Shown in pieces: positions 1 through 64,000 of a DNA stretch of 64,000 bases. Numbering within the stretch: position 1 is the first letter of the stretch; each line of letters starts with the position of its first letter. This stretch comes from Arminella tubonensis (GTDB lineage: Bacteria; Pseudomonadota; Alphaproteobacteria; Rhizobiales; Rhizobiaceae), in NCBI RefSeq assembly GCF_003240585.1, contig NZ_PCDP01000030.1:1-64000 (forward strand). The letters are read 5' to 3'. The notes under the pieces were generated by a model. The model did not search any database and was not told the DNA's origin. It saw nothing but the letters and a program-made list of their open reading frames with translations. The translations under genes and the position numbers were made by a program.

Positions 1-115
1 TCAGGGCGATCCTCGCACCCGACAGCGCCGGGCGCTGCAGGATGTCGCCGATGATGTTCTTCATGAACACCGTCGAGCCGGCGCCGATGAAGGTGATCTT
101 GGGGTTGGCTGTCAT
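1..115 (-). CDS. GH4 family alpha-galactosidase/alpha-glucosidase, N-terminal fragment
   Basis: Only the first 38 codons are inside the window; the gene continues off the left edge. The protein begins MTANPKITFIGAGSTVF, a Rossmann-type start with G-A-G-S, as in NAD-dependent glycoside hydrolase family 4 enzymes (MelA/AglA type), which cleave alpha-galactosides or alpha-glucosides by an oxidation/elimination mechanism needing NAD and a divalent metal. GGAGA lies just before the ATG. It is divergent from the AraC regulator at 307, the usual arrangement for a sugar-responsive activator and its target. Substrate cannot be told from this fragment. Confidence 0.75.
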   Translation of the reverse strand, partial: MTANPKITFIGAGSTVFMKNIIGDILQRPALSGARIAL

Positions 116-306
116 CAATGTCTCCGCGCGTAAATGTCAGGCTACCTCGAACGCGGCCTTCACCAGCCGGGCCGTGTAGGGGTTTTCGAATTCGGATTTT
201 TTGCCACGGCCGCTCCGCCGCAGAAGTGGGTTCTGTCGCCGAAGCGGAATTATGCCTATAATCATTCGGCCGAACAGAGAACGATTGTGCTTTCGAGGGT
301 AATTTT
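116..306. promoter_or_regulatory. Divergent promoter region, GH4 gene / AraC regulator
   Basis: 191 bases between two divergent starts. The AraC gene has a clear ribosome site (GAGGG, about 8 bases before its ATG). An A/T-rich stretch around 250-300 is the likely promoter core for the regulator. I could not define a convincing repeated AraC half-site by eye. Confidence 0.5.
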
Positions 307-1194
307 ATGCTGCAGGACTTAATCGCCAACGGCCCGATCATGAGGACGGTCTCCCTGCCGCGGGGCAGGCACCGGCTGCATGCCATGCCGACCAGCGCCG
401 GCTATGAAATCCGTCAGAACGAAACCTATGACTGGGATGGTCGCAAGCGCGGGCAAACAGCCTTCACGGTACTGCAGCACACGATCGGTGGCGAGGGCCG
501 GCTACGATACGAGAACCGTAACTACAGACTGACGGCAGGTGACACGTTGCTGGTGCTGGTGCCCCACAATCACCGCTACTGGCTTGAGCAGAACCAGCGC
601 TGGGAGTATTTCTGGCTCTCGATGAACGGCGAGGAGGCGTTGCGGATCCATCGCCTCATTCTTGCGTCGGCCGGCCCGCTATTGCGACTGCAACAGGCCA
701 CGATCGACCATGTCGCCGACTGCAGCCTGCGCTTGATCCGCGAGGCGTCGACGCCGGCCAAGGCCTCCGCAATCGCCTATGAGGCGGCAATGGCGCTCTA
801 TGACGACGTCTTTGGCTCCCACGCCTTCGAAGCCGACATGAGTGTGATGCAGAGAGTAATCGACCATATCCGCGCAAATCTCGAAAGGGCCCTCTCCGTC
901 GAGGAGCTGGCCGGCATCAGCGGCCTCAGCCGCGCGCATTTCTCACGCGTCTTTACGGAAAGCGAAGGGATGCCGCCGGCGGAATTCGTGCTGCAGCAAC
1001 GCATGCAGCGGGCGGCCAAGCTTCTGACCAACGCCGCGTTCTTGCCGGTCAAGGAGGTGGCAATCATCTCCGGCTTCGATGACGCCAATTATTTCTCGAA
1101 GGTATTTCGTCGGGTGTACGGCATCACCCCGACCGAATTCCGCACCACCGGTATGTATGCAGCCGTCCAGCACAGCTTGTCAGCCGGCAAATAG
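307..1194 (+). CDS. AraC family transcriptional regulator (cupin plus AraC HTH)
   Basis: 295 aa, the usual length for sugar-sensing AraC regulators. Residues about 40-110 look like the N-terminal cupin ligand pocket. Residues about 185-285 carry the double helix-turn-helix: first helix pair around ALSVEELAGISGLSRAHFSR, then a second around LPVKEVAIISGFDDANYFSK and the family signature F-R-R-V-Y-G-I-T-P-T-E-F-R. Divergent orientation from the GH4 gene suggests it activates alpha-galactoside or related sugar use (compare MelR). Start chosen for its GAGGG ribosome site. Confidence 0.88.
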   Translation: MLQDLIANGPIMRTVSLPRGRHRLHAMPTSAGYEIRQNETYDWDGRKRGQTAFTVLQHTIGGEGRLRYENRNYRLTAGDTLLVLVPHNHRYWLEQNQRWEYFWLSMNGEEALRIHRLILASAGPLLRLQQATIDHVADCSLRLIREASTPAKASAIAYEAAMALYDDVFGSHAFEADMSVMQRVIDHIRANLERALSVEELAGISGLSRAHFSRVFTESEGMPPAEFVLQQRMQRAAKLLTNAAFLPVKEVAIISGFDDANYFSKVFRRVYGITPTEFRTTGMYAAVQHSLSAGK

Positions 1195-1208
1195 ATGGTT
1201 GCTTGCGG

Positions 1209-1631
1209 TCAGGCGGATCGCGCCGGGATCGTCGGCTCGACATGGTGCGAGTTCGCGCCTGCAAGCTTGCCTTCTTCGGCCTTGTAGAAATATTGGCTCG
1301 CGACAAGCCAACCTTTCAGCGGCCTCAACGGCGGAATGCAGGTGAGCAGCATGAACGGCAGGGTCGTGAAGATATGGACCCAATAGGGCGCGTTGAACGC
1401 GACCTCGATCCAGAGCGCAAGGGCGACGCTCGGGATGCAGGCAAAGCAGATCACGAAGAAAGCCGGGCCGTCTGCAGGATCGGCAAATGAATAGTCCAGG
1501 CCGCAGACCTCGCAAGATGGCCTGAGTGTCAGGAAACCGCTGAACAGATGCCCCTGACCGCAGCGCGGGCAGCGACCGCGAATGCCGGTCTGGACGGGTG
1601 GGAGCGGCGGCCATGTGTCATCGGATGACAT
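1209..1631 (-). CDS. DUF983 family small membrane protein with zinc ribbon
   Basis: 140 aa. Starts MSSDDTWPPLPP; a CPRCG at residues 21-25 and CEVCG at 40-44 form a four-cysteine zinc-ribbon-like knuckle, followed by two hydrophobic segments (roughly residues 55-80 and 85-105), the DUF983 layout. Function is unknown in the family. I start at the ATG at 1631 because AGGA sits about 10 bases upstream; an ATG 14 codons earlier lacks that. Its promoter (1742-1802) carries repeats like those before the MocR gene next door, so it is a candidate MocR target. Confidence 0.8.
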   Translation of the reverse strand: MSSDDTWPPLPPVQTGIRGRCPRCGQGHLFSGFLTLRPSCEVCGLDYSFADPADGPAFFVICFACIPSVALALWIEVAFNAPYWVHIFTTLPFMLLTCIPPLRPLKGWLVASQYFYKAEEGKLAGANSHHVEPTIPARSA

Positions 1632-1741
1632 TTGCTTTGTCCTTGTCGAAGCCTCGCCGGCGAAGCGCACCATGCGTGTCGTTGCAAAGCATAACGCCGA
1701 ACACGCGTCCCATAGGGCGCTGGATCCACGACGTTACAGCA

Positions 1742-1802
1742 TAGATAGATCAGATTGCATGGATTGTCAAATATTGTATGCACACAATACGCGGATTGTA
1801 TG
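1742..1802 (-). promoter_or_regulatory. Promoter and candidate MocR operator for the DUF983 gene
   Basis: Read on the minus strand: TTGACA (plus coordinates 1765-1770), 17-base spacer, TATCTA (1742-1747). Immediately upstream of the -35 lie three copies of one word: ATTGTATG at 1773-1780, its inverted form CACAATAC at 1783-1790 and a direct copy ATTGTATG at 1795-1802, the two direct copies 22 bases (two helical turns) apart. Position just upstream of -35 suits an activator. The same word occurs at 3252-3259 before the MocR gene. Confidence 0.6.
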
Positions 1803-1823
1803 TCGCTGCGACGATTTGACAGA

Positions 1824-3218
1824 TCAGACGACCGTGGCTGAGACGACCGGTGACTGCGCCAGCAGGTCGGCGACGATCCCGAGGCTCTGGCGCAGATGCT
1901 CGTGATCTTCGGCAGCACCAAGGCCAAGGCGCACGGCTTCAGGTGCGGAGCCGAGTGCAAAAGCATCGCTCGCGACCACGCCGATACCGGCGGACCGGAG
2001 CCTGGCAGCGAACTCGCCACGGGACCAGACGGAGGGAAGCCGAAGCCAGCCATGGAAGCCCTCCCGGTCTGCCAACAGGGCGCCGTCGGGCAGCAATTTT
2101 GAAGCGATCGCCTGCCTGGCCCTGGCTTCGCGGCGGATCGCTCCGAGCACCGCCTCGGCCGTTCCGTCCTCGATCCATCGGCTGGCAATCGCCGCCGTCA
2201 GCGGCGATGCCATCGCGGCAGTCGCCCGGATGACGCCGGCAAGGCGCGCCGCGGCCCTGAGATCGGGGACGACGAGATAGGCGATACGCAGAGCCGGCGA
2301 CAGGCACTTTGCCAGTCCGGCAATGTGATAGACCCTCTCCGGCGCCAGCGCTGCAAGCGGGGGAACCGGGGCGACCGGCAGTGCGCCATATGCATCGTCT
2401 TCGATGACGGCAACCTCGTATCGCGCCGCAATCTCCAGCAGTTTCCGTCTACGATCAAGCGGCAGGGTAATTGTCGTCGGGTTGCTGATCGTCGGGTTGC
2501 AGTACAGTGCTCTGGGCTTGTGCGTGATGCAGATCTGCTCGAAAATCTCGGGGAGGATACCGTTCTCGTCGATCGCAACACCTGCGACATTGAGCCGAAG
2601 TTGGGCCGCAACGGATAGAAAGCCCGGATAGGTCAAAGCCTCGGCGCAGACCGTATCGCCCGGCGCGGCGAGCAAGCTTACAACGGCAAGCAAGGCACCT
2701 TGCGCGCCGGGACAGACAAGCAGGCGCTCGACGCTTACCCCCGGAAGCCGGCTTGCCAGCCACGCTACCCCCGCCTCACGGTCGCGCGCCGCCCCGCCCG
2801 GCTGCTGATAGCGCAGCAAGAGCTCGAGCCCACCCTCCGCCTCAAGCGCGCCCACGCCCTCCCACATGCGGGCCGTCAGGGGAGCATCGTCGAAACGCGG
2901 CGGCAGGTTCATGCTCATGTCGACGAGCCCTGCCGGGGCGGGACGCAGCGTGGTCATACGGCCTTGGCGAACGTAGGTCCCCTGCCCCACGCGTCCGTCC
3001 ACCAGCCCGCGCCTCCGTGCTTCGGCATAAGCCCGCGTGACCGTGGTGAAATCTATACCCAATGCTTCAGCGAGCGAGCGCTGTGGCGGTAGCCGGGTAC
3101 CCGATGGCAGGCGACCGGAGCGGATGTCCGCTTGAAGCGCATCGGCAATCGCCAGATAGACGGGCCCATCGGCCCTCGCTATCGACGGCGTCCAGAAACT
3201 CGATTTCCGCTCATTCAT
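1824..3218 (-). CDS. MocR/PdxR-type regulator (GntR HTH fused to class I aminotransferase domain)
   Basis: 464 aa with the ATG at 3218 (MNERKSSFW). Residues about 15-80 are a GntR winged helix (IRSGRLPSGTRLPPQRSLAE, then TTVTRAYAEARRRGLV); residues about 110-460 are a fold-type I aminotransferase domain with the PLP lysine in GLAKCLSPALR. Such proteins use PLP or PLP adducts as effectors; PdxR controls PLP synthesis, TauR taurine and GabR GABA use. Longer upstream in-frame ATGs exist, but they would put the ATTGTATG repeats inside the coding region. Likely targets: itself and the DUF983 gene; the divergent pepT may also respond. Confidence 0.85.
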   Translation of the reverse strand: MNERKSSFWTPSIARADGPVYLAIADALQADIRSGRLPSGTRLPPQRSLAEALGIDFTTVTRAYAEARRRGLVDGRVGQGTYVRQGRMTTLRPAPAGLVDMSMNLPPRFDDAPLTARMWEGVGALEAEGGLELLLRYQQPGGAARDREAGVAWLASRLPGVSVERLLVCPGAQGALLAVVSLLAAPGDTVCAEALTYPGFLSVAAQLRLNVAGVAIDENGILPEIFEQICITHKPRALYCNPTISNPTTITLPLDRRRKLLEIAARYEVAVIEDDAYGALPVAPVPPLAALAPERVYHIAGLAKCLSPALRIAYLVVPDLRAAARLAGVIRATAAMASPLTAAIASRWIEDGTAEAVLGAIRREARARQAIASKLLPDGALLADREGFHGWLRLPSVWSRGEFAARLRSAGIGVVASDAFALGSAPEAVRLGLGAAEDHEHLRQSLGIVADLLAQSPVVSATVV

Positions 3219-3241
3219 GACAGTGCCAAGCTCGATTTGCA

Positions 3242-3259
3242 ATGTATGTATATTGTATG
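3242..3259 (-). promoter_or_regulatory. Candidate MocR autoregulatory operator
   Basis: ATGTATG (3242-3248) and ATTGTATG (3252-3259) are near-identical direct repeats one helical turn apart, 24-41 bases upstream of the MocR start and in the 127-base divergent region with pepT. Direct repeats are characteristic of MocR sites. Position near the MocR promoter core fits autorepression. Confidence 0.5.
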
Positions 3260-3345
3260 TTTTTGCCATTCCGGCAAGGGGCTTGGCTGTGGCGCCGACG
3301 AAGGCTACAGTCGATGGCCCGGCCGCATATATTGGATTTGACACC

Positions 3346-4578
3346 ATGACCGACACCGTTACCGATCGCTTTCTCCGCTACGTCGTCATCGACACCCAAT
3401 CGGACCCCAAGTCATCGACGCAGCCCACCACCGAAAAGCAGAGGAACCTTGGCCGGGTGCTGGTGGAGGAACTATTGGAGATCGGTCTATCCGATGCTCA
3501 TCTCGACGAGCACGGCTACGTCTATGCAACTATTCCATCGAATGTTGAAAAGCCGGTACCGGTAATCTGCTTTTGCTCGCACATGGATACCGCACCCGAC
3601 TTCACTGGCACAAACGTCAAGCCGCAAGTGATGCGAAACTACAGTGGTAGCGACATCAAGCTTTCCGGCGACCCGCAACAGATCATTCGCCTCAGCGACA
3701 ATCCGGCGCTGCGTGACCAGATCGGCAATGACATCATCACGACTGACGGGACGACGCTGCTGGGCGCCGACGACAAGGCCGGCCTTGCCGAAATCATGAC
3801 GGCCGCCCAGTTCCTGATGGACAATCCCGAGATCAAGCACGGAACGATCAAGCTTCTGTTCACGCCGGACGAGGAAGTCGGGCGCGGAGCAGACAAGGTC
3901 GACCTGGCAAAGCTGGATGCGCAGTTCGCCTATACCGTCGATGGCGAAACCGCCGGCCATATCGAAGATGAGACGTTCTCGGCGGATGGTGTCGAGATCA
4001 CCATCCAGGGGGTCGCCATACATCCGGGCTTTGCCAAGGGAAAGATGGAAAACGCGATCAAGATCGCCGGGGCGATCATCAGCCGCCTGCCGAAGGAAGC
4101 AGCGCCTGAAACGACAACGGGGAGACAAGGCTTTATTCACCCAACTGGCGTGAGCGGCTCGATGGAAAAGGCGGCCCTCAGCCTTATTGTCCGCGACTTC
4201 AACGACGAGGGCCTGGCCGCCAAGGAAACGGTCCTCGAGACGATCGTCAAGGAGGTCATGACGGACTATCCCGGCTCTTCCTACAACTTTGCGGTCAAGC
4301 AGCAGTACCGCAACATGAAGGTCATTCTCGACCGCAACCCCGAGATCGTCGATAATGCCATCGAGGCAGTCCGGCGCGCCGGCATGGTGCCGGTGCGCGG
4401 CAGCATTCGCGGCGGCACCGATGGTTCGCGGCTGTCGTTCATGGGCCTGCCCTGCCCAAACATCTTTGCAGGCGGCCACGCTTTTCACTCGCCGCTCGAA
4501 TGGATCAGCGTGCAGGATATGGAAAGAGCAGTGAGGACGCTGGTCGAACTTGCGAAAATCTGGGAGGAGCGCGCCTAG
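3346..4578 (+). CDS. pepT: Peptidase T (tripeptide aminopeptidase, M20B)
   Basis: 410 aa, normal for PepT. Metallopeptidase family M20 ligands are all visible: SHMDTAPD (His79, Asp81), GADDKAG (Asp142), the general base pair in TPDEEVGRG (Glu176/177), TVDGE (Asp199) and a late His in AGGHAFHSPLEW. It removes N-terminal residues from tripeptides in the cytoplasm using two zinc ions. Start at MTDTVTDRFLRYV matches the family; an upstream in-frame ATG at 3217 would add 43 unrelated residues spanning the regulator's operator. No strong ribosome site is seen. Confidence 0.92.
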   Translation: MTDTVTDRFLRYVVIDTQSDPKSSTQPTTEKQRNLGRVLVEELLEIGLSDAHLDEHGYVYATIPSNVEKPVPVICFCSHMDTAPDFTGTNVKPQVMRNYSGSDIKLSGDPQQIIRLSDNPALRDQIGNDIITTDGTTLLGADDKAGLAEIMTAAQFLMDNPEIKHGTIKLLFTPDEEVGRGADKVDLAKLDAQFAYTVDGETAGHIEDETFSADGVEITIQGVAIHPGFAKGKMENAIKIAGAIISRLPKEAAPETTTGRQGFIHPTGVSGSMEKAALSLIVRDFNDEGLAAKETVLETIVKEVMTDYPGSSYNFAVKQQYRNMKVILDRNPEIVDNAIEAVRRAGMVPVRGSIRGGTDGSRLSFMGLPCPNIFAGGHAFHSPLEWISVQDMERAVRTLVELAKIWEERA

Positions 4579-4591
4579 ACGCACTCGGCAA

Positions 4592-5794
4592 TCAGCGAAG
4601 TCCTTTCGTTCCGTCAAGCAGCAGGAGCAGTAACATGCCGACTGCTCCCGCTGCCGCTCCGATTATCGCGGTCCCGGAATAGCTGCTGATACCGGTGCCA
4701 ATCGCAAAGAGGACAGCACTCAGCCCGGCGCTTAGAAAGAGATTGACTGAAATGAGCGCGCTGCCGAGACCCGGCCGCTCGGCGATCAAATCCTGCAAAT
4801 AGGTAATCGGAATGCTGATCAACGCTGCTGCCCCGGCGCCGCTGATCAGCGTCAGGGCGTAGACGTGCCACGGCGCGGAAGCAAAGCCGAGCAGCGCAAG
4901 GTAGGCGACATAGATGGTGGTGCCGATTGCCAACGCGGTCACGTTGCTCATAGAACGCTGAAGGCGCCCCCAGGCAACGATGAAGACGACTTCGAGGAAG
5001 GCAACGATGCCGACCAGCACGCCGATATCAGTCACAGTTCCATGTGCCGCCCCCGTCACGATCAGCGGCAGGACGGCTGCACTGATGTGCAATGTGCTAC
5101 AGATCAAGGCGATGGCGATCAGGCGTATGAAAATTTTCGGTGACAGGACTTCGCCGAGCGCTGCGAGGTGGGAAAGATGGGCCCTTGCATGTTCGCCCGT
5201 TCCCTTTTGTCGAGGCAGAAAGCCGGCAATCAACCCCAGGCAGATGGTGCAGGCAAGACAGGCAAAAAGATAAGCCGGCAACATGCTGCTTGCATGCGAC
5301 AGAAGCGCACCGGTGATCCCGGGAACAAGGACCCAGGATAGCGAAATCATTGCCCGCACGCCGGAATTTACCGTCGCAACCTCGTGCCGGGCCATGCCCT
5401 TGGCGGTGGCTCGGACATTGGCAAAAAGCAGCGAATTCAGCGCGTTGTACACTGGCAACAGGAAGAGGGCGCTCAGGACAAATGTCGGCTGTGTCGGGAA
5501 AAGATAGACGACACCATAGCCAAGCACGCCGAATACGGTGACGGACAACATCATCGAGCGATAGTCGCCGAGCCGATCGGCAAGATTGCCGACGAGAACG
5601 CTGACGATGACGTTGACGGCGGCCGCCGCAAAGATCAGCGCGGAGTAAAGCCCGTTGCTGAGGCCCAATTCGCGAATGCCGATCACCGATTGATAGGGCG
5701 AGGTTGCAGCGCCTGCAAATCCGTAAGCGAAGATCGCAAGCATGCTGACCCGGATCGTCGGGTTGCGGAAGACATCGGGGATGAGAGCGGCCAT
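4592..5794 (-). CDS. MFS transporter, sugar-efflux-like
   Basis: 400 aa with about twelve hydrophobic segments and a loop 2-3 motif GNLADRLGDYR, the hallmark of the major facilitator superfamily. Last gene of the minus-strand group that starts with ridA at 11376, behind an M81 peptidase. Substrate is not readable; context suggests export or import of a sugar, amino sugar or small peptide product. The stop lies 13 bases from the end of convergent pepT. Confidence 0.8.
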   Translation of the reverse strand: MAALIPDVFRNPTIRVSMLAIFAYGFAGAATSPYQSVIGIRELGLSNGLYSALIFAAAAVNVIVSVLVGNLADRLGDYRSMMLSVTVFGVLGYGVVYLFPTQPTFVLSALFLLPVYNALNSLLFANVRATAKGMARHEVATVNSGVRAMISLSWVLVPGITGALLSHASSMLPAYLFACLACTICLGLIAGFLPRQKGTGEHARAHLSHLAALGEVLSPKIFIRLIAIALICSTLHISAAVLPLIVTGAAHGTVTDIGVLVGIVAFLEVVFIVAWGRLQRSMSNVTALAIGTTIYVAYLALLGFASAPWHVYALTLISGAGAAALISIPITYLQDLIAERPGLGSALISVNLFLSAGLSAVLFAIGTGISSYSGTAIIGAAAGAVGMLLLLLLDGTKGLR

Positions 5795-5820
5795 GGGTCG
5801 ATAGGGACGGGAATGTACAT

Positions 5821-5885
5821 GCCCGGTTCGTCCGGGCGGTAGGGCTTTAGCAGCTTCGCCCCTGAGCCGGAAGCCGCCAAAGCCC
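5821..5885. repeat. Intercistronic inverted repeats between M81 peptidase and MFS genes
   Basis: GCCCGG (5821-5826), five-base loop, CCGGGC (5832-5837) is a perfect 6-bp hairpin; GGGCTTT (5842-5848) and AAAGCCC (5879-5885) form a second 7-bp pairing. No U-run follows in the direction of transcription, so this is more likely an RNA stability or partial attenuation element than a full terminator. Confidence 0.45.
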
Positions 5886-5890
5886 GGTTC

Positions 5891-7327
5891 TCAGTCTTTC
5901 CAGCGCGCCGAGAAGCGGGCTTTCGGTTGATATTCGAAGATCCGGTCGAACGGGAAGGCCGGACGCATGCGTCGCTTGCTGACGAGGCCCTCGATGTCCT
6001 GATTGACCACGCCGTTCGTCAGCGCCATCACGTTGGGATTGGCGATCGGCGCCAGCTCCGGCGAAAGATAGCCGGATTTGACGACGAGCAGCCGCACGGA
6101 CTTCGGATCAAGCTCGAGACGGCTGAAGTCCTCGATATTGTGATAGGGACGCCGCCTGGCGGCAAGAACGATGGCAATGCCACCCGTCAGGACGACTGCC
6201 TGCCGTGCGGCCTCCGTGCCTGGATCGTCGAGGAAGATCACCTCCGCCTCGGTTGAAACCGGCGAACTAGCCGGATCGAGGTTGCCGCCGATCTTAAGCT
6301 CGACTATCCGGCCGATTCCTGCCGCAAAGCAGGCTTCGACAGCCGGTCTGTCGGTGATACCGGCCAACAGCGCGCCTTGAAAATCGCGCGCGATCAGTTC
6401 CCGCAGCACATCCGCCCGGTCTCCGACGCCGCCGCCCGTCGGATTATCCGCGGAATCGGCAAGGATGACTGGCGACGTTGAAGCGCGCTCGGCAATATCG
6501 AGCATTTCGTCCAACGGCCCGGTGACCGGACCGAAGCCGAAATCCTCGCGCGCAGCCCAATAGGAAAACGCGATTTCCTCCGCCGCCTTCGATGCTGCGG
6601 CCTTATCGACGCCCGTGACGACGGCACAAGCGGTCGCGCGGGGTTCGTCCGCCCAGACGTAGCCAATCATCAGATTGGCATCGAGAATGCCGGTCTGCTT
6701 GTCGAACTCTGGCAACCCCAGGTAAATCCTCCTGGCTGGCTCGTCCTCTGTTGATGTGCATTCCCCCGGCAGCAGCACCGGGACCGGCGCCCAGGCGATG
6801 CCGGGCAGCCAACCCGTTCTCACCGCTTCGATCAGCATCGACCAGGCACGCACCATCGTCTCGCGAACATCGATATGCGGGGCTGTCCTGTACGCGGCGA
6901 AGATGTCGAGCTGATCGATGATGCGCTGGCTGACATTGCCATGCAGGTCGTAGCTTGCTGCAATGGGGCAATCCGGCCCGACAACCGTGCGGGCTGTCGA
7001 AATCCAGTCGCCTTCAGCATCGTCCATCCCCTCGACGTTGATTGCGCCGTGCATGGCCAGATAGAGCCCGTTGAGAGGCAAAGCCGCTTTCAAGAGATCG
7101 AGGAACTCGGTCTTGAAGGCCTCGTAGGCCACGCGCGAGACCGGACCGCCCGGAATAGCGCGGGCGTGAATGAGGGGAATATGCTCGATGCCGTCGGCTT
7201 TAAGGAAGCTGAAATAATCCGAGCCGAGGAGCTCCGCACCGCGCATGACGCGGAAGTCCTCCACTGCCATCAGCACCGGCGAATAGGTGCTGCACTCCGT
7301 GTGAATTCCACCAACTGCAATGCGCAT
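5891..7327 (-). CDS. M81 family metallopeptidase (MlrC-like), copy 1
   Basis: 478 aa. Begins MRIAVGGIHTECSTYSP; metal-site motifs SYDLHGN and DSADNPTGGGVGD are those of MlrC, the microcystin linear-peptide hydrolase whose family is a zinc peptidase. Most relatives lie in sugar or amide clusters and have unknown substrates. Starts 9 bases after the GH20 stop, with AAGG before the ATG, so it is cotranscribed with the hexosaminidase. A second, clearly diverged member is at 12001-13476 in the same locus. The substrate may be an amide-linked amino acid or sugar conjugate; that part is inference. Confidence 0.85.
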   Translation of the reverse strand: MRIAVGGIHTECSTYSPVLMAVEDFRVMRGAELLGSDYFSFLKADGIEHIPLIHARAIPGGPVSRVAYEAFKTEFLDLLKAALPLNGLYLAMHGAINVEGMDDAEGDWISTARTVVGPDCPIAASYDLHGNVSQRIIDQLDIFAAYRTAPHIDVRETMVRAWSMLIEAVRTGWLPGIAWAPVPVLLPGECTSTEDEPARRIYLGLPEFDKQTGILDANLMIGYVWADEPRATACAVVTGVDKAAASKAAEEIAFSYWAAREDFGFGPVTGPLDEMLDIAERASTSPVILADSADNPTGGGVGDRADVLRELIARDFQGALLAGITDRPAVEACFAAGIGRIVELKIGGNLDPASSPVSTEAEVIFLDDPGTEAARQAVVLTGGIAIVLAARRRPYHNIEDFSRLELDPKSVRLLVVKSGYLSPELAPIANPNVMALTNGVVNQDIEGLVSKRRMRPAFPFDRIFEYQPKARFSARWKD

Positions 7328-7336
7328 GGCCGGACC

Positions 7337-9256
7337 TTACAAACTTGGGCTAAGAGGTACGATGGCGGCGAAACGCTGCCAGTCCTTCGCTGCCTTGGGC
7401 GTCCAGGCGGCTTCGGCGATTGCCGGCAGACGAGGGAAGACGAGGCGGTTGAAATAACCGCGCGACAGGAAGTGCTCCGACCAGATGCAGGCCTGCACCC
7501 CTCTCATCCTGTCCTTCAACTCCTCCGGAAAATCCCCTTCCGCTTCGTAGCCATAGGTATGGGCCGGCGGGACGGTGCCTGCCCAGCTTGCCCCTGGCTC
7601 CTGAAATGCCTCCGCCTGTACCATGTCGAGGTAGTAGGCTTGCCCCGGCGTCATGACGACGTCATAGCCTTCCCGCGCGAGCTCGATACCGACCTTCGGG
7701 TTCTCCCAGGCCATTAGCAGCGTATCCGTCGCACCGACGCCGCCGCCATGGGCAACCTCGTTCCAGCCGGCAAGCTTGCGCCCGCGCGCGGTGAGCATCT
7801 CCTTGATGCGCTTGAGGAAGTAGGATTGGAGCGCGAAGGTCCCCGAGATACCCTCTTCCTCCATCAGCTTCTTGGCCAGCGGCGACGCAAGCCAGGAGCC
7901 GTCTGCCACCTCGTCGCCGCCGATGTGAATATAGGCGGACGGGAATAGTTCGACCATTTCGTCGAAGACGTTTTCGAGGAATTGGTAGGTAAAGGGAACT
8001 GCCGGGTTCAAGGCATTGTTGGCATAGCCCTGCACCGAGTGATAGCTCTCGGGAGCTTCCTGTCCGTCCGTTAGCTCGGGCACAGCGACCAGCGTTGCCG
8101 CATTGTGGCCCGGGATGTCGATTTCCGGGATGACCTCGACGCTCAGCGAGCGCGCGTGGGCGACAATGGCCTTCACGTCATCCTGCGAATAGAATCCGCC
8201 GACCGGCTCTGCACCGTTGCCAAGCTGCGGCAGTATCGGCTCGTCCGGCCCGCGCAAGACCCCCGCGGTCGTCAACGCCGGATAGGCCCTGATCTCCAGG
8301 CGCCAGGCCTCGTCATCGCTCAAATGCCAATGGAATATGTTGAGCTTCAGCCAGGCGATGATATCGATCAGCCGGGTGACATCGGCTACCGGATAGAACT
8401 GGCGCGAAACGTCGAGATGGCACCCGCGCCAGCCGTAGCGCGGCCCGTCGGAGATCGTGCCGGCGTTGGGAAAGCGAAATTTGCCGGGGCTGCTGCGGGC
8501 GCCATGAAGCAATTGCGCGAGCGAGGTCAGGCCATACTGCCGACCCGCCGCATTGGAATAGGAAAGGCTGATCTCATCCGAAGAAAACGCCAGCAAATAG
8601 CCCTCCTTGGCAATCGCGGCATTGCTGACAAAGCGCAACGACCGGCCTTGCACAGACGACGAGAGACTGAAGGGCACATGGGCGCTCTCGAAAAGTCGGC
8701 GAAAGTGTGAAATCGCGGTCGAGACGGCGCGCTGCTCTTCGAAAGAACAGCCAACAGCCGGATAAAGCACGACGGGAAAGCCTTCACCAGGCTTGGCATT
8801 GATTTCGGCCGGCCAAGGCTGCAGGGCGAAGGGCAGATCGAGTTTGCCTTCCGGCAGCAGAACAGGCGGGGGCTCGCTCACGCGGCCCTCGAGTAGAAGA
8901 TCCGACACGGCGACAGAAACATGCTTGCCGGAGGCGAGCGTCAGATAGGCGGATTTGGCGCCATCGGTGCAATGGCGGGCCGGACGATGCAGACCACTCA
9001 CCGTGAAGGTCCAGCTCTGACCAACCCCGACCGTCACGCCCGCCGGTGGGGCGAATTCGTGGAAATTGGCATCGCGTCGCAGGAAGGTTGCATTGCCGCA
9101 GGCCTTCGGATCAATGACGCGCGTAAGCGACGTATAGACAAGGCTGAAACCCGAAAGTGCTTCGTCCGAAAGATTGAAAAGGGTGAAGCTGAAGCTGCCG
9201 TTTGGGCCGCCATCCGGTTGCCAGGTACTTTCAAGGCGATAAGAAGCCGGCTGCAT
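7337..9256 (-). CDS. GH20 beta-N-acetylhexosaminidase
   Basis: 639 aa. Contains the GH20 landmarks GWRGCHLDVSRQFYP, KLNIFHWHLSDDEAWRLEI, EVIPEIDIPGHN and HIGGDEVADGSW; the Asp-Glu pair of HIGGDEV (about residues 447-448) is the catalytic pair for substrate-assisted hydrolysis of terminal GlcNAc or GalNAc. No signal peptide is evident, so it probably acts on imported oligosaccharides in the cytoplasm. I start at the second ATG (9256) because GAGAGGA lies 6 bases upstream; the ATG at 9262 abuts that site. Between an SDR and an M81 peptidase in the RpiR-led operon. Confidence 0.92.
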   Translation of the reverse strand: MQPASYRLESTWQPDGGPNGSFSFTLFNLSDEALSGFSLVYTSLTRVIDPKACGNATFLRRDANFHEFAPPAGVTVGVGQSWTFTVSGLHRPARHCTDGAKSAYLTLASGKHVSVAVSDLLLEGRVSEPPPVLLPEGKLDLPFALQPWPAEINAKPGEGFPVVLYPAVGCSFEEQRAVSTAISHFRRLFESAHVPFSLSSSVQGRSLRFVSNAAIAKEGYLLAFSSDEISLSYSNAAGRQYGLTSLAQLLHGARSSPGKFRFPNAGTISDGPRYGWRGCHLDVSRQFYPVADVTRLIDIIAWLKLNIFHWHLSDDEAWRLEIRAYPALTTAGVLRGPDEPILPQLGNGAEPVGGFYSQDDVKAIVAHARSLSVEVIPEIDIPGHNAATLVAVPELTDGQEAPESYHSVQGYANNALNPAVPFTYQFLENVFDEMVELFPSAYIHIGGDEVADGSWLASPLAKKLMEEEGISGTFALQSYFLKRIKEMLTARGRKLAGWNEVAHGGGVGATDTLLMAWENPKVGIELAREGYDVVMTPGQAYYLDMVQAEAFQEPGASWAGTVPPAHTYGYEAEGDFPEELKDRMRGVQACIWSEHFLSRGYFNRLVFPRLPAIAEAAWTPKAAKDWQRFAAIVPLSPSL

Positions 9257-9283
9257 ATCCATTCCTCTCGTTTTCTCTTGCTT

Positions 9284-10081
9284 TTAATAATGATCCGATT
9301 GCGAGAAGGTCCGGGCGAGTTCCGCCTGACCGGCCGTCAGCCCGCAATCGACGGGAAGGCAAACGCCTGATATCGCGGCCGCCAGCGGGCTTGCGAGGAA
9401 ACCGACGGCATTGGCCACATCCTCGGGTTCCACGACGCGTTGAAGCGGATACCAGCGGCGCGCCTCCTCGAAAACGTCAGGATTGGCTGCTGCACGGATT
9501 TTCCAGGCCTGCGTCCGCACGGTACCGGGCGCCACGGAATTGGCGCGGATGCCGAACTTCCCGTACTCGACCGCAACAAGCTTGGTAAAATGCACAAGGC
9601 CAGCCTTGGCAGCGCTATAGGCCGGATGGCCGAAGACGTTCATGCCGTTGACCGAGGAGATGTTGATCAACGAGCCCTTTGATGTCTTTAACATGTCCTC
9701 GACGGCGCGGAAGCAAAGAAAGGCCGCCTCAAGATTGAGTGCGTTGTCGGCCCGCCAGATCTCCGGCGTCGTGTCATGAAGGCTAACCGCCCGGGCAGCG
9801 CCGGCATTGTTGACGAGCGTCTTGACCGTCCCGAGCATCTTGGCACGCGTCGCCATCTCGGCGACGCTTCCCACATTGGTAACATCGCAACCCACGGCTA
9901 CGAAGCGCTGTTCCGACCCCAGATCGCGGGCCGCTTTTTCGGCCGCGGCAAGATCGATGTCGACAAGCAGGACGATATCGTGGTCGTCGGCGAGCCGGGC
10001 TGCGATGGCACGGCCGATATCGCCTGCTCCGCCTGTGACGATCGCGATCGTCTTGGTCATTGGGCTTGCTTCCGCGGACAT
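9284..10081 (-). CDS. SDR family oxidoreductase
   Basis: 265 aa classical short-chain dehydrogenase: TGGAGDIGRAIA cofactor loop, NNAGAA, INISSVNGMN with catalytic Ser, then Tyr-x-x-x-Lys in PAYSAAKAGLVHFTK. The acidic residue after strand 2 (LVDIDLA) favours NAD(H). Starts 7 bases after the RpiR stop; an alternative ATG at 10060 also has a GGAAG site. Context suggests oxidation or reduction of a sugar or amino-sugar derivative. Confidence 0.88.
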   Translation of the reverse strand: MSAEASPMTKTIAIVTGGAGDIGRAIAARLADDHDIVLLVDIDLAAAEKAARDLGSEQRFVAVGCDVTNVGSVAEMATRAKMLGTVKTLVNNAGAARAVSLHDTTPEIWRADNALNLEAAFLCFRAVEDMLKTSKGSLINISSVNGMNVFGHPAYSAAKAGLVHFTKLVAVEYGKFGIRANSVAPGTVRTQAWKIRAAANPDVFEEARRWYPLQRVVEPEDVANAVGFLASPLAAAISGVCLPVDCGLTAGQAELARTFSQSDHY

Positions 10082-10087
10082 TGCTTC

Positions 10088-10951
10088 TCAGTCTCCAAGG
10101 AGTTGACGGTCGTCTCCGTCACGGTGGGCGACGAGCTGTTGCTTGATGCGCCGGAGCGTGATCGTCGCCTTTGGCTGGATGGCATAGGCAACGAGGCTGG
10201 CAAGAATGTCGACAGCGGCAAGATAGGCGATACGCGTCGATGTCGGACGGTAGATATTGTTGCCCTCAGGCAAGTCGATCGACACGACGATATCCGCGGC
10301 CTGCGCCACCAGGCTTCCACTCTGGGTGAGCGCGATAGTGGGGACCTTTGACTCGCGGGCGAGCGTAAAGGCTCGCACGAGTTCGGCATTGCGTCCGGAA
10401 AAGGAAGACCCGATCACCACATCCGTAGGCTTTGCTGCAGCTGCCATCATCAGCTGCATGCTATGGTCCGAACTCGCCGTAACGTGCAGGCCGAACCGAA
10501 AAAGCCGGTTCTGGAATTCGTTGGCGACCATCGACGAATTGCCGCCGGAACCGAAGGCATAGATCATTTCCGCCTGGGAGATGCGCTCTGCAGCCTGCGC
10601 AATCGCGGCCATGTCAAGCGAGCGGTGAAGCAGGAAGAGCGCATTCTGCGCCTTTTCAATAATGTCCTGCGCAACATCGGCGGGATCGGTGCTCTTCGAT
10701 TCCGGCTTCAGATAGCGCACGCCGATATGGGCCGTCCGGGCCAGCTGAATCTTGAAATCGGCGAAACTGTCGCAGCCAAGACGCCGACAGAAGCGCGTGA
10801 CGGTCGGGGGCGAGACGTCGGCCTTCTCTGCAAGGCCGATGATCGAAGCGTTCACCGCAAATTCGAAGTCGTTGAGAATGATATCGGCAATGCGGTTTTC
10901 AGACTGCGAAAACCGGCCTCTTTCTTCCTGCAGTGTAGAGAAAATATCCAT
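10088..10951 (-). CDS. RpiR/MurR family transcriptional regulator
   Basis: 287 aa. N-terminal RpiR helix-turn-helix (about residues 1-77, ASIIGLAEKADVSPPTVTRF, CRRLGCDSFADFK) followed by a SIS sugar-phosphate-binding domain (about 120-260, YAFGSGGNSSMVANEF, VVIGSSFSGRNAELV). RpiR proteins sense phosphosugars or related acids (MurR, HexR, IolR). GGAGGAAG precedes the ATG. It sits inside the operon it probably controls; candidate operators are at 11387-11473 and 20030-20116. Confidence 0.92.
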   Translation of the reverse strand: MDIFSTLQEERGRFSQSENRIADIILNDFEFAVNASIIGLAEKADVSPPTVTRFCRRLGCDSFADFKIQLARTAHIGVRYLKPESKSTDPADVAQDIIEKAQNALFLLHRSLDMAAIAQAAERISQAEMIYAFGSGGNSSMVANEFQNRLFRFGLHVTASSDHSMQLMMAAAAKPTDVVIGSSFSGRNAELVRAFTLARESKVPTIALTQSGSLVAQAADIVVSIDLPEGNNIYRPTSTRIAYLAAVDILASLVAYAIQPKATITLRRIKQQLVAHRDGDDRQLLGD

Positions 10952-10986
10952 CCAAAGCTTCCTCCGACGCGCCTATCGGCTCCGCG

Positions 10987-11376
10987 TCATGTGCCTTTCG
11001 GCTTGTAGGCGATGCAGTCGATTTCCACCTTGCAGTCCACCATCATGGACGATTGCACGCAGGCGCGCGCCGGGGGATGTTCGCCGAAATACTCCTGGTA
11101 GATCTTGTTGAAGCTCCAGAAATCACGCGGATCGTCCAGCCAGACACCGACCCTGACGAGGTGCTCGACGCCGTAGTCGGCTTCCTTCAGGATCGCGAGT
11201 ACATTGGCGATGGTCTTGTGCGTCTGGGCAATGATGTTGCCATCGATGATCTCGCCATTTTCCATGGCGACCTGCCCGGAGACATAGAGCCACCCATCGG
11301 CCTCGACAGCCCGCGCAAATGGCAGCGTCTTGCCTCCTGCGCCGTTTTGACCTGTGCCATAACGCTTGATGGACAT
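10987..11376 (-). CDS. RidA family protein (enamine/imine deaminase)
   Basis: 129 aa, standard for YjgF/YER057c/UK114. Visible motifs include LYVSGQVAM, the arginine in PPARACVQ and C-terminal VEIDCIAY. RidA hydrolyses reactive enamine/imine intermediates released by PLP enzymes. The fold-type III PLP enzyme encoded at 13478-14581 is a plausible source. First gene of the minus-strand rpiR operon; AGGGATAGGC precedes the ATG. Divergent from 11488 with shared palindromes between. Confidence 0.88.
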   Translation of the reverse strand: MSIKRYGTGQNGAGGKTLPFARAVEADGWLYVSGQVAMENGEIIDGNIIAQTHKTIANVLAILKEADYGVEHLVRVGVWLDDPRDFWSFNKIYQEYFGEHPPARACVQSSMMVDCKVEIDCIAYKPKGT

Positions 11377-11386
11377 TGCCTATCCC

Positions 11387-11473
11387 TGCAAATTATTTTC
11401 TTGATAAGTTGACAAATGACCATAGAAAGCGGAATTTGACCAGCGAAAAACGACATTTATGAAAAGAATTTCA
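11387..11473. promoter_or_regulatory. Divergent promoter with two candidate RpiR operators
   Basis: Two palindromic sites: TGCAAATTATTTTCT (11387-11401) and TGAAA-AGAA-TTTCA (11460-11473), start to start 73 bases. The second is an exact inverted repeat and overlaps a likely plus-strand -10 (TATGAA, 16 bases after TTGACC at 11437-11442). The same two-site arrangement, 72 bases apart, stands before the Gfo/Idh gene at 20030-20116. GAAA/TTTC palindromes are typical of RpiR-family sites. Confidence 0.6.
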
Positions 11474-11487
11474 ATACGCGAGGAAGC

Positions 11488-11973
11488 ATGCGGGACCCGT
11501 TTCAAAATCCCTTCCCATCGTCCGACGCCGCTCGCCACGCCATATGGGAGATGCTGGTGCCCCGCGATATCGACGCATTTCTTTGCGCGGATTGGTCCAT
11601 GGTCGAGGATGATTTCGTCGAAGACGGCTTCATCGGTATCGACGGCAAGCGTGAAATCAGCCCGGACAAATGGCGATTGGCGTTTCCTACCCTTTCCGCC
11701 TACCGCGACGAATGGCTAAGGCAGGCCCAGGATTTTGCAACGCAATCCTTTGCCGAAGACCCGCGCACGGCCATTTTCACCACCACGACGCTTGAAGACA
11801 TCGAGATAGAGGGAGAGACGGCGCTCGTCCGGAAGAAGTTCGACGGCAGCCTGACGAAAGCGGACGGCAGCCGCGATGTGATGCGGTGGCAGACACTTTA
11901 CTATTGCCGTCTTCACCAGGGACGCTGGAAGATTTCCGGCTTCACCGGCTATCTCCCAAACCCGATGGGTTGA
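11488..11973 (+). CDS. Conserved hypothetical protein, probably NTF2/SnoaL-like fold
   Basis: 161 aa, no signal peptide or membrane segment. Pattern of an N-terminal helical stretch with a variable acidic region, then alternating beta strands ending DVMRWQTLYYCRLHQGRWKI resembles NTF2-like (SnoaL/DUF4440-type) small proteins. I do not recognise a specific family. GAGGAAG precedes the ATG. First gene of a plus-strand trio with an M81 peptidase and a PLP enzyme, so a role as isomerase, dehydratase or binding accessory for the same substrate is possible. Confidence 0.7.
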   Translation: MRDPFQNPFPSSDAARHAIWEMLVPRDIDAFLCADWSMVEDDFVEDGFIGIDGKREISPDKWRLAFPTLSAYRDEWLRQAQDFATQSFAEDPRTAIFTTTTLEDIEIEGETALVRKKFDGSLTKADGSRDVMRWQTLYYCRLHQGRWKISGFTGYLPNPMG

Positions 11974-12000
11974 GATGGCATCAGCACAAAGGCAATTCCA

Positions 12001-13476
12001 GTGCGCATCTTTACGGCAGCTCTCGCAACCGAGACCAATACTTTTTCCCCCATCTGCATCGATCGGCGGGCTTTCGAGGCCTCTCTCTATGCCCCACCGG
12101 GCGAGCATCCAGAGACACCGACGCTCTGTACGGCGCCGATCACCGTGGGCCGCACGGTTGCCGCGCAAAAGGGCTGGGAGCTGATCGAGGGTACCGCGGC
12201 CTGGGCCGATCCCGCAGGACTTGTCAGCCGCTCGACCTATGAAAGTCTGCGCGACGAAGTGCTCGAACAATTGCGTGCCGCGCTGCCGGTCGATGCAGTC
12301 GTGCTCGGCTTGCATGGCGCAATGGTCGCCGCCGGTTATGAGGATACCGAAGGCGATATCCTTGCCCGCGTGCGCAATATCGTTGGCCCTGACGTTCTCA
12401 TCTGCGCCGAGCTCGATCCGCATAGCCACCTGACGGCCAAACGCCTTCAGGCCGCTGATATTTTCGTCTACTTCAAGGAATTTCCGCATACGGATTTCGT
12501 CGACCGGGCCGAGGATCTCTGGCGCATCACCGTCGATACTCTGGAGGGGCGCGTAAAGCCCGTCATGTCAGTTTTCGATTGCCGGATGATCGACGTTTAT
12601 CCGACGTCGCGCGAGCCGATGCGCTCCTTCGTCGACAAGATCATGAAGATCGAAAAGGACGATGCCGATATTCTTTCCATCTCGGTCATCCATGGCTTCA
12701 TGGCGGCCGACGTACCCGACATGGGCACGAAGCTGCTCGTCGTGACCGATGACAAGCCCGAAAAAGGTGCGGCTCTCGCGCGCGATCTCGGTCTTGAGCT
12801 GTTTTCGAAACGCGGCACGTTTATCATGCCTCAGATCGATGAAAAGCAGGCGGTTACAGAAGCGTTCGCCGCAACGTCATGGCCCGTCGTAATCGCCGAC
12901 ATGTGGGACAACCCTGGCGGAGGCACGGCAGGCGACGCCACGGTCCTTCTCGCAGAGCTTTTGGCAAAGGGCGCCACAGACACCGCGATTGGCACCATCT
13001 GGGACCCGATGGCCGTTCAGATCTGCATGGCGGCAGGTGAAGGGGCGGCGATCCCGCTACGGTTCGGTGCAAAGTCGGCGCCGGGTACGGGCAATCCGGT
13101 GGACGGCATCGTCACCGTGGTGAAGCTCGTTCGAAACGCCGAGATGCGTTTCGGCGAAAGCTTTGCTCCCTTCGGCGATTCCGCCCATATCGTACTGAAT
13201 GGCATCGACATCATTCTCAATTCGACCCGGGCGCAGAGTTTCGATCCCAGCCTGTTTTCGGTCATGGGTATCGATCCCGCATCGAAGAAAATCCTGGTGA
13301 TCAAATCGACCAACCATTTCTTCGCCTCCTTCTCAAAGATCGCGCCGAAAATCATCTATTGCGCGGCCGGTACGCCTTATCCTAACAATCCGGCGAAGAC
13401 ACCCTATCGTCGCGCACGAAAAGATATCTGGCCGATGATCGCCGATCCTCATGCAATGGAACACGGGGCAAGCTGA
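12001..13476 (+). CDS. M81 family metallopeptidase (MlrC-like), copy 2
   Basis: 491 aa from a GTG start (protein begins MRIFTAALATETNTFSP, exactly the family N-terminus). Metal-site motifs AELDPHSHLT and DMWDNPGGGTAGD are present. Strongly diverged from the copy at 5891-7327, so not a recent duplication. Ends 2 bases before the PLP enzyme start, implying translational coupling. Having two M81 enzymes in one locus suggests two successive amide hydrolyses or two related substrates; this is inference. Confidence 0.86.
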   Translation: MRIFTAALATETNTFSPICIDRRAFEASLYAPPGEHPETPTLCTAPITVGRTVAAQKGWELIEGTAAWADPAGLVSRSTYESLRDEVLEQLRAALPVDAVVLGLHGAMVAAGYEDTEGDILARVRNIVGPDVLICAELDPHSHLTAKRLQAADIFVYFKEFPHTDFVDRAEDLWRITVDTLEGRVKPVMSVFDCRMIDVYPTSREPMRSFVDKIMKIEKDDADILSISVIHGFMAADVPDMGTKLLVVTDDKPEKGAALARDLGLELFSKRGTFIMPQIDEKQAVTEAFAATSWPVVIADMWDNPGGGTAGDATVLLAELLAKGATDTAIGTIWDPMAVQICMAAGEGAAIPLRFGAKSAPGTGNPVDGIVTVVKLVRNAEMRFGESFAPFGDSAHIVLNGIDIILNSTRAQSFDPSLFSVMGIDPASKKILVIKSTNHFFASFSKIAPKIIYCAAGTPYPNNPAKTPYRRARKDIWPMIADPHAMEHGAS

Positions 13477-13477
13477 A

Positions 13478-14581
13478 ATGACCCACAACGAAGCCTTCGC
13501 CGTCGTTGCCAAACCAGGCGACAACCTAGTCGATCTCTCGACGCCCCGCCCGATCATCGACGAGGACCGCCTTGCCGCAAATATTGCGCGCATCCAGTCC
13601 TATATGGATGCCCATCACCTGAATTTTCGACCGCATATCAAGACACATAAGATACCGGCACTTGCCAGGGCCCAGGCTGCTGCCGGCGCCAAGGGCATCA
13701 ATTGCCAGAAGATCACCGAAGCGGAAGTCTTTGCGTCGGCGGGGTTCGAAGACATCCTCATCACCTTCAATATTCTAGGCACGGAGAAGCTTGCTCGGCT
13801 GGCCGCCCTGCATGAGCGCATCTCCGCGCTCAAGGTGGTTGCCGACAGCGCGGTGACGGTTGACGGCCTTGCGGCCCATTTCGCCGCGCGCAAGCCGCTG
13901 ACGGTGCTGGTCGAATGCGATACCGGTGGCGGTCGCTGCGGGGTCCAGACGCCTGCCGAGGCAGCAGCACTCGCCGAGCGGATAGCCAAAGTGCCCAGCC
14001 TCGTCTTCGGCGGCCTTCTGACCTATCCGAAACCAGGCGGTGCTGCAGACGTCCAGCGCTTCGCAACCGAAACGCTTGCACTCCTGCGAAGCGTCGGTAT
14101 CGACTGCCCTGTTGTCAGCAATGGCGGCACCCCGAGCCTTTTCGACGCGCATCTGGTCACGGCTGCGACCGAACATCGGGCAGGCACGTACATTTACAAC
14201 GACCGCTCCATGGTGCGGGCGGGCCACTGCACTGAAGACGATTGCGCGATGCACGTGTTGGCGACCGTCGTTTCGCGCCCAACCGCCGACCGCGCGGTGA
14301 TCGACGCAGGCTCCAAAGCCCTGACATCAGATCTGCTGGGCTTTTCGGATTTCGGGACCATAGCGGGTTACCCGCAAGCCGTTATCACAGGCCTGTCAGA
14401 GGAGCATGGCGTCATCGATCTGTCCCGATGCACCGGCAAGCGCCCGGAGATCGGCGAAAAAATCCGCATCATCCCGAACCACACCTGCGTGGTCTCGAAC
14501 CTGTTCGACACAATGGTGTTTCATCGCAACGGCGTTGTGACCCGCGTCGAGGAGGTCGCAGCGCGCGGCCTCGTCTGGTAG
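13478..14581 (+). CDS. D-threonine aldolase / D-serine dehydratase-like PLP enzyme (fold type III)
   Basis: 367 aa from the ATG at 13478 (MTHNEAF), overlapping the preceding stop region. The alanine-racemase-like N-terminal barrel holds the PLP lysine in RPHIKTHKIP; the C-terminal D-serine-dehydratase-like domain has the metal pair His-x-Cys in PNHTCVVSN. Such enzymes cleave or dehydrate D-3-hydroxy amino acids (D-threonine, D-phenylserine, D-serine, 3-hydroxyaspartate). With RidA in the same locus, formation of an enamine intermediate is plausible. Exact substrate unknown. Confidence 0.85.
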   Translation: MTHNEAFAVVAKPGDNLVDLSTPRPIIDEDRLAANIARIQSYMDAHHLNFRPHIKTHKIPALARAQAAAGAKGINCQKITEAEVFASAGFEDILITFNILGTEKLARLAALHERISALKVVADSAVTVDGLAAHFAARKPLTVLVECDTGGGRCGVQTPAEAAALAERIAKVPSLVFGGLLTYPKPGGAADVQRFATETLALLRSVGIDCPVVSNGGTPSLFDAHLVTAATEHRAGTYIYNDRSMVRAGHCTEDDCAMHVLATVVSRPTADRAVIDAGSKALTSDLLGFSDFGTIAGYPQAVITGLSEEHGVIDLSRCTGKRPEIGEKIRIIPNHTCVVSNLFDTMVFHRNGVVTRVEEVAARGLVW

Positions 14582-14609
14582 GTTCCCAAGTACGGGAGAA
14601 CGGCGCGGC

Positions 14610-15746
14610 TTAGGCCGCCCCCGTCGGATCGAGCACGTTCATGTCGATATCGGTCAAGGCGACGCTGCGCTCGAACGCGATACCGGATTCATCGAAGAGA
14701 TGGCAGTCGGCGGCCTTGAACCCGATCGACAGCGGGACATCGGCTCGGATCGGGACGCTTCCGGGCAGAGTAGCGCAGAAGTTCTCCCCCTCCCCGTCGA
14801 GCGCGGCATGGGCAACGGTCTGCGCACCCAGCCGCTCGATCACCGTCGGCACCACCGGTATCGTGATATCGCCGGAGCCGATCTGAATATGTTCGGGCCT
14901 GATGCCGAGGGTCAGCGCCTTGCCGACGATCCCGTCCCGCGGCGTGACCGGCAGCAGCGCCGTCTGCCCCTTGTAGTCCACCTCGATCCCTGAAGAACCG
15001 ACGTTTCTGCACGTCACGGGTAGGAAATTCATTCTTGGATTGCCGATAAAGCCGGCCACAAAGATGTTCGCCGGCTTGTGATAAAGTTCCAGTGGCGCCC
15101 CGGTCTGGGCGATCTCGCCGGCATTGAGCACGACGATGCGATCCGCCATGGTCATCGCTTCCACCTGGTCGTGGGTGACATAGATCATGGTCGCCTTCAG
15201 CTGGCGATGCAGCCTGGCAAGCTCGATGCGCATATCGGTGCGCAAGGCCGCGTCGAGGTTGGACAGAGGTTCGTCGAAGAGGAAAATCTTCGGCTCGCGG
15301 ACGATGGCACGGCCGATCGCGACGCGCTGGCGCTGTCCGCCGGAGAGCATGCCCGGCTTTTGCTGCATGCGCTCTTCGAGATGAAGAATACGCGCGGCGT
15401 TGCCGACCTTCTCCTTGAGCTTGTCTTCGGGCATCTTTTCGACGCGCAACGGGAAAGCGATATTCTCGAAGACGGTCATGTGCGGATATAGAGCATAGGA
15501 TTGAAAAACCATGGCGATGCCGCGCTTGACCGGCGGCAGGTCGTTGACCCTTTTTCCGTCGATCAGGATATCGCCGCCGCTGATTTCTTCAAGGCCGGCG
15601 ATGCAGCGAAGGAGGGTGGACTTGCCACAACCCGAAGGCCCGACGAACACCACGAATTCGCCATCCTGGATCTCGAGATTGATGTCGTGCAGGATTTCCG
15701 CGATGCCATAGCGCTTGACGATATGATTGAGGTGAAGCCGGTCCAC
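14610..15746 (-). CDS. ABC sugar transporter ATPase (MsmK/UgpC type)
   Basis: 378 aa from a GTG start with GGAGAG upstream. Walker [13 protein letters not shown], signature [14 protein letters not shown], Walker [13 protein letters not shown], and a C-terminal TOBE-type regulatory region (about 240-378), as in CUT1 carbohydrate importers. Last gene of the importer operon 18836-14610, convergent with the PLP enzyme gene 28 bases away. Confidence 0.93.
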
Positions 15747-15775
15747 GCTATGCTCTCCAATTGCGATCGTCAGTT

Positions 15776-15801
15776 CCGGGGGCGAGCGAACCCGCCCCCG
15801 G
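15776..15801 (-). repeat. Hairpin after the sugar-binding protein gene
   Basis: CCGGGGGCG, eight-base loop, CGCCCCCGG: a perfect 9-bp G/C stem between the binding-protein stop (15810) and the ATPase start. No U-run. It is placed to protect the upstream mRNA end or slow read-through; compare 39780-39804, 48140-48166 and 57936-57961. Confidence 0.65.
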
Positions 15802-15809
15802 GGACCTGA

Positions 15810-17027
15810 TTACTTGTACTGCTCAAGGTCGGCAGAGGCCTTTTTCAAGGCGTCGGCCGGCTCTGCCTTGCCGGTAACGACCGACTGGACCATATCAATC
15901 ATGGTGTTCTGGAAGCCCTTATAGTCGAGGAACAGGGGCTCTGGACCACCGAAGGAAATCCCGTCGAGGAAGGGCTGCCAGCTCGGGTCCTTCGCGACCA
16001 GGTCCTTCACGCCGGGAACCGGGCGAAGCGGTGTCAGGCCGTTGGAGACTTCATAGACGAACTGGTTTTCGGGGTTGGTCAGGAATTTGGCGAGATCGGT
16101 CGCCTTGTCTTCCATGCCGGTGCCCTTGAAGATGGCGAGGCTGTCGGTGATGAGCAGCGTGCCTGGACCTTTGGCATGCGGACCGAGCGGCAGGTTGGCA
16201 ACGCCCCACTTGAACTTGGCATCCTTCAGCTTGTTCACTGCACCAACCGAAGCGTGGATCATGCCGATCTTGCCGTCGAGGAAGATGGCGCGCACTTCGT
16301 TCTGTTCGTAAGCCGTCGGGCCTTCTTCGGCGTAGGGTACCATCGCCTTCAGCGCGGTCAGCGCCTCGAGGTTTTCGGGGCTGTCGAGCACGATCTTGCC
16401 GTCGGCATCGATGACCTTGCCATTGTTGGTGTAAACCCAGTGGAGGTACTGGTGCATGGTGTTGTCGTAAGTCTTTGCGACGACGCCGAAGCCGGCGATG
16501 CCAGTCTTTTCCTTGATGATCTTGGCATCGGCGAGTTCCTCAGCCCAGGTCGTTGGCGGCTTTTCGGGATCGAGGCCGGCCTGCTTGAACAGATCCTTGT
16601 TCCAATAGAAGGACTTGGTCGAGAAAGCGACCGGAACGCCCCACTGCTTGCCCTCGAAGGTCACGGTCTCCGGGATATTCGGATAGTAAGCGGCTTTGTC
16701 GGCATCGCTCATAGGGACGGGGATGATGAGGTCGTTGCTGGCGAACTGCTTCAACGTGCGCGAGCCGACATAGGCAAGCGACGGCGGCGTGCCGGCAGCT
16801 GCAAGCGTGGTCACCTTGTCCTGGCACTGGTCCCAACCGACCGGCTCGATGTTGACCTTGTAACCGGGATTGGCGCTCTCCCACTTGGCGATGAAGGGCG
16901 GATAGGTTGGGTCGACTGAATCGCCGCACTGGATGAAGCTGATGACCTTGTCTTCGGCAAATGCCATCGACGTCGTCGAAAGCAGGGCGGCGAAGACGCC
17001 CATCATGATCTTGGAATGCAGGGGCAT
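15810..17027 (-). CDS. ABC sugar-binding protein (family 1, CUT1)
   Basis: 405 aa. Signal peptide: hydrophobic MMGVFAALLSTTSMAFA at residues about 8-24, cleaved before EDKVISF. The rest matches MalE/UgpB-type family 1 binding proteins (for example the AAAGTPPSLAY segment and the tryptophan-rich ligand cleft). Delivers a periplasmic saccharide to the two permeases upstream. ATG at 17027 is preferred over a GTG six codons earlier because AAGGA precedes it. Ligand is unknown; the GH20 gene in the locus suggests an N-acetylhexosamine oligosaccharide. Confidence 0.9.
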   Translation of the reverse strand: MPLHSKIMMGVFAALLSTTSMAFAEDKVISFIQCGDSVDPTYPPFIAKWESANPGYKVNIEPVGWDQCQDKVTTLAAAGTPPSLAYVGSRTLKQFASNDLIIPVPMSDADKAAYYPNIPETVTFEGKQWGVPVAFSTKSFYWNKDLFKQAGLDPEKPPTTWAEELADAKIIKEKTGIAGFGVVAKTYDNTMHQYLHWVYTNNGKVIDADGKIVLDSPENLEALTALKAMVPYAEEGPTAYEQNEVRAIFLDGKIGMIHASVGAVNKLKDAKFKWGVANLPLGPHAKGPGTLLITDSLAIFKGTGMEDKATDLAKFLTNPENQFVYEVSNGLTPLRPVPGVKDLVAKDPSWQPFLDGISFGGPEPLFLDYKGFQNTMIDMVQSVVTGKAEPADALKKASADLEQYK

Positions 17028-17094
17028 TGCGTTTTTTCCTTCCACTCTGGTTAGGTAGTCTTCTACTCTTGGTTATTGGCGAGACACGTTGGCC

Positions 17095-17940
17095 TCACTC
17101 TTTCACGGCACCGGCCGTCAGGCCGGCGACGAGATAGCGCTGCAGGAAGATGAATACGATGAGGACCGGCGCAATGCCGACGAAGCTCGCCGCCATCAAC
17201 TCGTTCCAGGCAACCTCCTGCCGCCCGAAAAAGCCAAACAAGCCGACCGACAAGGGCATATATTCGGACTTCGAATTAAAGGTCAGGGCGTAGATGAACT
17301 GCTGGGCATAGACCGTGAGGAAGCAGAACATCGCCACGACGAGAACGCCCGGTCCTGCAAGCGGCAGGATGATCCGGCGCAGGATATAGAGGCGGCCCGC
17401 TCCGTCCACGAAGGCAGCCTCCTCCAGTTCTTTAGGGATGCGCATCAGATAGGCGCGCAGCAGCCAGATGCCGGTCCCGAGTAAGAAGGCAGCGCCGGGG
17501 ATGATCATCGCCAGATAGGTATTCAGCACGCCGATCGTGCGCATCAGGCGAAACAGCGGAATGATCAACACCGCACCCGAAAACATGTTCACCGACAGAA
17601 ACATACCGAGAATGACGCCGCGGCCCGGAAATTCGATGCGCGAAAGGGCGTAGGCGGCAGGAATGATCAAGGTGAGGCCGAGAAGGGTGGTTACGGTGGC
17701 AATGAAAATTCCGTTGAGCATATAGCGCCATAGCAAGGGCACAGTGGTCCAGATGGTGAAATAGGCGTCGAACGACCCGTTTTCCGGCCAGAAATGATAG
17801 GGCGATGAAAACAGCAGCGATATCGGCTTCAGCGAGACGAGAAAGCCCTCGATGAACGGTCCCATGATGAAAAACAGGAATACGAAGGTTCCGAGGTAGA
17901 TGCCGATCTTTTCGTACCAGCGGAATTTGTCGATCATCAT
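17095..17940 (-). CDS. ABC sugar transporter permease (MalG type)
   Basis: 281 aa with about six membrane segments and the inner-membrane EAA loop ELEEAAFVDGAGRLYILRRI, which contacts the ATPase. Ends TAGAVKE, typical for CUT1 MalG/LacG components. Start lies 11 bases after the stop of its MalF-type partner. Confidence 0.92.
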   Translation of the reverse strand: MMIDKFRWYEKIGIYLGTFVFLFFIMGPFIEGFLVSLKPISLLFSSPYHFWPENGSFDAYFTIWTTVPLLWRYMLNGIFIATVTTLLGLTLIIPAAYALSRIEFPGRGVILGMFLSVNMFSGAVLIIPLFRLMRTIGVLNTYLAMIIPGAAFLLGTGIWLLRAYLMRIPKELEEAAFVDGAGRLYILRRIILPLAGPGVLVVAMFCFLTVYAQQFIYALTFNSKSEYMPLSVGLFGFFGRQEVAWNELMAASFVGIAPVLIVFIFLQRYLVAGLTAGAVKE

Positions 17941-17951
17941 GACGCGTCCCC

Positions 17952-18836
17952 TTACTTGCTGTCTGCGGCGGTCAGCCGGTTGATGACGCGGAAATAGAAG
18001 AAGCAGAATATGCCGAGGCAGATGGCGACCAGGACGGCGCGCGCGGAACCCTCGCCATATTTGTAGGAACCGATCGCGGTCCTATAAGTGTCGATGATCA
18101 TCGTGGTGGTTTCGCCGCTCGGCCCACCATGCGTTAGAATCCAGATAATATCGAAGGAATTGAACGTCGAAATCAGCGAGATCATCGACATGGTGAGGAT
18201 GGCCGGCACCATCAGCGGCAGGGTAATGCGGCGAAAGCGATAAAAGCGGCTCGCTCCGTCCACCCATGCCGCCTCGTATAGGTCCTTGGAAATCGACTGG
18301 ATGGCTGCGAGGAAATAGAACGTCACCATCGGCGTGCCGATCCAGACGTCGGTCATGATCGTTGCCCAGAAGGCCGTGCTGCCATAGGCCAGGAATGCCA
18401 CCGGCCCATCAACGATGCCGAAGCGCTGCAGCAGTCCGGAAATCATGCCGAACTGCCCGTTATACATCCAGCCCCACATGAAAATGCCGATCGCCATCGG
18501 GACAATCCAGGGCATCAGGGTCAGGACGCGAAAGATCGTCCGGCCGGGCAAGGCAACGCTTAAAAGAAGTGCGCCGCAGGTGCCGATCACCATCTTGAAA
18601 AGGACCGAGAAGAACGTCCACACGAAGGTGCGCACGATGATCGTGCCGAAGCCTGCACGGAAAATCTTGATGTAGTTGTCCCAGCCGACCCAGTTGACAC
18701 TCTTCTTGAGGGCAGCGTCGGTGAAGGAAAGATTGACCGTCGCTACCAAAGGCCAGGCGACGATTGCCAGAACGTATAGCAATGCGGGAAGAAGCAGGAG
18801 CCAGGCGAAGAGGATGTTACTGCGTTGACTGTTCAT
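17952..18836 (-). CDS. ABC sugar transporter permease (MalF type)
   Basis: 294 aa with six predicted membrane segments. EAA loop DLYEAAWVDGASRFYRFRRI. ATG at 18836 (MNSQRSNILFAW) falls 14 bases after the Gfo/Idh stop; longer in-frame starts would overlap that gene. Pairs with the MalG-type permease next in the operon. Confidence 0.92.
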   Translation of the reverse strand: MNSQRSNILFAWLLLLPALLYVLAIVAWPLVATVNLSFTDAALKKSVNWVGWDNYIKIFRAGFGTIIVRTFVWTFFSVLFKMVIGTCGALLLSVALPGRTIFRVLTLMPWIVPMAIGIFMWGWMYNGQFGMISGLLQRFGIVDGPVAFLAYGSTAFWATIMTDVWIGTPMVTFYFLAAIQSISKDLYEAAWVDGASRFYRFRRITLPLMVPAILTMSMISLISTFNSFDIIWILTHGGPSGETTTMIIDTYRTAIGSYKYGEGSARAVLVAICLGIFCFFYFRVINRLTAADSK

Positions 18837-18849
18837 CCTTCGCCGCTCC

Positions 18850-20010
18850 TCAAGCCGCTCTGGCGTGGAGAGCTTCGTCGAAGCTATCCCATACCGGTCG
18901 CAAATCAACGATGGTTCGTTTCAGGCGCGCTTCATCCATCGCAAGCGCGAGGATGCCCGCCTCAAGGGCATTCAGGGTCGAGACCGGGAGATGCTTGCCG
19001 GTTCGAACGTGGGCGATCAGATCTGCCGCCATCTGCTCGTCGGCACCATAGTGCTGGGAGAGTGCGGTGCGCGTCGCGTATTTTTTCTCCACGACCTTTG
19101 CGCCCGAGAGAACCTCGTGGATGTCGAGATAACCGCGAATGAAATCGCCCTCGGCCATGCCGCGCGACCCCATGATGGCGAAGCGACGGAACTGGTCGGG
19201 AACATTGAGATTGGTATGGAAATTCATGCCGACGCCGTTGGCATATTCCACGATCGCCACCTGATAGTCGATGATGTCGCCATCGCTGTCGAACACCTTG
19301 TCGGAGCCCTGCCAGCCGGACGGCTTACTGTAGAACATGGTCATGTCGTTGATCCCCTCGTTGCGGGGATCGTTCGCCGGAATGAAGCTGCGGCGTCCGC
19401 CGAAGCTTGCAACCCTCTCCGGCCGAACGCCGACAATACCGTTGTAAAGGTCGAGATCGTGGCAGCATTTCTCCAGCATGAAACTGCCGGAATATTTCTC
19501 ATATCGACGCCAGTCGCGCATGAAGAAGGCGCCGTGGTAAGGATAGATGTGCTCCGAGGCCTCGATGGAAACGATATTGCCAAGCACGCCCGTCGCCTGT
19601 GCTGCCAGCAGATCCCGGTACATCGGAGAATATCGCAGAACAAGGCCGACCATCAGCCGCTCGTGGCCGAATTTAGCCATAAGACGGGCAAGCTCAATGC
19701 TGTCCTCGATCGTGGTGACGATGGGCTTTTCGCAAAAAACCTTCAGTCCGGCCTCGAGGCCGATCCGGATGTGGTCGAGATGCATGTGGTTCGGGGAGCC
19801 GATCATCAGCAGATCGAGCTTTTCGTTGGCCGTCAGCTCCTGCGGCGACGCATAGGACGTGCCGACGGAAATCTTCTTCTCGACAAGCTCCGGTAGTCCG
19901 GTGGGCTCCGGATCGACATAACCAACGATCTCAAAATTCTCATCAATGGCTTTGAAGACATAGGCAAGGTAAGCCAGCCGGAATCCAAGCCCGATAATTC
20001 CCACTTTCAT
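18850..20010 (-). CDS. Gfo/Idh/MocA family NAD(P)-dependent oxidoreductase
   Basis: 386 aa. N-terminal Rossmann fold (MKVGIIGLGFRLAY), the EKP motif (FCEKPIVTTIEDS) with the conserved lysine, and a C-terminal alpha/beta domain with HDLDLYNGIVG. Oxidises or reduces sugars, inositols or amino sugars. First gene of the CUT1 importer operon. An ATG 16 codons upstream (20058) would overlap the palindrome at 20030-20044 and has no homologous sequence, so I start at 20010. Confidence 0.9.
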   Translation of the reverse strand: MKVGIIGLGFRLAYLAYVFKAIDENFEIVGYVDPEPTGLPELVEKKISVGTSYASPQELTANEKLDLLMIGSPNHMHLDHIRIGLEAGLKVFCEKPIVTTIEDSIELARLMAKFGHERLMVGLVLRYSPMYRDLLAAQATGVLGNIVSIEASEHIYPYHGAFFMRDWRRYEKYSGSFMLEKCCHDLDLYNGIVGVRPERVASFGGRRSFIPANDPRNEGINDMTMFYSKPSGWQGSDKVFDSDGDIIDYQVAIVEYANGVGMNFHTNLNVPDQFRRFAIMGSRGMAEGDFIRGYLDIHEVLSGAKVVEKKYATRTALSQHYGADEQMAADLIAHVRTGKHLPVSTLNALEAGILALAMDEARLKRTIVDLRPVWDSFDEALHARAA

Positions 20011-20029
20011 GCTATCGAGTTCCCACTCA

Positions 20030-20116
20030 CGTAATTTATTTTCGTCAAGTTGGGACAAAAATTCGAACCCGTCAACGTGAATGTGGAAAAAGTTGAATTT
20101 ATGAAATTAATTTTCA
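20030..20116 (-). promoter_or_regulatory. Promoter region with two candidate RpiR operators for the importer operon
   Basis: CGTAATTTATTTTCG (20030-20044) and TGAAATTAATTTTCA (20102-20116), 72 bases start to start. The second is a near-perfect palindrome. On the minus strand both this region and 11387-11473 also share TTGTC followed by AACTT and then GAAAATAA just before the gene-proximal site, so the two promoters look related over some 85 bases. Confidence 0.6.
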
Positions 20117-20236
20117 CACAGCAGTAACTTCCATCGATCTGGACTGCGCCTCCAGGTTTTATCTGAACTCAAGAGCTACCTTACGTTACGTTCTGATAAC
20201 CCTGAATTTAGAAGTTGGCCTGAAGCAACGAGCCTC

Positions 20237-20569
20237 TCAGGGGACCGCGCCAAAATAGGCTAGTCGTGTCAACACCGTGTAGTCGGACTCCGACACCATC
20301 AAAGCGACGAAGACGAGCACGAGTACCGGAGGAACCACGATGGCATAGACCAACGCCAGCCGTTCCCAGGCCATGTGCATGAAGATGGCAACGATCAACC
20401 CCGCCTTCAGAATCATGAAGAGCAGGATCAGAAACCACCTCGGATAGCCCTGGATGCCGAGATAATCGACAAGGTAGGAAAACGTGCTGAGGACGAAAAG
20501 CAGGCCCCAGACCACGAGGTAGAGCTTGATCGGATGCTGCTGTCCGGAATGAACAGGCGATTGGGACAT
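20237..20569 (-). CDS. Cytochrome c oxidase subunit IV family protein
   Basis: 110 aa, three hydrophobic segments (about 17-37, 46-67, 73-95) with the AIFMHMAWERLALVYAI core of caa3/bo3-type subunit IV (CyoD/CtaF-like). GAGGAG precedes the ATG at 20569. The start overlaps the end of the subunit III gene. Last gene of the oxidase operon. Confidence 0.85.
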   Translation of the reverse strand: MSQSPVHSGQQHPIKLYLVVWGLLFVLSTFSYLVDYLGIQGYPRWFLILLFMILKAGLIVAIFMHMAWERLALVYAIVVPPVLVLVFVALMVSESDYTVLTRLAYFGAVP

Positions 20570-20579
20570 TGTGCGCTCC

Positions 20580-21302
20580 TCACCACAGATAGAAAAATGC
20601 AAAGATGAATACCCAGACCAGATCGACGAAGTGCCAGTAGAGCCCCATGATCTCGACGATCTCGTAGTTGCCCTTCCTGCTGGTGAAAAAGCCCCGCCTC
20701 TCCTGGTCGAAATCTCCCCGCAGCACCTTGCGGGCCGTGATCAGCAGAAACAACACGCCGATCGAAACATGGGTCCCGTGGAAGCCCGTGATCATGAAAA
20801 AAGACGAGCCGAATTGCGCGGCACCCCAGGGATTTCCCCAGGGACGCACCCCTTCGCGGATCAGCTTGGTCCACTCGAAGGCCTGCATTCCAACGAAGGT
20901 CGCGCCGAGGGCCGCCGTCGCCAGCATCAAGAATGCCGCCTTGCGACGATCTCGGCTGTATCCGAAGTTGACGGCCATGGCCATCGTACCGCTGCTGCTG
21001 ATGAGGACAAACGTCATGATCGCAATCAGGATCAGCGGGATTTCCTTGCCCCCAATCGTGAGGGCAAATACCTCGCTGGGAACGGGCCAGGGGACGGTCG
21101 TCGACATTCGGGCGGTCATGTAGGCAAGTAGAAAGCAGCCGAAGATGAATGTGTCGCTGAGGAGGAATATCCACATCATCGCCTTGCCCCAGGAGACGTT
21201 CTTGAACGCCCGCTGGTCCGACGAAAGATCTGCCGCGACGCCGCGCAGCCCAACAGGTCGCGGAAGTGTTTCGCTGGGCTGCGTCTGCGCGGATTCGTTC
21301 AT
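20580..21302 (-). CDS. coxP: Cytochrome c oxidase subunit III
   Basis: 240 aa with about five to seven membrane helices. Subunit III landmarks: GCFLLAYMTARMS with AFEWTKLI, FFMITGFHGTHVSIGVLFLL and a C-terminal GLYWHFVDLVWVFIFAFFYLW. Together with the II-I-III-like genes upstream this matches the coxMNOP alternative oxidase described in Bradyrhizobium japonicum and annotated in other rhizobia. The letter assignment is from gene order and is tentative; the family call is firm. Confidence 0.85.
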   Translation of the reverse strand: MNESAQTQPSETLPRPVGLRGVAADLSSDQRAFKNVSWGKAMMWIFLLSDTFIFGCFLLAYMTARMSTTVPWPVPSEVFALTIGGKEIPLILIAIMTFVLISSSGTMAMAVNFGYSRDRRKAAFLMLATAALGATFVGMQAFEWTKLIREGVRPWGNPWGAAQFGSSFFMITGFHGTHVSIGVLFLLITARKVLRGDFDQERRGFFTSRKGNYEIVEIMGLYWHFVDLVWVFIFAFFYLW

Positions 21303-21314
21303 GATCCGAACTCC

Positions 21315-22019
21315 TTAAGTGATCAATTGACGGCAAAGATCGGCGAAACTGTTGGCCCAGCCTGCGAAAAGCGCAAACAGCACCAGCCAAACCAGGAGCA
21401 TGAAATGCCAATAGGTGGCACATAAATCCACGCTCAGGCGCAGCTTCTGCGGCGACAGGTCGTACCGCGCCCGCATCGTTGTTCGCCCGAGCACGAGAAG
21501 TCCGCCGAGAATGTGCAATCCGTGTATTCCGGTAATCATGTAAAAGAAGCTGTTTGCCGGGTTATCGGCGAGGATGTAGCCGGCCGACATGAGCTGCCAC
21601 CACGCCACGGCCTGACCGGCGAGAAAGAGGACAGCCGTTACGAGCGCTGCCGAAAGCGCAGTATTCAAGGCTTCATGGCGCCCGACGCGGGCTTCTGTCT
21701 TAGCCCATTGGAGCGCTCCGCTACTGGTGACCAGAACCGCCGTATTGACCCAGAGCAGCCGCGGGATGGGCATCCCCCACCAGTCGGCTCCGCCCATGCG
21801 CGTGAGATAGGCGCTAATGAACAGCGTGAACAAGGCGCCGACGACAGCCAGAAAAATGCCGAGGCCGATTTTGGCGGTCGGCAGCGGCGATCCTTGCATG
21901 CCCTGAACGTCCCTCGCCTGTCCCGCCTCCAGCCAAGGCTTCGAGGTCAGCCGCTGCCGCGTCATCCACCAGCCGATGATGCAGGCAAGTACCGCCAGGA
22001 AGATGAGGATGGCGCTCAT
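21315..22019 (-). CDS. coxO: Cytochrome c oxidase subunit III-like protein
   Basis: 234 aa. A diverged subunit III: YMITGIHGLHILGGLLVLG and C-terminal CATYWHFMLLVWLVLFALF, matching the ITGFHGTHV and YWHFVDLVW motifs of its neighbour. N-terminus has an extra helix (MSAILIFLAVLACIIGWW) not found in ordinary CoxC. Overlaps the end of subunit I by 4 bases. Two adjacent subunit III-like proteins are typical of coxO-coxP. Symbol tentative. Confidence 0.8.
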   Translation of the reverse strand: MSAILIFLAVLACIIGWWMTRQRLTSKPWLEAGQARDVQGMQGSPLPTAKIGLGIFLAVVGALFTLFISAYLTRMGGADWWGMPIPRLLWVNTAVLVTSSGALQWAKTEARVGRHEALNTALSAALVTAVLFLAGQAVAWWQLMSAGYILADNPANSFFYMITGIHGLHILGGLLVLGRTTMRARYDLSPQKLRLSVDLCATYWHFMLLVWLVLFALFAGWANSFADLCRQLIT

Positions 22020-23794
22020 GGAACGACGCCTCTCGACAAGCCTGCCCTGTCCGGCTGGTTCTGCGGAATGAAATCCTCAGCCGCGCCTGGAACGCTATAG
22101 TCATAGGGCCAGCGATAGACCACAGGCAGCTCCTTACCCCAGTTTCCGTGGACGGGCGGCGTCTGGGGCGTCTGCCATTCAAGCGTCGTTGCGCGCCACG
22201 GGTTGCCGCCGGACGGTTTGCCCCTGAACAGGCTCCAGCCCAGATTGAACAGGAACAACACCTGCGCAGCACCGACGATCAGCGCGGCGATGGTGATGAA
22301 CTCGTTCAGCGTATGGGCCGACGGCGGAATGAACGCGGTCTCTCCGAGCTCGTAATAGCGGCGCGGCACGCCGATCAGGCCGAGGTAGTGCATGGGGAAG
22401 AAGATCGCATAGGCGCCGAGAAAGGTGACCCAGTAATGGATATGTCCCATCACCTCGTTCAACATCCGCCCGGTTATTTTCGGATACCAATGATGGATAG
22501 CCCCGAAAACCACCATGATGGGCGCAACCCCCATCACCATGTGGAAATGCGCGACGACGAACATCGTATCCGACAGTGGCACGTCGACGACGACGTTGCC
22601 GAGAAACAGGCCTGTCAGCCCGCCATTGAGAAAGGTGACGATGAAGGCAAGCGCAAACAGCATCGGCAGCGTCAGGTGAATGTTGCCGCGCCAGAGGGTC
22701 AACACCCAGTTGTAGACCTTGATCGCCGTCGGGATGGCGATGATCAGCGTCGTGGTGGCGAAGAAAAATCCGAAGTTGGGATTCATGCCGCTCACATACA
22801 TATGATGCGCCCAGACAACGAAGCTCAGCGCCGCAATGATGAGGATCGCCCAGACCATCATCCTGTAGCCGAAGATATTCTTGCGGGCGTGGGTGCTGAT
22901 CAGGTCAGAAACGATACCGAATGCGGGAAGCGCCACGATATAGACTTCGGGATGGCCGAAGAACCAGAACAGGTGCTGGAAGAGAATAGGGCTGCCGCCG
23001 CCCTGCTTCAACTGCTCACCCATCTCGACGATAGCGGGCATGAAGAAGCTTGTGCCGAGCAGCCGGTCGAACAGCATCATGACCGCGGCAACGAACAGTG
23101 CTGGGAAGGCGAGCAGTGCCATGACGGTCGCCGTAAAAATGCCCCATACTGTCAGTGGCATGCGCATCAGTGTCATGCCACGGGCGCGTCCCTGCAGCAC
23201 CGTGACAACGTAGTTGAGACCGCCCATCGTGAAGCCGATGATGAACAAGATCAGCGACGAGAGCATCAGGATGATGCCCCAGTCGCGCCCGCCCGGCGTG
23301 CCTGACAGGAGGGCCTGCGGCGGATAAAGCGTCCAGCCGGCACCGGTCGGCCCGCCCGGTGCGAAGAAGCCTGCGACCAGCACCAGCACCGCCAGAAGGT
23401 AGAGCCAGTAGCTCAGCATGTTCGCATAGGGAAACACCATGTCGCGAGCACCGAGCATCAGGGGGATGAGGTAGTTGCCAAATCCCCCAAGAAACAGCGC
23501 TGTCAACAGGTAGATCACCATGATCATGCCGTGCATGGTGATGAACTGATAATAATGGTCGGCATCGATGAAGGAGAAATAGCCAGGAAATCCGAGCTGT
23601 AGGCGCATCAGCCAGGACAGCACCAGCGCCACCATGCCGATTGCGATGGCAGTTATGCCGTACTGGATGGCGATGACCTTCGCATCCTGGCTGAAAACAT
23701 ATCTCGTCCACCAGCTTTTTGGATGGTAAAGCTCCACGTCCTCGACTTCGGCGGGATGAATGATGTCCTCGGCGCCAGATCGAATGTCGACCAT
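22016..23794 (-). CDS. coxN: Cytochrome c oxidase subunit I (heme-copper oxidase)
   Basis: 592 aa with the twelve-helix A-type core. Heme ligand His in FITMHGMIMVIYLL; active-site HLFWFFGHPEVYIVALP with the His-Tyr cross-link; Cu-B histidines in WAHHMYVSGM; heme histidines in VVAHFHMVMG. HPEVY with YVSG identifies the A family. GGGAGG before ATG at 23794 (MVDIRSGAED) sets the start; a 66-residue longer frame has no homologous features. Terminal reduction of oxygen to water with proton pumping, in the inner membrane. Confidence 0.95.
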   Translation of the reverse strand: MVDIRSGAEDIIHPAEVEDVELYHPKSWWTRYVFSQDAKVIAIQYGITAIAIGMVALVLSWLMRLQLGFPGYFSFIDADHYYQFITMHGMIMVIYLLTALFLGGFGNYLIPLMLGARDMVFPYANMLSYWLYLLAVLVLVAGFFAPGGPTGAGWTLYPPQALLSGTPGGRDWGIILMLSSLILFIIGFTMGGLNYVVTVLQGRARGMTLMRMPLTVWGIFTATVMALLAFPALFVAAVMMLFDRLLGTSFFMPAIVEMGEQLKQGGGSPILFQHLFWFFGHPEVYIVALPAFGIVSDLISTHARKNIFGYRMMVWAILIIAALSFVVWAHHMYVSGMNPNFGFFFATTTLIIAIPTAIKVYNWVLTLWRGNIHLTLPMLFALAFIVTFLNGGLTGLFLGNVVVDVPLSDTMFVVAHFHMVMGVAPIMVVFGAIHHWYPKITGRMLNEVMGHIHYWVTFLGAYAIFFPMHYLGLIGVPRRYYELGETAFIPPSAHTLNEFITIAALIVGAAQVLFLFNLGWSLFRGKPSGGNPWRATTLEWQTPQTPPVHGNWGKELPVVYRWPYDYSVPGAAEDFIPQNQPDRAGLSRGVVP

Positions 23795-23847
23795 GCTCTG
23801 TCCTCCCTGTTTCCCCAAAGCGGCCTTCCTCCTCGGCCGCCTTGGGC

Positions 23848-24663
23848 TTACTTTGCCGGCTGCTTCTGCGCGAGTGCCAATGATTGTGAGAATGTCGGCT
23901 GCTGTTGCAGCCAGGTTCGGTAAGCGGCCTCGTCGTCGACGATCACCGTACCGCGCATCTGCGGATGGCCGACACCACATAATTCGGCGCAAAGCACCTC
24001 GAAGGTTCCCGTCCGCGTCGGCGTCAACCAGTAATAGGTGACAGTCCCGGGGATCATGTCCATCTTGGCGCGGAATTCGGGCACGTAGAAATCATGCAGG
24101 ACGTCGATAGAACGCAAGAGAAGCTCGACCGGCTTGCCGAGCGGCAGGTGCAGCTCGCCTCCCTGGATGACGATGTCGTCGAGAGAGGCTGGATCGTTCC
24201 TATTCACGCCGAGTGGATTATCCGCGGTCACAGTGCGCGTATCGGCCCGCCCGAGCCGCCCATCCACGCCTGGCAGCCGAAAGCTCCACTGCCACTGTTG
24301 GCCAACGACTTCCACCATGCTGGCATCTGCAGGCACCGTCACGAACTGCTTCCAGACGACAAGGCCGGGCGCAAGCATTGCCGCCACTCCGAGCGCGGTA
24401 CCGCCGGCAAGCCACCACTCCAGCCGCTTATTCTCTGGCTGGTAGGCTGCCCGCTTTCCCGGATGGTATCGAAAGCGAAAGACGCAATAGGCCATGAACA
24501 AAACAACCAGCGTGAAGACCAAGCCAGTGATCCAGAACGTGATGACGATCGTGTTGTCTATGTAGCTCCAGTTCGACGCTATCGGCGTCCACCACCACGG
24601 GCTAAAGAGATGGAATGCGACCGATCCCACCACCAGCAGAACCAGAACCAGCACAATAGCCAT
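23848..24663 (-). CDS. coxM: Cytochrome c oxidase subunit II
   Basis: 271 aa: two N-terminal membrane helices (about 1-25 and 40-65), then a periplasmic cupredoxin domain with the binuclear Cu-A site CAELCGVGHPQMRG, plus the histidine of DVLHDFYVPEF. Accepts electrons from cytochrome c. No fused cytochrome c domain; instead a separate cytochrome gene lies just upstream. AGGGAGCAGG precedes the ATG. Confidence 0.93.
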   Translation of the reverse strand: MAIVLVLVLLVVGSVAFHLFSPWWWTPIASNWSYIDNTIVITFWITGLVFTLVVLFMAYCVFRFRYHPGKRAAYQPENKRLEWWLAGGTALGVAAMLAPGLVVWKQFVTVPADASMVEVVGQQWQWSFRLPGVDGRLGRADTRTVTADNPLGVNRNDPASLDDIVIQGGELHLPLGKPVELLLRSIDVLHDFYVPEFRAKMDMIPGTVTYYWLTPTRTGTFEVLCAELCGVGHPQMRGTVIVDDEAAYRTWLQQQPTFSQSLALAQKQPAK

Positions 24664-24728
24664 TTCCTGCTCCCTGACCCGCGACCCGGCTGCGGACTGA
24701 TCCGAGGCCCATCGCGTTGTATTTTCAC

Positions 24729-24757
24729 ATCATCTCATAAACACGTCATGCGGGCAA
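24729..24757 (-). promoter_or_regulatory. Possible promoter of the cox operon
   Basis: On the minus strand TTGCCC (24752-24757), 17-base spacer, GATGAT (24729-24734). Weak match but correctly spaced, about 65 bases before the coxM start. The rest of 24664-24849 has a weak hairpin (around 24800) followed by TTTTT, a possible terminator for the cytochrome c gene. Confidence 0.3.
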
Positions 24758-24849
24758 TTACGCCAGAGAGATAGCGGACCGCTCGGGTTGCTGAACCGAA
24801 AAACGCTTTCCGTTGAAGACGTTGGGATCGGTCTGCATGCGTCATGCCA

Positions 24850-25236
24850 CTATTTGGAATACTGCTTGAGATAAGCGACGAGGTTAGTGATCTCGGTATC
24901 ATCCTTCAGCCCGACGAAGGTCATCTTGGTTCCCTTCACCTTGGCCTTCGGATCGTGCAAATAGTCGCGAAGCGTCACCTCGCTCCATATGAGACCGCCC
25001 TTGCCTGCCTCCTGCATGGCTGGCGAGTAGCTGAAGTTGGGATGGGTCCCGGCCGTTCTACCGAACAGACCATTAAGTGAAGGGCCGACCTTGTTGGTGT
25101 CGGTTTCGGCCACATGACAGATGCCGCATTTCTTGAACACGACGGCCCCCGCCGCGGCGTCGCCTTCCTGCGAGAGCGCGTCAAACGGCAACAGAACGGC
25201 AAGGCAAAGGCTGATCGGAAGAGCACGGTACCACAT
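24850..25236 (-). CDS. Class I cytochrome c, periplasmic
   Basis: 128 aa. Signal peptide (hydrophobic run ALPISLCLAVLLPFDALS, residues about 4-21), one heme motif CGICH, a VGPSLNGLFGR segment and axial Met in GTKMTFVGL: a mitochondrial-type (c2/c550-like) cytochrome. Start at 25236 with AAGGATTGCG upstream; a long in-frame extension upstream is not cytochrome-like. Probable electron donor to the oxidase encoded downstream. Confidence 0.9.
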   Translation of the reverse strand: MWYRALPISLCLAVLLPFDALSQEGDAAAGAVVFKKCGICHVAETDTNKVGPSLNGLFGRTAGTHPNFSYSPAMQEAGKGGLIWSEVTLRDYLHDPKAKVKGTKMTFVGLKDDTEITNLVAYLKQYSK

Positions 25237-25578
25237 CGCAATCCTTATCCTCCTCAAGGTTGCTCCAGCTACCCCAGCGCCGTCAGTGCGTGAAAGCTTC
25301 AGGGATGCCTCGAAATAGACTTCGCTCGCGATTTCAGAGCGTGCGATCTTTTCGTCCATTGGGGCGCAAGGTCGCCGTGCAAATTTGCCATGGCGCAAAA
25401 CCCGCCACAGCACTCCTCCTCCTCAGCCGCGAGCCGGTTCGCGGTTCAAGAGCATCGGCAAATCATTCGCCGACACGTTGAACTGCAACCGACAATCACG
25501 ACTTTATCAGAGTTTGCTGTCTTTGTCGCAGTCCCTAATATTAGGTACACCGTCGTCGGTAAGTTGCAACGCACCGGC
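25237..25578. promoter_or_regulatory. 342-base gap upstream of cytochrome c, with a 12-bp palindrome
   Basis: No gene seen. Holds the exact palindrome CCTAATATTAGG (25534-25545), about 300 bases before the cytochrome start and beyond the end of the SDR gene. It could be a regulator site for the respiratory cluster. No FNR/FixK box (TTGAT-N4-ATCAA) found by eye. Confidence 0.4.
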
Positions 25579-26364
25579 CTAGATGCTTGCGATCAGTCCG
25601 CCGTCGATTCGGATCACGCTGCCGGTGACGTAGGACGAGCGCCTGCTCGCGAGAAAGGTGACGACATCGGCATATTCCTGCGGGTCGCCATAGCGGCCGA
25701 CGGGAATGGAAGCGGTACTTTGCGCCGAAACGTCCTCGACCGAGCGTCCCTCGCGCTTGGCTTTCTGCTCGTCGAGAAAGCTGATGCGTTGTGTCGCGAT
25801 GCGACCCGGCAGCACGATATTGGCCGTGATGCCGTCGCGCCCGACTTCCTGCGCCAGCGTTTTCGACCAGCCGAGAAGCGAGGTACGAAGGGTGTTCGAC
25901 ATGCCGAGATTGGCAATAGGAGCGACTACGCCTGATGAGGTCGATGTGATGATGCGCCCCCACTTTGCAGCCTTCATGTCAGGAAGGACGCGGTCGGTAA
26001 CCGCGATGACCGGCAGGACCATCGAGTTGAAGAAGCGCTGCCAGGTCTCGGCATCCTGCCCCGCAACCGGTGTCGGCGGCGGGCCGCCGGTATTGTTCAC
26101 TAGGACGTTCACCGAACCGAACTGCTGTTCGATAGCCTTCAAATGCGCATCGATCACGGAGAGATCGGTAAGGTCCCATTCCAGCATCATCGCCTTGCCC
26201 CCGGCGGATGTGATCGCGTCGGCCGTGATCTCGGCAGCCTTGCGATTGACATCGGCAACCACCACATTGGCGCCTTCCTTTGCCAAGGTTCGCGCAATCG
26301 CGCCACCGAGACCCCCGCCTGCTCCAAAGACAAGCGCAGTCTTTTCATTCAATCCTAAATCCAT
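25579..26364 (-). CDS. SDR family oxidoreductase
   Basis: 261 aa. Cofactor loop [25 protein letters not shown], and the C-terminal Rossmann pattern. The usual catalytic Tyr-x-x-x-Lys is hard to see: after the Ser in [12 protein letters not shown] the expected site reads [17 protein letters not shown], with no Tyr four residues before a Lys. This fits an atypical SDR subgroup (NNTGGP type) seen in catabolic clusters. Last gene of the 15-gene minus-strand operon. Confidence 0.8.
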
Positions 26365-26417
26365 GGAAGGTCTCCTCTCCGGCTCTCAAGCCGGCTTTTC
26401 GTTTGTTGTTGGTTGAT

Positions 26418-27191
26418 TCAGCCCGCCATCCAGCCGCCGTCGACCATCAGGTTGACGCCGGTGACAAAGCTCGCCATGTCGCTTGCGAGGTACAAAGCCG
26501 CGCCGGCGACGTCGTCGGGGGTGCCGAGCCGCGGCCAAGGCGTACGGCTGCGCGAATAGTCGAGCGCCTTTGGATCGTTGGCGACCCCCGGTTTGCCGGT
26601 GATGATTTTGCCCGGCGCAATCGCGTTGCAGACGATACCGTCCTCGGCATGATCCACGGCGATCTGGCGCGTCATCTGCACGATACCGCCCTTGCTGACG
26701 CCGTAAGGAAAGTCACCGGGCGACGCCACCATGCCGTGCTGCGACGAGATATTGATGATACGGCCGCGGACCTCGTTTACGGGCTCCTGTCCGACCATCT
26801 GCATGACGGCGCGCTTCGAGCAGTAGAAGAAACCTGTGAGATTGACCGCGATCACCCGGTCCCATTGCTCGATGGAGGTCTGGAGCAGATTGGTCGAGGT
26901 GTAGATCGCGGCGTTGTTGACGATGATATCCAGCCGCCCGAAGCGTTCGACGGTGGCTGAAACCATCGCGTCGACCGAGTTCCAATCCGCGATATCGGTC
27001 GCGACCTGCAATGCAGTAGCGCCTGTCGCTTCAATCAATTCCAGCGTGGTCGCACCGCCCTCGACCGGCGCATCCCTGATGTCGGCAAGAACGACGCAAG
27101 CACCCTCGGCCGCATAGCGGATCGCGATGGCACGGCCGAGACCGGAACTTGCGCCGGTAACAACGGCTATTTTGCTTTGTAGAAGTGACAT
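26418..27191 (-). CDS. SDR family oxidoreductase
   Basis: 257 aa classical SDR: TGASSGLGRAIA, NNAAIY, INISSQHGM, PYGVSKGGIVQMTR (Tyr-x-x-x-Lys), and DGGWM near the end. Asp in strand-2 end LADIRDA favours NAD. GGGAGG sets the ATG at 27191. Follows the amidohydrolase by 10 bases. Confidence 0.88.
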   Translation of the reverse strand: MSLLQSKIAVVTGASSGLGRAIAIRYAAEGACVVLADIRDAPVEGGATTLELIEATGATALQVATDIADWNSVDAMVSATVERFGRLDIIVNNAAIYTSTNLLQTSIEQWDRVIAVNLTGFFYCSKRAVMQMVGQEPVNEVRGRIINISSQHGMVASPGDFPYGVSKGGIVQMTRQIAVDHAEDGIVCNAIAPGKIITGKPGVANDPKALDYSRSRTPWPRLGTPDDVAGAALYLASDMASFVTGVNLMVDGGWMAG

Positions 27192-27201
27192 CGATCCTCC
27201 C

Positions 27202-28542
27202 TTAGGCCCCGCGCCGGACGACAAGGCCGCTTGGCCCGCCGCTGAGCTTGCCATCCCGTACGATCTCGCGCCCACGCAGAAAAACGCGATCGAGCTGACC
27301 GGTCACCTCCCATCCGTCGAACGGCGTGTATCCGGCTCGTGAGACTTGTTCTGTATTGGAGATGCGGCTCGTCCGTCGCCGATCGACAATCAGCATGTCC
27401 GCGTCGTAGCCGGGTGCGATCGCACCCTTGCTGTTGCCGAGACCGAAACGGGCAGCGGGATTGAATGCGCACATGCGCACAAGATCCGAAAGGCCGATGA
27501 CCTCCTCGCCGACCAGCTTCAACATCAGCTGAAGCAGCGTCTGAAGCCCCGGCATTCCGCCTGGAATATCGGCAAACGCCGGGTAGGACGCCGATTTCTC
27601 AGCGGGGCTGTGCGGCGCGTGGTCGGTACCGACGATATCGATCAGGCCTTCGCGCATGGCTGCGCGCAACATTTCGACATCATGCTTGGCGCGGAAAGGC
27701 GGCGATCCCTTCAGGTTCGCGCCCTGAGCCTGGCAGTCCTCGGCGGTGAAAAACAGGTTTTGCGGCGTCGTCTCGACCGTCGCGTCCGCCAGGTCACGAA
27801 GACGCCGCCACGTCGCGATTCCAAGCGCCGAATTGATCTGGCGAACGTGAATGCGCGTCTTGGTGGATGCAGCGGCAAGCAAGGCGCGCGCAATGCCGTT
27901 GGCTTCTGCGAGCGGCGGACGGCTGGCGAGAAATGCGGCGACGTCGCCGACCGTCTCACGGTCAGCGCTTCCCATCAGGATTGATTGATCGCCGGGCGAA
28001 ACACCGACGAGCGTATTCCTGCTTGCAAAGCGGCCGAGGGCTTGCGACGCCGCGTCGATGGTCGGAAACAGGAAATTTTCAGGCACATCGGCGGTAAAAA
28101 GCTCGAAGGAAACCGGCCCCAGCTCCTCCAACGCGTCAATCTCACTAAGATCGCGATTGAGGACAACCTGGAAGCCGACGTCGACATGGATGCGGTCCAT
28201 GGCCAGAGCCATTTTGGCGGAAAGCTGCTGTGGCGTTGCGGTCCAGGGATCGTCGGTCGGCATGTCGAGCACCGTCGTCACGCCGCCGAGCGCCGCGGCC
28301 CTCGTGCCGCTTTCAAAGTCTTCCTTATGTGTCAAACCAGGCTCGCGCAGATGAGCGTGGGCGTCGACGAGACCAGGCATCAAGTATTTGTTCGAGGCGT
28401 CGATCATATCGCGAGCGATCCCCGGCTCGCCGGGAGATAGCAATGCGGCAATATGACCATCGACGATTGCGACGTCCGCCCGCCGCTCACCCTCGGCGTT
28501 GACCACCGTCCCGCCTGATATGATCAGATCGAACATCGCCAT
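27202..28542 (-). CDS. Dihydroorotase/allantoinase-like amidohydrolase with missing metal ligands
   Basis: 446 aa of the cyclic amidohydrolase family (DHOase/AllB). Present: the His-x-His of VDAHAHLREPG (His62, His64) and the late Asp in VGTDHAPHSP (Asp307). Apparently missing compared with AllB: the carbamylated lysine (Glu147 in SFELFTADVP), the third-site histidine (NTLVGVSPGD, Gly180) and the fourth (HVRQINS, Gln235). These alignments are by eye. It may be a single-metal enzyme of altered chemistry or a non-catalytic partner like the inactive DHOase homologues of some bacteria. ATG at 28536 is an equally good start. Confidence 0.8.
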   Translation of the reverse strand: MAMFDLIISGGTVVNAEGERRADVAIVDGHIAALLSPGEPGIARDMIDASNKYLMPGLVDAHAHLREPGLTHKEDFESGTRAAALGGVTTVLDMPTDDPWTATPQQLSAKMALAMDRIHVDVGFQVVLNRDLSEIDALEELGPVSFELFTADVPENFLFPTIDAASQALGRFASRNTLVGVSPGDQSILMGSADRETVGDVAAFLASRPPLAEANGIARALLAAASTKTRIHVRQINSALGIATWRRLRDLADATVETTPQNLFFTAEDCQAQGANLKGSPPFRAKHDVEMLRAAMREGLIDIVGTDHAPHSPAEKSASYPAFADIPGGMPGLQTLLQLMLKLVGEEVIGLSDLVRMCAFNPAARFGLGNSKGAIAPGYDADMLIVDRRRTSRISNTEQVSRAGYTPFDGWEVTGQLDRVFLRGREIVRDGKLSGGPSGLVVRRGA

Positions 28543-28561
28543 CTCTTTCCGCGTGTCCGCA

Positions 28562-30196
28562 TCAGGAGAGCCCCGGAAGGCGCGGTTCTTCCTGCGTCAC
28601 AACCTCGATCAGTGCCGCCTGCCCTGCGCAAACGCGGCCAAGGCCGCGAAGCAGAGCCGGCCGCAGATTGCGGGGATCGGTGACGCATTCGCCATATCCA
28701 CCCAGCGCCTCCGCAATCGGCGCATAACCGCCCGACATACGGTTGGCACCGTATTTCCGCGTCGCGACCGGCATGCTGGCGGCATAGCCACCAAGGACGT
28801 TGTTGCGCATGACAATGGTGAGAATTGGCAGATTGCACCGAATTGCCGTTTCAAAATCGATGCCGACCATGCCGAACGCCGCCTCGCCCATGAGGTTGAC
28901 GACGGTCGCGTCGGGCCGGGCCAGTTTGGCACCGAGGGCAAAGCCGAGGCCGCTGCCCAGCTGTGTGGTCTTGCCCCAGCCGATATAGCTCCCCGGCACC
29001 GTCGCCTCGTAGAACGGGCTGAATTGGTCGCGTGGATTGCCGGCATCATGGGTGATGATCGTCTTTGCCGGATCGACGGCGCGCATAATTTCCCACACCA
29101 CCCGGTATGGCGAAATCGGCTCGCTGTCGATGGTCAGGAACGGCATCCAGCGTTCCATGAACGCAGCCCGTATCCTGCGGATTTCATCAGTGATGCCGTT
29201 TCGCTCGGGCAGTTCCAGTCGCTTTTCGCTGATATGATCGATGATCTGGCGCAGCGCGGATTTGGCGTCGCTCAGAACGCCTAGCGCTACCGGATAGTCC
29301 TTGCCAATGTCGCCTTCGTCGATCGTCACCTGCAGGAGAATCTTGGTGGCCGGCAGCGGCAGAATGTAGTGGGACCGTGTGAGGCTCGAACCGATCGCCA
29401 AGATGACGTCGGCTTTATCGACAAAATGATCAACCGTCGCGGGGCGCGCACGCCCGGCGGTGCCGAGCGACAGCGGATGATTTTCGGGAAATCCGCTCTT
29501 GCCGTTCGGCGTCGTCATCACGGGGATGCGCAGAAGCTCCGCGAGCTCGACCAGTTCCTTCGATGCCGATGCGGCAAGAACACCCTGCCCGGCAAAGACG
29601 ATAGGGTTCCTGGCGGCAAGCAGCGTCGCCACCAGCTCGGCGATTTCGATGGGATCTGCCTGAGGCACGCTGCGACGCGGCCGCTGATAGGGCGTCTGGA
29701 ACGGCGTGTGCCGTTGCGCGAGGAGATCGACCGGGAGCTCGAGCAGGACCGGTGCCGGCGCGCCGTTGCGCACCCGGGAAATCGAGGCATGCATCAGCTT
29801 TGGCAGATCCTCGACGCGGGTCGCTGCCTCGCACCACTTGGTGATGTACCGGAAATTTCGCCGCGCTTCGAAATTCGGGGAAACGGCTTCCGAGCCGCGC
29901 GGATAACCCGTCGGCAGAAACAGGATGGGGGCGCGATCGTTGAATGCCTGCGCGATGCCGCCAAAGGAGCTTTCGGCGCCGGGGCCGTACTGGACCGTGA
30001 CGACGGCAAGATCCTTGCCCGCCGTCGTTCGCGCATACCCCTCAGCAATGTTGACGGCGACGCGCGGCGTCCGGGTGATGATCGGCGGGATATCCAGCTC
30101 GGCAGAAGCGTCGAACAACTCGCTGTTCGGAAAGCCGATGATCTGCTTCACGCCCTCCTGCTTGAGGATCGATGCCACGACCTGGGCGCCGTTCAT
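28562..30196 (-). CDS. Thiamine pyrophosphate-dependent enzyme, acetolactate-synthase-like, atypical active site
   Basis: 544 aa with three TPP-enzyme domains (Pyr about 1-165, central about 185-315, PP about 360-530). The position of the catalytic glutamate that activates TPP (RHEQ in acetolactate synthase) is Pro44 here (TRTPRVAVNIAEGYAR); the metal-binding G-D-G reads G-E-A, followed by the expected NN. Glyoxylate carboligase also lacks this glutamate (it has Val), so activity is not excluded. Likely a carboligase or decarboxylase of a 2-oxo acid. GGAAGGAC gives the ATG at 30196. Confidence 0.85.
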   Translation of the reverse strand: MNGAQVVASILKQEGVKQIIGFPNSELFDASAELDIPPIITRTPRVAVNIAEGYARTTAGKDLAVVTVQYGPGAESSFGGIAQAFNDRAPILFLPTGYPRGSEAVSPNFEARRNFRYITKWCEAATRVEDLPKLMHASISRVRNGAPAPVLLELPVDLLAQRHTPFQTPYQRPRRSVPQADPIEIAELVATLLAARNPIVFAGQGVLAASASKELVELAELLRIPVMTTPNGKSGFPENHPLSLGTAGRARPATVDHFVDKADVILAIGSSLTRSHYILPLPATKILLQVTIDEGDIGKDYPVALGVLSDAKSALRQIIDHISEKRLELPERNGITDEIRRIRAAFMERWMPFLTIDSEPISPYRVVWEIMRAVDPAKTIITHDAGNPRDQFSPFYEATVPGSYIGWGKTTQLGSGLGFALGAKLARPDATVVNLMGEAAFGMVGIDFETAIRCNLPILTIVMRNNVLGGYAASMPVATRKYGANRMSGGYAPIAEALGGYGECVTDPRNLRPALLRGLGRVCAGQAALIEVVTQEEPRLPGLS

Positions 30197-30256
30197 GTCC
30201 TTCCCCCACATATTTTGTTCTTCCTTGTGAATTGACGCACGTGTCGCCGCGCGAGG

Positions 30257-31198
30257 TCAGGCGCGACGATCGAAATTCTGATGATTGTCCAGCCAGTGAC
30301 GGGCGATATCTTCGCGCCGCATGAAGCCGGCTCCCGGCGTCCTCATCACATGCTCGATGACTTCGCGAAGGCCGGCGGCGCGGTTGGGCTGGCCCATCCA
30401 GCGGGCGTGCACGCCGATGGTCAGCATCCGCCCGCCGATCTCATCCGCCTCGCTGCGCATGTAGTCGATCGCCGAGCGGCAATCCTCGGCAAAGTCGCGC
30501 GGATTGCTGTAGCCTGGAGCGATCAGATAGCGACTGTCGTTCAGCGTCTTCGAATAGGGAACGCACAACATCCGCGTTCCGTCATGGTGAAAGAAATAGG
30601 GAAGATCGTCGTTGCAGGGATCGGAATAATAGAGAAAGCCGCCTTCGCGGACGATGAGGTCGCGCGTATTGACGCTTGGGAAGGACCGGCAGTTCCAGCC
30701 GAGCGGCCGTCGCCCGGTCAGTGTCTGGTAGAGCGCGATCGCCTCGTGAAGCTGACGCTCCTCGTCGTCGCGATCGGTGGTCGAATATTCGCTCCAGCGC
30801 AAACCGTGGCCAAGCAGGTCGTGGCCACGAGCATTCATCCAGTCGACGACTGCCGGGTTGCGCTCGAGCGCCACGGCGCAGGCCGAGACGGTGACCGGGA
30901 TCTGGTAGCGGTCGAACAACCGTGCCAGTCGCCAGATGCCGGCGCGGCTGCCATATTCGAAGTGGGTCTCCGTGCCAAGATCGCGCACCGGGGGGCTGTT
31001 CGCAATATTATATTCACCCCAATTGTCGTTGCGGCCGTCTTCGAGCCAGGAATATTCCGAGCCTTCCTCGTAATTGACGACGAGATTGATCGCGACCTTG
31101 ATGCCATCAGGCCAGATCATGACGGGAGGGTTTGGACCATAGCCGATAAAGTCGCGCGGCTGATGTTCGGTCAGTGGCAGGTGCACTTTCCCCGGCAT
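30257..31198 (-). CDS. Polysaccharide-deacetylase-fold hydrolase (PuuE allantoinase/imidase-like)
   Basis: 313 aa of the NodB-like fold, PuuE subgroup: GYGPNPPVMIWPDGIKVA, NYEEGSEYSWLEDGR, GHDLLGHGLRWSEY and WNCRSFPSVNTRDLI. PuuE enzymes open the allantoin ring without the usual carbamylated lysine; relatives hydrolyse cyclic imides. Its ATG overlaps the epimerase stop (TAATG), so the two are coupled. In a cluster with two cyclic amidohydrolases it likely opens a ring amide. Confidence 0.85.
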   Translation of the reverse strand: MPGKVHLPLTEHQPRDFIGYGPNPPVMIWPDGIKVAINLVVNYEEGSEYSWLEDGRNDNWGEYNIANSPPVRDLGTETHFEYGSRAGIWRLARLFDRYQIPVTVSACAVALERNPAVVDWMNARGHDLLGHGLRWSEYSTTDRDDEERQLHEAIALYQTLTGRRPLGWNCRSFPSVNTRDLIVREGGFLYYSDPCNDDLPYFFHHDGTRMLCVPYSKTLNDSRYLIAPGYSNPRDFAEDCRSAIDYMRSEADEIGGRMLTIGVHARWMGQPNRAAGLREVIEHVMRTPGAGFMRREDIARHWLDNHQNFDRRA

Positions 31199-32235
31199 TA
31201 TTTCCCCTCCCGCGTTTTCTCGTTGGCAAGGATCCAATCCATGTAATCATGAAATGCCACCTCGCCCGGCCGCGGCTGCCAGCCAGTATCGCGGATGATC
31301 CGCGCGATATCATAGGCGCCCCACATCCCGTCCTTCAGAGTGGTATCTTGGACGACATTGGCGGCATCGCCGGGTCCGACCTCGACCTTGATGCCTGGTA
31401 CCCGGGCACGTGCCCAGCCGATGACGTCGCCAATGGTGGTCGCGACGCCGCTGGCAACATTGTAATGGCGATAGCGCAGCCCGGGCGCACCGATCAGAGC
31501 TATCACTGCTGCGGCCACATCCGCAGAGCTGATGTAGTCGCCGACCGGCTCAAGGCTGTTGGGGCGAACAACGTCTCCTGCGAGCGCCATGTGGGCGACC
31601 CGGTTGGGGACGTGGCGGAAATTGCGGCTTTCCGTCGCCCGGTCCATCGGGCCGTAGACGGATGACAACCGCACCGAGATCGCCGACAGGCCGAAGAGGT
31701 CGGCATATCTGTTGACCACCATCTCAGCGGCGAATTTCGAAATCCCGTAGAGGGTCAGCGGCGCGACGTAACCATCTTCCGGCAGGGGCTCGCCCGCCCA
31801 ATCCGGGCCGTGATGGCGATAGACCGAGCCCGAACTGATATAGACGAAGCGCTTGACACCGGAATGCTGGCGCATCCATTCGAGCATGCGGACAGTGCCC
31901 ATCAGATTGACGTCGACGATGCGGGCCGGATCATGCGCTTCCGGCTGGATCTTTGCCTCGGCGGCGCTGCCACGCGAGATCGGCGTGATGGTCGCACCGT
32001 GGACGATGGCGGTAATGTCGTGGGCGTCAAGTGCTGCCGCCCATTGCGCGGGATCGCAGATGTCACCGGTGATAACTGTCAGGCGATCTCGGACCGGGGC
32101 GAAATATTTTTCCGCCATGGCATCAAGCCCGGAACGATCGAGGATGACGACACGCGCCGCCGGGCCTTGGTCGAGCCACGTCCGCGCGACGACACTCATG
32201 ACGAAGCCGGTTCCACCGGTAACAAGAAGGGTCAT
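31198..32235 (-). CDS. NAD-dependent epimerase/dehydratase family protein
   Basis: 345 aa extended SDR: TGGTGFVMSVVA at the N-terminus, Asp-containing strand end LDRSG, VYISSGSVYRHHG and LTLYGISKFAAE with Tyr-x-x-x-Lys. UDP-sugar epimerase-like fold, but in this context more likely a dehydrogenase or epimerase on a small hydroxy acid or sugar. No neighbouring nucleotide-sugar genes. Confidence 0.85.
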   Translation of the reverse strand: MTLLVTGGTGFVMSVVARTWLDQGPAARVVILDRSGLDAMAEKYFAPVRDRLTVITGDICDPAQWAAALDAHDITAIVHGATITPISRGSAAEAKIQPEAHDPARIVDVNLMGTVRMLEWMRQHSGVKRFVYISSGSVYRHHGPDWAGEPLPEDGYVAPLTLYGISKFAAEMVVNRYADLFGLSAISVRLSSVYGPMDRATESRNFRHVPNRVAHMALAGDVVRPNSLEPVGDYISSADVAAAVIALIGAPGLRYRHYNVASGVATTIGDVIGWARARVPGIKVEVGPGDAANVVQDTTLKDGMWGAYDIARIIRDTGWQPRPGEVAFHDYMDWILANEKTREGK

Positions 32236-32271
32236 TGATCTATCCCGTTCACATCTTTTGTAAAATTGAGT

Positions 32272-33045
32272 TCAGCGCGTCGCATAGCCGCCATCCACGA
32301 GCATGTCGGTTCCGGTTACGAAGGAGGCGTCCGACGAGAGAAGAAAGGCAGCAGCAGCCGCGATCTCGTCAGGCCTGCCGATACGGCCGAGCAAGTGGGC
32401 GGGTCCGAGCGCGGCGTCGGCAGCGCCAAGGTTCGGCCATCGCTGCAGGAGGCGCGCCGTTGCCACTGCGCCGGGCGACAGGCTGTTGACGCGGATATTT
32501 TCGGCCGCATGATCGACGGCCATTGCCTTGGCAAGATGAATGAGCCCGGCCTTGGCGGCGCAATAGGCAACTGCCTTGCCGGTGGCGACATGGCCGAACT
32601 GCGAGGCGATCAGCACCACCGCCCCGCCACCGCTCGCGGCGATCAGCGGCATGGCGAATTTGCTGACGAGGAAGGCGCCGGTGAGACTGACGTCGATCTC
32701 CAGCCGCCATCGGCTTTCGTCCAGATCCGCAACCGTACCGTCCTTCGATGGGGCAGCGGCATTGTGCACAAACCCGTCCATACGGCCGAAACGCGCCTGC
32801 GTCGCTTCGATGGTGCGTTCGGCAGAACGCAGATCCGTCACATCGCAGCGGAGACCGATGGCGTTGGCTCCGAGCGTTTCCGCAAGGTTTATCGCTGCGT
32901 CCGCATCGAGATCGGCGCAGGCGACTTTGCCACCCTCGGCGATGATGCGGCGAGCAATGGCAGCGCCAATGCCGCTTGCGGCACCGGTGATCAACACGAC
33001 CTTGCCGGCAAGGCGATCGTGAGCGGTGACCTTTTCGCGGCTCAT
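32272..33045 (-). CDS. SDR family oxidoreductase
   Basis: 257 aa classical SDR: TGAASGIGAAIA, HNAAAPS, VLIASQFGHV, VAYCAAKAGLIHLAK (Tyr-x-x-x-Lys) and DGGYATR end. ATG at 33045 overlaps the dihydropyrimidinase stop (ATGA). Third SDR of this operon, suggesting several alcohol/ketone steps on the ring-opened product. Confidence 0.88.
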   Translation of the reverse strand: MSREKVTAHDRLAGKVVLITGAASGIGAAIARRIIAEGGKVACADLDADAAINLAETLGANAIGLRCDVTDLRSAERTIEATQARFGRMDGFVHNAAAPSKDGTVADLDESRWRLEIDVSLTGAFLVSKFAMPLIAASGGGAVVLIASQFGHVATGKAVAYCAAKAGLIHLAKAMAVDHAAENIRVNSLSPGAVATARLLQRWPNLGAADAALGPAHLLGRIGRPDEIAAAAAFLLSSDASFVTGTDMLVDGGYATR

Positions 33046-34475
33046 GATGCCAGCACTTTCGACAACCCCTGTTGCGGCGGGAAAGGCCGCTGGCGGACGA
33101 TGAACTGGCCCCGGCCCGGCTCCGACAACACCTTTCCGTCGTCCCAGACGAGATCGCCGCGCGAGATCGTCATGACGGGCCATCCCCGGACGGTCTGTCC
33201 TGCATAGGGCGTGTGATCGGTCGCGTGATGCAGCATGTCGTTGTCGATCGTGACGCTGCGCTCGGGGTCCCAGATAGCCAGATCGGCGTCGGAGCCGACC
33301 GCAATCACGCCCTTGCGCGGATAGAGGCCGAAGAGACGAGCAGGCGCTCCCGATGTCAGGTCAGCGAATTTCTGCAGCGAAATCCGTCCGCCGTTGACGC
33401 CCGCTGAAAACAGCAGCGCCAATCGCGTCTCGATGCCGGGAATGCCGTTCGGGATGCGGTGGAACGGCGTATCCGGCCCGCCGGCGATCTTGTCGGCGTA
33501 GTTCCAGGGCGAATGGTCAGACGTGAAAAGTTCGAGCGTGCCGTCCAGGATACCCTGCCAGATCGCCGGTTGGTTGGACTTGTCACGCGGTGGAGGCGTG
33601 CAGACGCATTTGGAACCGGACAGGTCCTCGGTATCGATGTCCTCGGCCGACAGGAACAGATATTGCGGGCAGGTCTCGGCATAGACCGGCAGGCCCCGCG
33701 CTTTTGCCCGGCGGATTTCCTCGACGGCGCCGCCCGCCGCGACATGGCTGATGAGGATCGGCGTCTCGATAAGCTCCGACAGGCTGATCGCCCGAAACGT
33801 CGCTTCGCGGTCGCCGATCTCTGGATGCGCCTGCACGTGGTAGCGTAGCTGGGTCTTGCGGGCAGCGATGAAGCGCTCCGTCAGCCAGCGGATGCAGGCA
33901 TCGTTTTCCGCATGCACCATCACCATCGCCCCCTCGGCGCGGGCAAGATCGAGGACGTTCAGGACCTCGTAGTCGTCGAGCTTCAGCCCGTCATAGGTCA
34001 GATAGATCTTCATTGAGGTGCAGCCTTCGGCGATCAGTGCCGGGATCTCGTCGCGCAGTACGTCCGGCGACGGATCGCCGACGATCAGGTGAAAGCCGTA
34101 GTCAATATGCGCCTTCGGCCCGGCGCGCTGGTGATAGTCCTCGACGATGTCGCGAAGCGACTGGCCGCGCATCTGCATGGCGAAGGGAATGACCGTCGTC
34201 GTGCCGCCACAAAGCGCCGAGAGCGTTCCGGTATTGAAGTCGTCCGCCGTCGCCTTGCCTTCCCAGGGCTGCTGGTCCATGTGGCAATGACTGTCGACGC
34301 CGCCCGGCAGCACGAGGCGACCCTCGGCCGAAATCTCGCGTTTTCCCGGCCCCAACCGGGGTCCAATTGCCGCGATGAGGCCATTGACGATGCCGATATC
34401 GGCACCGACGGTTTCATCAGGCAGAACGACGCGGCCGCCGCGGATGACCAGATCGAAGGAAGGTTTGCTGCTCAT
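33042..34475 (-). CDS. Dihydropyrimidinase / D-hydantoinase
   Basis: 477 aa with a full metal set: His-x-His in DSHCHMDQ, carbamylated-lysine motif GCTSMKIYLTYDG, VMVHAEND, ILISHVAAGG and SDHSPWN. Hydrolyses cyclic diamides (dihydropyrimidines, hydantoins) to N-carbamoyl or ureido acids. No N-carbamoylase is found next to it, so the ring-opened product must go elsewhere. Overlaps the MFS stop by ATGA. Contrast with the ligand-poor relative at 27202. Confidence 0.9.
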   Translation of the reverse strand: MSSKPSFDLVIRGGRVVLPDETVGADIGIVNGLIAAIGPRLGPGKREISAEGRLVLPGGVDSHCHMDQQPWEGKATADDFNTGTLSALCGGTTTVIPFAMQMRGQSLRDIVEDYHQRAGPKAHIDYGFHLIVGDPSPDVLRDEIPALIAEGCTSMKIYLTYDGLKLDDYEVLNVLDLARAEGAMVMVHAENDACIRWLTERFIAARKTQLRYHVQAHPEIGDREATFRAISLSELIETPILISHVAAGGAVEEIRRAKARGLPVYAETCPQYLFLSAEDIDTEDLSGSKCVCTPPPRDKSNQPAIWQGILDGTLELFTSDHSPWNYADKIAGGPDTPFHRIPNGIPGIETRLALLFSAGVNGGRISLQKFADLTSGAPARLFGLYPRKGVIAVGSDADLAIWDPERSVTIDNDMLHHATDHTPYAGQTVRGWPVMTISRGDLVWDDGKVLSEPGRGQFIVRQRPFPPQQGLSKVLAS

Positions 34476-35749
34476 TCACATGCTCCCGGGGCAATGCATG
34501 CCGCGCCGGCCTTTGCCGGTGCGCCAGCGCGACGACGCAGAAGGTTGAAGCAGGCTGCGATCGCCACCAGCGCGGCACCCGTGCCAAGCATCACGAACAG
34601 CGCCTGCGGCGCGACCTTTTCCATGAGGCCGGCCGCGACCCCGGGCGTCATCACATTCCCAATAGAATAGAGCAGCAACAATCCGCCTGAGGCCGACACC
34701 ATATGGCGGCTATCGATCTGCGAATTGGCAAAGGCGATGGCAACGGGATAGATCGTCAATGCCGTCGCGCCGTAGGCAAAGAACAGCACGAATAGCAACG
34801 GCACGAAGTTATGGCCGGCCCAGACGATGGCGGCGCAAAGAAAGGCGGCGATGATCCCCTGCACGAGCAGCATCAGCCGACGATCCAGGCGATCGGACAG
34901 CCAGCCGATCGGCGCCTGCGCCAGCATGCCGCCGACGCTGAAGGTGGTCACCAGTCCAACGGTTGTCGTCGCGGACAGGCCGATATGGACGCCGTAGATC
35001 GGCGTCATGGCGAAGACGTTCATATTGGTCATTCCGGCCTGGAAGACACCGACGATGGTAACCGGGGCAAGGATTGCCAACCGCCACAGGCCGTATCGTT
35101 GTTCTGAAGGTGCGATATTCAGCGGATCGGGGCGCTGTTGCCAGATGGGCAGCGCCGGCCAGCGTCCGCCGATGAACTTGCTGTAGACGAGACCGATCGC
35201 AATCACCATTGTCGCGATCAGGAACAGATCAGGCGAATGCGGACCGGCGGCTTCGACCAGCAACTGGCCGAACAGGACGGCCAGCGACGTCATCATCATG
35301 TAGAGCGAGAAATAGGTGCCGCGATTGCGCTCGCTGGCATAGAGATTGATCCAGCTCTCGCAGACGATGAACAATGCCGCCATGGAAAGGCCGCTCAGAA
35401 GCCGAAGGCAGAACCAGACCGGCATCAGGTCGGTCACGATGAAGCCTGAAGTCGCCAGTGCCGCCAGCAGTGAGAGCAGCAGAAAGGTTCGCTCGTGGCC
35501 GAGGGCAGCGACAAAAAAGCGGGTGATCAGGCAGCCGGCAAGGAAGCCGACCGGGAAAGCCGTCAGCACCAGCTGCACGACATGCGCATCGATGCCGGGG
35601 CCGCTCAGATGCAGCGACACGGCGGTCGTCAACAGGCCGTTGCCAGTGCCGACGAGACAGACACTTGCCATGATCGGCAGGATGGCGCGGGAGCGTTCGG
35701 CCTTTTGCCAGAGCGTCGCCAAAGTCGAGGGAAATTGCCGCATGATCAT
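34472..35749 (-). CDS. MFS transporter
   Basis: 425 aa, about twelve membrane segments (YcaD/MFS_1 type): early GTGNGLLTTAVSLHLSG and mid-protein GWLSDRLDRRLML motif. ATG at 35749 overlaps the ABC ATPase stop by ATGA. A second transport route in a cluster that already has an ABC importer; may export an intermediate or take up a related compound. Confidence 0.85.
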   Translation of the reverse strand: MIMRQFPSTLATLWQKAERSRAILPIMASVCLVGTGNGLLTTAVSLHLSGPGIDAHVVQLVLTAFPVGFLAGCLITRFFVAALGHERTFLLLSLLAALATSGFIVTDLMPVWFCLRLLSGLSMAALFIVCESWINLYASERNRGTYFSLYMMMTSLAVLFGQLLVEAAGPHSPDLFLIATMVIAIGLVYSKFIGGRWPALPIWQQRPDPLNIAPSEQRYGLWRLAILAPVTIVGVFQAGMTNMNVFAMTPIYGVHIGLSATTTVGLVTTFSVGGMLAQAPIGWLSDRLDRRLMLLVQGIIAAFLCAAIVWAGHNFVPLLFVLFFAYGATALTIYPVAIAFANSQIDSRHMVSASGGLLLLYSIGNVMTPGVAAGLMEKVAPQALFVMLGTGAALVAIAACFNLLRRRAGAPAKAGAACIAPGACE

Positions 35750-37854
35750 GCTTGCCTCACAGGCCCGACAGCAAAGACGGGTGGCGTCGCGCTGAGGTCC
35801 GCCCGTTCGATATGACAGGCGATCTCGTGGGTCGGCGACATTTGACGGATCGGCGGCGGCACCGTGTCGCAAATCGTCCCCAGCTTGCGATGACAGCGGG
35901 TGGCGAAGCGACAGCCTGCCGGCACATTGACAGGGCTCGGGGTGTCGCCGGTCAGCCGGATACGCTCGCGCGGCACCTCGTCCGGATTTGGACTGCGGAT
36001 CGCCGACAGCAAGGCTTCAGTATAGGGATGGGTTCCGCCGCCGAAGACTTCGTCGACGCGGCCCTGCTCCATCACCTTGCCGAGATACATCACCACGACC
36101 TTGTCGGCGACATGCCGCACGAGCGCCAGGTCATGGCTGATGAACAGCATCGTCGTATGCTTCTCTTTCTGAATATCGAGCAAGAGCGTCACCACCGCTG
36201 CCTGCACGGAGACGTCGAGTGCTGAAACCGGCTCGTCGGCGACGATCAGCGAGGGATCGGCGGCAAAGGCGCGCGCAATCGCGATGCGTTGCTTCTGCCC
36301 GCCGGAAAGCTGGCTCGGCTTGCGATCGGCCAGTGACGGCGAAAGCCGGACCATCTCCAGAAGCTCTCTCACCCGCTGCTCGATGGCGGCCTTGCCCTTG
36401 CGCACGCCGAATTTCTTGATCGAACGACGGATCGAGAACGCCGCAGGATGCGAAGGATTGAGGGTGCTGTCGGGGTTCTGGAAAATCATCTGCACCGATT
36501 GCAGCAAATGCTTCGGCCGCTGCCGGGCCTGCAGCTCGGCGATATTCTCACCGGCGAGGCGGATTTCGCCCGCCGTGGCTCGATCTAGACCGGTCACGAT
36601 GCGCGCAAGCGTCGACTTGCCGCATCCGGACTCCCCGACGAGCGCGACGATCTCTGCTTTTCCCACATTGAAGGAAACGGACTCGTTTGCCTTCAGGGTC
36701 CTTCCGGCGCTGACGCTATAGAGCTTGGTGACGTCGGAAAGCTGCATTTCATCGACCGCCGCATGACGCTCTGCGAGTTCCATCGGCAAGGTTAAAGGCT
36801 TGCGCTCCATCTCCGGCCAGCGCGCGCAGCGCACGAGATGCTCAGGACCCGCCGACGTTAGAGCGAGATCGGGACGGTCACACAGACCGGCCGTGAAACC
36901 GGCGCAGCGCGGCGCAAAGAAACAGCCCTCCGGCCGTTCCTGGGGTTGCGGAATGTGCCCGGGAATGGCGGCAAGCGTCCGCGTATGCTTGTCGCTGCCG
37001 ATGTCGGGAATGCAGTCGATCAAACCTTGGGTGTAGGGATGGCGGGGATGGCGGAACAGGTCGCCGGTCGTTCCCTCTTCAACCATCTCGCCGGAATACA
37101 TGATGCCAACGCGATCGCAGCTTTCGGCGATCAGGCCAAGATTGTGCGAAATGAACAGCAGGCTCGTCGAATAACGCCGGCGCAGTTCACCGATCAGGTC
37201 GATGACGGCTGCTTCGACCGTGACGTCGAGGCCGGTCGTCGGTTCGTCGAGCAGTAGCAGCGACGGCCGCGCCAGCAACGCCATCGCAATGACGACGCGC
37301 TGCTGCTGGCCGCCCGAAAGCTGGTGCGGATAGCGTTTCAGCATGTCGCCGGCATCAGGCAGGCGGACGTCGTCGAGCATAGCCGCTGCCATCTCCAGCG
37401 CTTCTTTCCGGGTCGCGCCAAGGTGCAGGAGCGGCACTTCGGCAAGCTGGGCGCCGATCGTCTTGACCGGGTTCAGCGCGCTCATCGGGTCCTGATAGAC
37501 CATGGCGATCCGTCGACCGCGAATGGCGCGCAACTGCCTGTCCGTCGCGCCGACAAGTTCCTGCCCGTCGAAGCGGATGCTACCTCTAGTGATGGTCCCG
37601 GTTTGACCGAGATACCCCATAATCGCCATCGCCGTCGTGCTCTTGCCGCAGCCGGATTCCCCGACGAGGCCATAGCTTTCGCCCGGGCGAACGACAAACG
37701 ACAGTTGTGGCACCGCGACCACGGTCTCGTGCTTGCCGCGAAACTCGATGCGGATATCCTTGATCTCGAGAAGGGGCGCGGCGTCGGCACCTGGTGCGGT
37801 ATTGGGCGCGTCCGACATCGGCATCCCCTTCATCTCAGAAACGATAAGGTTCAT
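35746..37854 (-). CDS. Fused two-domain ABC ATPase (DppD-DppF type)
   Basis: 702 aa holding both ATPases of a peptide/opine importer. Domain 1 (about 30-290): [36 protein letters not shown], then the cysteine-bearing C-terminal oligopeptide motif. Domain 2 (about 355-640): [36 protein letters not shown], then [13 protein letters not shown] at 37854 overlaps the permease stop (ATGA) with GGGAGG upstream; ATGs at 37824 and 37818 are alternatives. An open frame continuing upstream to 38733 runs out of frame through the permease gene and is not part of the protein. Confidence 0.92.
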
Positions 37855-38726
37855 GGCTTCCAGGCCTCCCGAAGCCCGTCGGCAAGAAGATTGAACCCGA
37901 GAACGAGGCTCACGATAGCAAATGACGGGGCCAGCGACATCAGCGGCCAGACGTTGATGACCGTCGTGCTCTCCTTGACCATGCCGCCCCAGTCGGGATT
38001 GGGTGGCGGCAGGCCGAGGCCGAGAAAGCCGAGGATACCGATGGTGATGATGGTATAGCCGATGCGCAGGCAGGCATCGACGATCAGCATGCTCCGGCAA
38101 TTGGGAAGCAGCTCGACCAGCATGATGTACAGCGTGCCCTCGGCGCGCAGCCTTGCCGCTGCGACATATTCCTGCTCCTTGAGGCCGAGCACCAGCCCGC
38201 GGGTGATGCGGCCGATCCCCGGTGCCGAAGCGATCGTCGTTGCAATCACGATGTTGAAGACGGAAGGTCCGATATTGGCAATCAGGATGACGTAGAGGAC
38301 GAGCACCGGGAAGGCCAGGATGATATCGGAAAAGCGGCTGATGAGGGTGTCTATCCAGCCGCCGTAATAGCCGGCAACCATGCCGATCGCGATGCCGACG
38401 ACCATGGCGACGGCAACCGACAGGGGCGCGACGACGAGGACGGTGCGGGCGCCGAAGATCAGGCGTGAGAGGAGGTCGCGGCCGAGAATATCGGTCCCCA
38501 GCCAATGAGCAGCCGAGGGAGTGGGGTCGGCCATGGCCATCACGTCGGAATCGGTTGGCGACGGCAGCGGCAGGATGGGCGCTAGCAGCGCTGCCAAAAT
38601 CCAGAAGGCGACGAGGAATAACCCGACGACTGCCGTGCGCGATTTGAAGACCTGCATCCATTTCGAACGTTCGGCCTTCCTGACCGGTACCGTCTTCAAC
38701 ACATCGATATCCTGTTGAACCGACAT
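37851..38726 (-). CDS. ABC transporter permease (DppC type)
   Basis: 291 aa. DppC-like: HWLGTDILGRDLLSRLIFGAR, EAA-type loop KEQEYVAAARLRAEGTLYI, and GLGLPPPNPDWGGMV. Six membrane segments. Starts 4 bases beyond the stop of the DppB-type partner. Confidence 0.93.
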   Translation of the reverse strand: MSVQQDIDVLKTVPVRKAERSKWMQVFKSRTAVVGLFLVAFWILAALLAPILPLPSPTDSDVMAMADPTPSAAHWLGTDILGRDLLSRLIFGARTVLVVAPLSVAVAMVVGIAIGMVAGYYGGWIDTLISRFSDIILAFPVLVLYVILIANIGPSVFNIVIATTIASAPGIGRITRGLVLGLKEQEYVAAARLRAEGTLYIMLVELLPNCRSMLIVDACLRIGYTIITIGILGFLGLGLPPPNPDWGGMVKESTTVINVWPLMSLAPSFAIVSLVLGFNLLADGLREAWKP

Positions 38727-38729
38727 TGT

Positions 38730-39743
38730 TCACGCCATCCTTATGCGGGGATCGAGCAGCATGTAGCCGAGGTCTCCGACGAACTGCGTTGCAACTGCGA
38801 CGCCGACGGTGATGAGGGTTGCGGCCTCGAGCGTTGCGATATCGCCGAACATGCTCGCATCCAGAAGCAACCTGCCGAAACCCGGATAGGCAAAGACCAG
38901 CTCGGTGACGACGACGCCGCTGATCAGGAAATTGATCTGCAACAGCAACACCGTAAAGGGCGCGATCATCGCGTTGCGCAGCGCGTGCCCGAGGATGACG
39001 CGCCGGGTGCCCATGCCCTTCAGAACGGCGGTGCGGATATAAGGCCGCTCCATCACGCCGATCATCGACACACGGATCATCCGGGCGACATAGCCGAAAT
39101 CATAGATGACGAGGACAGCGACCGGCAGCACCAGTTGCGAAGGGATCGGCCAGCCGCCGTCCGAATCCAGCGGGCTCGTCCCCGGAAGGATCGGCCAGAG
39201 AATAACGAACAGCGTGACCAGGAATACGCCGGACGCAAATTCCGGGATCGAGGTGAAGGTGATGCAGATGACCGACAAGGTTCGGTCCAGCACTCCGCCC
39301 TCCTTGAGACCGGAGAGGATCCCGAAAATGATCGACAACGGCACGATCAGCAGGAATGCAAGGCCTGCCAGAATTGAGGTATTGCCGAGCCTTTTCCAGA
39401 TCACGTCGTTGACCGGCAGCTTGTTGAGCGTCGAATAGCCGAAATTGCCGAAATAGCGGGCGCCGCGCGGATCGGAGAAGTTGAGACCGGTGCCCGGATC
39501 CTGCAACGGATCGGGAATAGCGCCAACGAGAACGCCGAGCCAGCGGCCGTAGCGCACCAGCAAAGGATCGTTGGCGCGGAGCTTCTGCGTCAGCAGATCG
39601 ACCTGCTGCTGCGTCGCGAACGGCCCGAGCGATTTGCGCGCCACGCTTCCCGGCGTGAATTCGCACACGGCAAAGACCAGAAACGATGCGCACAGCATTG
39701 TGAGCAGCATCATCAACAGTCGCTTTGTAATGAAATTCACCAT
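38730..39743 (-). CDS. ABC transporter permease (DppB type)
   Basis: 337 aa, N-terminal helix LLMMLLTMLCASFLVFAV then TPG, EAA loop RPYIRTAVLKGMGTRRVIL and late VVVTELVFAYPGFGRLL. ATG at 39743 (MVNFITKRLL) matches the family; an in-frame ATG 21 codons earlier would enter the intercistronic hairpin region. Confidence 0.92.
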   Translation of the reverse strand: MVNFITKRLLMMLLTMLCASFLVFAVCEFTPGSVARKSLGPFATQQQVDLLTQKLRANDPLLVRYGRWLGVLVGAIPDPLQDPGTGLNFSDPRGARYFGNFGYSTLNKLPVNDVIWKRLGNTSILAGLAFLLIVPLSIIFGILSGLKEGGVLDRTLSVICITFTSIPEFASGVFLVTLFVILWPILPGTSPLDSDGGWPIPSQLVLPVAVLVIYDFGYVARMIRVSMIGVMERPYIRTAVLKGMGTRRVILGHALRNAMIAPFTVLLLQINFLISGVVVTELVFAYPGFGRLLLDASMFGDIATLEAATLITVGVAVATQFVGDLGYMLLDPRIRMA

Positions 39744-39779
39744 GGGTGACAGACTTCCAGGATTGGACGCGCTTGTTTT

Positions 39780-39804
39780 GCCCGCCCGGTTTTTCCGAGC
39801 GGGC
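39780..39804 (-). repeat. Hairpin between the family 5 binding protein and its permease
   Basis: GCCCGCCCGG, loop TTTTT, CCGAGCGGGC (plus strand): a 10-bp stem with one wobble pair in the transcript, between the binding-protein stop (39818) and the DppB start. Likely mRNA-stabilising or attenuating. Confidence 0.65.
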
Positions 39805-39817
39805 ACGACGCCGACGG

Positions 39818-41488
39818 TCAGACCGCGATGGCATACTCATGCGCAAAGATGTACTGCGACGGGTGGAGGTCGAAGCCCTTCACCTTCTTGTCCATGACAG
39901 TCGAGAAAGTTCGCCAGAACGGCTGCACGATCGGTCCGTCGTCCTGCATGATGGCCTCGATCTTCGCCATGACCTTGCTGCGTTCCTTCGGATCGAGAAT
40001 GCCTTCTGCCTGGGTCAACAGCGTGTCGAACTCGGTGTTGGCATAGTGGGACTCGTTCCAGGCGGCATTCGAGCGATAGGCAAGCGACAGTGTCATGATG
40101 GCGAGCGGCCGATGACCCCAGGCAGTCAAGCTGAACGGAGCCGACGTCCACACTTCCCAATATTGCGCGCTCGGCAGCGACTTGATGTTGATCTTGACGC
40201 CGATATCGTTGAACTGTTCGGCAAGCACCTGCGCGGTATTCAGCTCCCAGATCGGATCCGGGCGTGTCACCATGTCGAATTCGAAGCCATTGGGATAGCC
40301 GGCATCGGCAAGGAGCTTTTTAGCCTTCTCGATATCGCGCGGATATTTCGGAAGCGCCGCGTACTCCGGATGCGAGGGTGCGACATGGTGATCTTCGGCC
40401 GGCGTGCCGGCACCGAGAAGCGAGGTCTGGATGATCTTGTCGCGGTCGATGGCAAGCCGCATGGCCTGGCGAACGCGCTTGTCCTTGAACTGATCGACGT
40501 CAGGATGCATGCGGGCAACGACCGTCTGGGTCGTCTCGACCTTGAAGACCGCCACGTGCGGGAAGTTCTTCATCGCGCTGATCTGGACGGCGTCGGCTTC
40601 CGACAGGCCATCGACCTGCTTTGATGCGATCGCCGCGATCCCGGCGCCTGGGTTGTCGCCGAGATCGACATATTCGAACGTGTCGAGATATGGCCCCTTG
40701 CCCCAATAGTCGGTGCGAGCCTTGTACTTTGCGCTCTTGCCGACGGTATATTCGGTGAGCTGAAACGGACCGGTGCCGTTGGCATCCGGGCCGAAAGCGC
40801 CGTTGTCGGCCGGATCGAGAATGAACATCGGGTAGTGGAACAGATGCTCGGGGACGGCGATCTGGGGCGCAAAGCAGTTGAGGCGGACGGTGTGGTCGTC
40901 GACCTTTTCGATCGCGTTGTCGGCCCAGAGCTTGCTCGACTTCTTCGGGTTGCCCTTTTCGTCCTTCTCGCCGGCATCGTATTCCTGCACGAGATAACCG
41001 GTGAACAGGCCCAGCACTGAAGAGCCGATAGCCGGATCGCTGACGCGCTTCAGATTCCAGACGACATCATCAGCCGTCAGCGGCTTGCCCTTGCGCCACT
41101 TGACGTCCTTGCGGATGTGCAACGTCCAGGTCTTGAGGTCGTCGCTGACCTCCCATTTCTCCAGGAGATAGGGATGAGTGATGTTGTTGCGGTCCGTGAA
41201 GGTCAGATATTCACAGACCTGCCGGATCACGTTCGACTTCTCGGCGAAATCCGCCAGATGCGGATCCTTGATTTCCATGCAGCGCATGCCGATGCGCAGA
41301 TTGCCGCCCTTCGGCATGTCTGCTGCCTTGAGCAGGCTGGAAGGATCGACCATGCCGACGACGGAATAGGCCGCGGCGGCGGAAAGGCCGAGCAATGTCG
41401 ATTTGCGCAAAAAATCTCTACGGCTGATGGCACCGTCGGTCATCTCGTCGATGAGCGTCGGAATGTAGGGATGGGGGAATTTTTCCAA
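39818..41488 (-). CDS. ABC transporter substrate-binding protein, family 5 (peptide/opine), Tat-exported
   Basis: About 556 aa. Twin-arginine signal: ISRRDFLRKSTLLGLSAAAA, then a mature family 5 (DppA/OppA-like) protein with TLHIRKDVKWRKGKPLTADD and VRLNCFAPQ. Start is uncertain: TTG at 41488 has GGAG 9 bases upstream, an earlier TTG at 41503 lacks one and an ATG at 41443 lies nearer the Tat motif. First gene of the operon that runs to 25579. Tat export implies folding in the cytoplasm, common in rhizobial binding proteins of this type. Confidence 0.88.
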   Translation of the reverse strand: MEKFPHPYIPTLIDEMTDGAISRRDFLRKSTLLGLSAAAAYSVVGMVDPSSLLKAADMPKGGNLRIGMRCMEIKDPHLADFAEKSNVIRQVCEYLTFTDRNNITHPYLLEKWEVSDDLKTWTLHIRKDVKWRKGKPLTADDVVWNLKRVSDPAIGSSVLGLFTGYLVQEYDAGEKDEKGNPKKSSKLWADNAIEKVDDHTVRLNCFAPQIAVPEHLFHYPMFILDPADNGAFGPDANGTGPFQLTEYTVGKSAKYKARTDYWGKGPYLDTFEYVDLGDNPGAGIAAIASKQVDGLSEADAVQISAMKNFPHVAVFKVETTQTVVARMHPDVDQFKDKRVRQAMRLAIDRDKIIQTSLLGAGTPAEDHHVAPSHPEYAALPKYPRDIEKAKKLLADAGYPNGFEFDMVTRPDPIWELNTAQVLAEQFNDIGVKINIKSLPSAQYWEVWTSAPFSLTAWGHRPLAIMTLSLAYRSNAAWNESHYANTEFDTLLTQAEGILDPKERSKVMAKIEAIMQDDGPIVQPFWRTFSTVMDKKVKGFDLHPSQYIFAHEYAIAV

Positions 41489-41714
41489 CTTCGTGTTCTC
41501 CAATTTGTTCGCAGGCTGTTCCGTGAAGTTTATTTTTCAATGCGGTAACGGCCCTCGTTGGGGCTCGCCTTCGTTCCAGATTCGGATGGAACTTTTTTCG
41601 TCGTTTGACCGTCGCGAATAAAGCTACGAGCGTTCTTCCATCGAAAGAATGCACTGATCCGACATGGTCTATGCGCGATGCGACAAGTGCTGTCAGATCG
41701 TTCGCTGCTGCCGG

Positions 41715-42725
41715 TTAAACGGCAACCGCGCGATCGGTAACGTTGGCCTTTCGCGTCGCCGCCGGGCTTTCGTCGAAATGTTGCCGGTAGAACCGGCTAA
41801 AATGGGATGGGGATTCATAGCCGCAGACATCTGCAACCTCGGCGACAGACAAATCGGTGTGCACCAGCAAATCCCTGGCCCGGGCCATTCGCAGATCGAT
41901 ATAGAACCTCGAGGGGCTCTTTTGCAGATTTGCCTGAAACAGCCGCTCGAGCTGGCGGGTCGAGAGACTGACGCTTTCCGCAAGCTCGGCAATCTCGATA
42001 GGCTCATAGAGGCTGCTCTCCATGCGTCTTATGACAAAGCCGAGCTTGGCATTGCGGATACCGAAACGATCCTCCGGCTGCATGCGCTGCGCGTCGTCCT
42101 GGCGACGCATGCGGGGGTGATTGAACTGGTCGGATATCTGGGAGGCAAGCTCGCGACCCTCGATCGCCGCGATCAGATAAAGCATCATGTCGAGCGTCAC
42201 CGTACCGCCGGAGGATGTCAAGAAGCGCCCGTCGATCGTGAAGATGTCGTCGGTGGCAAAGCACTTCGGAAACTCGCTGCGGAAGGTCGCAAGCGATTCC
42301 CAATGCACGGCGCATTTGCGCCCTTCCAGCAAGCCTGCCTTGGCGAGATAGAAGACACCAGTACTCACGGCTCCGAGAACGCAGCCCTCGTAATAGAGAC
42401 GCCGCAGCCAGGCAAACGTGTTGCCGTCATAACCTGCAGCATAGTTGACGCCCGAGCAGACAATCACGATGTCGCATTTGGGAGCGTTCGCCATGGCGTG
42501 GCTGACAGGTATGACCAGACCGCTGCTCGATCTCGAATCGCTCCCATCGGACGAGATCAAAACCCATTCGAATGCCTTCCGTTTGGCGAGCCTATTTCCC
42601 TGGCGAAGCGCGTCCAGCGCCGCGGAGAAAGTCATCAGCGGGTAGTCGGGCACAAGAAAAAAGCCAATGCGAACCGGACGCTCCGGATTGGCCAGCTGCT
42701 TTATGGAAAATGGTTGGTCAGCCAT
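41715..42725 (-). CDS. GlxA-type AraC regulator (DJ-1/PfpI domain plus AraC HTH)
   Basis: 336 aa. N-terminal class I glutamine-amidotransferase-like domain (about 20-190: IGFFLVPDYPLMTFSAALDA, IVIVCSGVN, GAVSTGVFYLAKAG) and C-terminal AraC HTH (about 225-320: EIAELAESVSLSTRQLERLF, VAEVADVCGYESPSHFSRFY). Members regulate arginine, carnitine, glycine betaine and nicotine-type catabolism. Same strand as the family 5 importer operon and divergent from amiC, so it may control either. The 211-base gap 41504-41714 before the importer operon has A/T-rich promoter-like sequence but no clear repeat. Confidence 0.9.
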   Translation of the reverse strand: MADQPFSIKQLANPERPVRIGFFLVPDYPLMTFSAALDALRQGNRLAKRKAFEWVLISSDGSDSRSSSGLVIPVSHAMANAPKCDIVIVCSGVNYAAGYDGNTFAWLRRLYYEGCVLGAVSTGVFYLAKAGLLEGRKCAVHWESLATFRSEFPKCFATDDIFTIDGRFLTSSGGTVTLDMMLYLIAAIEGRELASQISDQFNHPRMRRQDDAQRMQPEDRFGIRNAKLGFVIRRMESSLYEPIEIAELAESVSLSTRQLERLFQANLQKSPSRFYIDLRMARARDLLVHTDLSVAEVADVCGYESPSHFSRFYRQHFDESPAATRKANVTDRAVAV

Positions 42726-42817
42726 ATTGGATTCGTATCACATCCTGGTCCCGATGCCAGCGCGGCATTGAATCCCATGGCACGGTATATGTCGCAGCAG
42801 GGCGCAGAGAATGGCGC

Positions 42818-42962
42818 TTGACAAATGTCAGCTGCCTGTATTTTACTCAGGCCTGCGGAATAGGCAGGACCTTTTCGCGATCACATGACTTCGATTGTCG
42901 CTGGGCAGTTTCGCCCCCATGATGCCCCCATCCGCGATGGGGAACGCGTCGTGGGGGTTTTT
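42818..42962 (+). promoter_or_regulatory. amiC leader: promoter and terminator/antiterminator (ANTAR-type attenuator)
   Basis: Promoter: TTGACA (42818-42823), 17 bases, TTTTAC (42841-42846). The leader then has GGGC-AGTTTC-GCCC (42903-42916), a four-base-pair stem with a six-base loop. A terminator follows: CCCCCA (42925-42930) and CGCG (42933-42936) pair with CGCG (42945-42948) and TGGGGG (42952-42957), then five T (42958-42962), 18 bases before the amiC start. A competing hairpin, CCCCATC (42926-42932) with GATGGGG (42936-42942), would consume the terminator's left arm. This is the layout expected for AmiR/ANTAR antitermination, although ANTAR loops usually have A at 1 and G at 4; the one clear hexaloop has A at 1 only. 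Confidence 0.65.
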
Positions 42963-42980
42963 GCATTTGGATAAGTTCCT

Positions 42981-44117
42981 ATGAGTGATCCGCTAAAGAT
43001 CGGCATCCTGTTTTCGACCACCGGACCCTACGGCTCGATGGGTCGTGACGCGCGCGACGGCGCCGAATTCGCGATCCAGGAATTCGCCGGCACCGGCCGG
43101 CGGGTCATCGAACCCGTCTTCGTCGACCCGCATGCCGATATTCCCGCCTATCTCGACGGCGCAAGGCATATGCTGCGAAATGCCGGATGCCGCCATATCG
43201 TCGGCACGATTACCTCGGCCGCCCGCAAGGAAGTCATTCCGCTGGTCGAAAAGCATGATGGTCTTCTCTGGTATATGTGCCCTTACGAGGGGTTCGAAGC
43301 CAACGAGAACGTCATCTATGTCGGCGGCTGCCCAAACCAGCACCTGTTGCCGTTGTTCGAGCATCTGATCCCTCGCTATGGCAAGCGTCCCTATCTCGTC
43401 GGCGCGAATTACGTCTGGGGCTGGGAAATGAACCGGCTCGCCCGCGAACTTGTGACCAATGCCGGCGGCGACGTGCTCGGCGAGCGCTATCTGCCGCTTG
43501 AAGAGACGGCGGTGGAGCGCATTGTTGCCGATATCGAGCAGCGCCGTCCAAGCTTCATTCTCAACAATCTGATCGGCCCCTCCAGCTATGCCTTTCTGGC
43601 CGCCATCAAGCTGCTCGGCGATCGCAACCCTGCATTTCGCCCTGAAAATTGCCCCGTCGTCAGCTGCGACCTGATGGAATGCGAGCTCGCCGATATCGAA
43701 GCCGGGGCGGCGGTCGGCCAGCTCTGCGCCGCGTCCTATTTCGACAGCATTGGCTCGGAGGCAAACCTCGCGTTCAAGTCGAGAGTGGCAGGGCACTATG
43801 GCCCGGCCCGCAGTGTCTCCAGTGTGTTCGCCAGCGCCTATACGGCGGTCAACCTGTGCGTCGAAGCAATCCTTGCCGCAGGCAGCGACGAACCGCAGGC
43901 CGTCCGGCGCGAGCTCTATTCTGCCGCCTGGCCCAGCCTCTTCGGCCCGCTCTCAATCGATGCGCAAACCAATCACGCAGCCCTGCCCTTCCATCTCGGC
44001 CGGATCAACAGTGACAACGGCTTTGACGTCATCGCGTCGCGCGCCGCACTTGCTGCCGATCCCTATCTTACGGGGCGCCATACCGGGCCATCCTCCAAAC
44101 TGAGGGTGGTTTCATGA
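42981..44117 (+). CDS. amiC: AmiC-like amide-binding negative regulator (type I periplasmic-binding fold)
   Basis: 378 aa, branched-chain/AmiC-type binding fold (MSDPLKIGILFSTTGPYG, NYVWGWEMNRLARE). No signal peptide, so cytoplasmic like Pseudomonas AmiC, which binds acetamide and releases the antiterminator AmiR. Its stop overlaps the amiR start (ATGA), as needed for making a stoichiometric complex. The pair heads the operon with an acetamidase. Confidence 0.85.
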   Translation: MSDPLKIGILFSTTGPYGSMGRDARDGAEFAIQEFAGTGRRVIEPVFVDPHADIPAYLDGARHMLRNAGCRHIVGTITSAARKEVIPLVEKHDGLLWYMCPYEGFEANENVIYVGGCPNQHLLPLFEHLIPRYGKRPYLVGANYVWGWEMNRLARELVTNAGGDVLGERYLPLEETAVERIVADIEQRRPSFILNNLIGPSSYAFLAAIKLLGDRNPAFRPENCPVVSCDLMECELADIEAGAAVGQLCAASYFDSIGSEANLAFKSRVAGHYGPARSVSSVFASAYTAVNLCVEAILAAGSDEPQAVRRELYSAAWPSLFGPLSIDAQTNHAALPFHLGRINSDNGFDVIASRAALAADPYLTGRHTGPSSKLRVVS

Positions 44118-44695
44118 GGCAGACACCGAATTTCACCGGCTGGCATGCCGCGATCCTGCATCGGGAAGACAGCAATACCGAACGCCTCATCCGGCAGCTG
44201 GCGCTGCTTGGCTTCAGCATGTCGGTGCGCTGGGCGCCGATCGGCGCGCACGAACTTCCTGACATGGTCATCGTCGACGCCGATCAGGGGTGGGACGGGC
44301 TGCTGCCCTGGAACGCCGGAAATCCGCCTCTGCCGGTGGTCGCCCTTTTGGGTTCGGAAGCGCCGGGACGCATCGCCTGGGCGCTGGAGCAAGGGGCCGG
44401 CGCCATCATTGCCAAGCCGATCACGCCGTCCGCCGTTTTCCCGGCGCTCGTCATGGCCCTATCGATCCACGAAGAGCGCAAGGCTACGGCCGAAAAGCTC
44501 CGCCATCTCGAAGAACGGGCGCGGATGCGACCGCTCATCTATGCTGCGGTCCAGAAGATCATGGACGTCCGCGGCGTCAGCGAGGAACGGGCCTATGCAA
44601 TTCTGCGCGGCTGCGCGATGCAGCGCCGGCTGACGATGGAGCAGCTGTCCGCCTTTATAATCGGTGGCGCCGAGCCGCTACCCGAGGCTGTCTGA
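44114..44695 (+). CDS. amiR: AmiR-like ANTAR-domain transcription antiterminator
   Basis: 193 aa: pseudo-receiver (about 10-115; the phospho-acceptor region reads DMVIVDADQGWDG), a helical linker and a C-terminal ANTAR RNA-binding domain (about 130-190) with AAVQKIMDVRGVSEERAYAI and the A-M-x-R-R-L motif. ANTAR proteins bind paired hairpins in leaders and prevent termination. The leader 42850-42962 is the natural target. Translationally coupled to amiC and to the permease after it. Confidence 0.88.
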   Translation: MRQTPNFTGWHAAILHREDSNTERLIRQLALLGFSMSVRWAPIGAHELPDMVIVDADQGWDGLLPWNAGNPPLPVVALLGSEAPGRIAWALEQGAGAIIAKPITPSAVFPALVMALSIHEERKATAEKLRHLEERARMRPLIYAAVQKIMDVRGVSEERAYAILRGCAMQRRLTMEQLSAFIIGGAEPLPEAV

Positions 44696-45543
44696 TGCGA
44701 ATTTGGAAAGCAATGTTGCGCCAGCCATCCGCATTGTTCGGGTTGATCATTGTCGTACTTGTGATCGTCATGGCAATCGCCGCACCGCTGATCGCGCCGT
44801 TCAGCCCGGACGATCAAATGTTCGACGGGCTGTCGATGGAGGGCGCGCCATTGCCACCTGGCGGGCCGTATCTGCTTGGGACAGATACGCTCGGTCGCGA
44901 CCTGTTCTCGCGCCTGTTGTTCGGCGCCCGCACCTCACTGGTCATCGGCCTCGTTGCCAACGGGATAGCTGTCGCGATCGGCCTCTTCATCGGCATCGTC
45001 GCCGGCTACATCAGAGGCGCCGTCGGCAATCTCCTCATGCGCTTCACGGACCTGATGATGGCCTTCCCGGCGCTGCTGCTGGCAATCGTGCTGGCGGCGC
45101 TGTTAAAGCCCAGCCTCTGGATCGTGGCGATGGTCATTGCGCTGGTCAACTGGGTGCAGGTTGCCCGCATCGTCTACACCGAGACACGCGGCCTGGTGGA
45201 GCGCGACTTCATCATGGCGGAACGCTCGCTCGGCGCCGGCCATTTCCGCATTTTGCTGGTGCACATCCTGCCGCATCTCATGCCGACCGCGATCGTCTGG
45301 GGCACCCTCGGCATCGCGACCACCGTCTTGCTGGAAGCAACACTCTCCTTTCTCGGCATCGGGGTGCAACCGCCGCAACCCTCCTGGGGAAACATCATCT
45401 TCGAGAGCCAGAGCTACTTCGACACGGCGCCCTGGCTCGTTTTCATCCCCGGTGCCGTTATCCTGTTGACCGCACTGTCCTTTAACCTGATCGGCGATGC
45501 GCTGCGCGACATCTTGGATCCAACGCAGAGAGGAAGGGGCTGA
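44695..45543 (+). CDS. ABC transporter permease (DppC type)
   Basis: 282 aa beginning MRIWKAMLRQPSALFGL; ATG overlaps the amiR stop (TGATG). DppC motifs: YLLGTDTLGRDLFSRLLFGAR, EAA-type loop VERDFIMAERSLGAGHFRIL, GIGVQPPQPSWGNII. Six membrane segments. Reading frame continues open far upstream into amiR in another frame, which is not coding. Confidence 0.92.
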   Translation: MRIWKAMLRQPSALFGLIIVVLVIVMAIAAPLIAPFSPDDQMFDGLSMEGAPLPPGGPYLLGTDTLGRDLFSRLLFGARTSLVIGLVANGIAVAIGLFIGIVAGYIRGAVGNLLMRFTDLMMAFPALLLAIVLAALLKPSLWIVAMVIALVNWVQVARIVYTETRGLVERDFIMAERSLGAGHFRILLVHILPHLMPTAIVWGTLGIATTVLLEATLSFLGIGVQPPQPSWGNIIFESQSYFDTAPWLVFIPGAVILLTALSFNLIGDALRDILDPTQRGRG

Positions 45544-46463
45544 TGACATTCCTCATCCTGCGGCGGTTCGTTCAGGCCGCCCTCATCCTGCTCGGGGTTG
45601 CAGCCATCACCTTCCTGCTGCTTTACGCGCTGCCGGCCGATCCTGCCGTCCTGATCGCCGGACGCAGCGCCACGCCGGCAACAGTTGCCGCCATTCGCCA
45701 CGAACTCGGCCTCGACCAGCCGCTGATCCTGCAGTTTTTCCACTATGTCGGCGGCATCCTGCACGGCGATCTCGGCCGTTCCTATACGCAGAAGACCGCG
45801 GTGCTGCCGTTGCTCCTTGCCCGCCTGCCCGCGACGCTCGTCCTGATGGCGGCCGGCATCGTGGTCGAAGTCACTATCGGCATCACGCTCGGGACGATTG
45901 CGGCCGTGCGGCGCGGCGGCCTCGTCGACCGGCTGGTGATGATGGCATCGTTCGTCGGCGTTTCGGCACCGCAATTCGTCGTCGCGCTGCTTCTCCTTTA
46001 TGTCTTCGCCGCCACGCTCGGCTGGTTCCCGATGAGCGGCTACGGCACGCCTGATCACGTCGTCCTTCCCGCCATGACGCTCGGCGTCCTCGGCGCCGGC
46101 TGGTATGCACGCATGGTGCGCTCGGCGATGATCGACGTGCTCAACCAGGATTATGTCCGGACCGCCCGCGCCAAGGGCCTGTCGTCGAGCCGTATCGTCT
46201 TCCGCCATGCACTTCCGAACGCCATCCTTCCGATCATCGCCATGATCGGCATCGACATCGGCCAGTTCATGAGCGGTGTGGTCGTCGTCGAAGCGGTCTA
46301 CGGATGGCCGGGCATCGGCCAGCTTGCCTGGCAGGCAATCCAGCAGGTCGACATTCCGATCATCATGGGCGTCACGCTGGTTTCGGCGCTCGCCATCGTC
46401 ATCGGCAATCTGCTTGCCGACATCATCGCCCCTTTCATCGACCCGCGCATCCGCGCGCAATAA
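45543..46463 (+). CDS. ABC transporter permease (DppB type)
   Basis: 306 aa, ATG overlapping the previous stop (TGATG). N-terminal FLILRRFVQAALILLGVA, LPADPA, EAA loop QDYVRTARAKGLSSSRIVF, GVVVVEAVYGWPGIGQL. Partner of the DppC-type permease; order C-then-B is reversed from the classic dpp operon. Confidence 0.92.
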   Translation: MTFLILRRFVQAALILLGVAAITFLLLYALPADPAVLIAGRSATPATVAAIRHELGLDQPLILQFFHYVGGILHGDLGRSYTQKTAVLPLLLARLPATLVLMAAGIVVEVTIGITLGTIAAVRRGGLVDRLVMMASFVGVSAPQFVVALLLLYVFAATLGWFPMSGYGTPDHVVLPAMTLGVLGAGWYARMVRSAMIDVLNQDYVRTARAKGLSSSRIVFRHALPNAILPIIAMIGIDIGQFMSGVVVVEAVYGWPGIGQLAWQAIQQVDIPIIMGVTLVSALAIVIGNLLADIIAPFIDPRIRAQ

Positions 46464-46491
46464 CCACGCAAAAAACCAACAGAGGAGTTCT

Positions 46492-48123
46492 ATGATGACA
46501 AAGACATTCCTGCGACGCGCGGCCCTCGCCGCCATGCTCGCGACAACCTCGCTAGTTCCAGCGCTGGCCCATGCAGAAACCGCCGAGAAGGGTGGGAGTA
46601 TCGTCGTCAGCTTCAAGGACGACATCGCCACGCTCGATCCCGCGATCGGCTATGACTGGCAGAACTGGTCGATGATCAACGCGATGTTTTCGCGCCTGGT
46701 CGACTACACGCCCGGCACGACCGAGCTGAAGCCGTCGCTTGCCGAAAGCTACGACGTCTCCCCTGATGGCAAGACCTACACCTTCAAACTGCGCTCTGGC
46801 GTCAAGTTCACCAATGGCCGCGAGGTCACCGCCGCTGATGTCAAGTACTCGATCGAGCGCGCCGTCAATCCGAAGACGCAGGGGCCGGGCGCCGGCTTCT
46901 TCCATTCGATCGTCGGCGCGGATGCGATGACCGCCGGCACGGCACAGGGGCTGGACGGCATCGTCGCCGTCGACGACCACACCGTGAAGTTCACGCTCGT
47001 TCAGCCCGACGCGACTTTCCTCAACGTGCTGGCACTCAACTTTGCCTCCGTTGTGCCGAAGGAAGCTGTTGAAGCGGCGAGCGGCGATTTCGGCAAGCAC
47101 CCGATCGGCTCCGGCGCCTTCACGCTGAAGGAATGGACCGTCGGCCAGCGCCTGGTCTTTGAGAGAAACCCTGATTACTTCGTCAAGGATCGTCCGCATA
47201 TCGACGGATACACGGTCGAGCTCGGCCAGGAGCCGCTGGTCGCGCTGCTTCGCCTGCAGAAGGGCGAAGTCGACATTGCCGGCGACGGCATCCCGCCCGC
47301 CAAATATCTGGAAATGAAGAAGTCCAAGGACTTCGAGGGCATGATCGTCGATCGCCAGCAGCTCGAGACCAGCTACGTGACGCTCAATACCCAGGTGAAA
47401 CCGCTCGACAACGTCAAGGTTCGCCAGGCGCTCAACATGGCGATCAACAAGGATCGCATCGTCCGCATCATTAACGGCCGCGCCGAACCGGCCTTCCAAG
47501 TGCTGCCACCGCTGATGCCGGGCTACGACAAGAGCTATAAGGGCTACGCCTACGACATGAAGAAGGCGAAGGCTCTGCTTGAGGAAGCCGGTCTCAAGGA
47601 CGGGTTCTCGACGACGCTCTACACGTCGAACACCGATCCGCAGCCGCGCATCGCCCAGGCGATCCAGCAGGATCTGGCTGCCATCGGCGTGAAGGTCGAG
47701 ATCAAGGCGCTCGCCAACCCGAACATCATCGCTGCCGGCGGCACCAAGGGCGAAGCGCCGATGGTCTGGTCCGGCGGCCTCGGCTGGATTGCCGACTTCC
47801 CGGATCCTTCCGATTTCTACGGACCGATCCTCGGCTGCGGTAGTGCTGTCGCCGGCGGCTGGAATTGGTCGTGGTACTGCAACAAGGATATCGAGCCGCG
47901 TGCGCAGGCAGCTGATGCAATGCAGCTCCCCGCAAAGGCGACCGAGCGCAACGAGGCTTGGAGCAAGATCTTCACCGAAATCCAGGAGAAGGATGCACCA
48001 TGGATTCCGGTCTTCAACGAGCGCCGCGTCGTTGCCAAGGCGAAGCGCATGGGTGGCGCCGATCAGGTCTACATCGATCCGACGCGCGTCATTAATTATG
48101 AAGCGATCTTCGTGAAGAAATAA
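46492..48123 (+). CDS. ABC transporter substrate-binding protein, family 5
   Basis: 543 aa with a Sec signal peptide (MMTKTFLRRAALAAMLATTS to ALAHA, residues 1-27). Family 5 landmarks: TLDPAIGYDWQ, YTFKLRSGVKFTNGREVTAA, GSGAFTLKEW. AGAGGAG lies 4 bases before the tandem ATG. With an acetamidase gene next, the ligand could be a small amide or amide-bearing peptide; that is inference. Confidence 0.92.
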   Translation: MMTKTFLRRAALAAMLATTSLVPALAHAETAEKGGSIVVSFKDDIATLDPAIGYDWQNWSMINAMFSRLVDYTPGTTELKPSLAESYDVSPDGKTYTFKLRSGVKFTNGREVTAADVKYSIERAVNPKTQGPGAGFFHSIVGADAMTAGTAQGLDGIVAVDDHTVKFTLVQPDATFLNVLALNFASVVPKEAVEAASGDFGKHPIGSGAFTLKEWTVGQRLVFERNPDYFVKDRPHIDGYTVELGQEPLVALLRLQKGEVDIAGDGIPPAKYLEMKKSKDFEGMIVDRQQLETSYVTLNTQVKPLDNVKVRQALNMAINKDRIVRIINGRAEPAFQVLPPLMPGYDKSYKGYAYDMKKAKALLEEAGLKDGFSTTLYTSNTDPQPRIAQAIQQDLAAIGVKVEIKALANPNIIAAGGTKGEAPMVWSGGLGWIADFPDPSDFYGPILGCGSAVAGGWNWSWYCNKDIEPRAQAADAMQLPAKATERNEAWSKIFTEIQEKDAPWIPVFNERRVVAKAKRMGGADQVYIDPTRVINYEAIFVKK

Positions 48124-48139
48124 GCCGACAGGGTCCAAT

Positions 48140-48166
48140 GCCTCTCCGAACGCAGTTCGGGGAGGC
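48140..48166 (+). repeat. Hairpin between binding protein and acetamidase genes
   Basis: GCCTCTCCGAAC, loop GCA, GTTCGGGGAGGC: a 12-bp stem with one wobble pair, 16 bases after the binding-protein stop. No U-run. Typical 3' stabiliser of abundant binding-protein mRNA. Confidence 0.7.
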
Positions 48167-48186
48167 TCAATCTTCGGAGAAATGAC

Positions 48187-49131
48187 ATGTGCATTGTTTG
48201 CACCCATACTATCCACCGCGCGCAGCATAATTTTGGCTGGAACCGCGATTTCGAACCGGCGCTGATCGCCAAGCCCGGCGAGACCATTCACTTTGAATGC
48301 CTGGATTCGTCAGGCGGACAGCTCGGCGCCGGCGCCACCGTAGAATCGTTGAAAAGCCTCGATTTCGGCAAGATCAATCCCGTATCCGGACCTGTCTATA
48401 TCGAAGGCGCCAAGCCGGGCGACGCGCTGAAGGTGACACTTCGCCGCTTCGTGCCCTCCGGTCTCGGCTGGACCGCCAATATTCCCGGCTTCGGCCTGCT
48501 AGCCGACCAGTTTCCGGACCCGGCCCTGCACATGTGGTCCTATGATGCGAACAGCATGACCCCCGCACTCTACGGCCCTGGCGGTCGTGTGCCGCTGAAG
48601 CCATTCGCCGGGACGATCGGCCTTGCACCTGCCGAGCCCGGCCTGCACTCCGTCGTGCCGCCACGCAATGTCGGCGGCAATCTCGATATTCGCGACCTCA
48701 GCGCCGGTGTGATGCTCTACCTTCCCGTCGAAGTCGAAGGCGGGCTGTTCTCGATCGGCGACACCCATGCAGCGCAGGGCGATGGCGAGGTATGCGGCAC
48801 CGCCATCGAAAGCCAGATGAACGTCGAGGCGACGATCGAGCTGGTGAAGGATGCACGTCTCAAGAGCCCGCGCTTCACCATTACGGAGCCGGTCTCCCGC
48901 CATCTTGACGGAGCCGGCTACGAGGTGACGACAGGCATCGGCCCTGACCTGATGACCGGCGCGCGGGAAAGCCTGATGCGAATGATCGACCTGCTCGGTG
49001 ACGAGCATGGGATGAGCCCTGTCGACGCCTATCTCCTCTGCTCGGTATGCGGCGACCTGAGGATCAGCGAGATCGTCGACATGCCGAACTGGGTCGTTTC
49101 CTTCTACTTTCCAAGGATCGTGTTCGAGTGA
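48187..49131 (+). CDS. Acetamidase/formamidase family protein
   Basis: 314 aa FmdA/AmdA-type: begins MCIVCTHTIHRAQHNFGW, contains GPVYIEGAKPGDALKV, DTHAAQGDGEVCGTAIE and MTGARESLMRMIDLL. Hydrolyses short amides (formamide, acetamide) to the acid and ammonia. Shorter N-terminal arrangement than Methylophilus FmdA. Its presence in an amiCR operon strongly supports amide sensing. Cys-rich start (CIVC) is unusual. Stop overlaps the ATPase GTG start. Confidence 0.88.
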   Translation: MCIVCTHTIHRAQHNFGWNRDFEPALIAKPGETIHFECLDSSGGQLGAGATVESLKSLDFGKINPVSGPVYIEGAKPGDALKVTLRRFVPSGLGWTANIPGFGLLADQFPDPALHMWSYDANSMTPALYGPGGRVPLKPFAGTIGLAPAEPGLHSVVPPRNVGGNLDIRDLSAGVMLYLPVEVEGGLFSIGDTHAAQGDGEVCGTAIESQMNVEATIELVKDARLKSPRFTITEPVSRHLDGAGYEVTTGIGPDLMTGARESLMRMIDLLGDEHGMSPVDAYLLCSVCGDLRISEIVDMPNWVVSFYFPRIVFE

Positions 49132-50813
49132 CAGGACCCAACTCTGCCGCAGCGCCGGTACTTTCGGTTCGCAACCTCTGTCTTGACGCGCGCACGCCCG
49201 AGGGCCGCCGACGCATCCTCGACGATATCAATTTCGATCTGACATCAGGCGAGACGCTCTGCATCGCCGGCGAATCCGGTTCCGGCAAGTCCGTGACCTC
49301 GCTCGCCATCATGGGACTTCTGCCGAAGGCTTCGCTGCAGGTCGCATCGGGCAAGATCCTGCTTGGAGACCGCGACCTGCTGCAATTGCCCGACCGCGCC
49401 ATGCGAAAGGTTCGCGGCGGTGATATCGCCATGGTATTCCAGGAACCGATGACGTCGCTGAACCCCGTCATATCGGTGGGGGCACAGCTGAGCGAGGCGA
49501 TCCGCGAGCATCAGGGCAGCGACAACGCGACGGCGGAAACGATCGCAAAACAAATGCTGGATGCGGTGCAGATCACCGACCCTGCCCGCCGGCTAAAGCA
49601 ATTCCCGCACGAACTGTCCGGTGGAATGCGGCAACGCGTCATGATCGCCATGGCGCTTTCGTGCCGGCCGAAGGTGCTGATCGCCGATGAGCCAACGACG
49701 GCGCTCGATGTGACCGTGCAGGCGCAGATCCTCAAGCTGATGCGTGAGCTCAAGCAGGAATTCGGCGCCTCGATCATTCTCATCACCCATGACATGGGCG
49801 TCGTCGCCGAGATGGCGGACCGCGTCGTCATCATGCAAGACGGCCGGATCGTCGAGGATGGTTCGGCACTTGCCGTCTTCGGTCATCCGAAGGAGCCTTA
49901 CACCAAACAATTGCTTGCAGCAGTGCCAAGGCTCGGCGCCCATGCCGGGACGGACACGCCTCCCCGCGTCAGCGAGACGAAGATCGAAATATTGCAGCGC
50001 GACCGGACGCCCGTCCTCACCGTCAGCAATCTGAACGTCACCTATGGCAGCCAGGCAGGCTGGTTCTTCAAGGCAGCAGCGTCGGCGCCCGCCGTCAACG
50101 ACGTGTCGTTCGACATCAGGCCGGGCCAGACGCTCGGTCTCGTCGGCGAGAGCGGCTCGGGCAAGTCGACGACCGGCAAGGCCGTGCTCGGCCTTATTCC
50201 CTTCACCGGCGATGTCGTGATCAATGGCCGCAACATCGCCGGATTGAGCCAGCGGGAGATGCAGCCTGTCCGCCGCTCGGCGCAGATGATCTTCCAGGAT
50301 CCCTACGCCTCTCTCGATCCACGCATGGCGGTCGGCACCGCCGTCGCCGAGCCGATGGTCATCCACGGCCTCGGCGGCAAATCCGAGCGGAAAGATCGGG
50401 TGGCCGAGCTGCTGCACCGTGTCGGCCTGACGCCGGATGCCGCGACCCGTTATCCGCACGAATTCTCCGGCGGCCAGCGCCAACGCATCTGCATTGCCCG
50501 TGCCCTTGCCCTGGAGCCGAAACTGATCGTTGCGGACGAAAGCGTCGCGGCACTCGATGTCTCGGTCCGGGCTCGCGTCCTAGACCTGCTTCTGGAACTG
50601 CAGGAAACAATGGGCCTTGCCTATCTCTTCATTTCCCACGACATGGCGGTCATCGAACGGATGTCGCACAGGGTGGCCGTCATGCGGCATGGGAGGATCG
50701 TCGAAGCCGGCACGCGCCGCCAGGTCTTCGAGGCACCGCAGGATCCCTACACCCAGGCGCTGATGGCAGCTGTTCCCATTCCCGATCCAACGGCTCACCG
50801 GAGGCTGGCATAG
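49128..50813 (+). CDS. Fused two-domain ABC ATPase (DppD-DppF type)
   Basis: 561 aa from a GTG start overlapping the acetamidase stop (GTGA). Domain 1 (about 10-265): [36 protein letters not shown]. Domain 2 (about 290-550): [38 protein letters not shown], where the usual Glu-Pro after Walker B Asp reads Glu-Ser. Single-chain form like the one at 35746 but from a different lineage, about 140 residues shorter because the inter-domain peptide motif is reduced. Confidence 0.93.
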
Positions 50814-50896
50814 AATTTTCTTCGTAGTATCCCCTCAGTACCCCTCAGAGCTTGCGGTTCGCTATGTTTCACCTGTCGTTTCAGGGAGGAACAGAA

Positions 50897-51466
50897 ATGC
50901 CAAGTGCCAAGATTCTGATGATCACCGGTGACTTCACCGAAGACTACGAGACCATGGTTCCGTTCCAAACCTTGCAAGCCTGCGGCCACACGGTTCATGC
51001 CGTCTGCCCGGGCAAGCAAGCGGGCGAGACGGTTGCAACCGCGATCCACGATTTCGAGGGCGACCAGACCTATTCGGAAAAGCGCGGCCACAATTTCGCG
51101 CTCAATGCGACGTTCGAGAGCATCCGCGCCGAGGACTATGATGCCCTGGTTATTCCGGGCGGACGGGCGCCCGAATATCTGCGGCTCGATCCGAAAGTGC
51201 TAAAGGCGGTCCGCCATTTCTTCGACACCCAAAAGCCGGTCGCTTCAATCTGCCATGGCGCGCAGCTGCTTGCCGCGGCAGGCGTTCTCGAGGGTCGCAT
51301 CTGCTCGGCCTATCCGGCCTGCAGGCCCGAAGTCGAGCGCGCTGGCGCCACCTATGCCGAGATTGCCGTCAGCGACGCTGTAACCGACGGCAAGCTCGTC
51401 ACCGCACCCGCATGGCCGGCGCATCCCGCATGGCTCAAGCAATTCATGGCTGTGCTGGCAGCTTGA
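50897..51466 (+). CDS. DJ-1/PfpI family protein
   Basis: 189 aa. PfpI-type: [32 protein letters not shown] and the nucleophile-elbow cysteine in [11 protein letters not shown], followed by [14 protein letters not shown]. Related proteins are glyoxalase III/deglycases or putative amidases. GGGAGGAAC precedes the ATG at 50897. Cotranscribed with or just behind the amide operon (83-base gap). Confidence 0.88.
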
Positions 51467-51477
51467 GGGCTGGTAAA

Positions 51478-51500
51478 GTGCCGCCCACAACGGGCGGCAC
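51478..51500 (+). repeat. Perfect 9-bp hairpin immediately before the RHH gene
   Basis: GTGCCGCCC, loop ACAAC, GGGCGGCAC, directly followed by the GGGAGG ribosome site of the next gene. No U-run. Could protect upstream mRNA or influence translation of the RHH protein. Confidence 0.6.
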
Positions 51501-51512
51501 CGGGAGGATGTC

Positions 51513-51863
51513 ATGTGCGAACTGTTTATCAAGGCCGATGCAAGGCTGTGGGAAAGCACCACGCGCTCGCTGCGCATCGACGGCATGGTAACGAGCGTCC
51601 GACTGGAAAATTTCTTCTGGTCCAAACTCGAGGAAATTGCCAGACGTGACGGTATGAACGTCGTCCAGCTCATTACCCGGCTGCATCATGAATCGATCGA
51701 TGCCGGTCACGACCTCGGCAATTTCACTTCATTTCTCAGGGTATGCTGCGCCCGCTATCTCGATCTGCAGCTTTCCGGCAATATCCCGTCCGATCTTTCG
51801 CAGCCGATTGCCGGGCTCGATGCCCGTACGATTCTAGGCCGTGAGCGCGAGAAATATCACTGA
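51513..51863 (+). CDS. Ribbon-helix-helix protein (RHH_4 type)
   Basis: 116 aa. Core TRSLRIDGMVTSVRLENFFWSKLEEIARRDGMNVVQLITRL is the ribbon-helix-helix found in a family of small rhizobial proteins, usually DNA-binding-like. N-terminal MCELFIKADARLWE is the usual start of the group. GGGAGG precedes the ATG. Possible local regulator of the amide operon; also common next to unrelated genes. Confidence 0.8.
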   Translation: MCELFIKADARLWESTTRSLRIDGMVTSVRLENFFWSKLEEIARRDGMNVVQLITRLHHESIDAGHDLGNFTSFLRVCCARYLDLQLSGNIPSDLSQPIAGLDARTILGREREKYH

Positions 51864-51882
51864 AGTCGATAGTGCCGAGAAA

Positions 51883-52782
51883 TTAAAGGGGTGACCGAGC
51901 CTCCTCCTTCCTCGCCAGGACGAAATCGTACTCGACATCCCAGAAATCACCTTCAAAGCCATAGTCCCTCGACCGCGCCGGATCATGCGTGCGCTTGAAT
52001 TCGGCAAGCAGACTTTCCTTCACGCCGAACACAGCGTCGGAACTGATATAGGGATCGTCAGGGTCGAAGATATGGGTGACGAGAGTGTCGAAACCCTTTG
52101 CCTTGATGATGTAGTGAAGATGGGCGGGCCTGTAGGGATGGCGCCCGAGGCTGTTCAGGAGCTGCCCTACCGGGCCGTCGTCAGGGATCGGATAGTATTT
52201 CGGCTTCACTGCGCGAAACCAGTAGCGGCCATCCGGTCCGGTGCGGAAGACGCCACGCAGATTGAAATCAGGCTGGATGCCCTGTTGCTGGACATCATAG
52301 AATCCTTCGTCGTTGGCCTGCCAGACGTCGATCACCGCGCCCGCGATCGGCTTGTCCGACGTGTCGAGTATCCGTCCATGAATGAACATGTCCTCGCCCT
52401 TCTGGTCGAGGCAGATATTGGCGCCCATCGGGAGTTCCGGCGCCCCATCGACGTGGAACGGACCGAGCACCGTGCTTTCCGAGGCACCCGAAGGCTTGCG
52501 GTTGTTGATCGCGTCGACCAGCATCGAAACGCCCAGAACGTCGGAAAGCAGGATGAACTCCTGCCGCCATTCGTTGCAGATCTGCCCGGTGCGGGTGAGG
52601 AAGAGGATCGCCTCCAGCCATTCGTCCTGCGTCGGCTCGATCTCCTTCACCGCCTCATGCATCTTCCGGGTGACGACCTCCATCACCTGCTTCAGCCGGT
52701 CGTTCTTCGCATTGCGGTTGCGGCCGGTCACGACCTCGACGGAATTGGCTTCTGTGAAGAAGCCTTTTTCATGCGCTTCCAT
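51883..52782 (-). CDS. Intradiol ring-cleavage dioxygenase (hydroxyquinol 1,2-dioxygenase-like), copy B
   Basis: 299 aa. Catechol/hydroxyquinol dioxygenase layout: N-terminal helical dimer domain (about 1-100), then a beta domain with iron ligands Tyr (PKYYPIPDDGPVG) and His residues (HPYRPAHLHY). GPFHVDGAPELPMG and VIDVWQANDEGFYDVQ are family landmarks. Cleaves 1,2,4-trihydroxybenzene to maleylacetate. ATG at 52782 has GAGG upstream and follows the monooxygenase stop by 7 bases. Last gene of the aromatic operon; a paralogue opens it at 60349. Confidence 0.9.
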   Translation of the reverse strand: MEAHEKGFFTEANSVEVVTGRNRNAKNDRLKQVMEVVTRKMHEAVKEIEPTQDEWLEAILFLTRTGQICNEWRQEFILLSDVLGVSMLVDAINNRKPSGASESTVLGPFHVDGAPELPMGANICLDQKGEDMFIHGRILDTSDKPIAGAVIDVWQANDEGFYDVQQQGIQPDFNLRGVFRTGPDGRYWFRAVKPKYYPIPDDGPVGQLLNSLGRHPYRPAHLHYIIKAKGFDTLVTHIFDPDDPYISSDAVFGVKESLLAEFKRTHDPARSRDYGFEGDFWDVEYDFVLARKEEARSPL

Positions 52783-52789
52783 GATCGCC

Positions 52790-54544
52790 TCACTTATCCA
52801 GTATCGATGCCATGACCCGGCGCAGTTCCCCGGCCGGATCATCGGAAATGCTGTCTCGCCGCCAGCTGACGTGATGGTCCGGACGGACAAGGATGATGCC
52901 ACTGTCGCGGACTTCACGCGCGTTCGCCCAGTCGCCGGTGAAATCCTGCCACTGCTGGCGCGGGCCGATCACATGGGCTTCGATCTCGATGCCACGTTCC
53001 TTGCCGACAATGCGTGCCGCATCGATCCAGCCCTGGCCGCCGATGCCGGTCAGCACCGTGAACCTGCCGTGGCCGGTCAGATCGAGGGTCGAGACCTTTG
53101 CGCCGCTGCCGGAAAAGATCCAGGCATGCGGTAGTCGGGCGCCGGGCCAGGTGGTCGGTTGGTAGTGAAGCTCGGCATCGCCCGCACATACTGGCTCGGG
53201 TTGCCCGTCGGCGATCACGGCATCCGATCGGTAGCGCTGGTTCATTTCGACGCCATGGCAGTCGAATTCGTAGACCTTGTGTGCTATCGCCTTGCGGATG
53301 GCTACGCGCTGTTCCTCCGCGTCTGCCGTGTCGTTACAACGGGCGTCCATGTTCTGTTGCATCTTTACCGGATCGATCGAGTCCAGCAGACCCAACGCCT
53401 TGAAAATTGGCCCAAATTCTTCAATCGACTTGTTGGCACGGGTGACGATCTGCTTGGCGACCGGCGCCCGTTCCGCTTCGTAACTTTCCAGCAATCCCGG
53501 ACCGGCCTTGTCTTTCAGCACCAAGGCCAGTTTCCACGCGAGATTGAAGGCGTCTTGTATGGATGTGTTGGAACCGAGCCCATTCGAGGGCGGGTGCCGA
53601 TGGGTCGCGTCGCCCATGCAGAAAACCCGACCGTTCGCCATGGTCGTGGCGTACATGTTGTTGACGGTCCAGGTGGACACCGACTTGATGGTCATCTCGA
53701 GGTCCGCCACGCCAACGAGATCGCGGACTACCTTTCTCGCATGCGCCTCGTCGACTGCAGGCGCGGGCTGGTTGATGTCATAACCCCAGACAATCAGCCA
53801 TTCGTGCCAGGGACGCACCATGCGCACGAGACCCATGCCGATGCCGCCGACGTCGGCACCGGGCTGCAGCACCCAGTATAGAACGGAAGGGCGGTGGGCG
53901 ACATATTGGGAGAGGTCGGCCTCGAAGAGAATATTCATCGAGCCGGCGACACCCATCTTTCCCTCGAAAGTGAGGCCCGCGTGCTCGGCAACCTTCGAGT
54001 TGCCGCCGTCGGCGCCCACGAGGTACTTCGAGCGGATGGTGATGTCCTGGTTCGTCAGGCGGTCGCGACAGACCGTGGTGACACCCTGCGCGTCCTGCTC
54101 GTGGCTCAGATATTCGGTCGACATGCGCGACTGCGTACCGCGCGAGCAGGCGGTCTTGAAAAGCAGCGGCTCCATGAAGGTCTGCGGCAGGTCGTTCATA
54201 TGGCTTGGCGAGGACAGCAGATGCTCGGCGCGAGAATTGGGGTGCGTGCCCCAGCTTTTCATCCGACCGATTTCCTCGCCGGCGATAGCGGTGCAAAACA
54301 CGTTCTCTCCCATCAGGTCTTGGCCGGTGGCGTGCATATAGCCTTCGTCCTCGACCTCGCGGCCTAGGTCGCGCAACACCTCCATGGTACGCTGGTTGGT
54401 GATGTGGGCACGGGGCGTGCTCGCCAGCCAACGGTAGCGGTTGATCATCATGTTTTCGACACCATAGGTCGAAAGCAGTGCGGCGGTTGCGGCGCCTGCG
54501 GGTCCCGTCCCGATGACGAGTACGTCGGTGGTGATGTCAGCCAT
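52790..54544 (-). CDS. FAD-dependent aromatic monooxygenase (TfdB / resorcinol hydroxylase type)
   Basis: 584 aa. FAD-binding VIGTGPAGAATA near the N-terminus, VGADGGNSKVAEHAG (DG motif) and GDATHRHPPSNGLGSNTSIQ (GD motif), then a thioredoxin-like C-terminal domain, as in 2,4-dichlorophenol and phenol hydroxylases. In this operon it most likely hydroxylates resorcinol (or a chlorophenol) to hydroxyquinol with NADPH and O2. Overlaps the LivM stop by 8 bases. Confidence 0.9.
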   Translation of the reverse strand: MADITTDVLVIGTGPAGAATAALLSTYGVENMMINRYRWLASTPRAHITNQRTMEVLRDLGREVEDEGYMHATGQDLMGENVFCTAIAGEEIGRMKSWGTHPNSRAEHLLSSPSHMNDLPQTFMEPLLFKTACSRGTQSRMSTEYLSHEQDAQGVTTVCRDRLTNQDITIRSKYLVGADGGNSKVAEHAGLTFEGKMGVAGSMNILFEADLSQYVAHRPSVLYWVLQPGADVGGIGMGLVRMVRPWHEWLIVWGYDINQPAPAVDEAHARKVVRDLVGVADLEMTIKSVSTWTVNNMYATTMANGRVFCMGDATHRHPPSNGLGSNTSIQDAFNLAWKLALVLKDKAGPGLLESYEAERAPVAKQIVTRANKSIEEFGPIFKALGLLDSIDPVKMQQNMDARCNDTADAEEQRVAIRKAIAHKVYEFDCHGVEMNQRYRSDAVIADGQPEPVCAGDAELHYQPTTWPGARLPHAWIFSGSGAKVSTLDLTGHGRFTVLTGIGGQGWIDAARIVGKERGIEIEAHVIGPRQQWQDFTGDWANAREVRDSGIILVRPDHHVSWRRDSISDDPAGELRRVMASILDK

Positions 54545-55622
54545 TCGGCCCTCCCTTGTCTTTGAGATTGAGCGGTCCGCGCTTCAGCACACGGCGGACC
54601 GGAAAAAGCTGGATGCCCGTGCGGTCGCAGAAGAGGCCCCAGAGACCGCGCGGGGCAAAAAGCATGACGACGATGCCGAGAAGACCGAGGATCAGAAGAT
54701 ACCAGGAGCCATAGTCGGCCAACAGGTTTTGCAGCAGGAAAAACGCAATGATGCCGACAATGGGACCTTCCAGCGTACCGATGCCACCGATCACGACGAT
54801 GAAGATCACATAGGCAGTCCAGTCGATCACCGAGAACGCCGCATCCGGGGAAATGCGGGCCTTTTGCACATAGATCAGCGCTCCGGCGATCCCGGTCAGA
54901 AAAGCCGCGGCGACATAGACCAGGGCCTTCATTCTGACGGCATCGACGCCAACGGCGCGCGCCGCCTGTTCGTTGTCGCGGACGGCAGCCAACCCAAGCC
55001 CCTGTTTGCTGCGCAAAAGGCCGTAGATGAAACCGATCGTCCCCAGTGCCAGCAGCAATGCCAGCCAGTAGGTGAGCGCGTCGCCCGCCTGCGCGGCCTT
55101 CATGCCGAAGAGCTCGTGTAGTGCGCCGACGCCCCACATCTCGCGCGCGGCCTGCCGCGGTAACGACGTGCCGGTGCCACCGCCGAGCGCCTTCCATTGC
55201 GCAAAGAGCAGCCGGCCGACTTCGGCGATCACCCAGGTGCCGATGGCAAAATAGGGGCCATAGAGCCGGAATGTGAAGAAGGCGGTGGGGATCGCCAGAA
55301 GTGCCGAGAGCACGCCGGCGATGAAGATCGCCGCGATGGGATCGATGCCGAGAAGAATGACGCAGCCGAACATTGCGTAGGCCCCGAAGCCGACGAAGAC
55401 CTGCTGACCGACGGAAATCAGACCGGCATAGCCGGCAAGAAGATTCCAGGTCTGGGCCAGCACCAGCATTGTGAGGATGAAGAACATGTCCTGGATGATG
55501 CTGCGCGAGACGAAGAAGGGTGCTCCGGCTGCGGCGACTAGGACGATCACGATCGCCACGGCAAACAGCGCCGATGCCTTGGTGCGGGTTTCGACTTGCC
55601 AGGATGTAATTGCGATACTCAT
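54537..55622 (-). CDS. ABC transporter permease (LivM type)
   Basis: 361 aa with about ten membrane segments; LivM landmarks include LLAGYAGLISVGQQVFVGFGAY and VIGGIGTLEGPIVG. GAGG before ATG. Part of a branched-chain-amino-acid-type importer that here probably carries an aromatic acid, judged from the dioxygenase/hydroxylase neighbours. Confidence 0.92.
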   Translation of the reverse strand: MSIAITSWQVETRTKASALFAVAIVIVLVAAAGAPFFVSRSIIQDMFFILTMLVLAQTWNLLAGYAGLISVGQQVFVGFGAYAMFGCVILLGIDPIAAIFIAGVLSALLAIPTAFFTFRLYGPYFAIGTWVIAEVGRLLFAQWKALGGGTGTSLPRQAAREMWGVGALHELFGMKAAQAGDALTYWLALLLALGTIGFIYGLLRSKQGLGLAAVRDNEQAARAVGVDAVRMKALVYVAAAFLTGIAGALIYVQKARISPDAAFSVIDWTAYVIFIVVIGGIGTLEGPIVGIIAFFLLQNLLADYGSWYLLILGLLGIVVMLFAPRGLWGLFCDRTGIQLFPVRRVLKRGPLNLKDKGGPNG

Positions 55623-55631
55623 CGATTGACC

Positions 55632-56495
55632 TCAGTCGACGGCGCGCGGGAAGAGGCCGCGCGGCTTGAACAACAGGACCACGAGAAAGGCGAGATGCCC
55701 GGCGAGAAGTTGCCATTCTGGATTGACCGCGGCGCCAACCGTCTGCGCGACGCCGAGGATGATGCCGCCCGCAAGCGTGCCCCAGAGTGACCCGAGCCCG
55801 CCAATGATGACCGCTTCGAACGCGTAGATCAGCCGGGTTGGACCTGATGTAGGGTCAAAATTAGCACGGGTGCCGAGATAGAGCGCCGCAATGGTGACGA
55901 TCACCATCGCAAGACCGGTTGCCATGGCGAAGATGCGCTGCGGCCGAATGCCCATCAACCCCGCCGTCACCGGATCGTCGGAGGTCGCCCGGAAGGCGCG
56001 GCCCATGGATGTTCGATAGATCAGCTGGCTGAGGCAGACGATGACGAGCACCGCCGAGAGGAAGGTGAGCAACGGCATGATCCCGGCGCTGATCGGCCCG
56101 AGGCTGAGCGAAGCCGTTTCCAGGTACCCGACCGAGACGCGACGGCTATCGGCGGAAAAGCCCTCGAGCAGGCCGTTTTGGATGACGATCGACAGGCCGA
56201 AAGTCACCAAAAGCGGCGGCAGGATGTCCTTGCCGAGCGTCCGGTTGAGCAAAAAATATTGCAGCGCCCAGCCGGCCGCAAACATGACCGGCGCCGCAAA
56301 CAGTGCCGCGACGAAGGGATTGAGCCCCAGCGACGTGACAAGTACCAGAATGATGAAGGCGGCTAGCACGATCAGATCGCCATGGGCCAGATTGACGAGC
56401 CGCATGATGCCGAAGACGAGGCTAAGACCGGCTGCAAAGAGAGCGTAGAGCCCGCCGAGCAGGATGCCCTGGAGGATCGTATCAAGCCAGTTCAT
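55632..56495 (-). CDS. ABC transporter permease (LivH type)
   Basis: 287 aa. LivH signature GILLGGLYALFAAGLSLVFG and NLAHGDLIVLAAF, then AFEAVIIGGLGSLWGTL. I prefer the second ATG (56495), with GGAGCGG upstream; the first (56501) is too close to that site. Overlaps the end of livF. Confidence 0.92.
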   Translation of the reverse strand: MNWLDTILQGILLGGLYALFAAGLSLVFGIMRLVNLAHGDLIVLAAFIILVLVTSLGLNPFVAALFAAPVMFAAGWALQYFLLNRTLGKDILPPLLVTFGLSIVIQNGLLEGFSADSRRVSVGYLETASLSLGPISAGIMPLLTFLSAVLVIVCLSQLIYRTSMGRAFRATSDDPVTAGLMGIRPQRIFAMATGLAMVIVTIAALYLGTRANFDPTSGPTRLIYAFEAVIIGGLGSLWGTLAGGIILGVAQTVGAAVNPEWQLLAGHLAFLVVLLFKPRGLFPRAVD

Positions 56496-57204
56496 GACCA
56501 TCCGCTCCGAAATAGGCTGCGTGGATCGCCTCGCGGCTGATTTTGTCCGATGGGCCGGATAGGGTGATGCGCCCCTCCATCATGCAATAGACCCGATCCG
56601 CGACTTTCAGCGCCTGGGCGATATCCTGCTCGACGATCACGATCGATGCCCCGGTCTCGCGAATTTTCGGGAAGGCGGCATAGATGTCCCGGACGACGAT
56701 CGGCGCCAGGCCGAGGCTGATCTCGTCGCAAAGCAGCACCGTCGGATTCGACATCAGCGCCCGGCCGATCGCCACCATCTGCTGCTGGCCGCCCGAAAGC
56801 GCCGTTGCCGGGCTGCTTCGCCGCTCTTTCAGGATAGGGAACAGCGCATAGATACTGTCGAGGATCCATGGCCCGTCGACGTTGCGGCCATAGGCGCCGA
56901 CCTGGAGGTTTTCCTCGACGCTGAGCGAGGGGAACAGCCGCCGGCCCTCCGGCACCATGGCGATGCCTCGCGCGACGATGTCGGGCGCCGACAAGGCGCC
57001 GATCGACTCGCCCTTGTAGAGGATGGAATTTCGCTCATTGAGGAGCGCGCCGGCGATAGAGCGCAGCAATGTCGTCTTGCCAGCACCGTTGGCACCGATA
57101 ATGGCAATAGCCTCGCCGGCGCCGATGGCAATATCGACGCCGAACAGGGCCTGGAAGTCGCCGTAGAACGCCTCCAGCCCTATGGTTTCAAGCAGCGCCA
57201 TCAT
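56482..57204 (-). CDS. ABC transporter ATPase (LivF type)
   Basis: 240 aa starting MMALLETIGLEAFYGD; Walker A GANGAGKTTLLR, signature LSGGQQQMVAIGRA, Walker B VLLCDEISLGLAP, where the usual Asp-Glu-Pro reads Asp-Glu-Ile. ATG overlaps the livG stop. Reading frame stays open upstream through livG but is not coding there. Confidence 0.92.
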   Translation of the reverse strand: MMALLETIGLEAFYGDFQALFGVDIAIGAGEAIAIIGANGAGKTTLLRSIAGALLNERNSILYKGESIGALSAPDIVARGIAMVPEGRRLFPSLSVEENLQVGAYGRNVDGPWILDSIYALFPILKERRSSPATALSGGQQQMVAIGRALMSNPTVLLCDEISLGLAPIVVRDIYAAFPKIRETGASIVIVEQDIAQALKVADRVYCMMEGRITLSGPSDKISREAIHAAYFGADGHELA

Positions 57205-57920
57205 ATCTCGATCCCCAGGTAGATCTCGCGCACCTCGCGCGATGCCATGATTTCCTCCGGCCTGCCCGCGCCAATCACCTTGCCGAAATGCAGCACCAGC
57301 AGGCGCTCCACCACCGAGTTCAGCGCGTGCAGGACATGCTCGATCCAGATGACGGTGATGCCTCTTGCATGGATGGCCCGGATGGTGGCGACGAGCGAGC
57401 GGCATTCACCCTCGGTCAGTCCACCGGCAATTTCGTCCAGCAGCAGCAGTTTCGGCTCGGTCGCCAGCGCCCGGGCAAGTTCCAACCGCTTACGCTGCAG
57501 CAGGGACAGGCTTCCGGCAACGACATTGGCCTTGTCGATCAGGCCTGTATCGACCAGAATTTCCGCACATCGATCCGAAACCTCGGCCTCGCGCTTGCGC
57601 GAGCCGAAGGCGCCGGCGACCAGCAGGTTTTCGAACACGGTGAGCTTCTCGAAAGGCTGCGGAATCTGGAACGTCCGCCCCATGCCGGAGAGACAGCGGG
57701 CCATCGGCGGCGCACCGGTCACATCGTTGCCGAGGAACCTTATTCGGCCGCTGTCAGGGGCAATATTGCCGGTCACCAGGTTGAACAATGTCGATTTCCC
57801 GGCTCCGTTCGGGCCGATGATCCCAAGCGCCTCGCCCTCGTCGACCGCAAGGGAGATCTGCTCGGCGACCGTCAGCGCGCCGAATTTCTTGGAAATGCCG
57901 TCGAGTTCAAGGATTGGCAT
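57201..57920 (-). CDS. ABC transporter ATPase (LivG type)
   Basis: 239 aa from ATG 57920 (GGAG upstream). Walker A GPNGAGKSTLFNLV, GRTFQIPQPFEKLTVFENLL, signature LSLLQRKRLELARA (instead of the canonical LSGGQ), Walker B LLLLDEIAGGLTE. The relaxed signature occurs in other LivG-like proteins (LSYGxQR). Coupled to livF. Confidence 0.9.
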   Translation of the reverse strand: MPILELDGISKKFGALTVAEQISLAVDEGEALGIIGPNGAGKSTLFNLVTGNIAPDSGRIRFLGNDVTGAPPMARCLSGMGRTFQIPQPFEKLTVFENLLVAGAFGSRKREAEVSDRCAEILVDTGLIDKANVVAGSLSLLQRKRLELARALATEPKLLLLDEIAGGLTEGECRSLVATIRAIHARGITVIWIEHVLHALNSVVERLLVLHFGKVIGAGRPEEIMASREVREIYLGIEI

Positions 57921-57935
57921 AGCGATCGACTCCAG

Positions 57936-57961
57936 AAAAAAAGCGGGCCGCATCGCGCGGC
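57936..57961 (-). terminator. Hairpin and U-run between binding protein and livG
   Basis: Transcribed as GCCGC-GCGAT-GCGGC, four bases, then seven U (plus-strand A at 57936-57942). It sits 11 bases after the binding-protein stop inside the operon, so it is an intra-operon attenuator giving more binding protein than ATPase/permease. The stem is only 5 bp, so termination is probably partial. Confidence 0.6.
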
Positions 57962-57971
57962 TCCGTCGCTA

Positions 57972-59252
57972 TCAGGCGATCGCTTCCATCTTGCCGCCGA
58001 TCGGTATGTTCGGTGCCAGCGAATTCTCGGTGATGACGAGGTCGTAGCGGCCACCATCCTTCAGCCGCCATTGGCCGCCGACAAGCGGGGTCTTGGCGAT
58101 ATTCTTCGCGGCGAAAGGCGGCAGCCCCTTGCCGTCCCACGCGATCGGGCCGACCAGGGTATCGAGCTTCGTCGCCGCGATGGCCTCGGCCACGCTGTCG
58201 CCATCGGCCGGATCCTTTGCGCGCTTCATCACATCGACAGCCAGTTCGAAGAGGGCATGGGCAAAGCCGATCGGCTGTGTCCAGGGCCGGTCGGTGACCT
58301 TGGTAAAGGCCGCGGCGACTTGAGCGGAAGTCTCGCCCGTGAGGGACGACTTGAACGGATGCTCGGGCGTCCACCAGACCTCGGAGGAAAGATTATGCCC
58401 GGCCTTGCCAAGCGCTCCGACGGTTTGAGGAAAGAGCAGCGCCTTGCCGATCGAGGCGATCTTCGGCGTGAAACCCTGTTGTTTGGCCTGATTCCAGAAC
58501 GTGGTGAAGTCAGGCGGAATGACGACGCCGGTGATGATTTCACAATTTGCCGACTTGAAGGCGTTGATCTGGGCCGAGAAATCGTCCGTCAGGTCCTGGA
58601 AGCGACCGGAGTCCGTCAGCTCATAGCCCTTGTCCCTAAGAACAGGGGGGAAGCCCACCTTGCCGTCGCCCCAGGCATTGCCATCGCCATCGTTCGGAAA
58701 CAGGCCGCCGACCTTCCTGTTGGTTTCGAGCTGCGCCCACATGCCGGTATAGACCGCGATGACGTCCTCAAGGCCCCAGAAAAAATGATAGGCATAGTTG
58801 AAAGGCTTCCAACTGGCCGGATCGCCGGGATTGCCCTGCTGGCCGATGAACCAGGGCTGCCAGGGCGCGACCGTCGAGATGCACGGGGTCTGCTCGCCCT
58901 CGCAGATAGTGGCGACCGGGTTGGTCGTTTCCGGCGTCGAGGCGACCAGAACGAGATGGACCTTGTCGTCGACAATCAGCTGCTTGGCGACTTCAGCCGC
59001 CCGGTTCGGGTTTGACTGGCTATCCTTGACGACCACCTGATAATTCAGCCCCTTCGCCTTGGTCGTGGCGAGGAAATTGTCGATGACGAATTTGTCGGCT
59101 TCGCCGAATGCCGCAAGCGGCCCGGTCTGCGGGCTGACATAGCCGAGCTTGATCGGACTATCCTGCGCCAGCGCCGGCATCGCCAGTCCCGACGTGGCCG
59201 CAACGGCGCCGGTCGCAGCCGTGGTCTTCAGAAAATCGCGTCTCGTGAACAT
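57972..59252 (-). CDS. ABC transporter substrate-binding protein (LivK/aromatic type), Tat-exported
   Basis: 426 aa. Tat motif FTRRDFLKTTAATGAVAATS, mature protein IKLGYVSPQTGPLAAFGEAD of the type I binding fold used for branched-chain amino acids, urea and aromatic acids. GGAGGAGAG precedes ATG 59252; an ATG at 59267 also has a site. Ligand inferred from the operon to be a resorcinol-type aromatic or precursor acid. Confidence 0.9.
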   Translation of the reverse strand: MFTRRDFLKTTAATGAVAATSGLAMPALAQDSPIKLGYVSPQTGPLAAFGEADKFVIDNFLATTKAKGLNYQVVVKDSQSNPNRAAEVAKQLIVDDKVHLVLVASTPETTNPVATICEGEQTPCISTVAPWQPWFIGQQGNPGDPASWKPFNYAYHFFWGLEDVIAVYTGMWAQLETNRKVGGLFPNDGDGNAWGDGKVGFPPVLRDKGYELTDSGRFQDLTDDFSAQINAFKSANCEIITGVVIPPDFTTFWNQAKQQGFTPKIASIGKALLFPQTVGALGKAGHNLSSEVWWTPEHPFKSSLTGETSAQVAAAFTKVTDRPWTQPIGFAHALFELAVDVMKRAKDPADGDSVAEAIAATKLDTLVGPIAWDGKGLPPFAAKNIAKTPLVGGQWRLKDGGRYDLVITENSLAPNIPIGGKMEAIA

Positions 59253-59290
59253 GTTCTCTCCTCCCATAGTCCCCTCCTCCCAGAGATTGA

Positions 59291-60352
59291 TCAATGCGCC
59301 GGCCGCTTGCCCTCCCAGGCATCCTGCAGCAGGCTCCGTATGGATTGCCGGTCGATCGGCCGCGGGTTCCAATAGGGATTTTCCGTGGCGATCTCGGCCG
59401 CGCGGTCGAGGTCGGCTTTCGACAGACCCAGCGCTCGAAGGCTTGAGGGAGCGCCGATCGCGGCGGCAAAATCATGAAGTCCGCCGCCGACGGAGCCACC
59501 GAAAATCTCTGCGACCGGCGCCAGCAATTCGGGCACGGCGACCGCGTTGTAGGCTGCGGTATGTGGCAGCATGATCGCATGGGTTTCGGCATGCGGCGTA
59601 TCGAACGTGCCGCCGAGCGTGTGGCAGATCTTGTGATGCAACGCCATGCCAACCGCGCCGAGCACGGTGCCGCAGAGCCAGGCTCCGTAGAGCGCATCGC
59701 CCCGGACGGCGATATCCTCGGGCGTTTCGATGATTGCCGGCAGGCTTGTCCTGAATGCTTGCAGGCCTTCGATCGCCATGAGCGTCGAAATCGGGTTTCG
59801 GTCCTGCGCATAAAGCGCCTCGACCGCATGCGCCATGGCGTTGAGGCCGCTCGTCACGCTCATGGCGACGGGAAGGCCCGTGGTGAGCGTGGCATCATAG
59901 ATGACGACCTCCGGCATGATCCTCGCATCGCGGACAGTCGTCTTGCGACCGTTCTCCGTCTGGCCGAGGATGGGGGTGACCTCCGACCCGGCATAGGTGG
60001 TCGGGATGACGACCTGCGGCAGATCGGTGCGATAGGCGATCGCCTTGCCCAGGCCCGTTGTCGAACCGCCGCCGATCGACACGACGCAATCGGCCCCGGT
60101 CTGGTGCACCTTTTCCATCGCCCGTTCGGTGACATCGACCGGCGTGTGCATGACGGCCTCGGCAAAGATCCCGACGGACAATTGTCCGAGCTTGCCCATC
60201 AGAGCCTGCGCGTCCGAGGCCTGTTGCGGCGTCGAAAGAACCAGCGCCCGTTTGCATCCGAGCTTTTCCACCCACTCGAGTACGCAGGCAGATTTGCCTG
60301 CGCCGAACACGATATGTGCGGGATTGCCGCTGTAGATGAACGCACGGCTCAT
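59291..60352 (-). CDS. Maleylacetate reductase
   Basis: 353 aa, iron-type alcohol dehydrogenase fold. SIGGGSTTGLGKAIA binds NAD(P); the reductase-specific QVVIPTTYAGSEVTPILG and metal histidines in AMAHAVEAL and HKICHTLGG follow. Reduces maleylacetate to 3-oxoadipate, the step after hydroxyquinol cleavage. Overlaps the dioxygenase stop (ATGA). Confidence 0.92.
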   Translation of the reverse strand: MSRAFIYSGNPAHIVFGAGKSACVLEWVEKLGCKRALVLSTPQQASDAQALMGKLGQLSVGIFAEAVMHTPVDVTERAMEKVHQTGADCVVSIGGGSTTGLGKAIAYRTDLPQVVIPTTYAGSEVTPILGQTENGRKTTVRDARIMPEVVIYDATLTTGLPVAMSVTSGLNAMAHAVEALYAQDRNPISTLMAIEGLQAFRTSLPAIIETPEDIAVRGDALYGAWLCGTVLGAVGMALHHKICHTLGGTFDTPHAETHAIMLPHTAAYNAVAVPELLAPVAEIFGGSVGGGLHDFAAAIGAPSSLRALGLSKADLDRAAEIATENPYWNPRPIDRQSIRSLLQDAWEGKRPAH

Positions 60353-61221
60353 GCGCCCCCCTCCCGTTTCGCCCGAACCATTACGAATGTGAAATCGAGC
60401 TGCCAGGCCGGTTTGTCGGCGGGCTTCGGCCTGAAGTCCCCCAGCAACTCCGGCTTGACGCCGAAGATGGCATCCTCGTTCAAGTACGGATCGTTCCGGT
60501 CATAGACATGCGTGGTGATGGTCTCAAAGCCCGGCGCCTTGATCATGAAATGCAGATGGGAGGGCCGTCTTAGCGGATAGCCTGCCTGGCGCAGCAGTCG
60601 TCCCACCGGACCATCGTCAGGGACGCCGTAGCCGGAGGGCCGTACGGAGCGATAATGAAAGCCGCCCTCCGCATCGGTCTCGAAGACGCCGCGCAGATTG
60701 AACTCCGGTTGCATGTCGGGCTGCTGGTTCTCGTAATAGCCCTGCGAATTCGCCTGCCAGGTCATCACGGTTGCATCACGGACCGGCAAGCCGTCGAGAT
60801 CGAGGACACGGCCGCTGACGTCGAGCGGCTCGCCGATGCCATCAAGCGAAATGTCGGCGCCAGCCTCCCGGTTCGGGGTGTCGGCGCGAAAGAAAGGACC
60901 GCGCACCGTGTTTGGCGTGGCGCCCTTCGGCCGGCGTGAATTGATCGCCTCGATCAGTGCCGAAGCGCCAAAGAGATCAGACAGCAGCACCCATTCCTGG
61001 CGTCGCTCATCGGATGCATGGCCAACTTCCGTCAGAAATTCGATAACCCTGCGCCAATCGGCGGGCGAAGGCCGCGTCTCGCGGATGATCTGGTGCAGGT
61101 GGGAGACGACAGCCGAAAGCACGCGCGACAGCGCCTTGTCCTTCGAGTTCACCAGGCGCTCGTCAAAAATGTCGGATGAGTTTGTTTCGCTGAAACTCAG
61201 CGCGATGTAGCTGGCCGTCAT
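60349..61221 (-). CDS. Intradiol ring-cleavage dioxygenase (hydroxyquinol 1,2-dioxygenase-like), copy A
   Basis: 290 aa. Same layout as the copy at 51883: GPFFRADTPNREAG, VMTWQANSQGYYENQ, SGYGVPDDGPVG (Tyr ligand) and LRRPSHLHFMI (His ligands). The paralogues are clearly diverged (for example HPYRPAHLHY versus PLRRPSHLHF), arguing for different substrates rather than recent duplication. GGAGGAGAG precedes ATG 61221. First gene of the operon. Confidence 0.9.
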   Translation of the reverse strand: MTASYIALSFSETNSSDIFDERLVNSKDKALSRVLSAVVSHLHQIIRETRPSPADWRRVIEFLTEVGHASDERRQEWVLLSDLFGASALIEAINSRRPKGATPNTVRGPFFRADTPNREAGADISLDGIGEPLDVSGRVLDLDGLPVRDATVMTWQANSQGYYENQQPDMQPEFNLRGVFETDAEGGFHYRSVRPSGYGVPDDGPVGRLLRQAGYPLRRPSHLHFMIKAPGFETITTHVYDRNDPYLNEDAIFGVKPELLGDFRPKPADKPAWQLDFTFVMVRAKREGGA

Positions 61222-61300
61222 GCTCTCCTCCAAAATCATCCGGCGAAGAGAAAAATAGCATCGATGAAGCATGCCCTTGATGATTTTATTGCGCGCCAAT

Positions 61301-61315
61301 ATAACCGATTGTTAT
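61301..61315. promoter_or_regulatory. Candidate LysR-type operator (T-N11-A)
   Basis: ATAAC-CGATT-GTTAT, an exact 5-bp-arm palindrome fitting T-N11-A. It resembles the PcaQ site described in Sinorhizobium (ATAACC-N4-GGTTAA). It overlaps the LysR start codon by two bases and lies 80-94 bases upstream of the dioxygenase ATG. Confidence 0.55.
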
Positions 61316-62264
61316 GAAAATCGATGAAAGACATCTGATCCAGCTTGCCGCGGTCGTAAAGGCCGGGGGAGTGACGGAGGGTGCCGCGCTGCTTGGGCTG
61401 TCGCAGCCGGCAGTTTCACGCACATTGTCCATGCTGGAAGGACGGCTGGGCGAGCCGCTTTTCGTCAAAGGGCGCCGCCCCCTTCAGCCGACGCCGCTCG
61501 GACGGGCATTGGCCGATCACGGCCAGACGATGCTTGCCGCGTCACGCAAGGCCTCGGATACGGTCGAAGGCTTCCGCGTCGGACGAACGGGTGTCGTACG
61601 GATTGGCGGAACGCCGTTCTTCATGGACGCACTGATCGCCGGCATGATCGCCGAGTTCCAAAATTCGCATCCGGATGTTCGCATCGACCAGACCTACGGC
61701 TATTTTTCCGATCTGCGGGCCGCGTTGAAAGCCGATCAGATCGATCTTGCCATTTGTCCGATCGATATTCTCGACGAGGGTTCAGATCTTGAGTTTCAGG
61801 AGATCCTTCCGGGACGCAACGTGGTGGCCTGCGGGGTGACGCATCCTCTATTGATGAAGCGTCGGCCACAACCTGCCGATCTTCTGGATTTTCCGTGGGT
61901 CGCGCCGCCGCCGGGCAGCCCGCTGCTTGCGGACCTTCGCAGCATGCTTTTGTCCTTCGGTGCGACCGAGATCAAGATCCGCTATTCCGGCGGCTCCTTG
62001 TTGAGTGTCATCAACTATATGAAAACCGCCAACGCGCTGACGATCATGCCCCATACGGTCGTCTTTTCGCTGCGAAACGAGAAAGCCATAACGGCACTGC
62101 CTATCAATATCGCCCATCCGGAGCGCGCCCTTGCGATCTTGAAGCGCGTCGACGCGGCACGCGCACCTGCCGCCGATCAGTTTGCCAACCACGTTCGCAG
62201 CAGTTTTGAAAAATTGAGGCATCTGATCAAGCGCCATGAACAGTCGGTTGTCTGGGGCAACTAG
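61314..62264 (+). CDS. LysR family transcriptional regulator
   Basis: 316 aa. N-terminal HTH (GGVTEGAALLGLSQPAVSRT, MLEGRLGEPLF), C-terminal type II binding fold (about 90-300) for an inducer such as an aromatic intermediate. Divergent from the hydroxyquinol operon, the standard LysR arrangement. No ribosome site precedes the ATG and the HTH would be damaged by a later start, so translation may be leaderless. Stop is 9 bases from that of the convergent AraC gene. Confidence 0.9.
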   Translation: MKIDERHLIQLAAVVKAGGVTEGAALLGLSQPAVSRTLSMLEGRLGEPLFVKGRRPLQPTPLGRALADHGQTMLAASRKASDTVEGFRVGRTGVVRIGGTPFFMDALIAGMIAEFQNSHPDVRIDQTYGYFSDLRAALKADQIDLAICPIDILDEGSDLEFQEILPGRNVVACGVTHPLLMKRRPQPADLLDFPWVAPPPGSPLLADLRSMLLSFGATEIKIRYSGGSLLSVINYMKTANALTIMPHTVVFSLRNEKAITALPINIAHPERALAILKRVDAARAPAADQFANHVRSSFEKLRHLIKRHEQSVVWGN

Positions 62265-62272
62265 GTACCCCC

Positions 62273-63169
62273 TCAAGGCCAATCGGCATAGCCGGATGAC
62301 AGGGCATGGTTTTGCGAACCCACGGCCGCTCGCGCCGCCTGGCGATACCTCTGCGGCGAAAATCCGGTCTTCTTGGAAAAAAACTGACTGAAATAGGTCG
62401 GCTCGCGAAAGCCCAGCGCGTCCGATATTTCCTGGACGGTTCGCTCGGAGCGCTCCAGCCTCAATTTCGCTTCCTGAACGACACGCTCGTGAAGCAACTG
62501 GATGGGCGAGCGGGACAGCTCCCGCTGGCACACCGCGTGCAGCCGATCGGTCGTTACGCCCAGTTCGCGCGCATAGTCACTGATCGGCCTGTGCTGCAGA
62601 AACCAGGCTTCGACGAGTTGGCGATATCGCTGCAAGATTGGACCGCGTTGAGCGCGACCGGCAGGCTCGGCCTGACGTCCGTCGATGCGCCAAACGCACA
62701 TAAGTATCAAACGCAGATAGGCGGAGACGACCATTCCGGAGGCGCGTGTCGGATCGCCAAGTTCGCCAACGAAACCGGAAATGAGCGGGATGATCTCGCT
62801 TGCAAACTGTGGATTGAGATCGTTTAGGACCTTGGGCTGTTCGACCAGTATCCGCAGCGAATAGGATTCTGCCCGGTCTCCGATCGCATCGGCGACAAGA
62901 TGTGGCGATGCACCGATCAGCATGGCGTGACCACCGGCCGCGATATTGATCAGGTACCGTTTCTGCAGCGGCAATGAGGCTAGGCAGGGCGCCCGCATCT
63001 GCCGTTCGTCATCACCGTCACTTCGAAGGAGCGCGGTTCCTCCAGTCAAAAGGAAGACGTGATGGAAATCCGCATAGATCCCCTTTTGAAACTGAATAGT
63101 TCGCTGAGAGAGCGCAGGATCGCGCCGCTCTCCGCGCGCATGATGGAAAATTCCTGCCTCGGACTGCAT
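62273..63169 (-). CDS. AraC family transcriptional regulator
   Basis: 298 aa; ATG at 63169 preceded by GAGGAG. Cupin-like N-terminal half (about 20-100) and C-terminal AraC HTH (about 190-290: PISDYARELGVTTDRLHAVC, VQEISDALGFREPTYFSQFF, KKTGFSPQRYRQ). Similar in layout to regulators of aromatic hydroxylases such as PobC. Divergent from an aldehyde dehydrogenase gene it likely controls. Confidence 0.88.
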   Translation of the reverse strand: MQSEAGIFHHARGERRDPALSQRTIQFQKGIYADFHHVFLLTGGTALLRSDGDDERQMRAPCLASLPLQKRYLINIAAGGHAMLIGASPHLVADAIGDRAESYSLRILVEQPKVLNDLNPQFASEIIPLISGFVGELGDPTRASGMVVSAYLRLILMCVWRIDGRQAEPAGRAQRGPILQRYRQLVEAWFLQHRPISDYARELGVTTDRLHAVCQRELSRSPIQLLHERVVQEAKLRLERSERTVQEISDALGFREPTYFSQFFSKKTGFSPQRYRQAARAAVGSQNHALSSGYADWP

Positions 63170-63224
63170 ATGAGCTCCTCGAAAATCCACCCCACCTTTC
63201 CGTATGCGACTTTAGACCAGATAA

Positions 63225-63254
63225 TTGTAAGATTTAACCAGAAAAACATATTCT
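63225..63254 (+). promoter_or_regulatory. Likely promoter of the aldehyde dehydrogenase gene
   Basis: TTGTAA (63225-63230), 18-base spacer, TATTCT (63249-63254), in the 242-base divergent region 63170-63411. A very strong ribosome-site-like GGGAGGAGG at 63295-63303 has no start codon at the right distance. Confidence 0.45.
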
Positions 63255-63411
63255 TTCTCCGCGCAGGCTGCGTACGATCTCCCCATCGGCCTTTGGGAGG
63301 AGGCAACGTCAACACATCGACAAAGCGCTGGACCGTCTTGGGTACATCGGCTTTGCTGCATTCTCCCGTGGCGCAAACGCAGGCTATGCCTGCATTCGAG
63401 CGGGTGACGTC

Positions 63412-64000
63412 ATGTTCGTGGCAAAGCTCTTTATCAACGATGAGGCGATGGACGCATCGAACGCATCCACGTTCGAGCGGATCGACCCGGTCAGCGGCGA
63501 CGTCGCGACTGTCGCCTCGGCCGCAAGCGCCTCGGATATGGACAAGGCAGCAGATTCCGCAGCCGCCGCCTTTCCCAACTGGTCGGAAACACCGCCGGGG
63601 GAACGGCGCGCCATGCTCAATCGCGCCGCGGATATCGTGGCGGCCCGCACCGCCGACCTGATTGCCGCAATGGTCGGCGAAACCGGCGCGACCGCACTTT
63701 GGGCGCGGATCAATTGCGAATTGGCCGCCGAGATCTTCCGCGACGCCGCCGCGATGACGACGCAGGTCACAGGCGAGATCATCCCTTCGAACATCTCCGG
63801 AAACATGTCGATGGCAATCCGCCAGCCGGCCGGCGTCTGCGTCGGCATTGCTCCGTGGAATGCGCCCATCATCCTTGGCGTGCGGGCGATTGCCATGCCC
63901 CTTGCCTGCGGCAATACCGTCGTTCTGAAGGCCTCGGAGCTCTGCCCGAAGACGCATAGCCTGATCGGGGAGATCATGCGCGAGGCCGGCTTCCCACCGG
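63412..64000 (+). CDS. Aldehyde dehydrogenase (vanillin/salicylaldehyde dehydrogenase-like), 5' part
   Basis: About 196 codons, running off the right edge. Begins MFVAKLFINDEAMDAS; contains the NAD-ALDH N-terminal helix region and the cofactor-site segment GVCVGIAPWNAPIILGVRAI then MPLACGNTVVLKASELCPKTH. The catalytic Cys and Glu lie beyond the window. Most like ALDHs oxidising aromatic aldehydes. ATG at 63412 has only a weak GAGCGGGTG site; the frame is open further upstream without a better start. Confidence 0.88.
   Translation, partial: MFVAKLFINDEAMDASNASTFERIDPVSGDVATVASAASASDMDKAADSAAAAFPNWSETPPGERRAMLNRAADIVAARTADLIAAMVGETGATALWARINCELAAEIFRDAAAMTTQVTGEIIPSNISGNMSMAIRQPAGVCVGIAPWNAPIILGVRAIAMPLACGNTVVLKASELCPKTHSLIGEIMREAGFPP

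Follow-up and report, generated by a model that had tools for sequence, protein, structure and literature searches.

In Pseudomonas, ligand-bound AmiC releases AmiR. In the part of PMC3369936 available, the operon is written amiECBRS and the leader lies upstream of it, so that AmiC and AmiR are encoded behind the attenuator in Pseudomonas as well. The published ANTAR motif, as far as the accessible portions of PMC3369931 and PMC8164766 describe it, has an A at position 1 (A1) and a G at position 4 (G4) in both loops, and A1 plus G4 is the signature used in ANTAR target searches. SELEX with NasR found A1 and G4 preferred in the loops (PMC7496416, partial text), and a single hexaloop has been argued to be the minimal ANTAR target (PMC8934654, partial text). 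In the EutV-RNA structure reported in that portion of PMC8934654, G4 is contacted by Y164 (stacking), R142, K149 and E160, the residues R168, M172, N173, R175 and R177 position the loop, and the triple mutant N173A/R175A/R177A abolishes binding. The NasR substitutions R340K and K347R each weaken binding about tenfold (PMC7496416, partial text); we map these two residues to EutV R142 and K149.

Here we analysed the region upstream of amiC in the window, which is the whole stretch of 64,000 nucleotides of Arminella tubonensis DNA (contig NZ_PCDP01000030.1, positions 1 to 64,000). The original prediction had placed an ANTAR attenuator operated by AmiR directly before amiC, and this core idea is strongly supported by comparison with related leaders. 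We estimate at roughly 85% the probability that the leader is an AmiR-controlled attenuator of the amiC-amiR-opp-amidase operon, opened by AmiR. The accompanying claim that, unlike in Pseudomonas, the sensor pair controls its own operon is not quite right, since the Pseudomonas amiECBRS leader, in the available part of PMC3369936, is also upstream.

The amiC operon and its leader

The first gene of the operon, amiC (42981-44117, plus strand), encodes a protein of the amide-sensor type with a Peripla_BP_5 domain and no signal peptide evident by eye; its closest solved relative is P. aeruginosa AmiC (1pea, E 7.6e-54). The adjacent and overlapping amiR (44114-44695, plus strand) encodes a pseudo-receiver and ANTAR RNA-binding protein with AmiR_N and ANTAR above the Pfam cut-offs, for which the closest solved relative is P. 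aeruginosa AmiR (1qo0_D, E 1.3e-10). Both the domains and the neighbouring homologue identify an AmiC-AmiR pair, in which, by likeness to that of P. aeruginosa, AmiR release would be induced by an amide. The following plus-strand genes, likewise overlapping or closely spaced, encode by profile match an oppC-type permease (44692-45543), an oppB-type permease (45543-46463), a peptide-type SBP_bac_5 solute-binding protein of family 5 (46495-48123), an FmdA/AmdA-family amidase (48187-49131) and a fused oppD-oppF ATPase (49125-50813, start codon approximate). The peptide importer expected in this operon is present as predicted. The expected acetamidase holds as a family-level label only: the amidase matches Pfam FmdA_AmdA and scores 123 bits with the NCBIfam formamidase equivalog, for which the cut-off is 500.

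On the other side of amiC, a glxA-like regulator (41715-42725, minus strand) runs away from it. Judged from the translations, a peptide-transporter-like cluster (35746-42725, minus strand) adjoins the amiC operon and diverges from it; it comprises two permeases, a solute-binding protein, fused ATPases and, at its head, this glxA/GbdR-like AraC-family regulator, which reaches 324 bits with the NCBIfam GbdR model where 480 are needed. A neighbouring cluster at 51883-56501 (minus strand) holds, again from translations, intradiol-dioxygenase-like, FAD-monooxygenase-like and branched-chain-type ABC permease frames.

For the comparison we counted 81 leaders, namely the window and 80 named loci. These 80 are the best of 169 confirmed relatives, and their titles include Rhizobium, Neorhizobium, Pararhizobium, Metarhizobium, Phyllobacterium, Shinella and Ciceribacter. 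The operon order is identical in all 80 loci, as far as the contigs reach. Among 199 family genomes searched, 12 other genomes carry an AmiR at 55-69% identity, all of them with the same operon (one cut by a contig end); eight of their leaders are identical to named ones and four are additional. The alignment A3 retains 60 of the 81 leaders, 20 near-identical ones having been dropped together with that of L076, for which the automatic end point came too early.

The intergenic region upstream of amiC measures 255 bases and faces the glxA-like regulator on the other strand. It contains a promoter-like pair (42818-42844, plus strand) made of a -35 TTGACA (42818-42823), a 15-nt spacer and TATTTT (42839-42844). 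A strict sigma-70 scan, which required a spacer of 16-18 nt, reported no promoter at the leader, the usual distance to TATTTT, 15 nt, being too short for it. TTGAC is present in 81/81 leaders, and 73 of them have TATTTT (68) or TATTTC (5) 14-16 nt 3' of it, the remaining eight having -10 variants such as TAATTT or TCATTT; this is a stricter recount of a looser pattern that had given 81/81 with at least one match, 37 nt before amiC, that is not the promoter. Around the -10 and the expected start, the window (42833-42868) and many Rhizobium leaders have TGCCTGTATTTTA...GCCTGCGGATTAGGCA in common; this shared sequence resembles a DNA dyad no less than an RNA hairpin, and may serve as an operator. 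A tentative 5' hairpin, P0 (CCUGC/GCAGG, 42852-42868, plus strand), appears by local folding near the expected transcript start. As a part of the switch P0 is weakly supported: the upstream helix that was tested, whose register differs, has no more than 60.5% of its cells paired in the 60 leaders.

Further along the plus strand, a CACAU conserved in the leader alignments (42882-42886) lies directly 5' of hairpin P1 (GAC-UUCGAUU-GUC, 42887-42899). It is followed by hairpin P2 (GGGC-AGUUUC-GCCC, 42903-42916), with an A1 hexaloop, which we propose as the antiterminator, and by an intrinsic terminator (42913-42958) with a T5 tail (42958-42962). The T run ends 18 nt 5' of the amiC ATG (42981). A strong terminator had been predicted at just this distance and is borne out by the folding of 42907-42962 as one hairpin at -36.2 kcal/mol (z -5.9; 0/200 shuffles as good). 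Its outer stem pairs 42913-42925 with 42946-42958, and its apical stem pairs 42926-42932 with 42936-42942, next to a bulge at 42943-42945. The 3' arm of the original prediction thus stands (42946-42958), while the 5' arm is 42913-42925 and not 42925-42936; folded alone, the register first proposed reaches -18.1 kcal/mol. The 7-bp hairpin that was thought to disrupt the terminator (42926-42932/42936-42942) exists but is nested inside it and strengthens it. The competing hairpin is instead P2, which the original prediction had not named: the 3' arm of P2 (42913-42916) is the base of the terminator 5' arm, and P2 and the full terminator are mutually exclusive. P2 is much the less stable of the two, so that switching has to take place while the RNA is being transcribed. 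A search of the whole window against Rfam gave 0 matches at the gathering score, and a minus-strand repBA pseudoknot in the leader region (14.5 bits, 45 needed) was discarded as a chance match.

The P2 search pattern, [AG]GGC-A.....-GCC[CT], requires A1 and was written after the first leaders had been inspected; it is present before the terminator in 81/81 leaders, none failing. The stems are GGGC/GCCC in 70, GGGC/GCCT in eight and AGGC/GCCT in three, and the loops AGUUUC in 46, AGUUUG in 10 and AACAGC in seven, with ten other sequences in the rest. In all 81, the hexaloop is closed by a C-G pair and has A at position 1, the latter being required by the pattern; position 4 is U in 61, A in 20 and G in none. 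Across the 60 aligned leaders, every cell of the P2 helix is paired (100%); the outer pair varies between G-C, G-U and A-U, and the three other pairs never vary and hence speak neither for nor against pairing. P1 is paired in 98.3% of cells, with two-sided changes at the middle pair in two sequences, and its loop is variable in sequence and length (in the best P1 hairpin of each of the 81 leaders, 5 nt in 51 and 6 nt in 12). For the terminator, the outer stem is 95.9% and the apical stem 91.3% paired. Together, the P1 and terminator stems contain 93 double-change cells against a mean of 17.6 in shuffles that leave the kinship among the sequences in place (0/500 as high).

The bases shared by P2 and the terminator keep both pairings in nearly all of the 60 aligned leaders. 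Alignment column 88 pairs with column 74 in P2 (GC 50, GU 7, AU 3; 60/60) and with column 129 in the terminator (CG 50, UG 7, UA 3; 60/60), and a C-to-U change in 10 leaders is tolerated in both pairings. Column 87 also pairs both ways in 60/60, and column 86, which forms the outermost terminator pair, is paired in 60/60 in P2 and in 47/60 in the terminator. A blind scan of 26 loci and the window, which misses some leaders and finds two T runs in others, placed an A1 hexaloop overlapping the terminator foot at 19 of 34 leader T runs, compared with 7 of 729 other terminator-like sites.

A covariance model (R1) was built from the leaders. In its own genome R1 has one match, the amiC leader, at 97.3 bits, and a regulon search found no second site there. 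R1 matches 14 of the 199 family genomes at E <= 0.01: all 13 with an AmiR of at least 55% identity, and G070, which is not among the AmiR-positive genomes and whose match (27.4 bits, between convergent genes) is due to chance. As nine of the 13 leaders are part of the alignment underlying R1 and are recovered by construction, the independent ones are those of G154, G149, G128 and G103, and the informative part is the single match in 186 genomes without a close AmiR, with the proviso that searches of more than 40 genomes used stricter filters that could miss weak sites. Two mutually exclusive, conserved structures lie immediately before amiC, and they occur together with the amiC-amiR gene pair.

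Departure from the ANTAR motif

Compared with the published dual-hexaloop motif, P2 agrees in overlapping the terminator 5' arm and in its six-base, C-G-closed A1 loop. It departs in lacking G4, and P1 is not a second A1/G4 hexaloop. Any A1/G4 hexaloop hairpin from -60 to +30 nt around P2 is found in 4/81 leaders, against 366/1620 mononucleotide shuffles. The leader probably functions in the manner of an ANTAR attenuator, and we class it as a variant that falls outside the published motif. If a single hexaloop is the minimal target, as the available part of PMC8934654 argues, P2 alone could be enough.

For the protein side, EutV numbering was transferred via the 6wsh alignment, with the chain index taken as two higher. 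The AmiR of the window keeps the equivalents of EutV R142, E160, Y164, R168, M172 and R175, and has P, A, V, Q and T at positions 143, 147, 149, 173 and 177, where EutV has K, K, K, N and R. Over the 81 loci, R142, R168, M172 and R175 are kept in 81, Y164 in 80 and E160 in 68 (D in 13), while the K149 position is V, I, L or M in 81, K143 is replaced by P in 81 and K147 by A in 79. Lysine 149 is also absent from all 23 more distant AmiR proteins considered, in which Y164, E160 and R175 vary; it is kept by P. aeruginosa AmiR, Rv1626 and the AmiR of the amiE locus L170. P. aeruginosa AmiR functions as an antiterminator even though it differs from EutV at seven contacts (R142, K143, K147, Y164, R168, N173 and R177), so that matching residues tells little in either direction.

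Beyond the close relatives, we considered 16 loci of the same family with an AmiR identity of 34-44%, a choice from 43 genomes. GGC-A.....-GCC is found upstream of amiC in 14 of them, in 13 at a terminator called by the scan; the exceptions are L134, which has the hairpin without a called T run, L130, with G1, and L140, with no hairpin. An oppC-like gene follows downstream in 7/16, within the stretch fetched. Seven further loci from other families, orders or classes have the hairpin in five cases (L181, L182, L183, L186 and L187), so that the A1 P2 hairpin was not seen in 4 of the 23 distant loci (L130, with G1, and L140, L184 and L185, with none). Among 20 distant loops read, several by eye, G4 occurs in none and G5 in 18. 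G5 is not claimed as a recognition base; G5 and A6 could pair with the U tract. Among the 16 loci of the same family, R1 matches 10 amiC leaders at E < 1 and misses six; it also misses all of L181-L187 and gave one off-place match (E 0.45).

The loci L125-L139 represent a sister system. They encode AmiC-AmiR pairs, an oppC-like gene lies downstream in seven, and GGC-ANNNG.-GCC precedes a terminator in most of the leaders. Close and distant AmiR types are found together in three of the 199 family genomes, G084 (loci L040 and L135), G094 (L035 and L127) and G178 (L039), whose cells may thus contain two related switches side by side.

The layout extends to the classical amidase gene. The leader of the proteobacterial amiE locus L170 (5601-5780, minus strand) carries TCGGGC-AACAAG-GCCCGA at the foot of a terminator of -41.7 kcal/mol, with A1 and no G4. 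R1 matches this leader at E 0.017, a link between the element and the classical amidase system. Further amiE leaders with an A1 hexaloop at the terminator foot are those of L178/L215, which are one locus (AAAAAA), and of L222 (ATTCGT, on a weak A/U-rich stem). Upstream of amiE in the other amiE loci scanned, no A1 hexaloop was found at a terminator foot, and five amiE genes divergent from amiC had no clear one.

In the AmiR branch of the window, G4 and a lysine that contacts it in EutV are both lost. Three points weaken the link: L170 lacks G4 although its AmiR has kept the lysine, P. aeruginosa AmiR differs from EutV at seven other contacts, and the alphaproteobacterial losses may represent one event by descent. 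To a further reading we give slightly less than even odds: the alphaproteobacterial AmiR branch might read a different RNA code than well-studied ANTAR proteins do, namely a single P2 hexaloop with A1 and no G4, having lost a G4-contacting lysine, with a loop-variable P1 as a docking or timing element, within a self-reinforcing and possibly bistable amide switch in many rhizobia. Under this different code, G5 would perhaps be ancestral and changed to U5 in most Rhizobium.

Proposed switch and alternative explanations

In the scheme that we infer from these comparisons, RNA polymerase would start near 42850 and, by default, be stopped before amiC by the terminator (42913-42962). An AmiC bound to its ligand, putatively an amide, would release AmiR, which would grip the A1 hexaloop of P2 as P2 emerges, perhaps loading first on the P1 region. 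Closed P2 would then withhold 42913-42916 from the terminator foot, with read-through into amiC-amiR-oppCB-SBP-amidase-oppDF. With amiC and amiR behind the switch, the sensor pair would share control with the importer and the amidase, and basal read-through would have to supply the first AmiR, unless a promoter lies inside the operon; induction would be self-reinforcing.

The anatomy is that of ANTAR antitermination, with a default terminator, an A1 hexaloop at its foot, and an ANTAR protein and its sensor in the operon. Counting against a reading by AmiR are the lack of G4 in P2, the non-hexaloop P1, the missing EutV contacts, the distant loci lacking the hairpin or an R1 match, and the absence of an Rfam match. 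An attenuator could also answer to an effector other than AmiR, such as a small molecule, an RNA-binding protein or an sRNA, with AmiR acting elsewhere. The departure of the loop from the ANTAR consensus speaks for this, as does the conservation of P1 and CACAU, which are not ANTAR-like and could mark another binder; the genome also encodes a second ANTAR protein, NasT-like by translation (L141, 8776-9363). However, the RNA accompanies a close AmiR in 13/13 family genomes (nine of them in the model) against the one chance match in 186 others, and the amiE leader of L170 has the same P2/terminator layout. R1 matches nothing else in its own genome, which makes a global effector unlikely, and overall we consider a different effector improbable.

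Two further explanations have a still smaller share. The hairpin could be a plain terminator insulating amiC from upstream transcription, the operon being driven from elsewhere, and terminator-like sites are indeed common, with three found in 41500-44500 against 2.8 in shuffles. The upstream glxA-like gene, however, points away from amiC and leaves little to insulate against, the conserved promoter-like pair lies directly upstream with only a short gap from T run to ATG, and a plain terminator needs no foot-sharing hairpin kept paired in all aligned leaders; insulation alone is very unlikely. We give equally little credence to ribosome-mediated attenuation by a leader peptide, for which an ATG at 42885 begins a 29-codon frame that passes through the terminator and stops just before amiC. 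This frame is open in the window and overlaps the switch, but the ATG, present in 68/81 leaders, falls in all three frames relative to amiC (28, 25 and 15), and the frames run from 8 to at least 131 codons, so that no short frame is conserved. No Shine-Dalgarno sequence is evident by eye, and the ATG falls within ACAUGAC, a conserved sequence that leads into P1.

If AmiR does control the attenuator, rhizobia offer in this operon an antitermination module that is complete in itself and probably governed by a ligand, and they may be sensing some amide or peptide-like compound. A large conserved set of AmiR leaders lacking G4, accompanied by an AmiR lacking the lysine, means that searches with the A1 plus G4 signature can miss a whole branch, and comparing this branch makes the question of what ANTAR domains read testable. 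Among the open-access matches listed, judged by title and opening lines of the abstract, there is no paper on a rhizobial amiC leader or AmiR attenuator; the hit lists in the supplement of PMC3369931 may already contain the bare prediction.

Comparison with described systems

The NasR/NasT systems, with their nasF and nosR leaders, share with this locus an ANTAR protein, a leader terminator, a bearing on nitrogen nutrition and hexaloops closed by C-G (PMC7496416, partial text). They differ in their sensor and in the preference of NasR for both A1 and G4, as given in the same part of PMC7496416. At another locus of the present genome (L141, 7050-9363), the translations indicate a NasT-like gene beside nasS-, nrtA- and nirB-like frames. 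Upstream of the nrtA-like gene lies a possible A1/G4 hexaloop (AACGGC) that does not overlap a terminator foot, and the nas leader of this genome showed no clear combination of a dual hexaloop and a terminator.

The eut leaders recognized by EutV, of which that of Enterococcus faecalis is the reference dual-hexaloop case, have in common with the amiC leader an A1 hexaloop in P2 on a stem of at least 3 bp, and a P2 3' arm that overlaps the terminator foot (PMC3369931 and PMC8934654, partial texts). In contrast to them, the amiC leader lacks G4 and its P1 is not an A1/G4 hexaloop. Unlike EutV, AmiR is a pseudo-receiver controlled by AmiC and not by phosphorylation, as the available part of PMC3369936 describes for P. 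aeruginosa AmiR.

Another close counterpart is the P. aeruginosa amiE leader. It belongs with relatives of the same AmiC and AmiR, it has the regulator genes within the controlled operon and, compared via L170 and the accessible portion of PMC3369936, it combines an intrinsic terminator with a competing upstream hairpin. The AmiR branch described here lacks the lysine equivalent to EutV K149 that P. aeruginosa AmiR keeps. In the present locus, amiC and not amiE is the first gene, and the operon further carries an Opp-type importer and an FmdA-family amidase.
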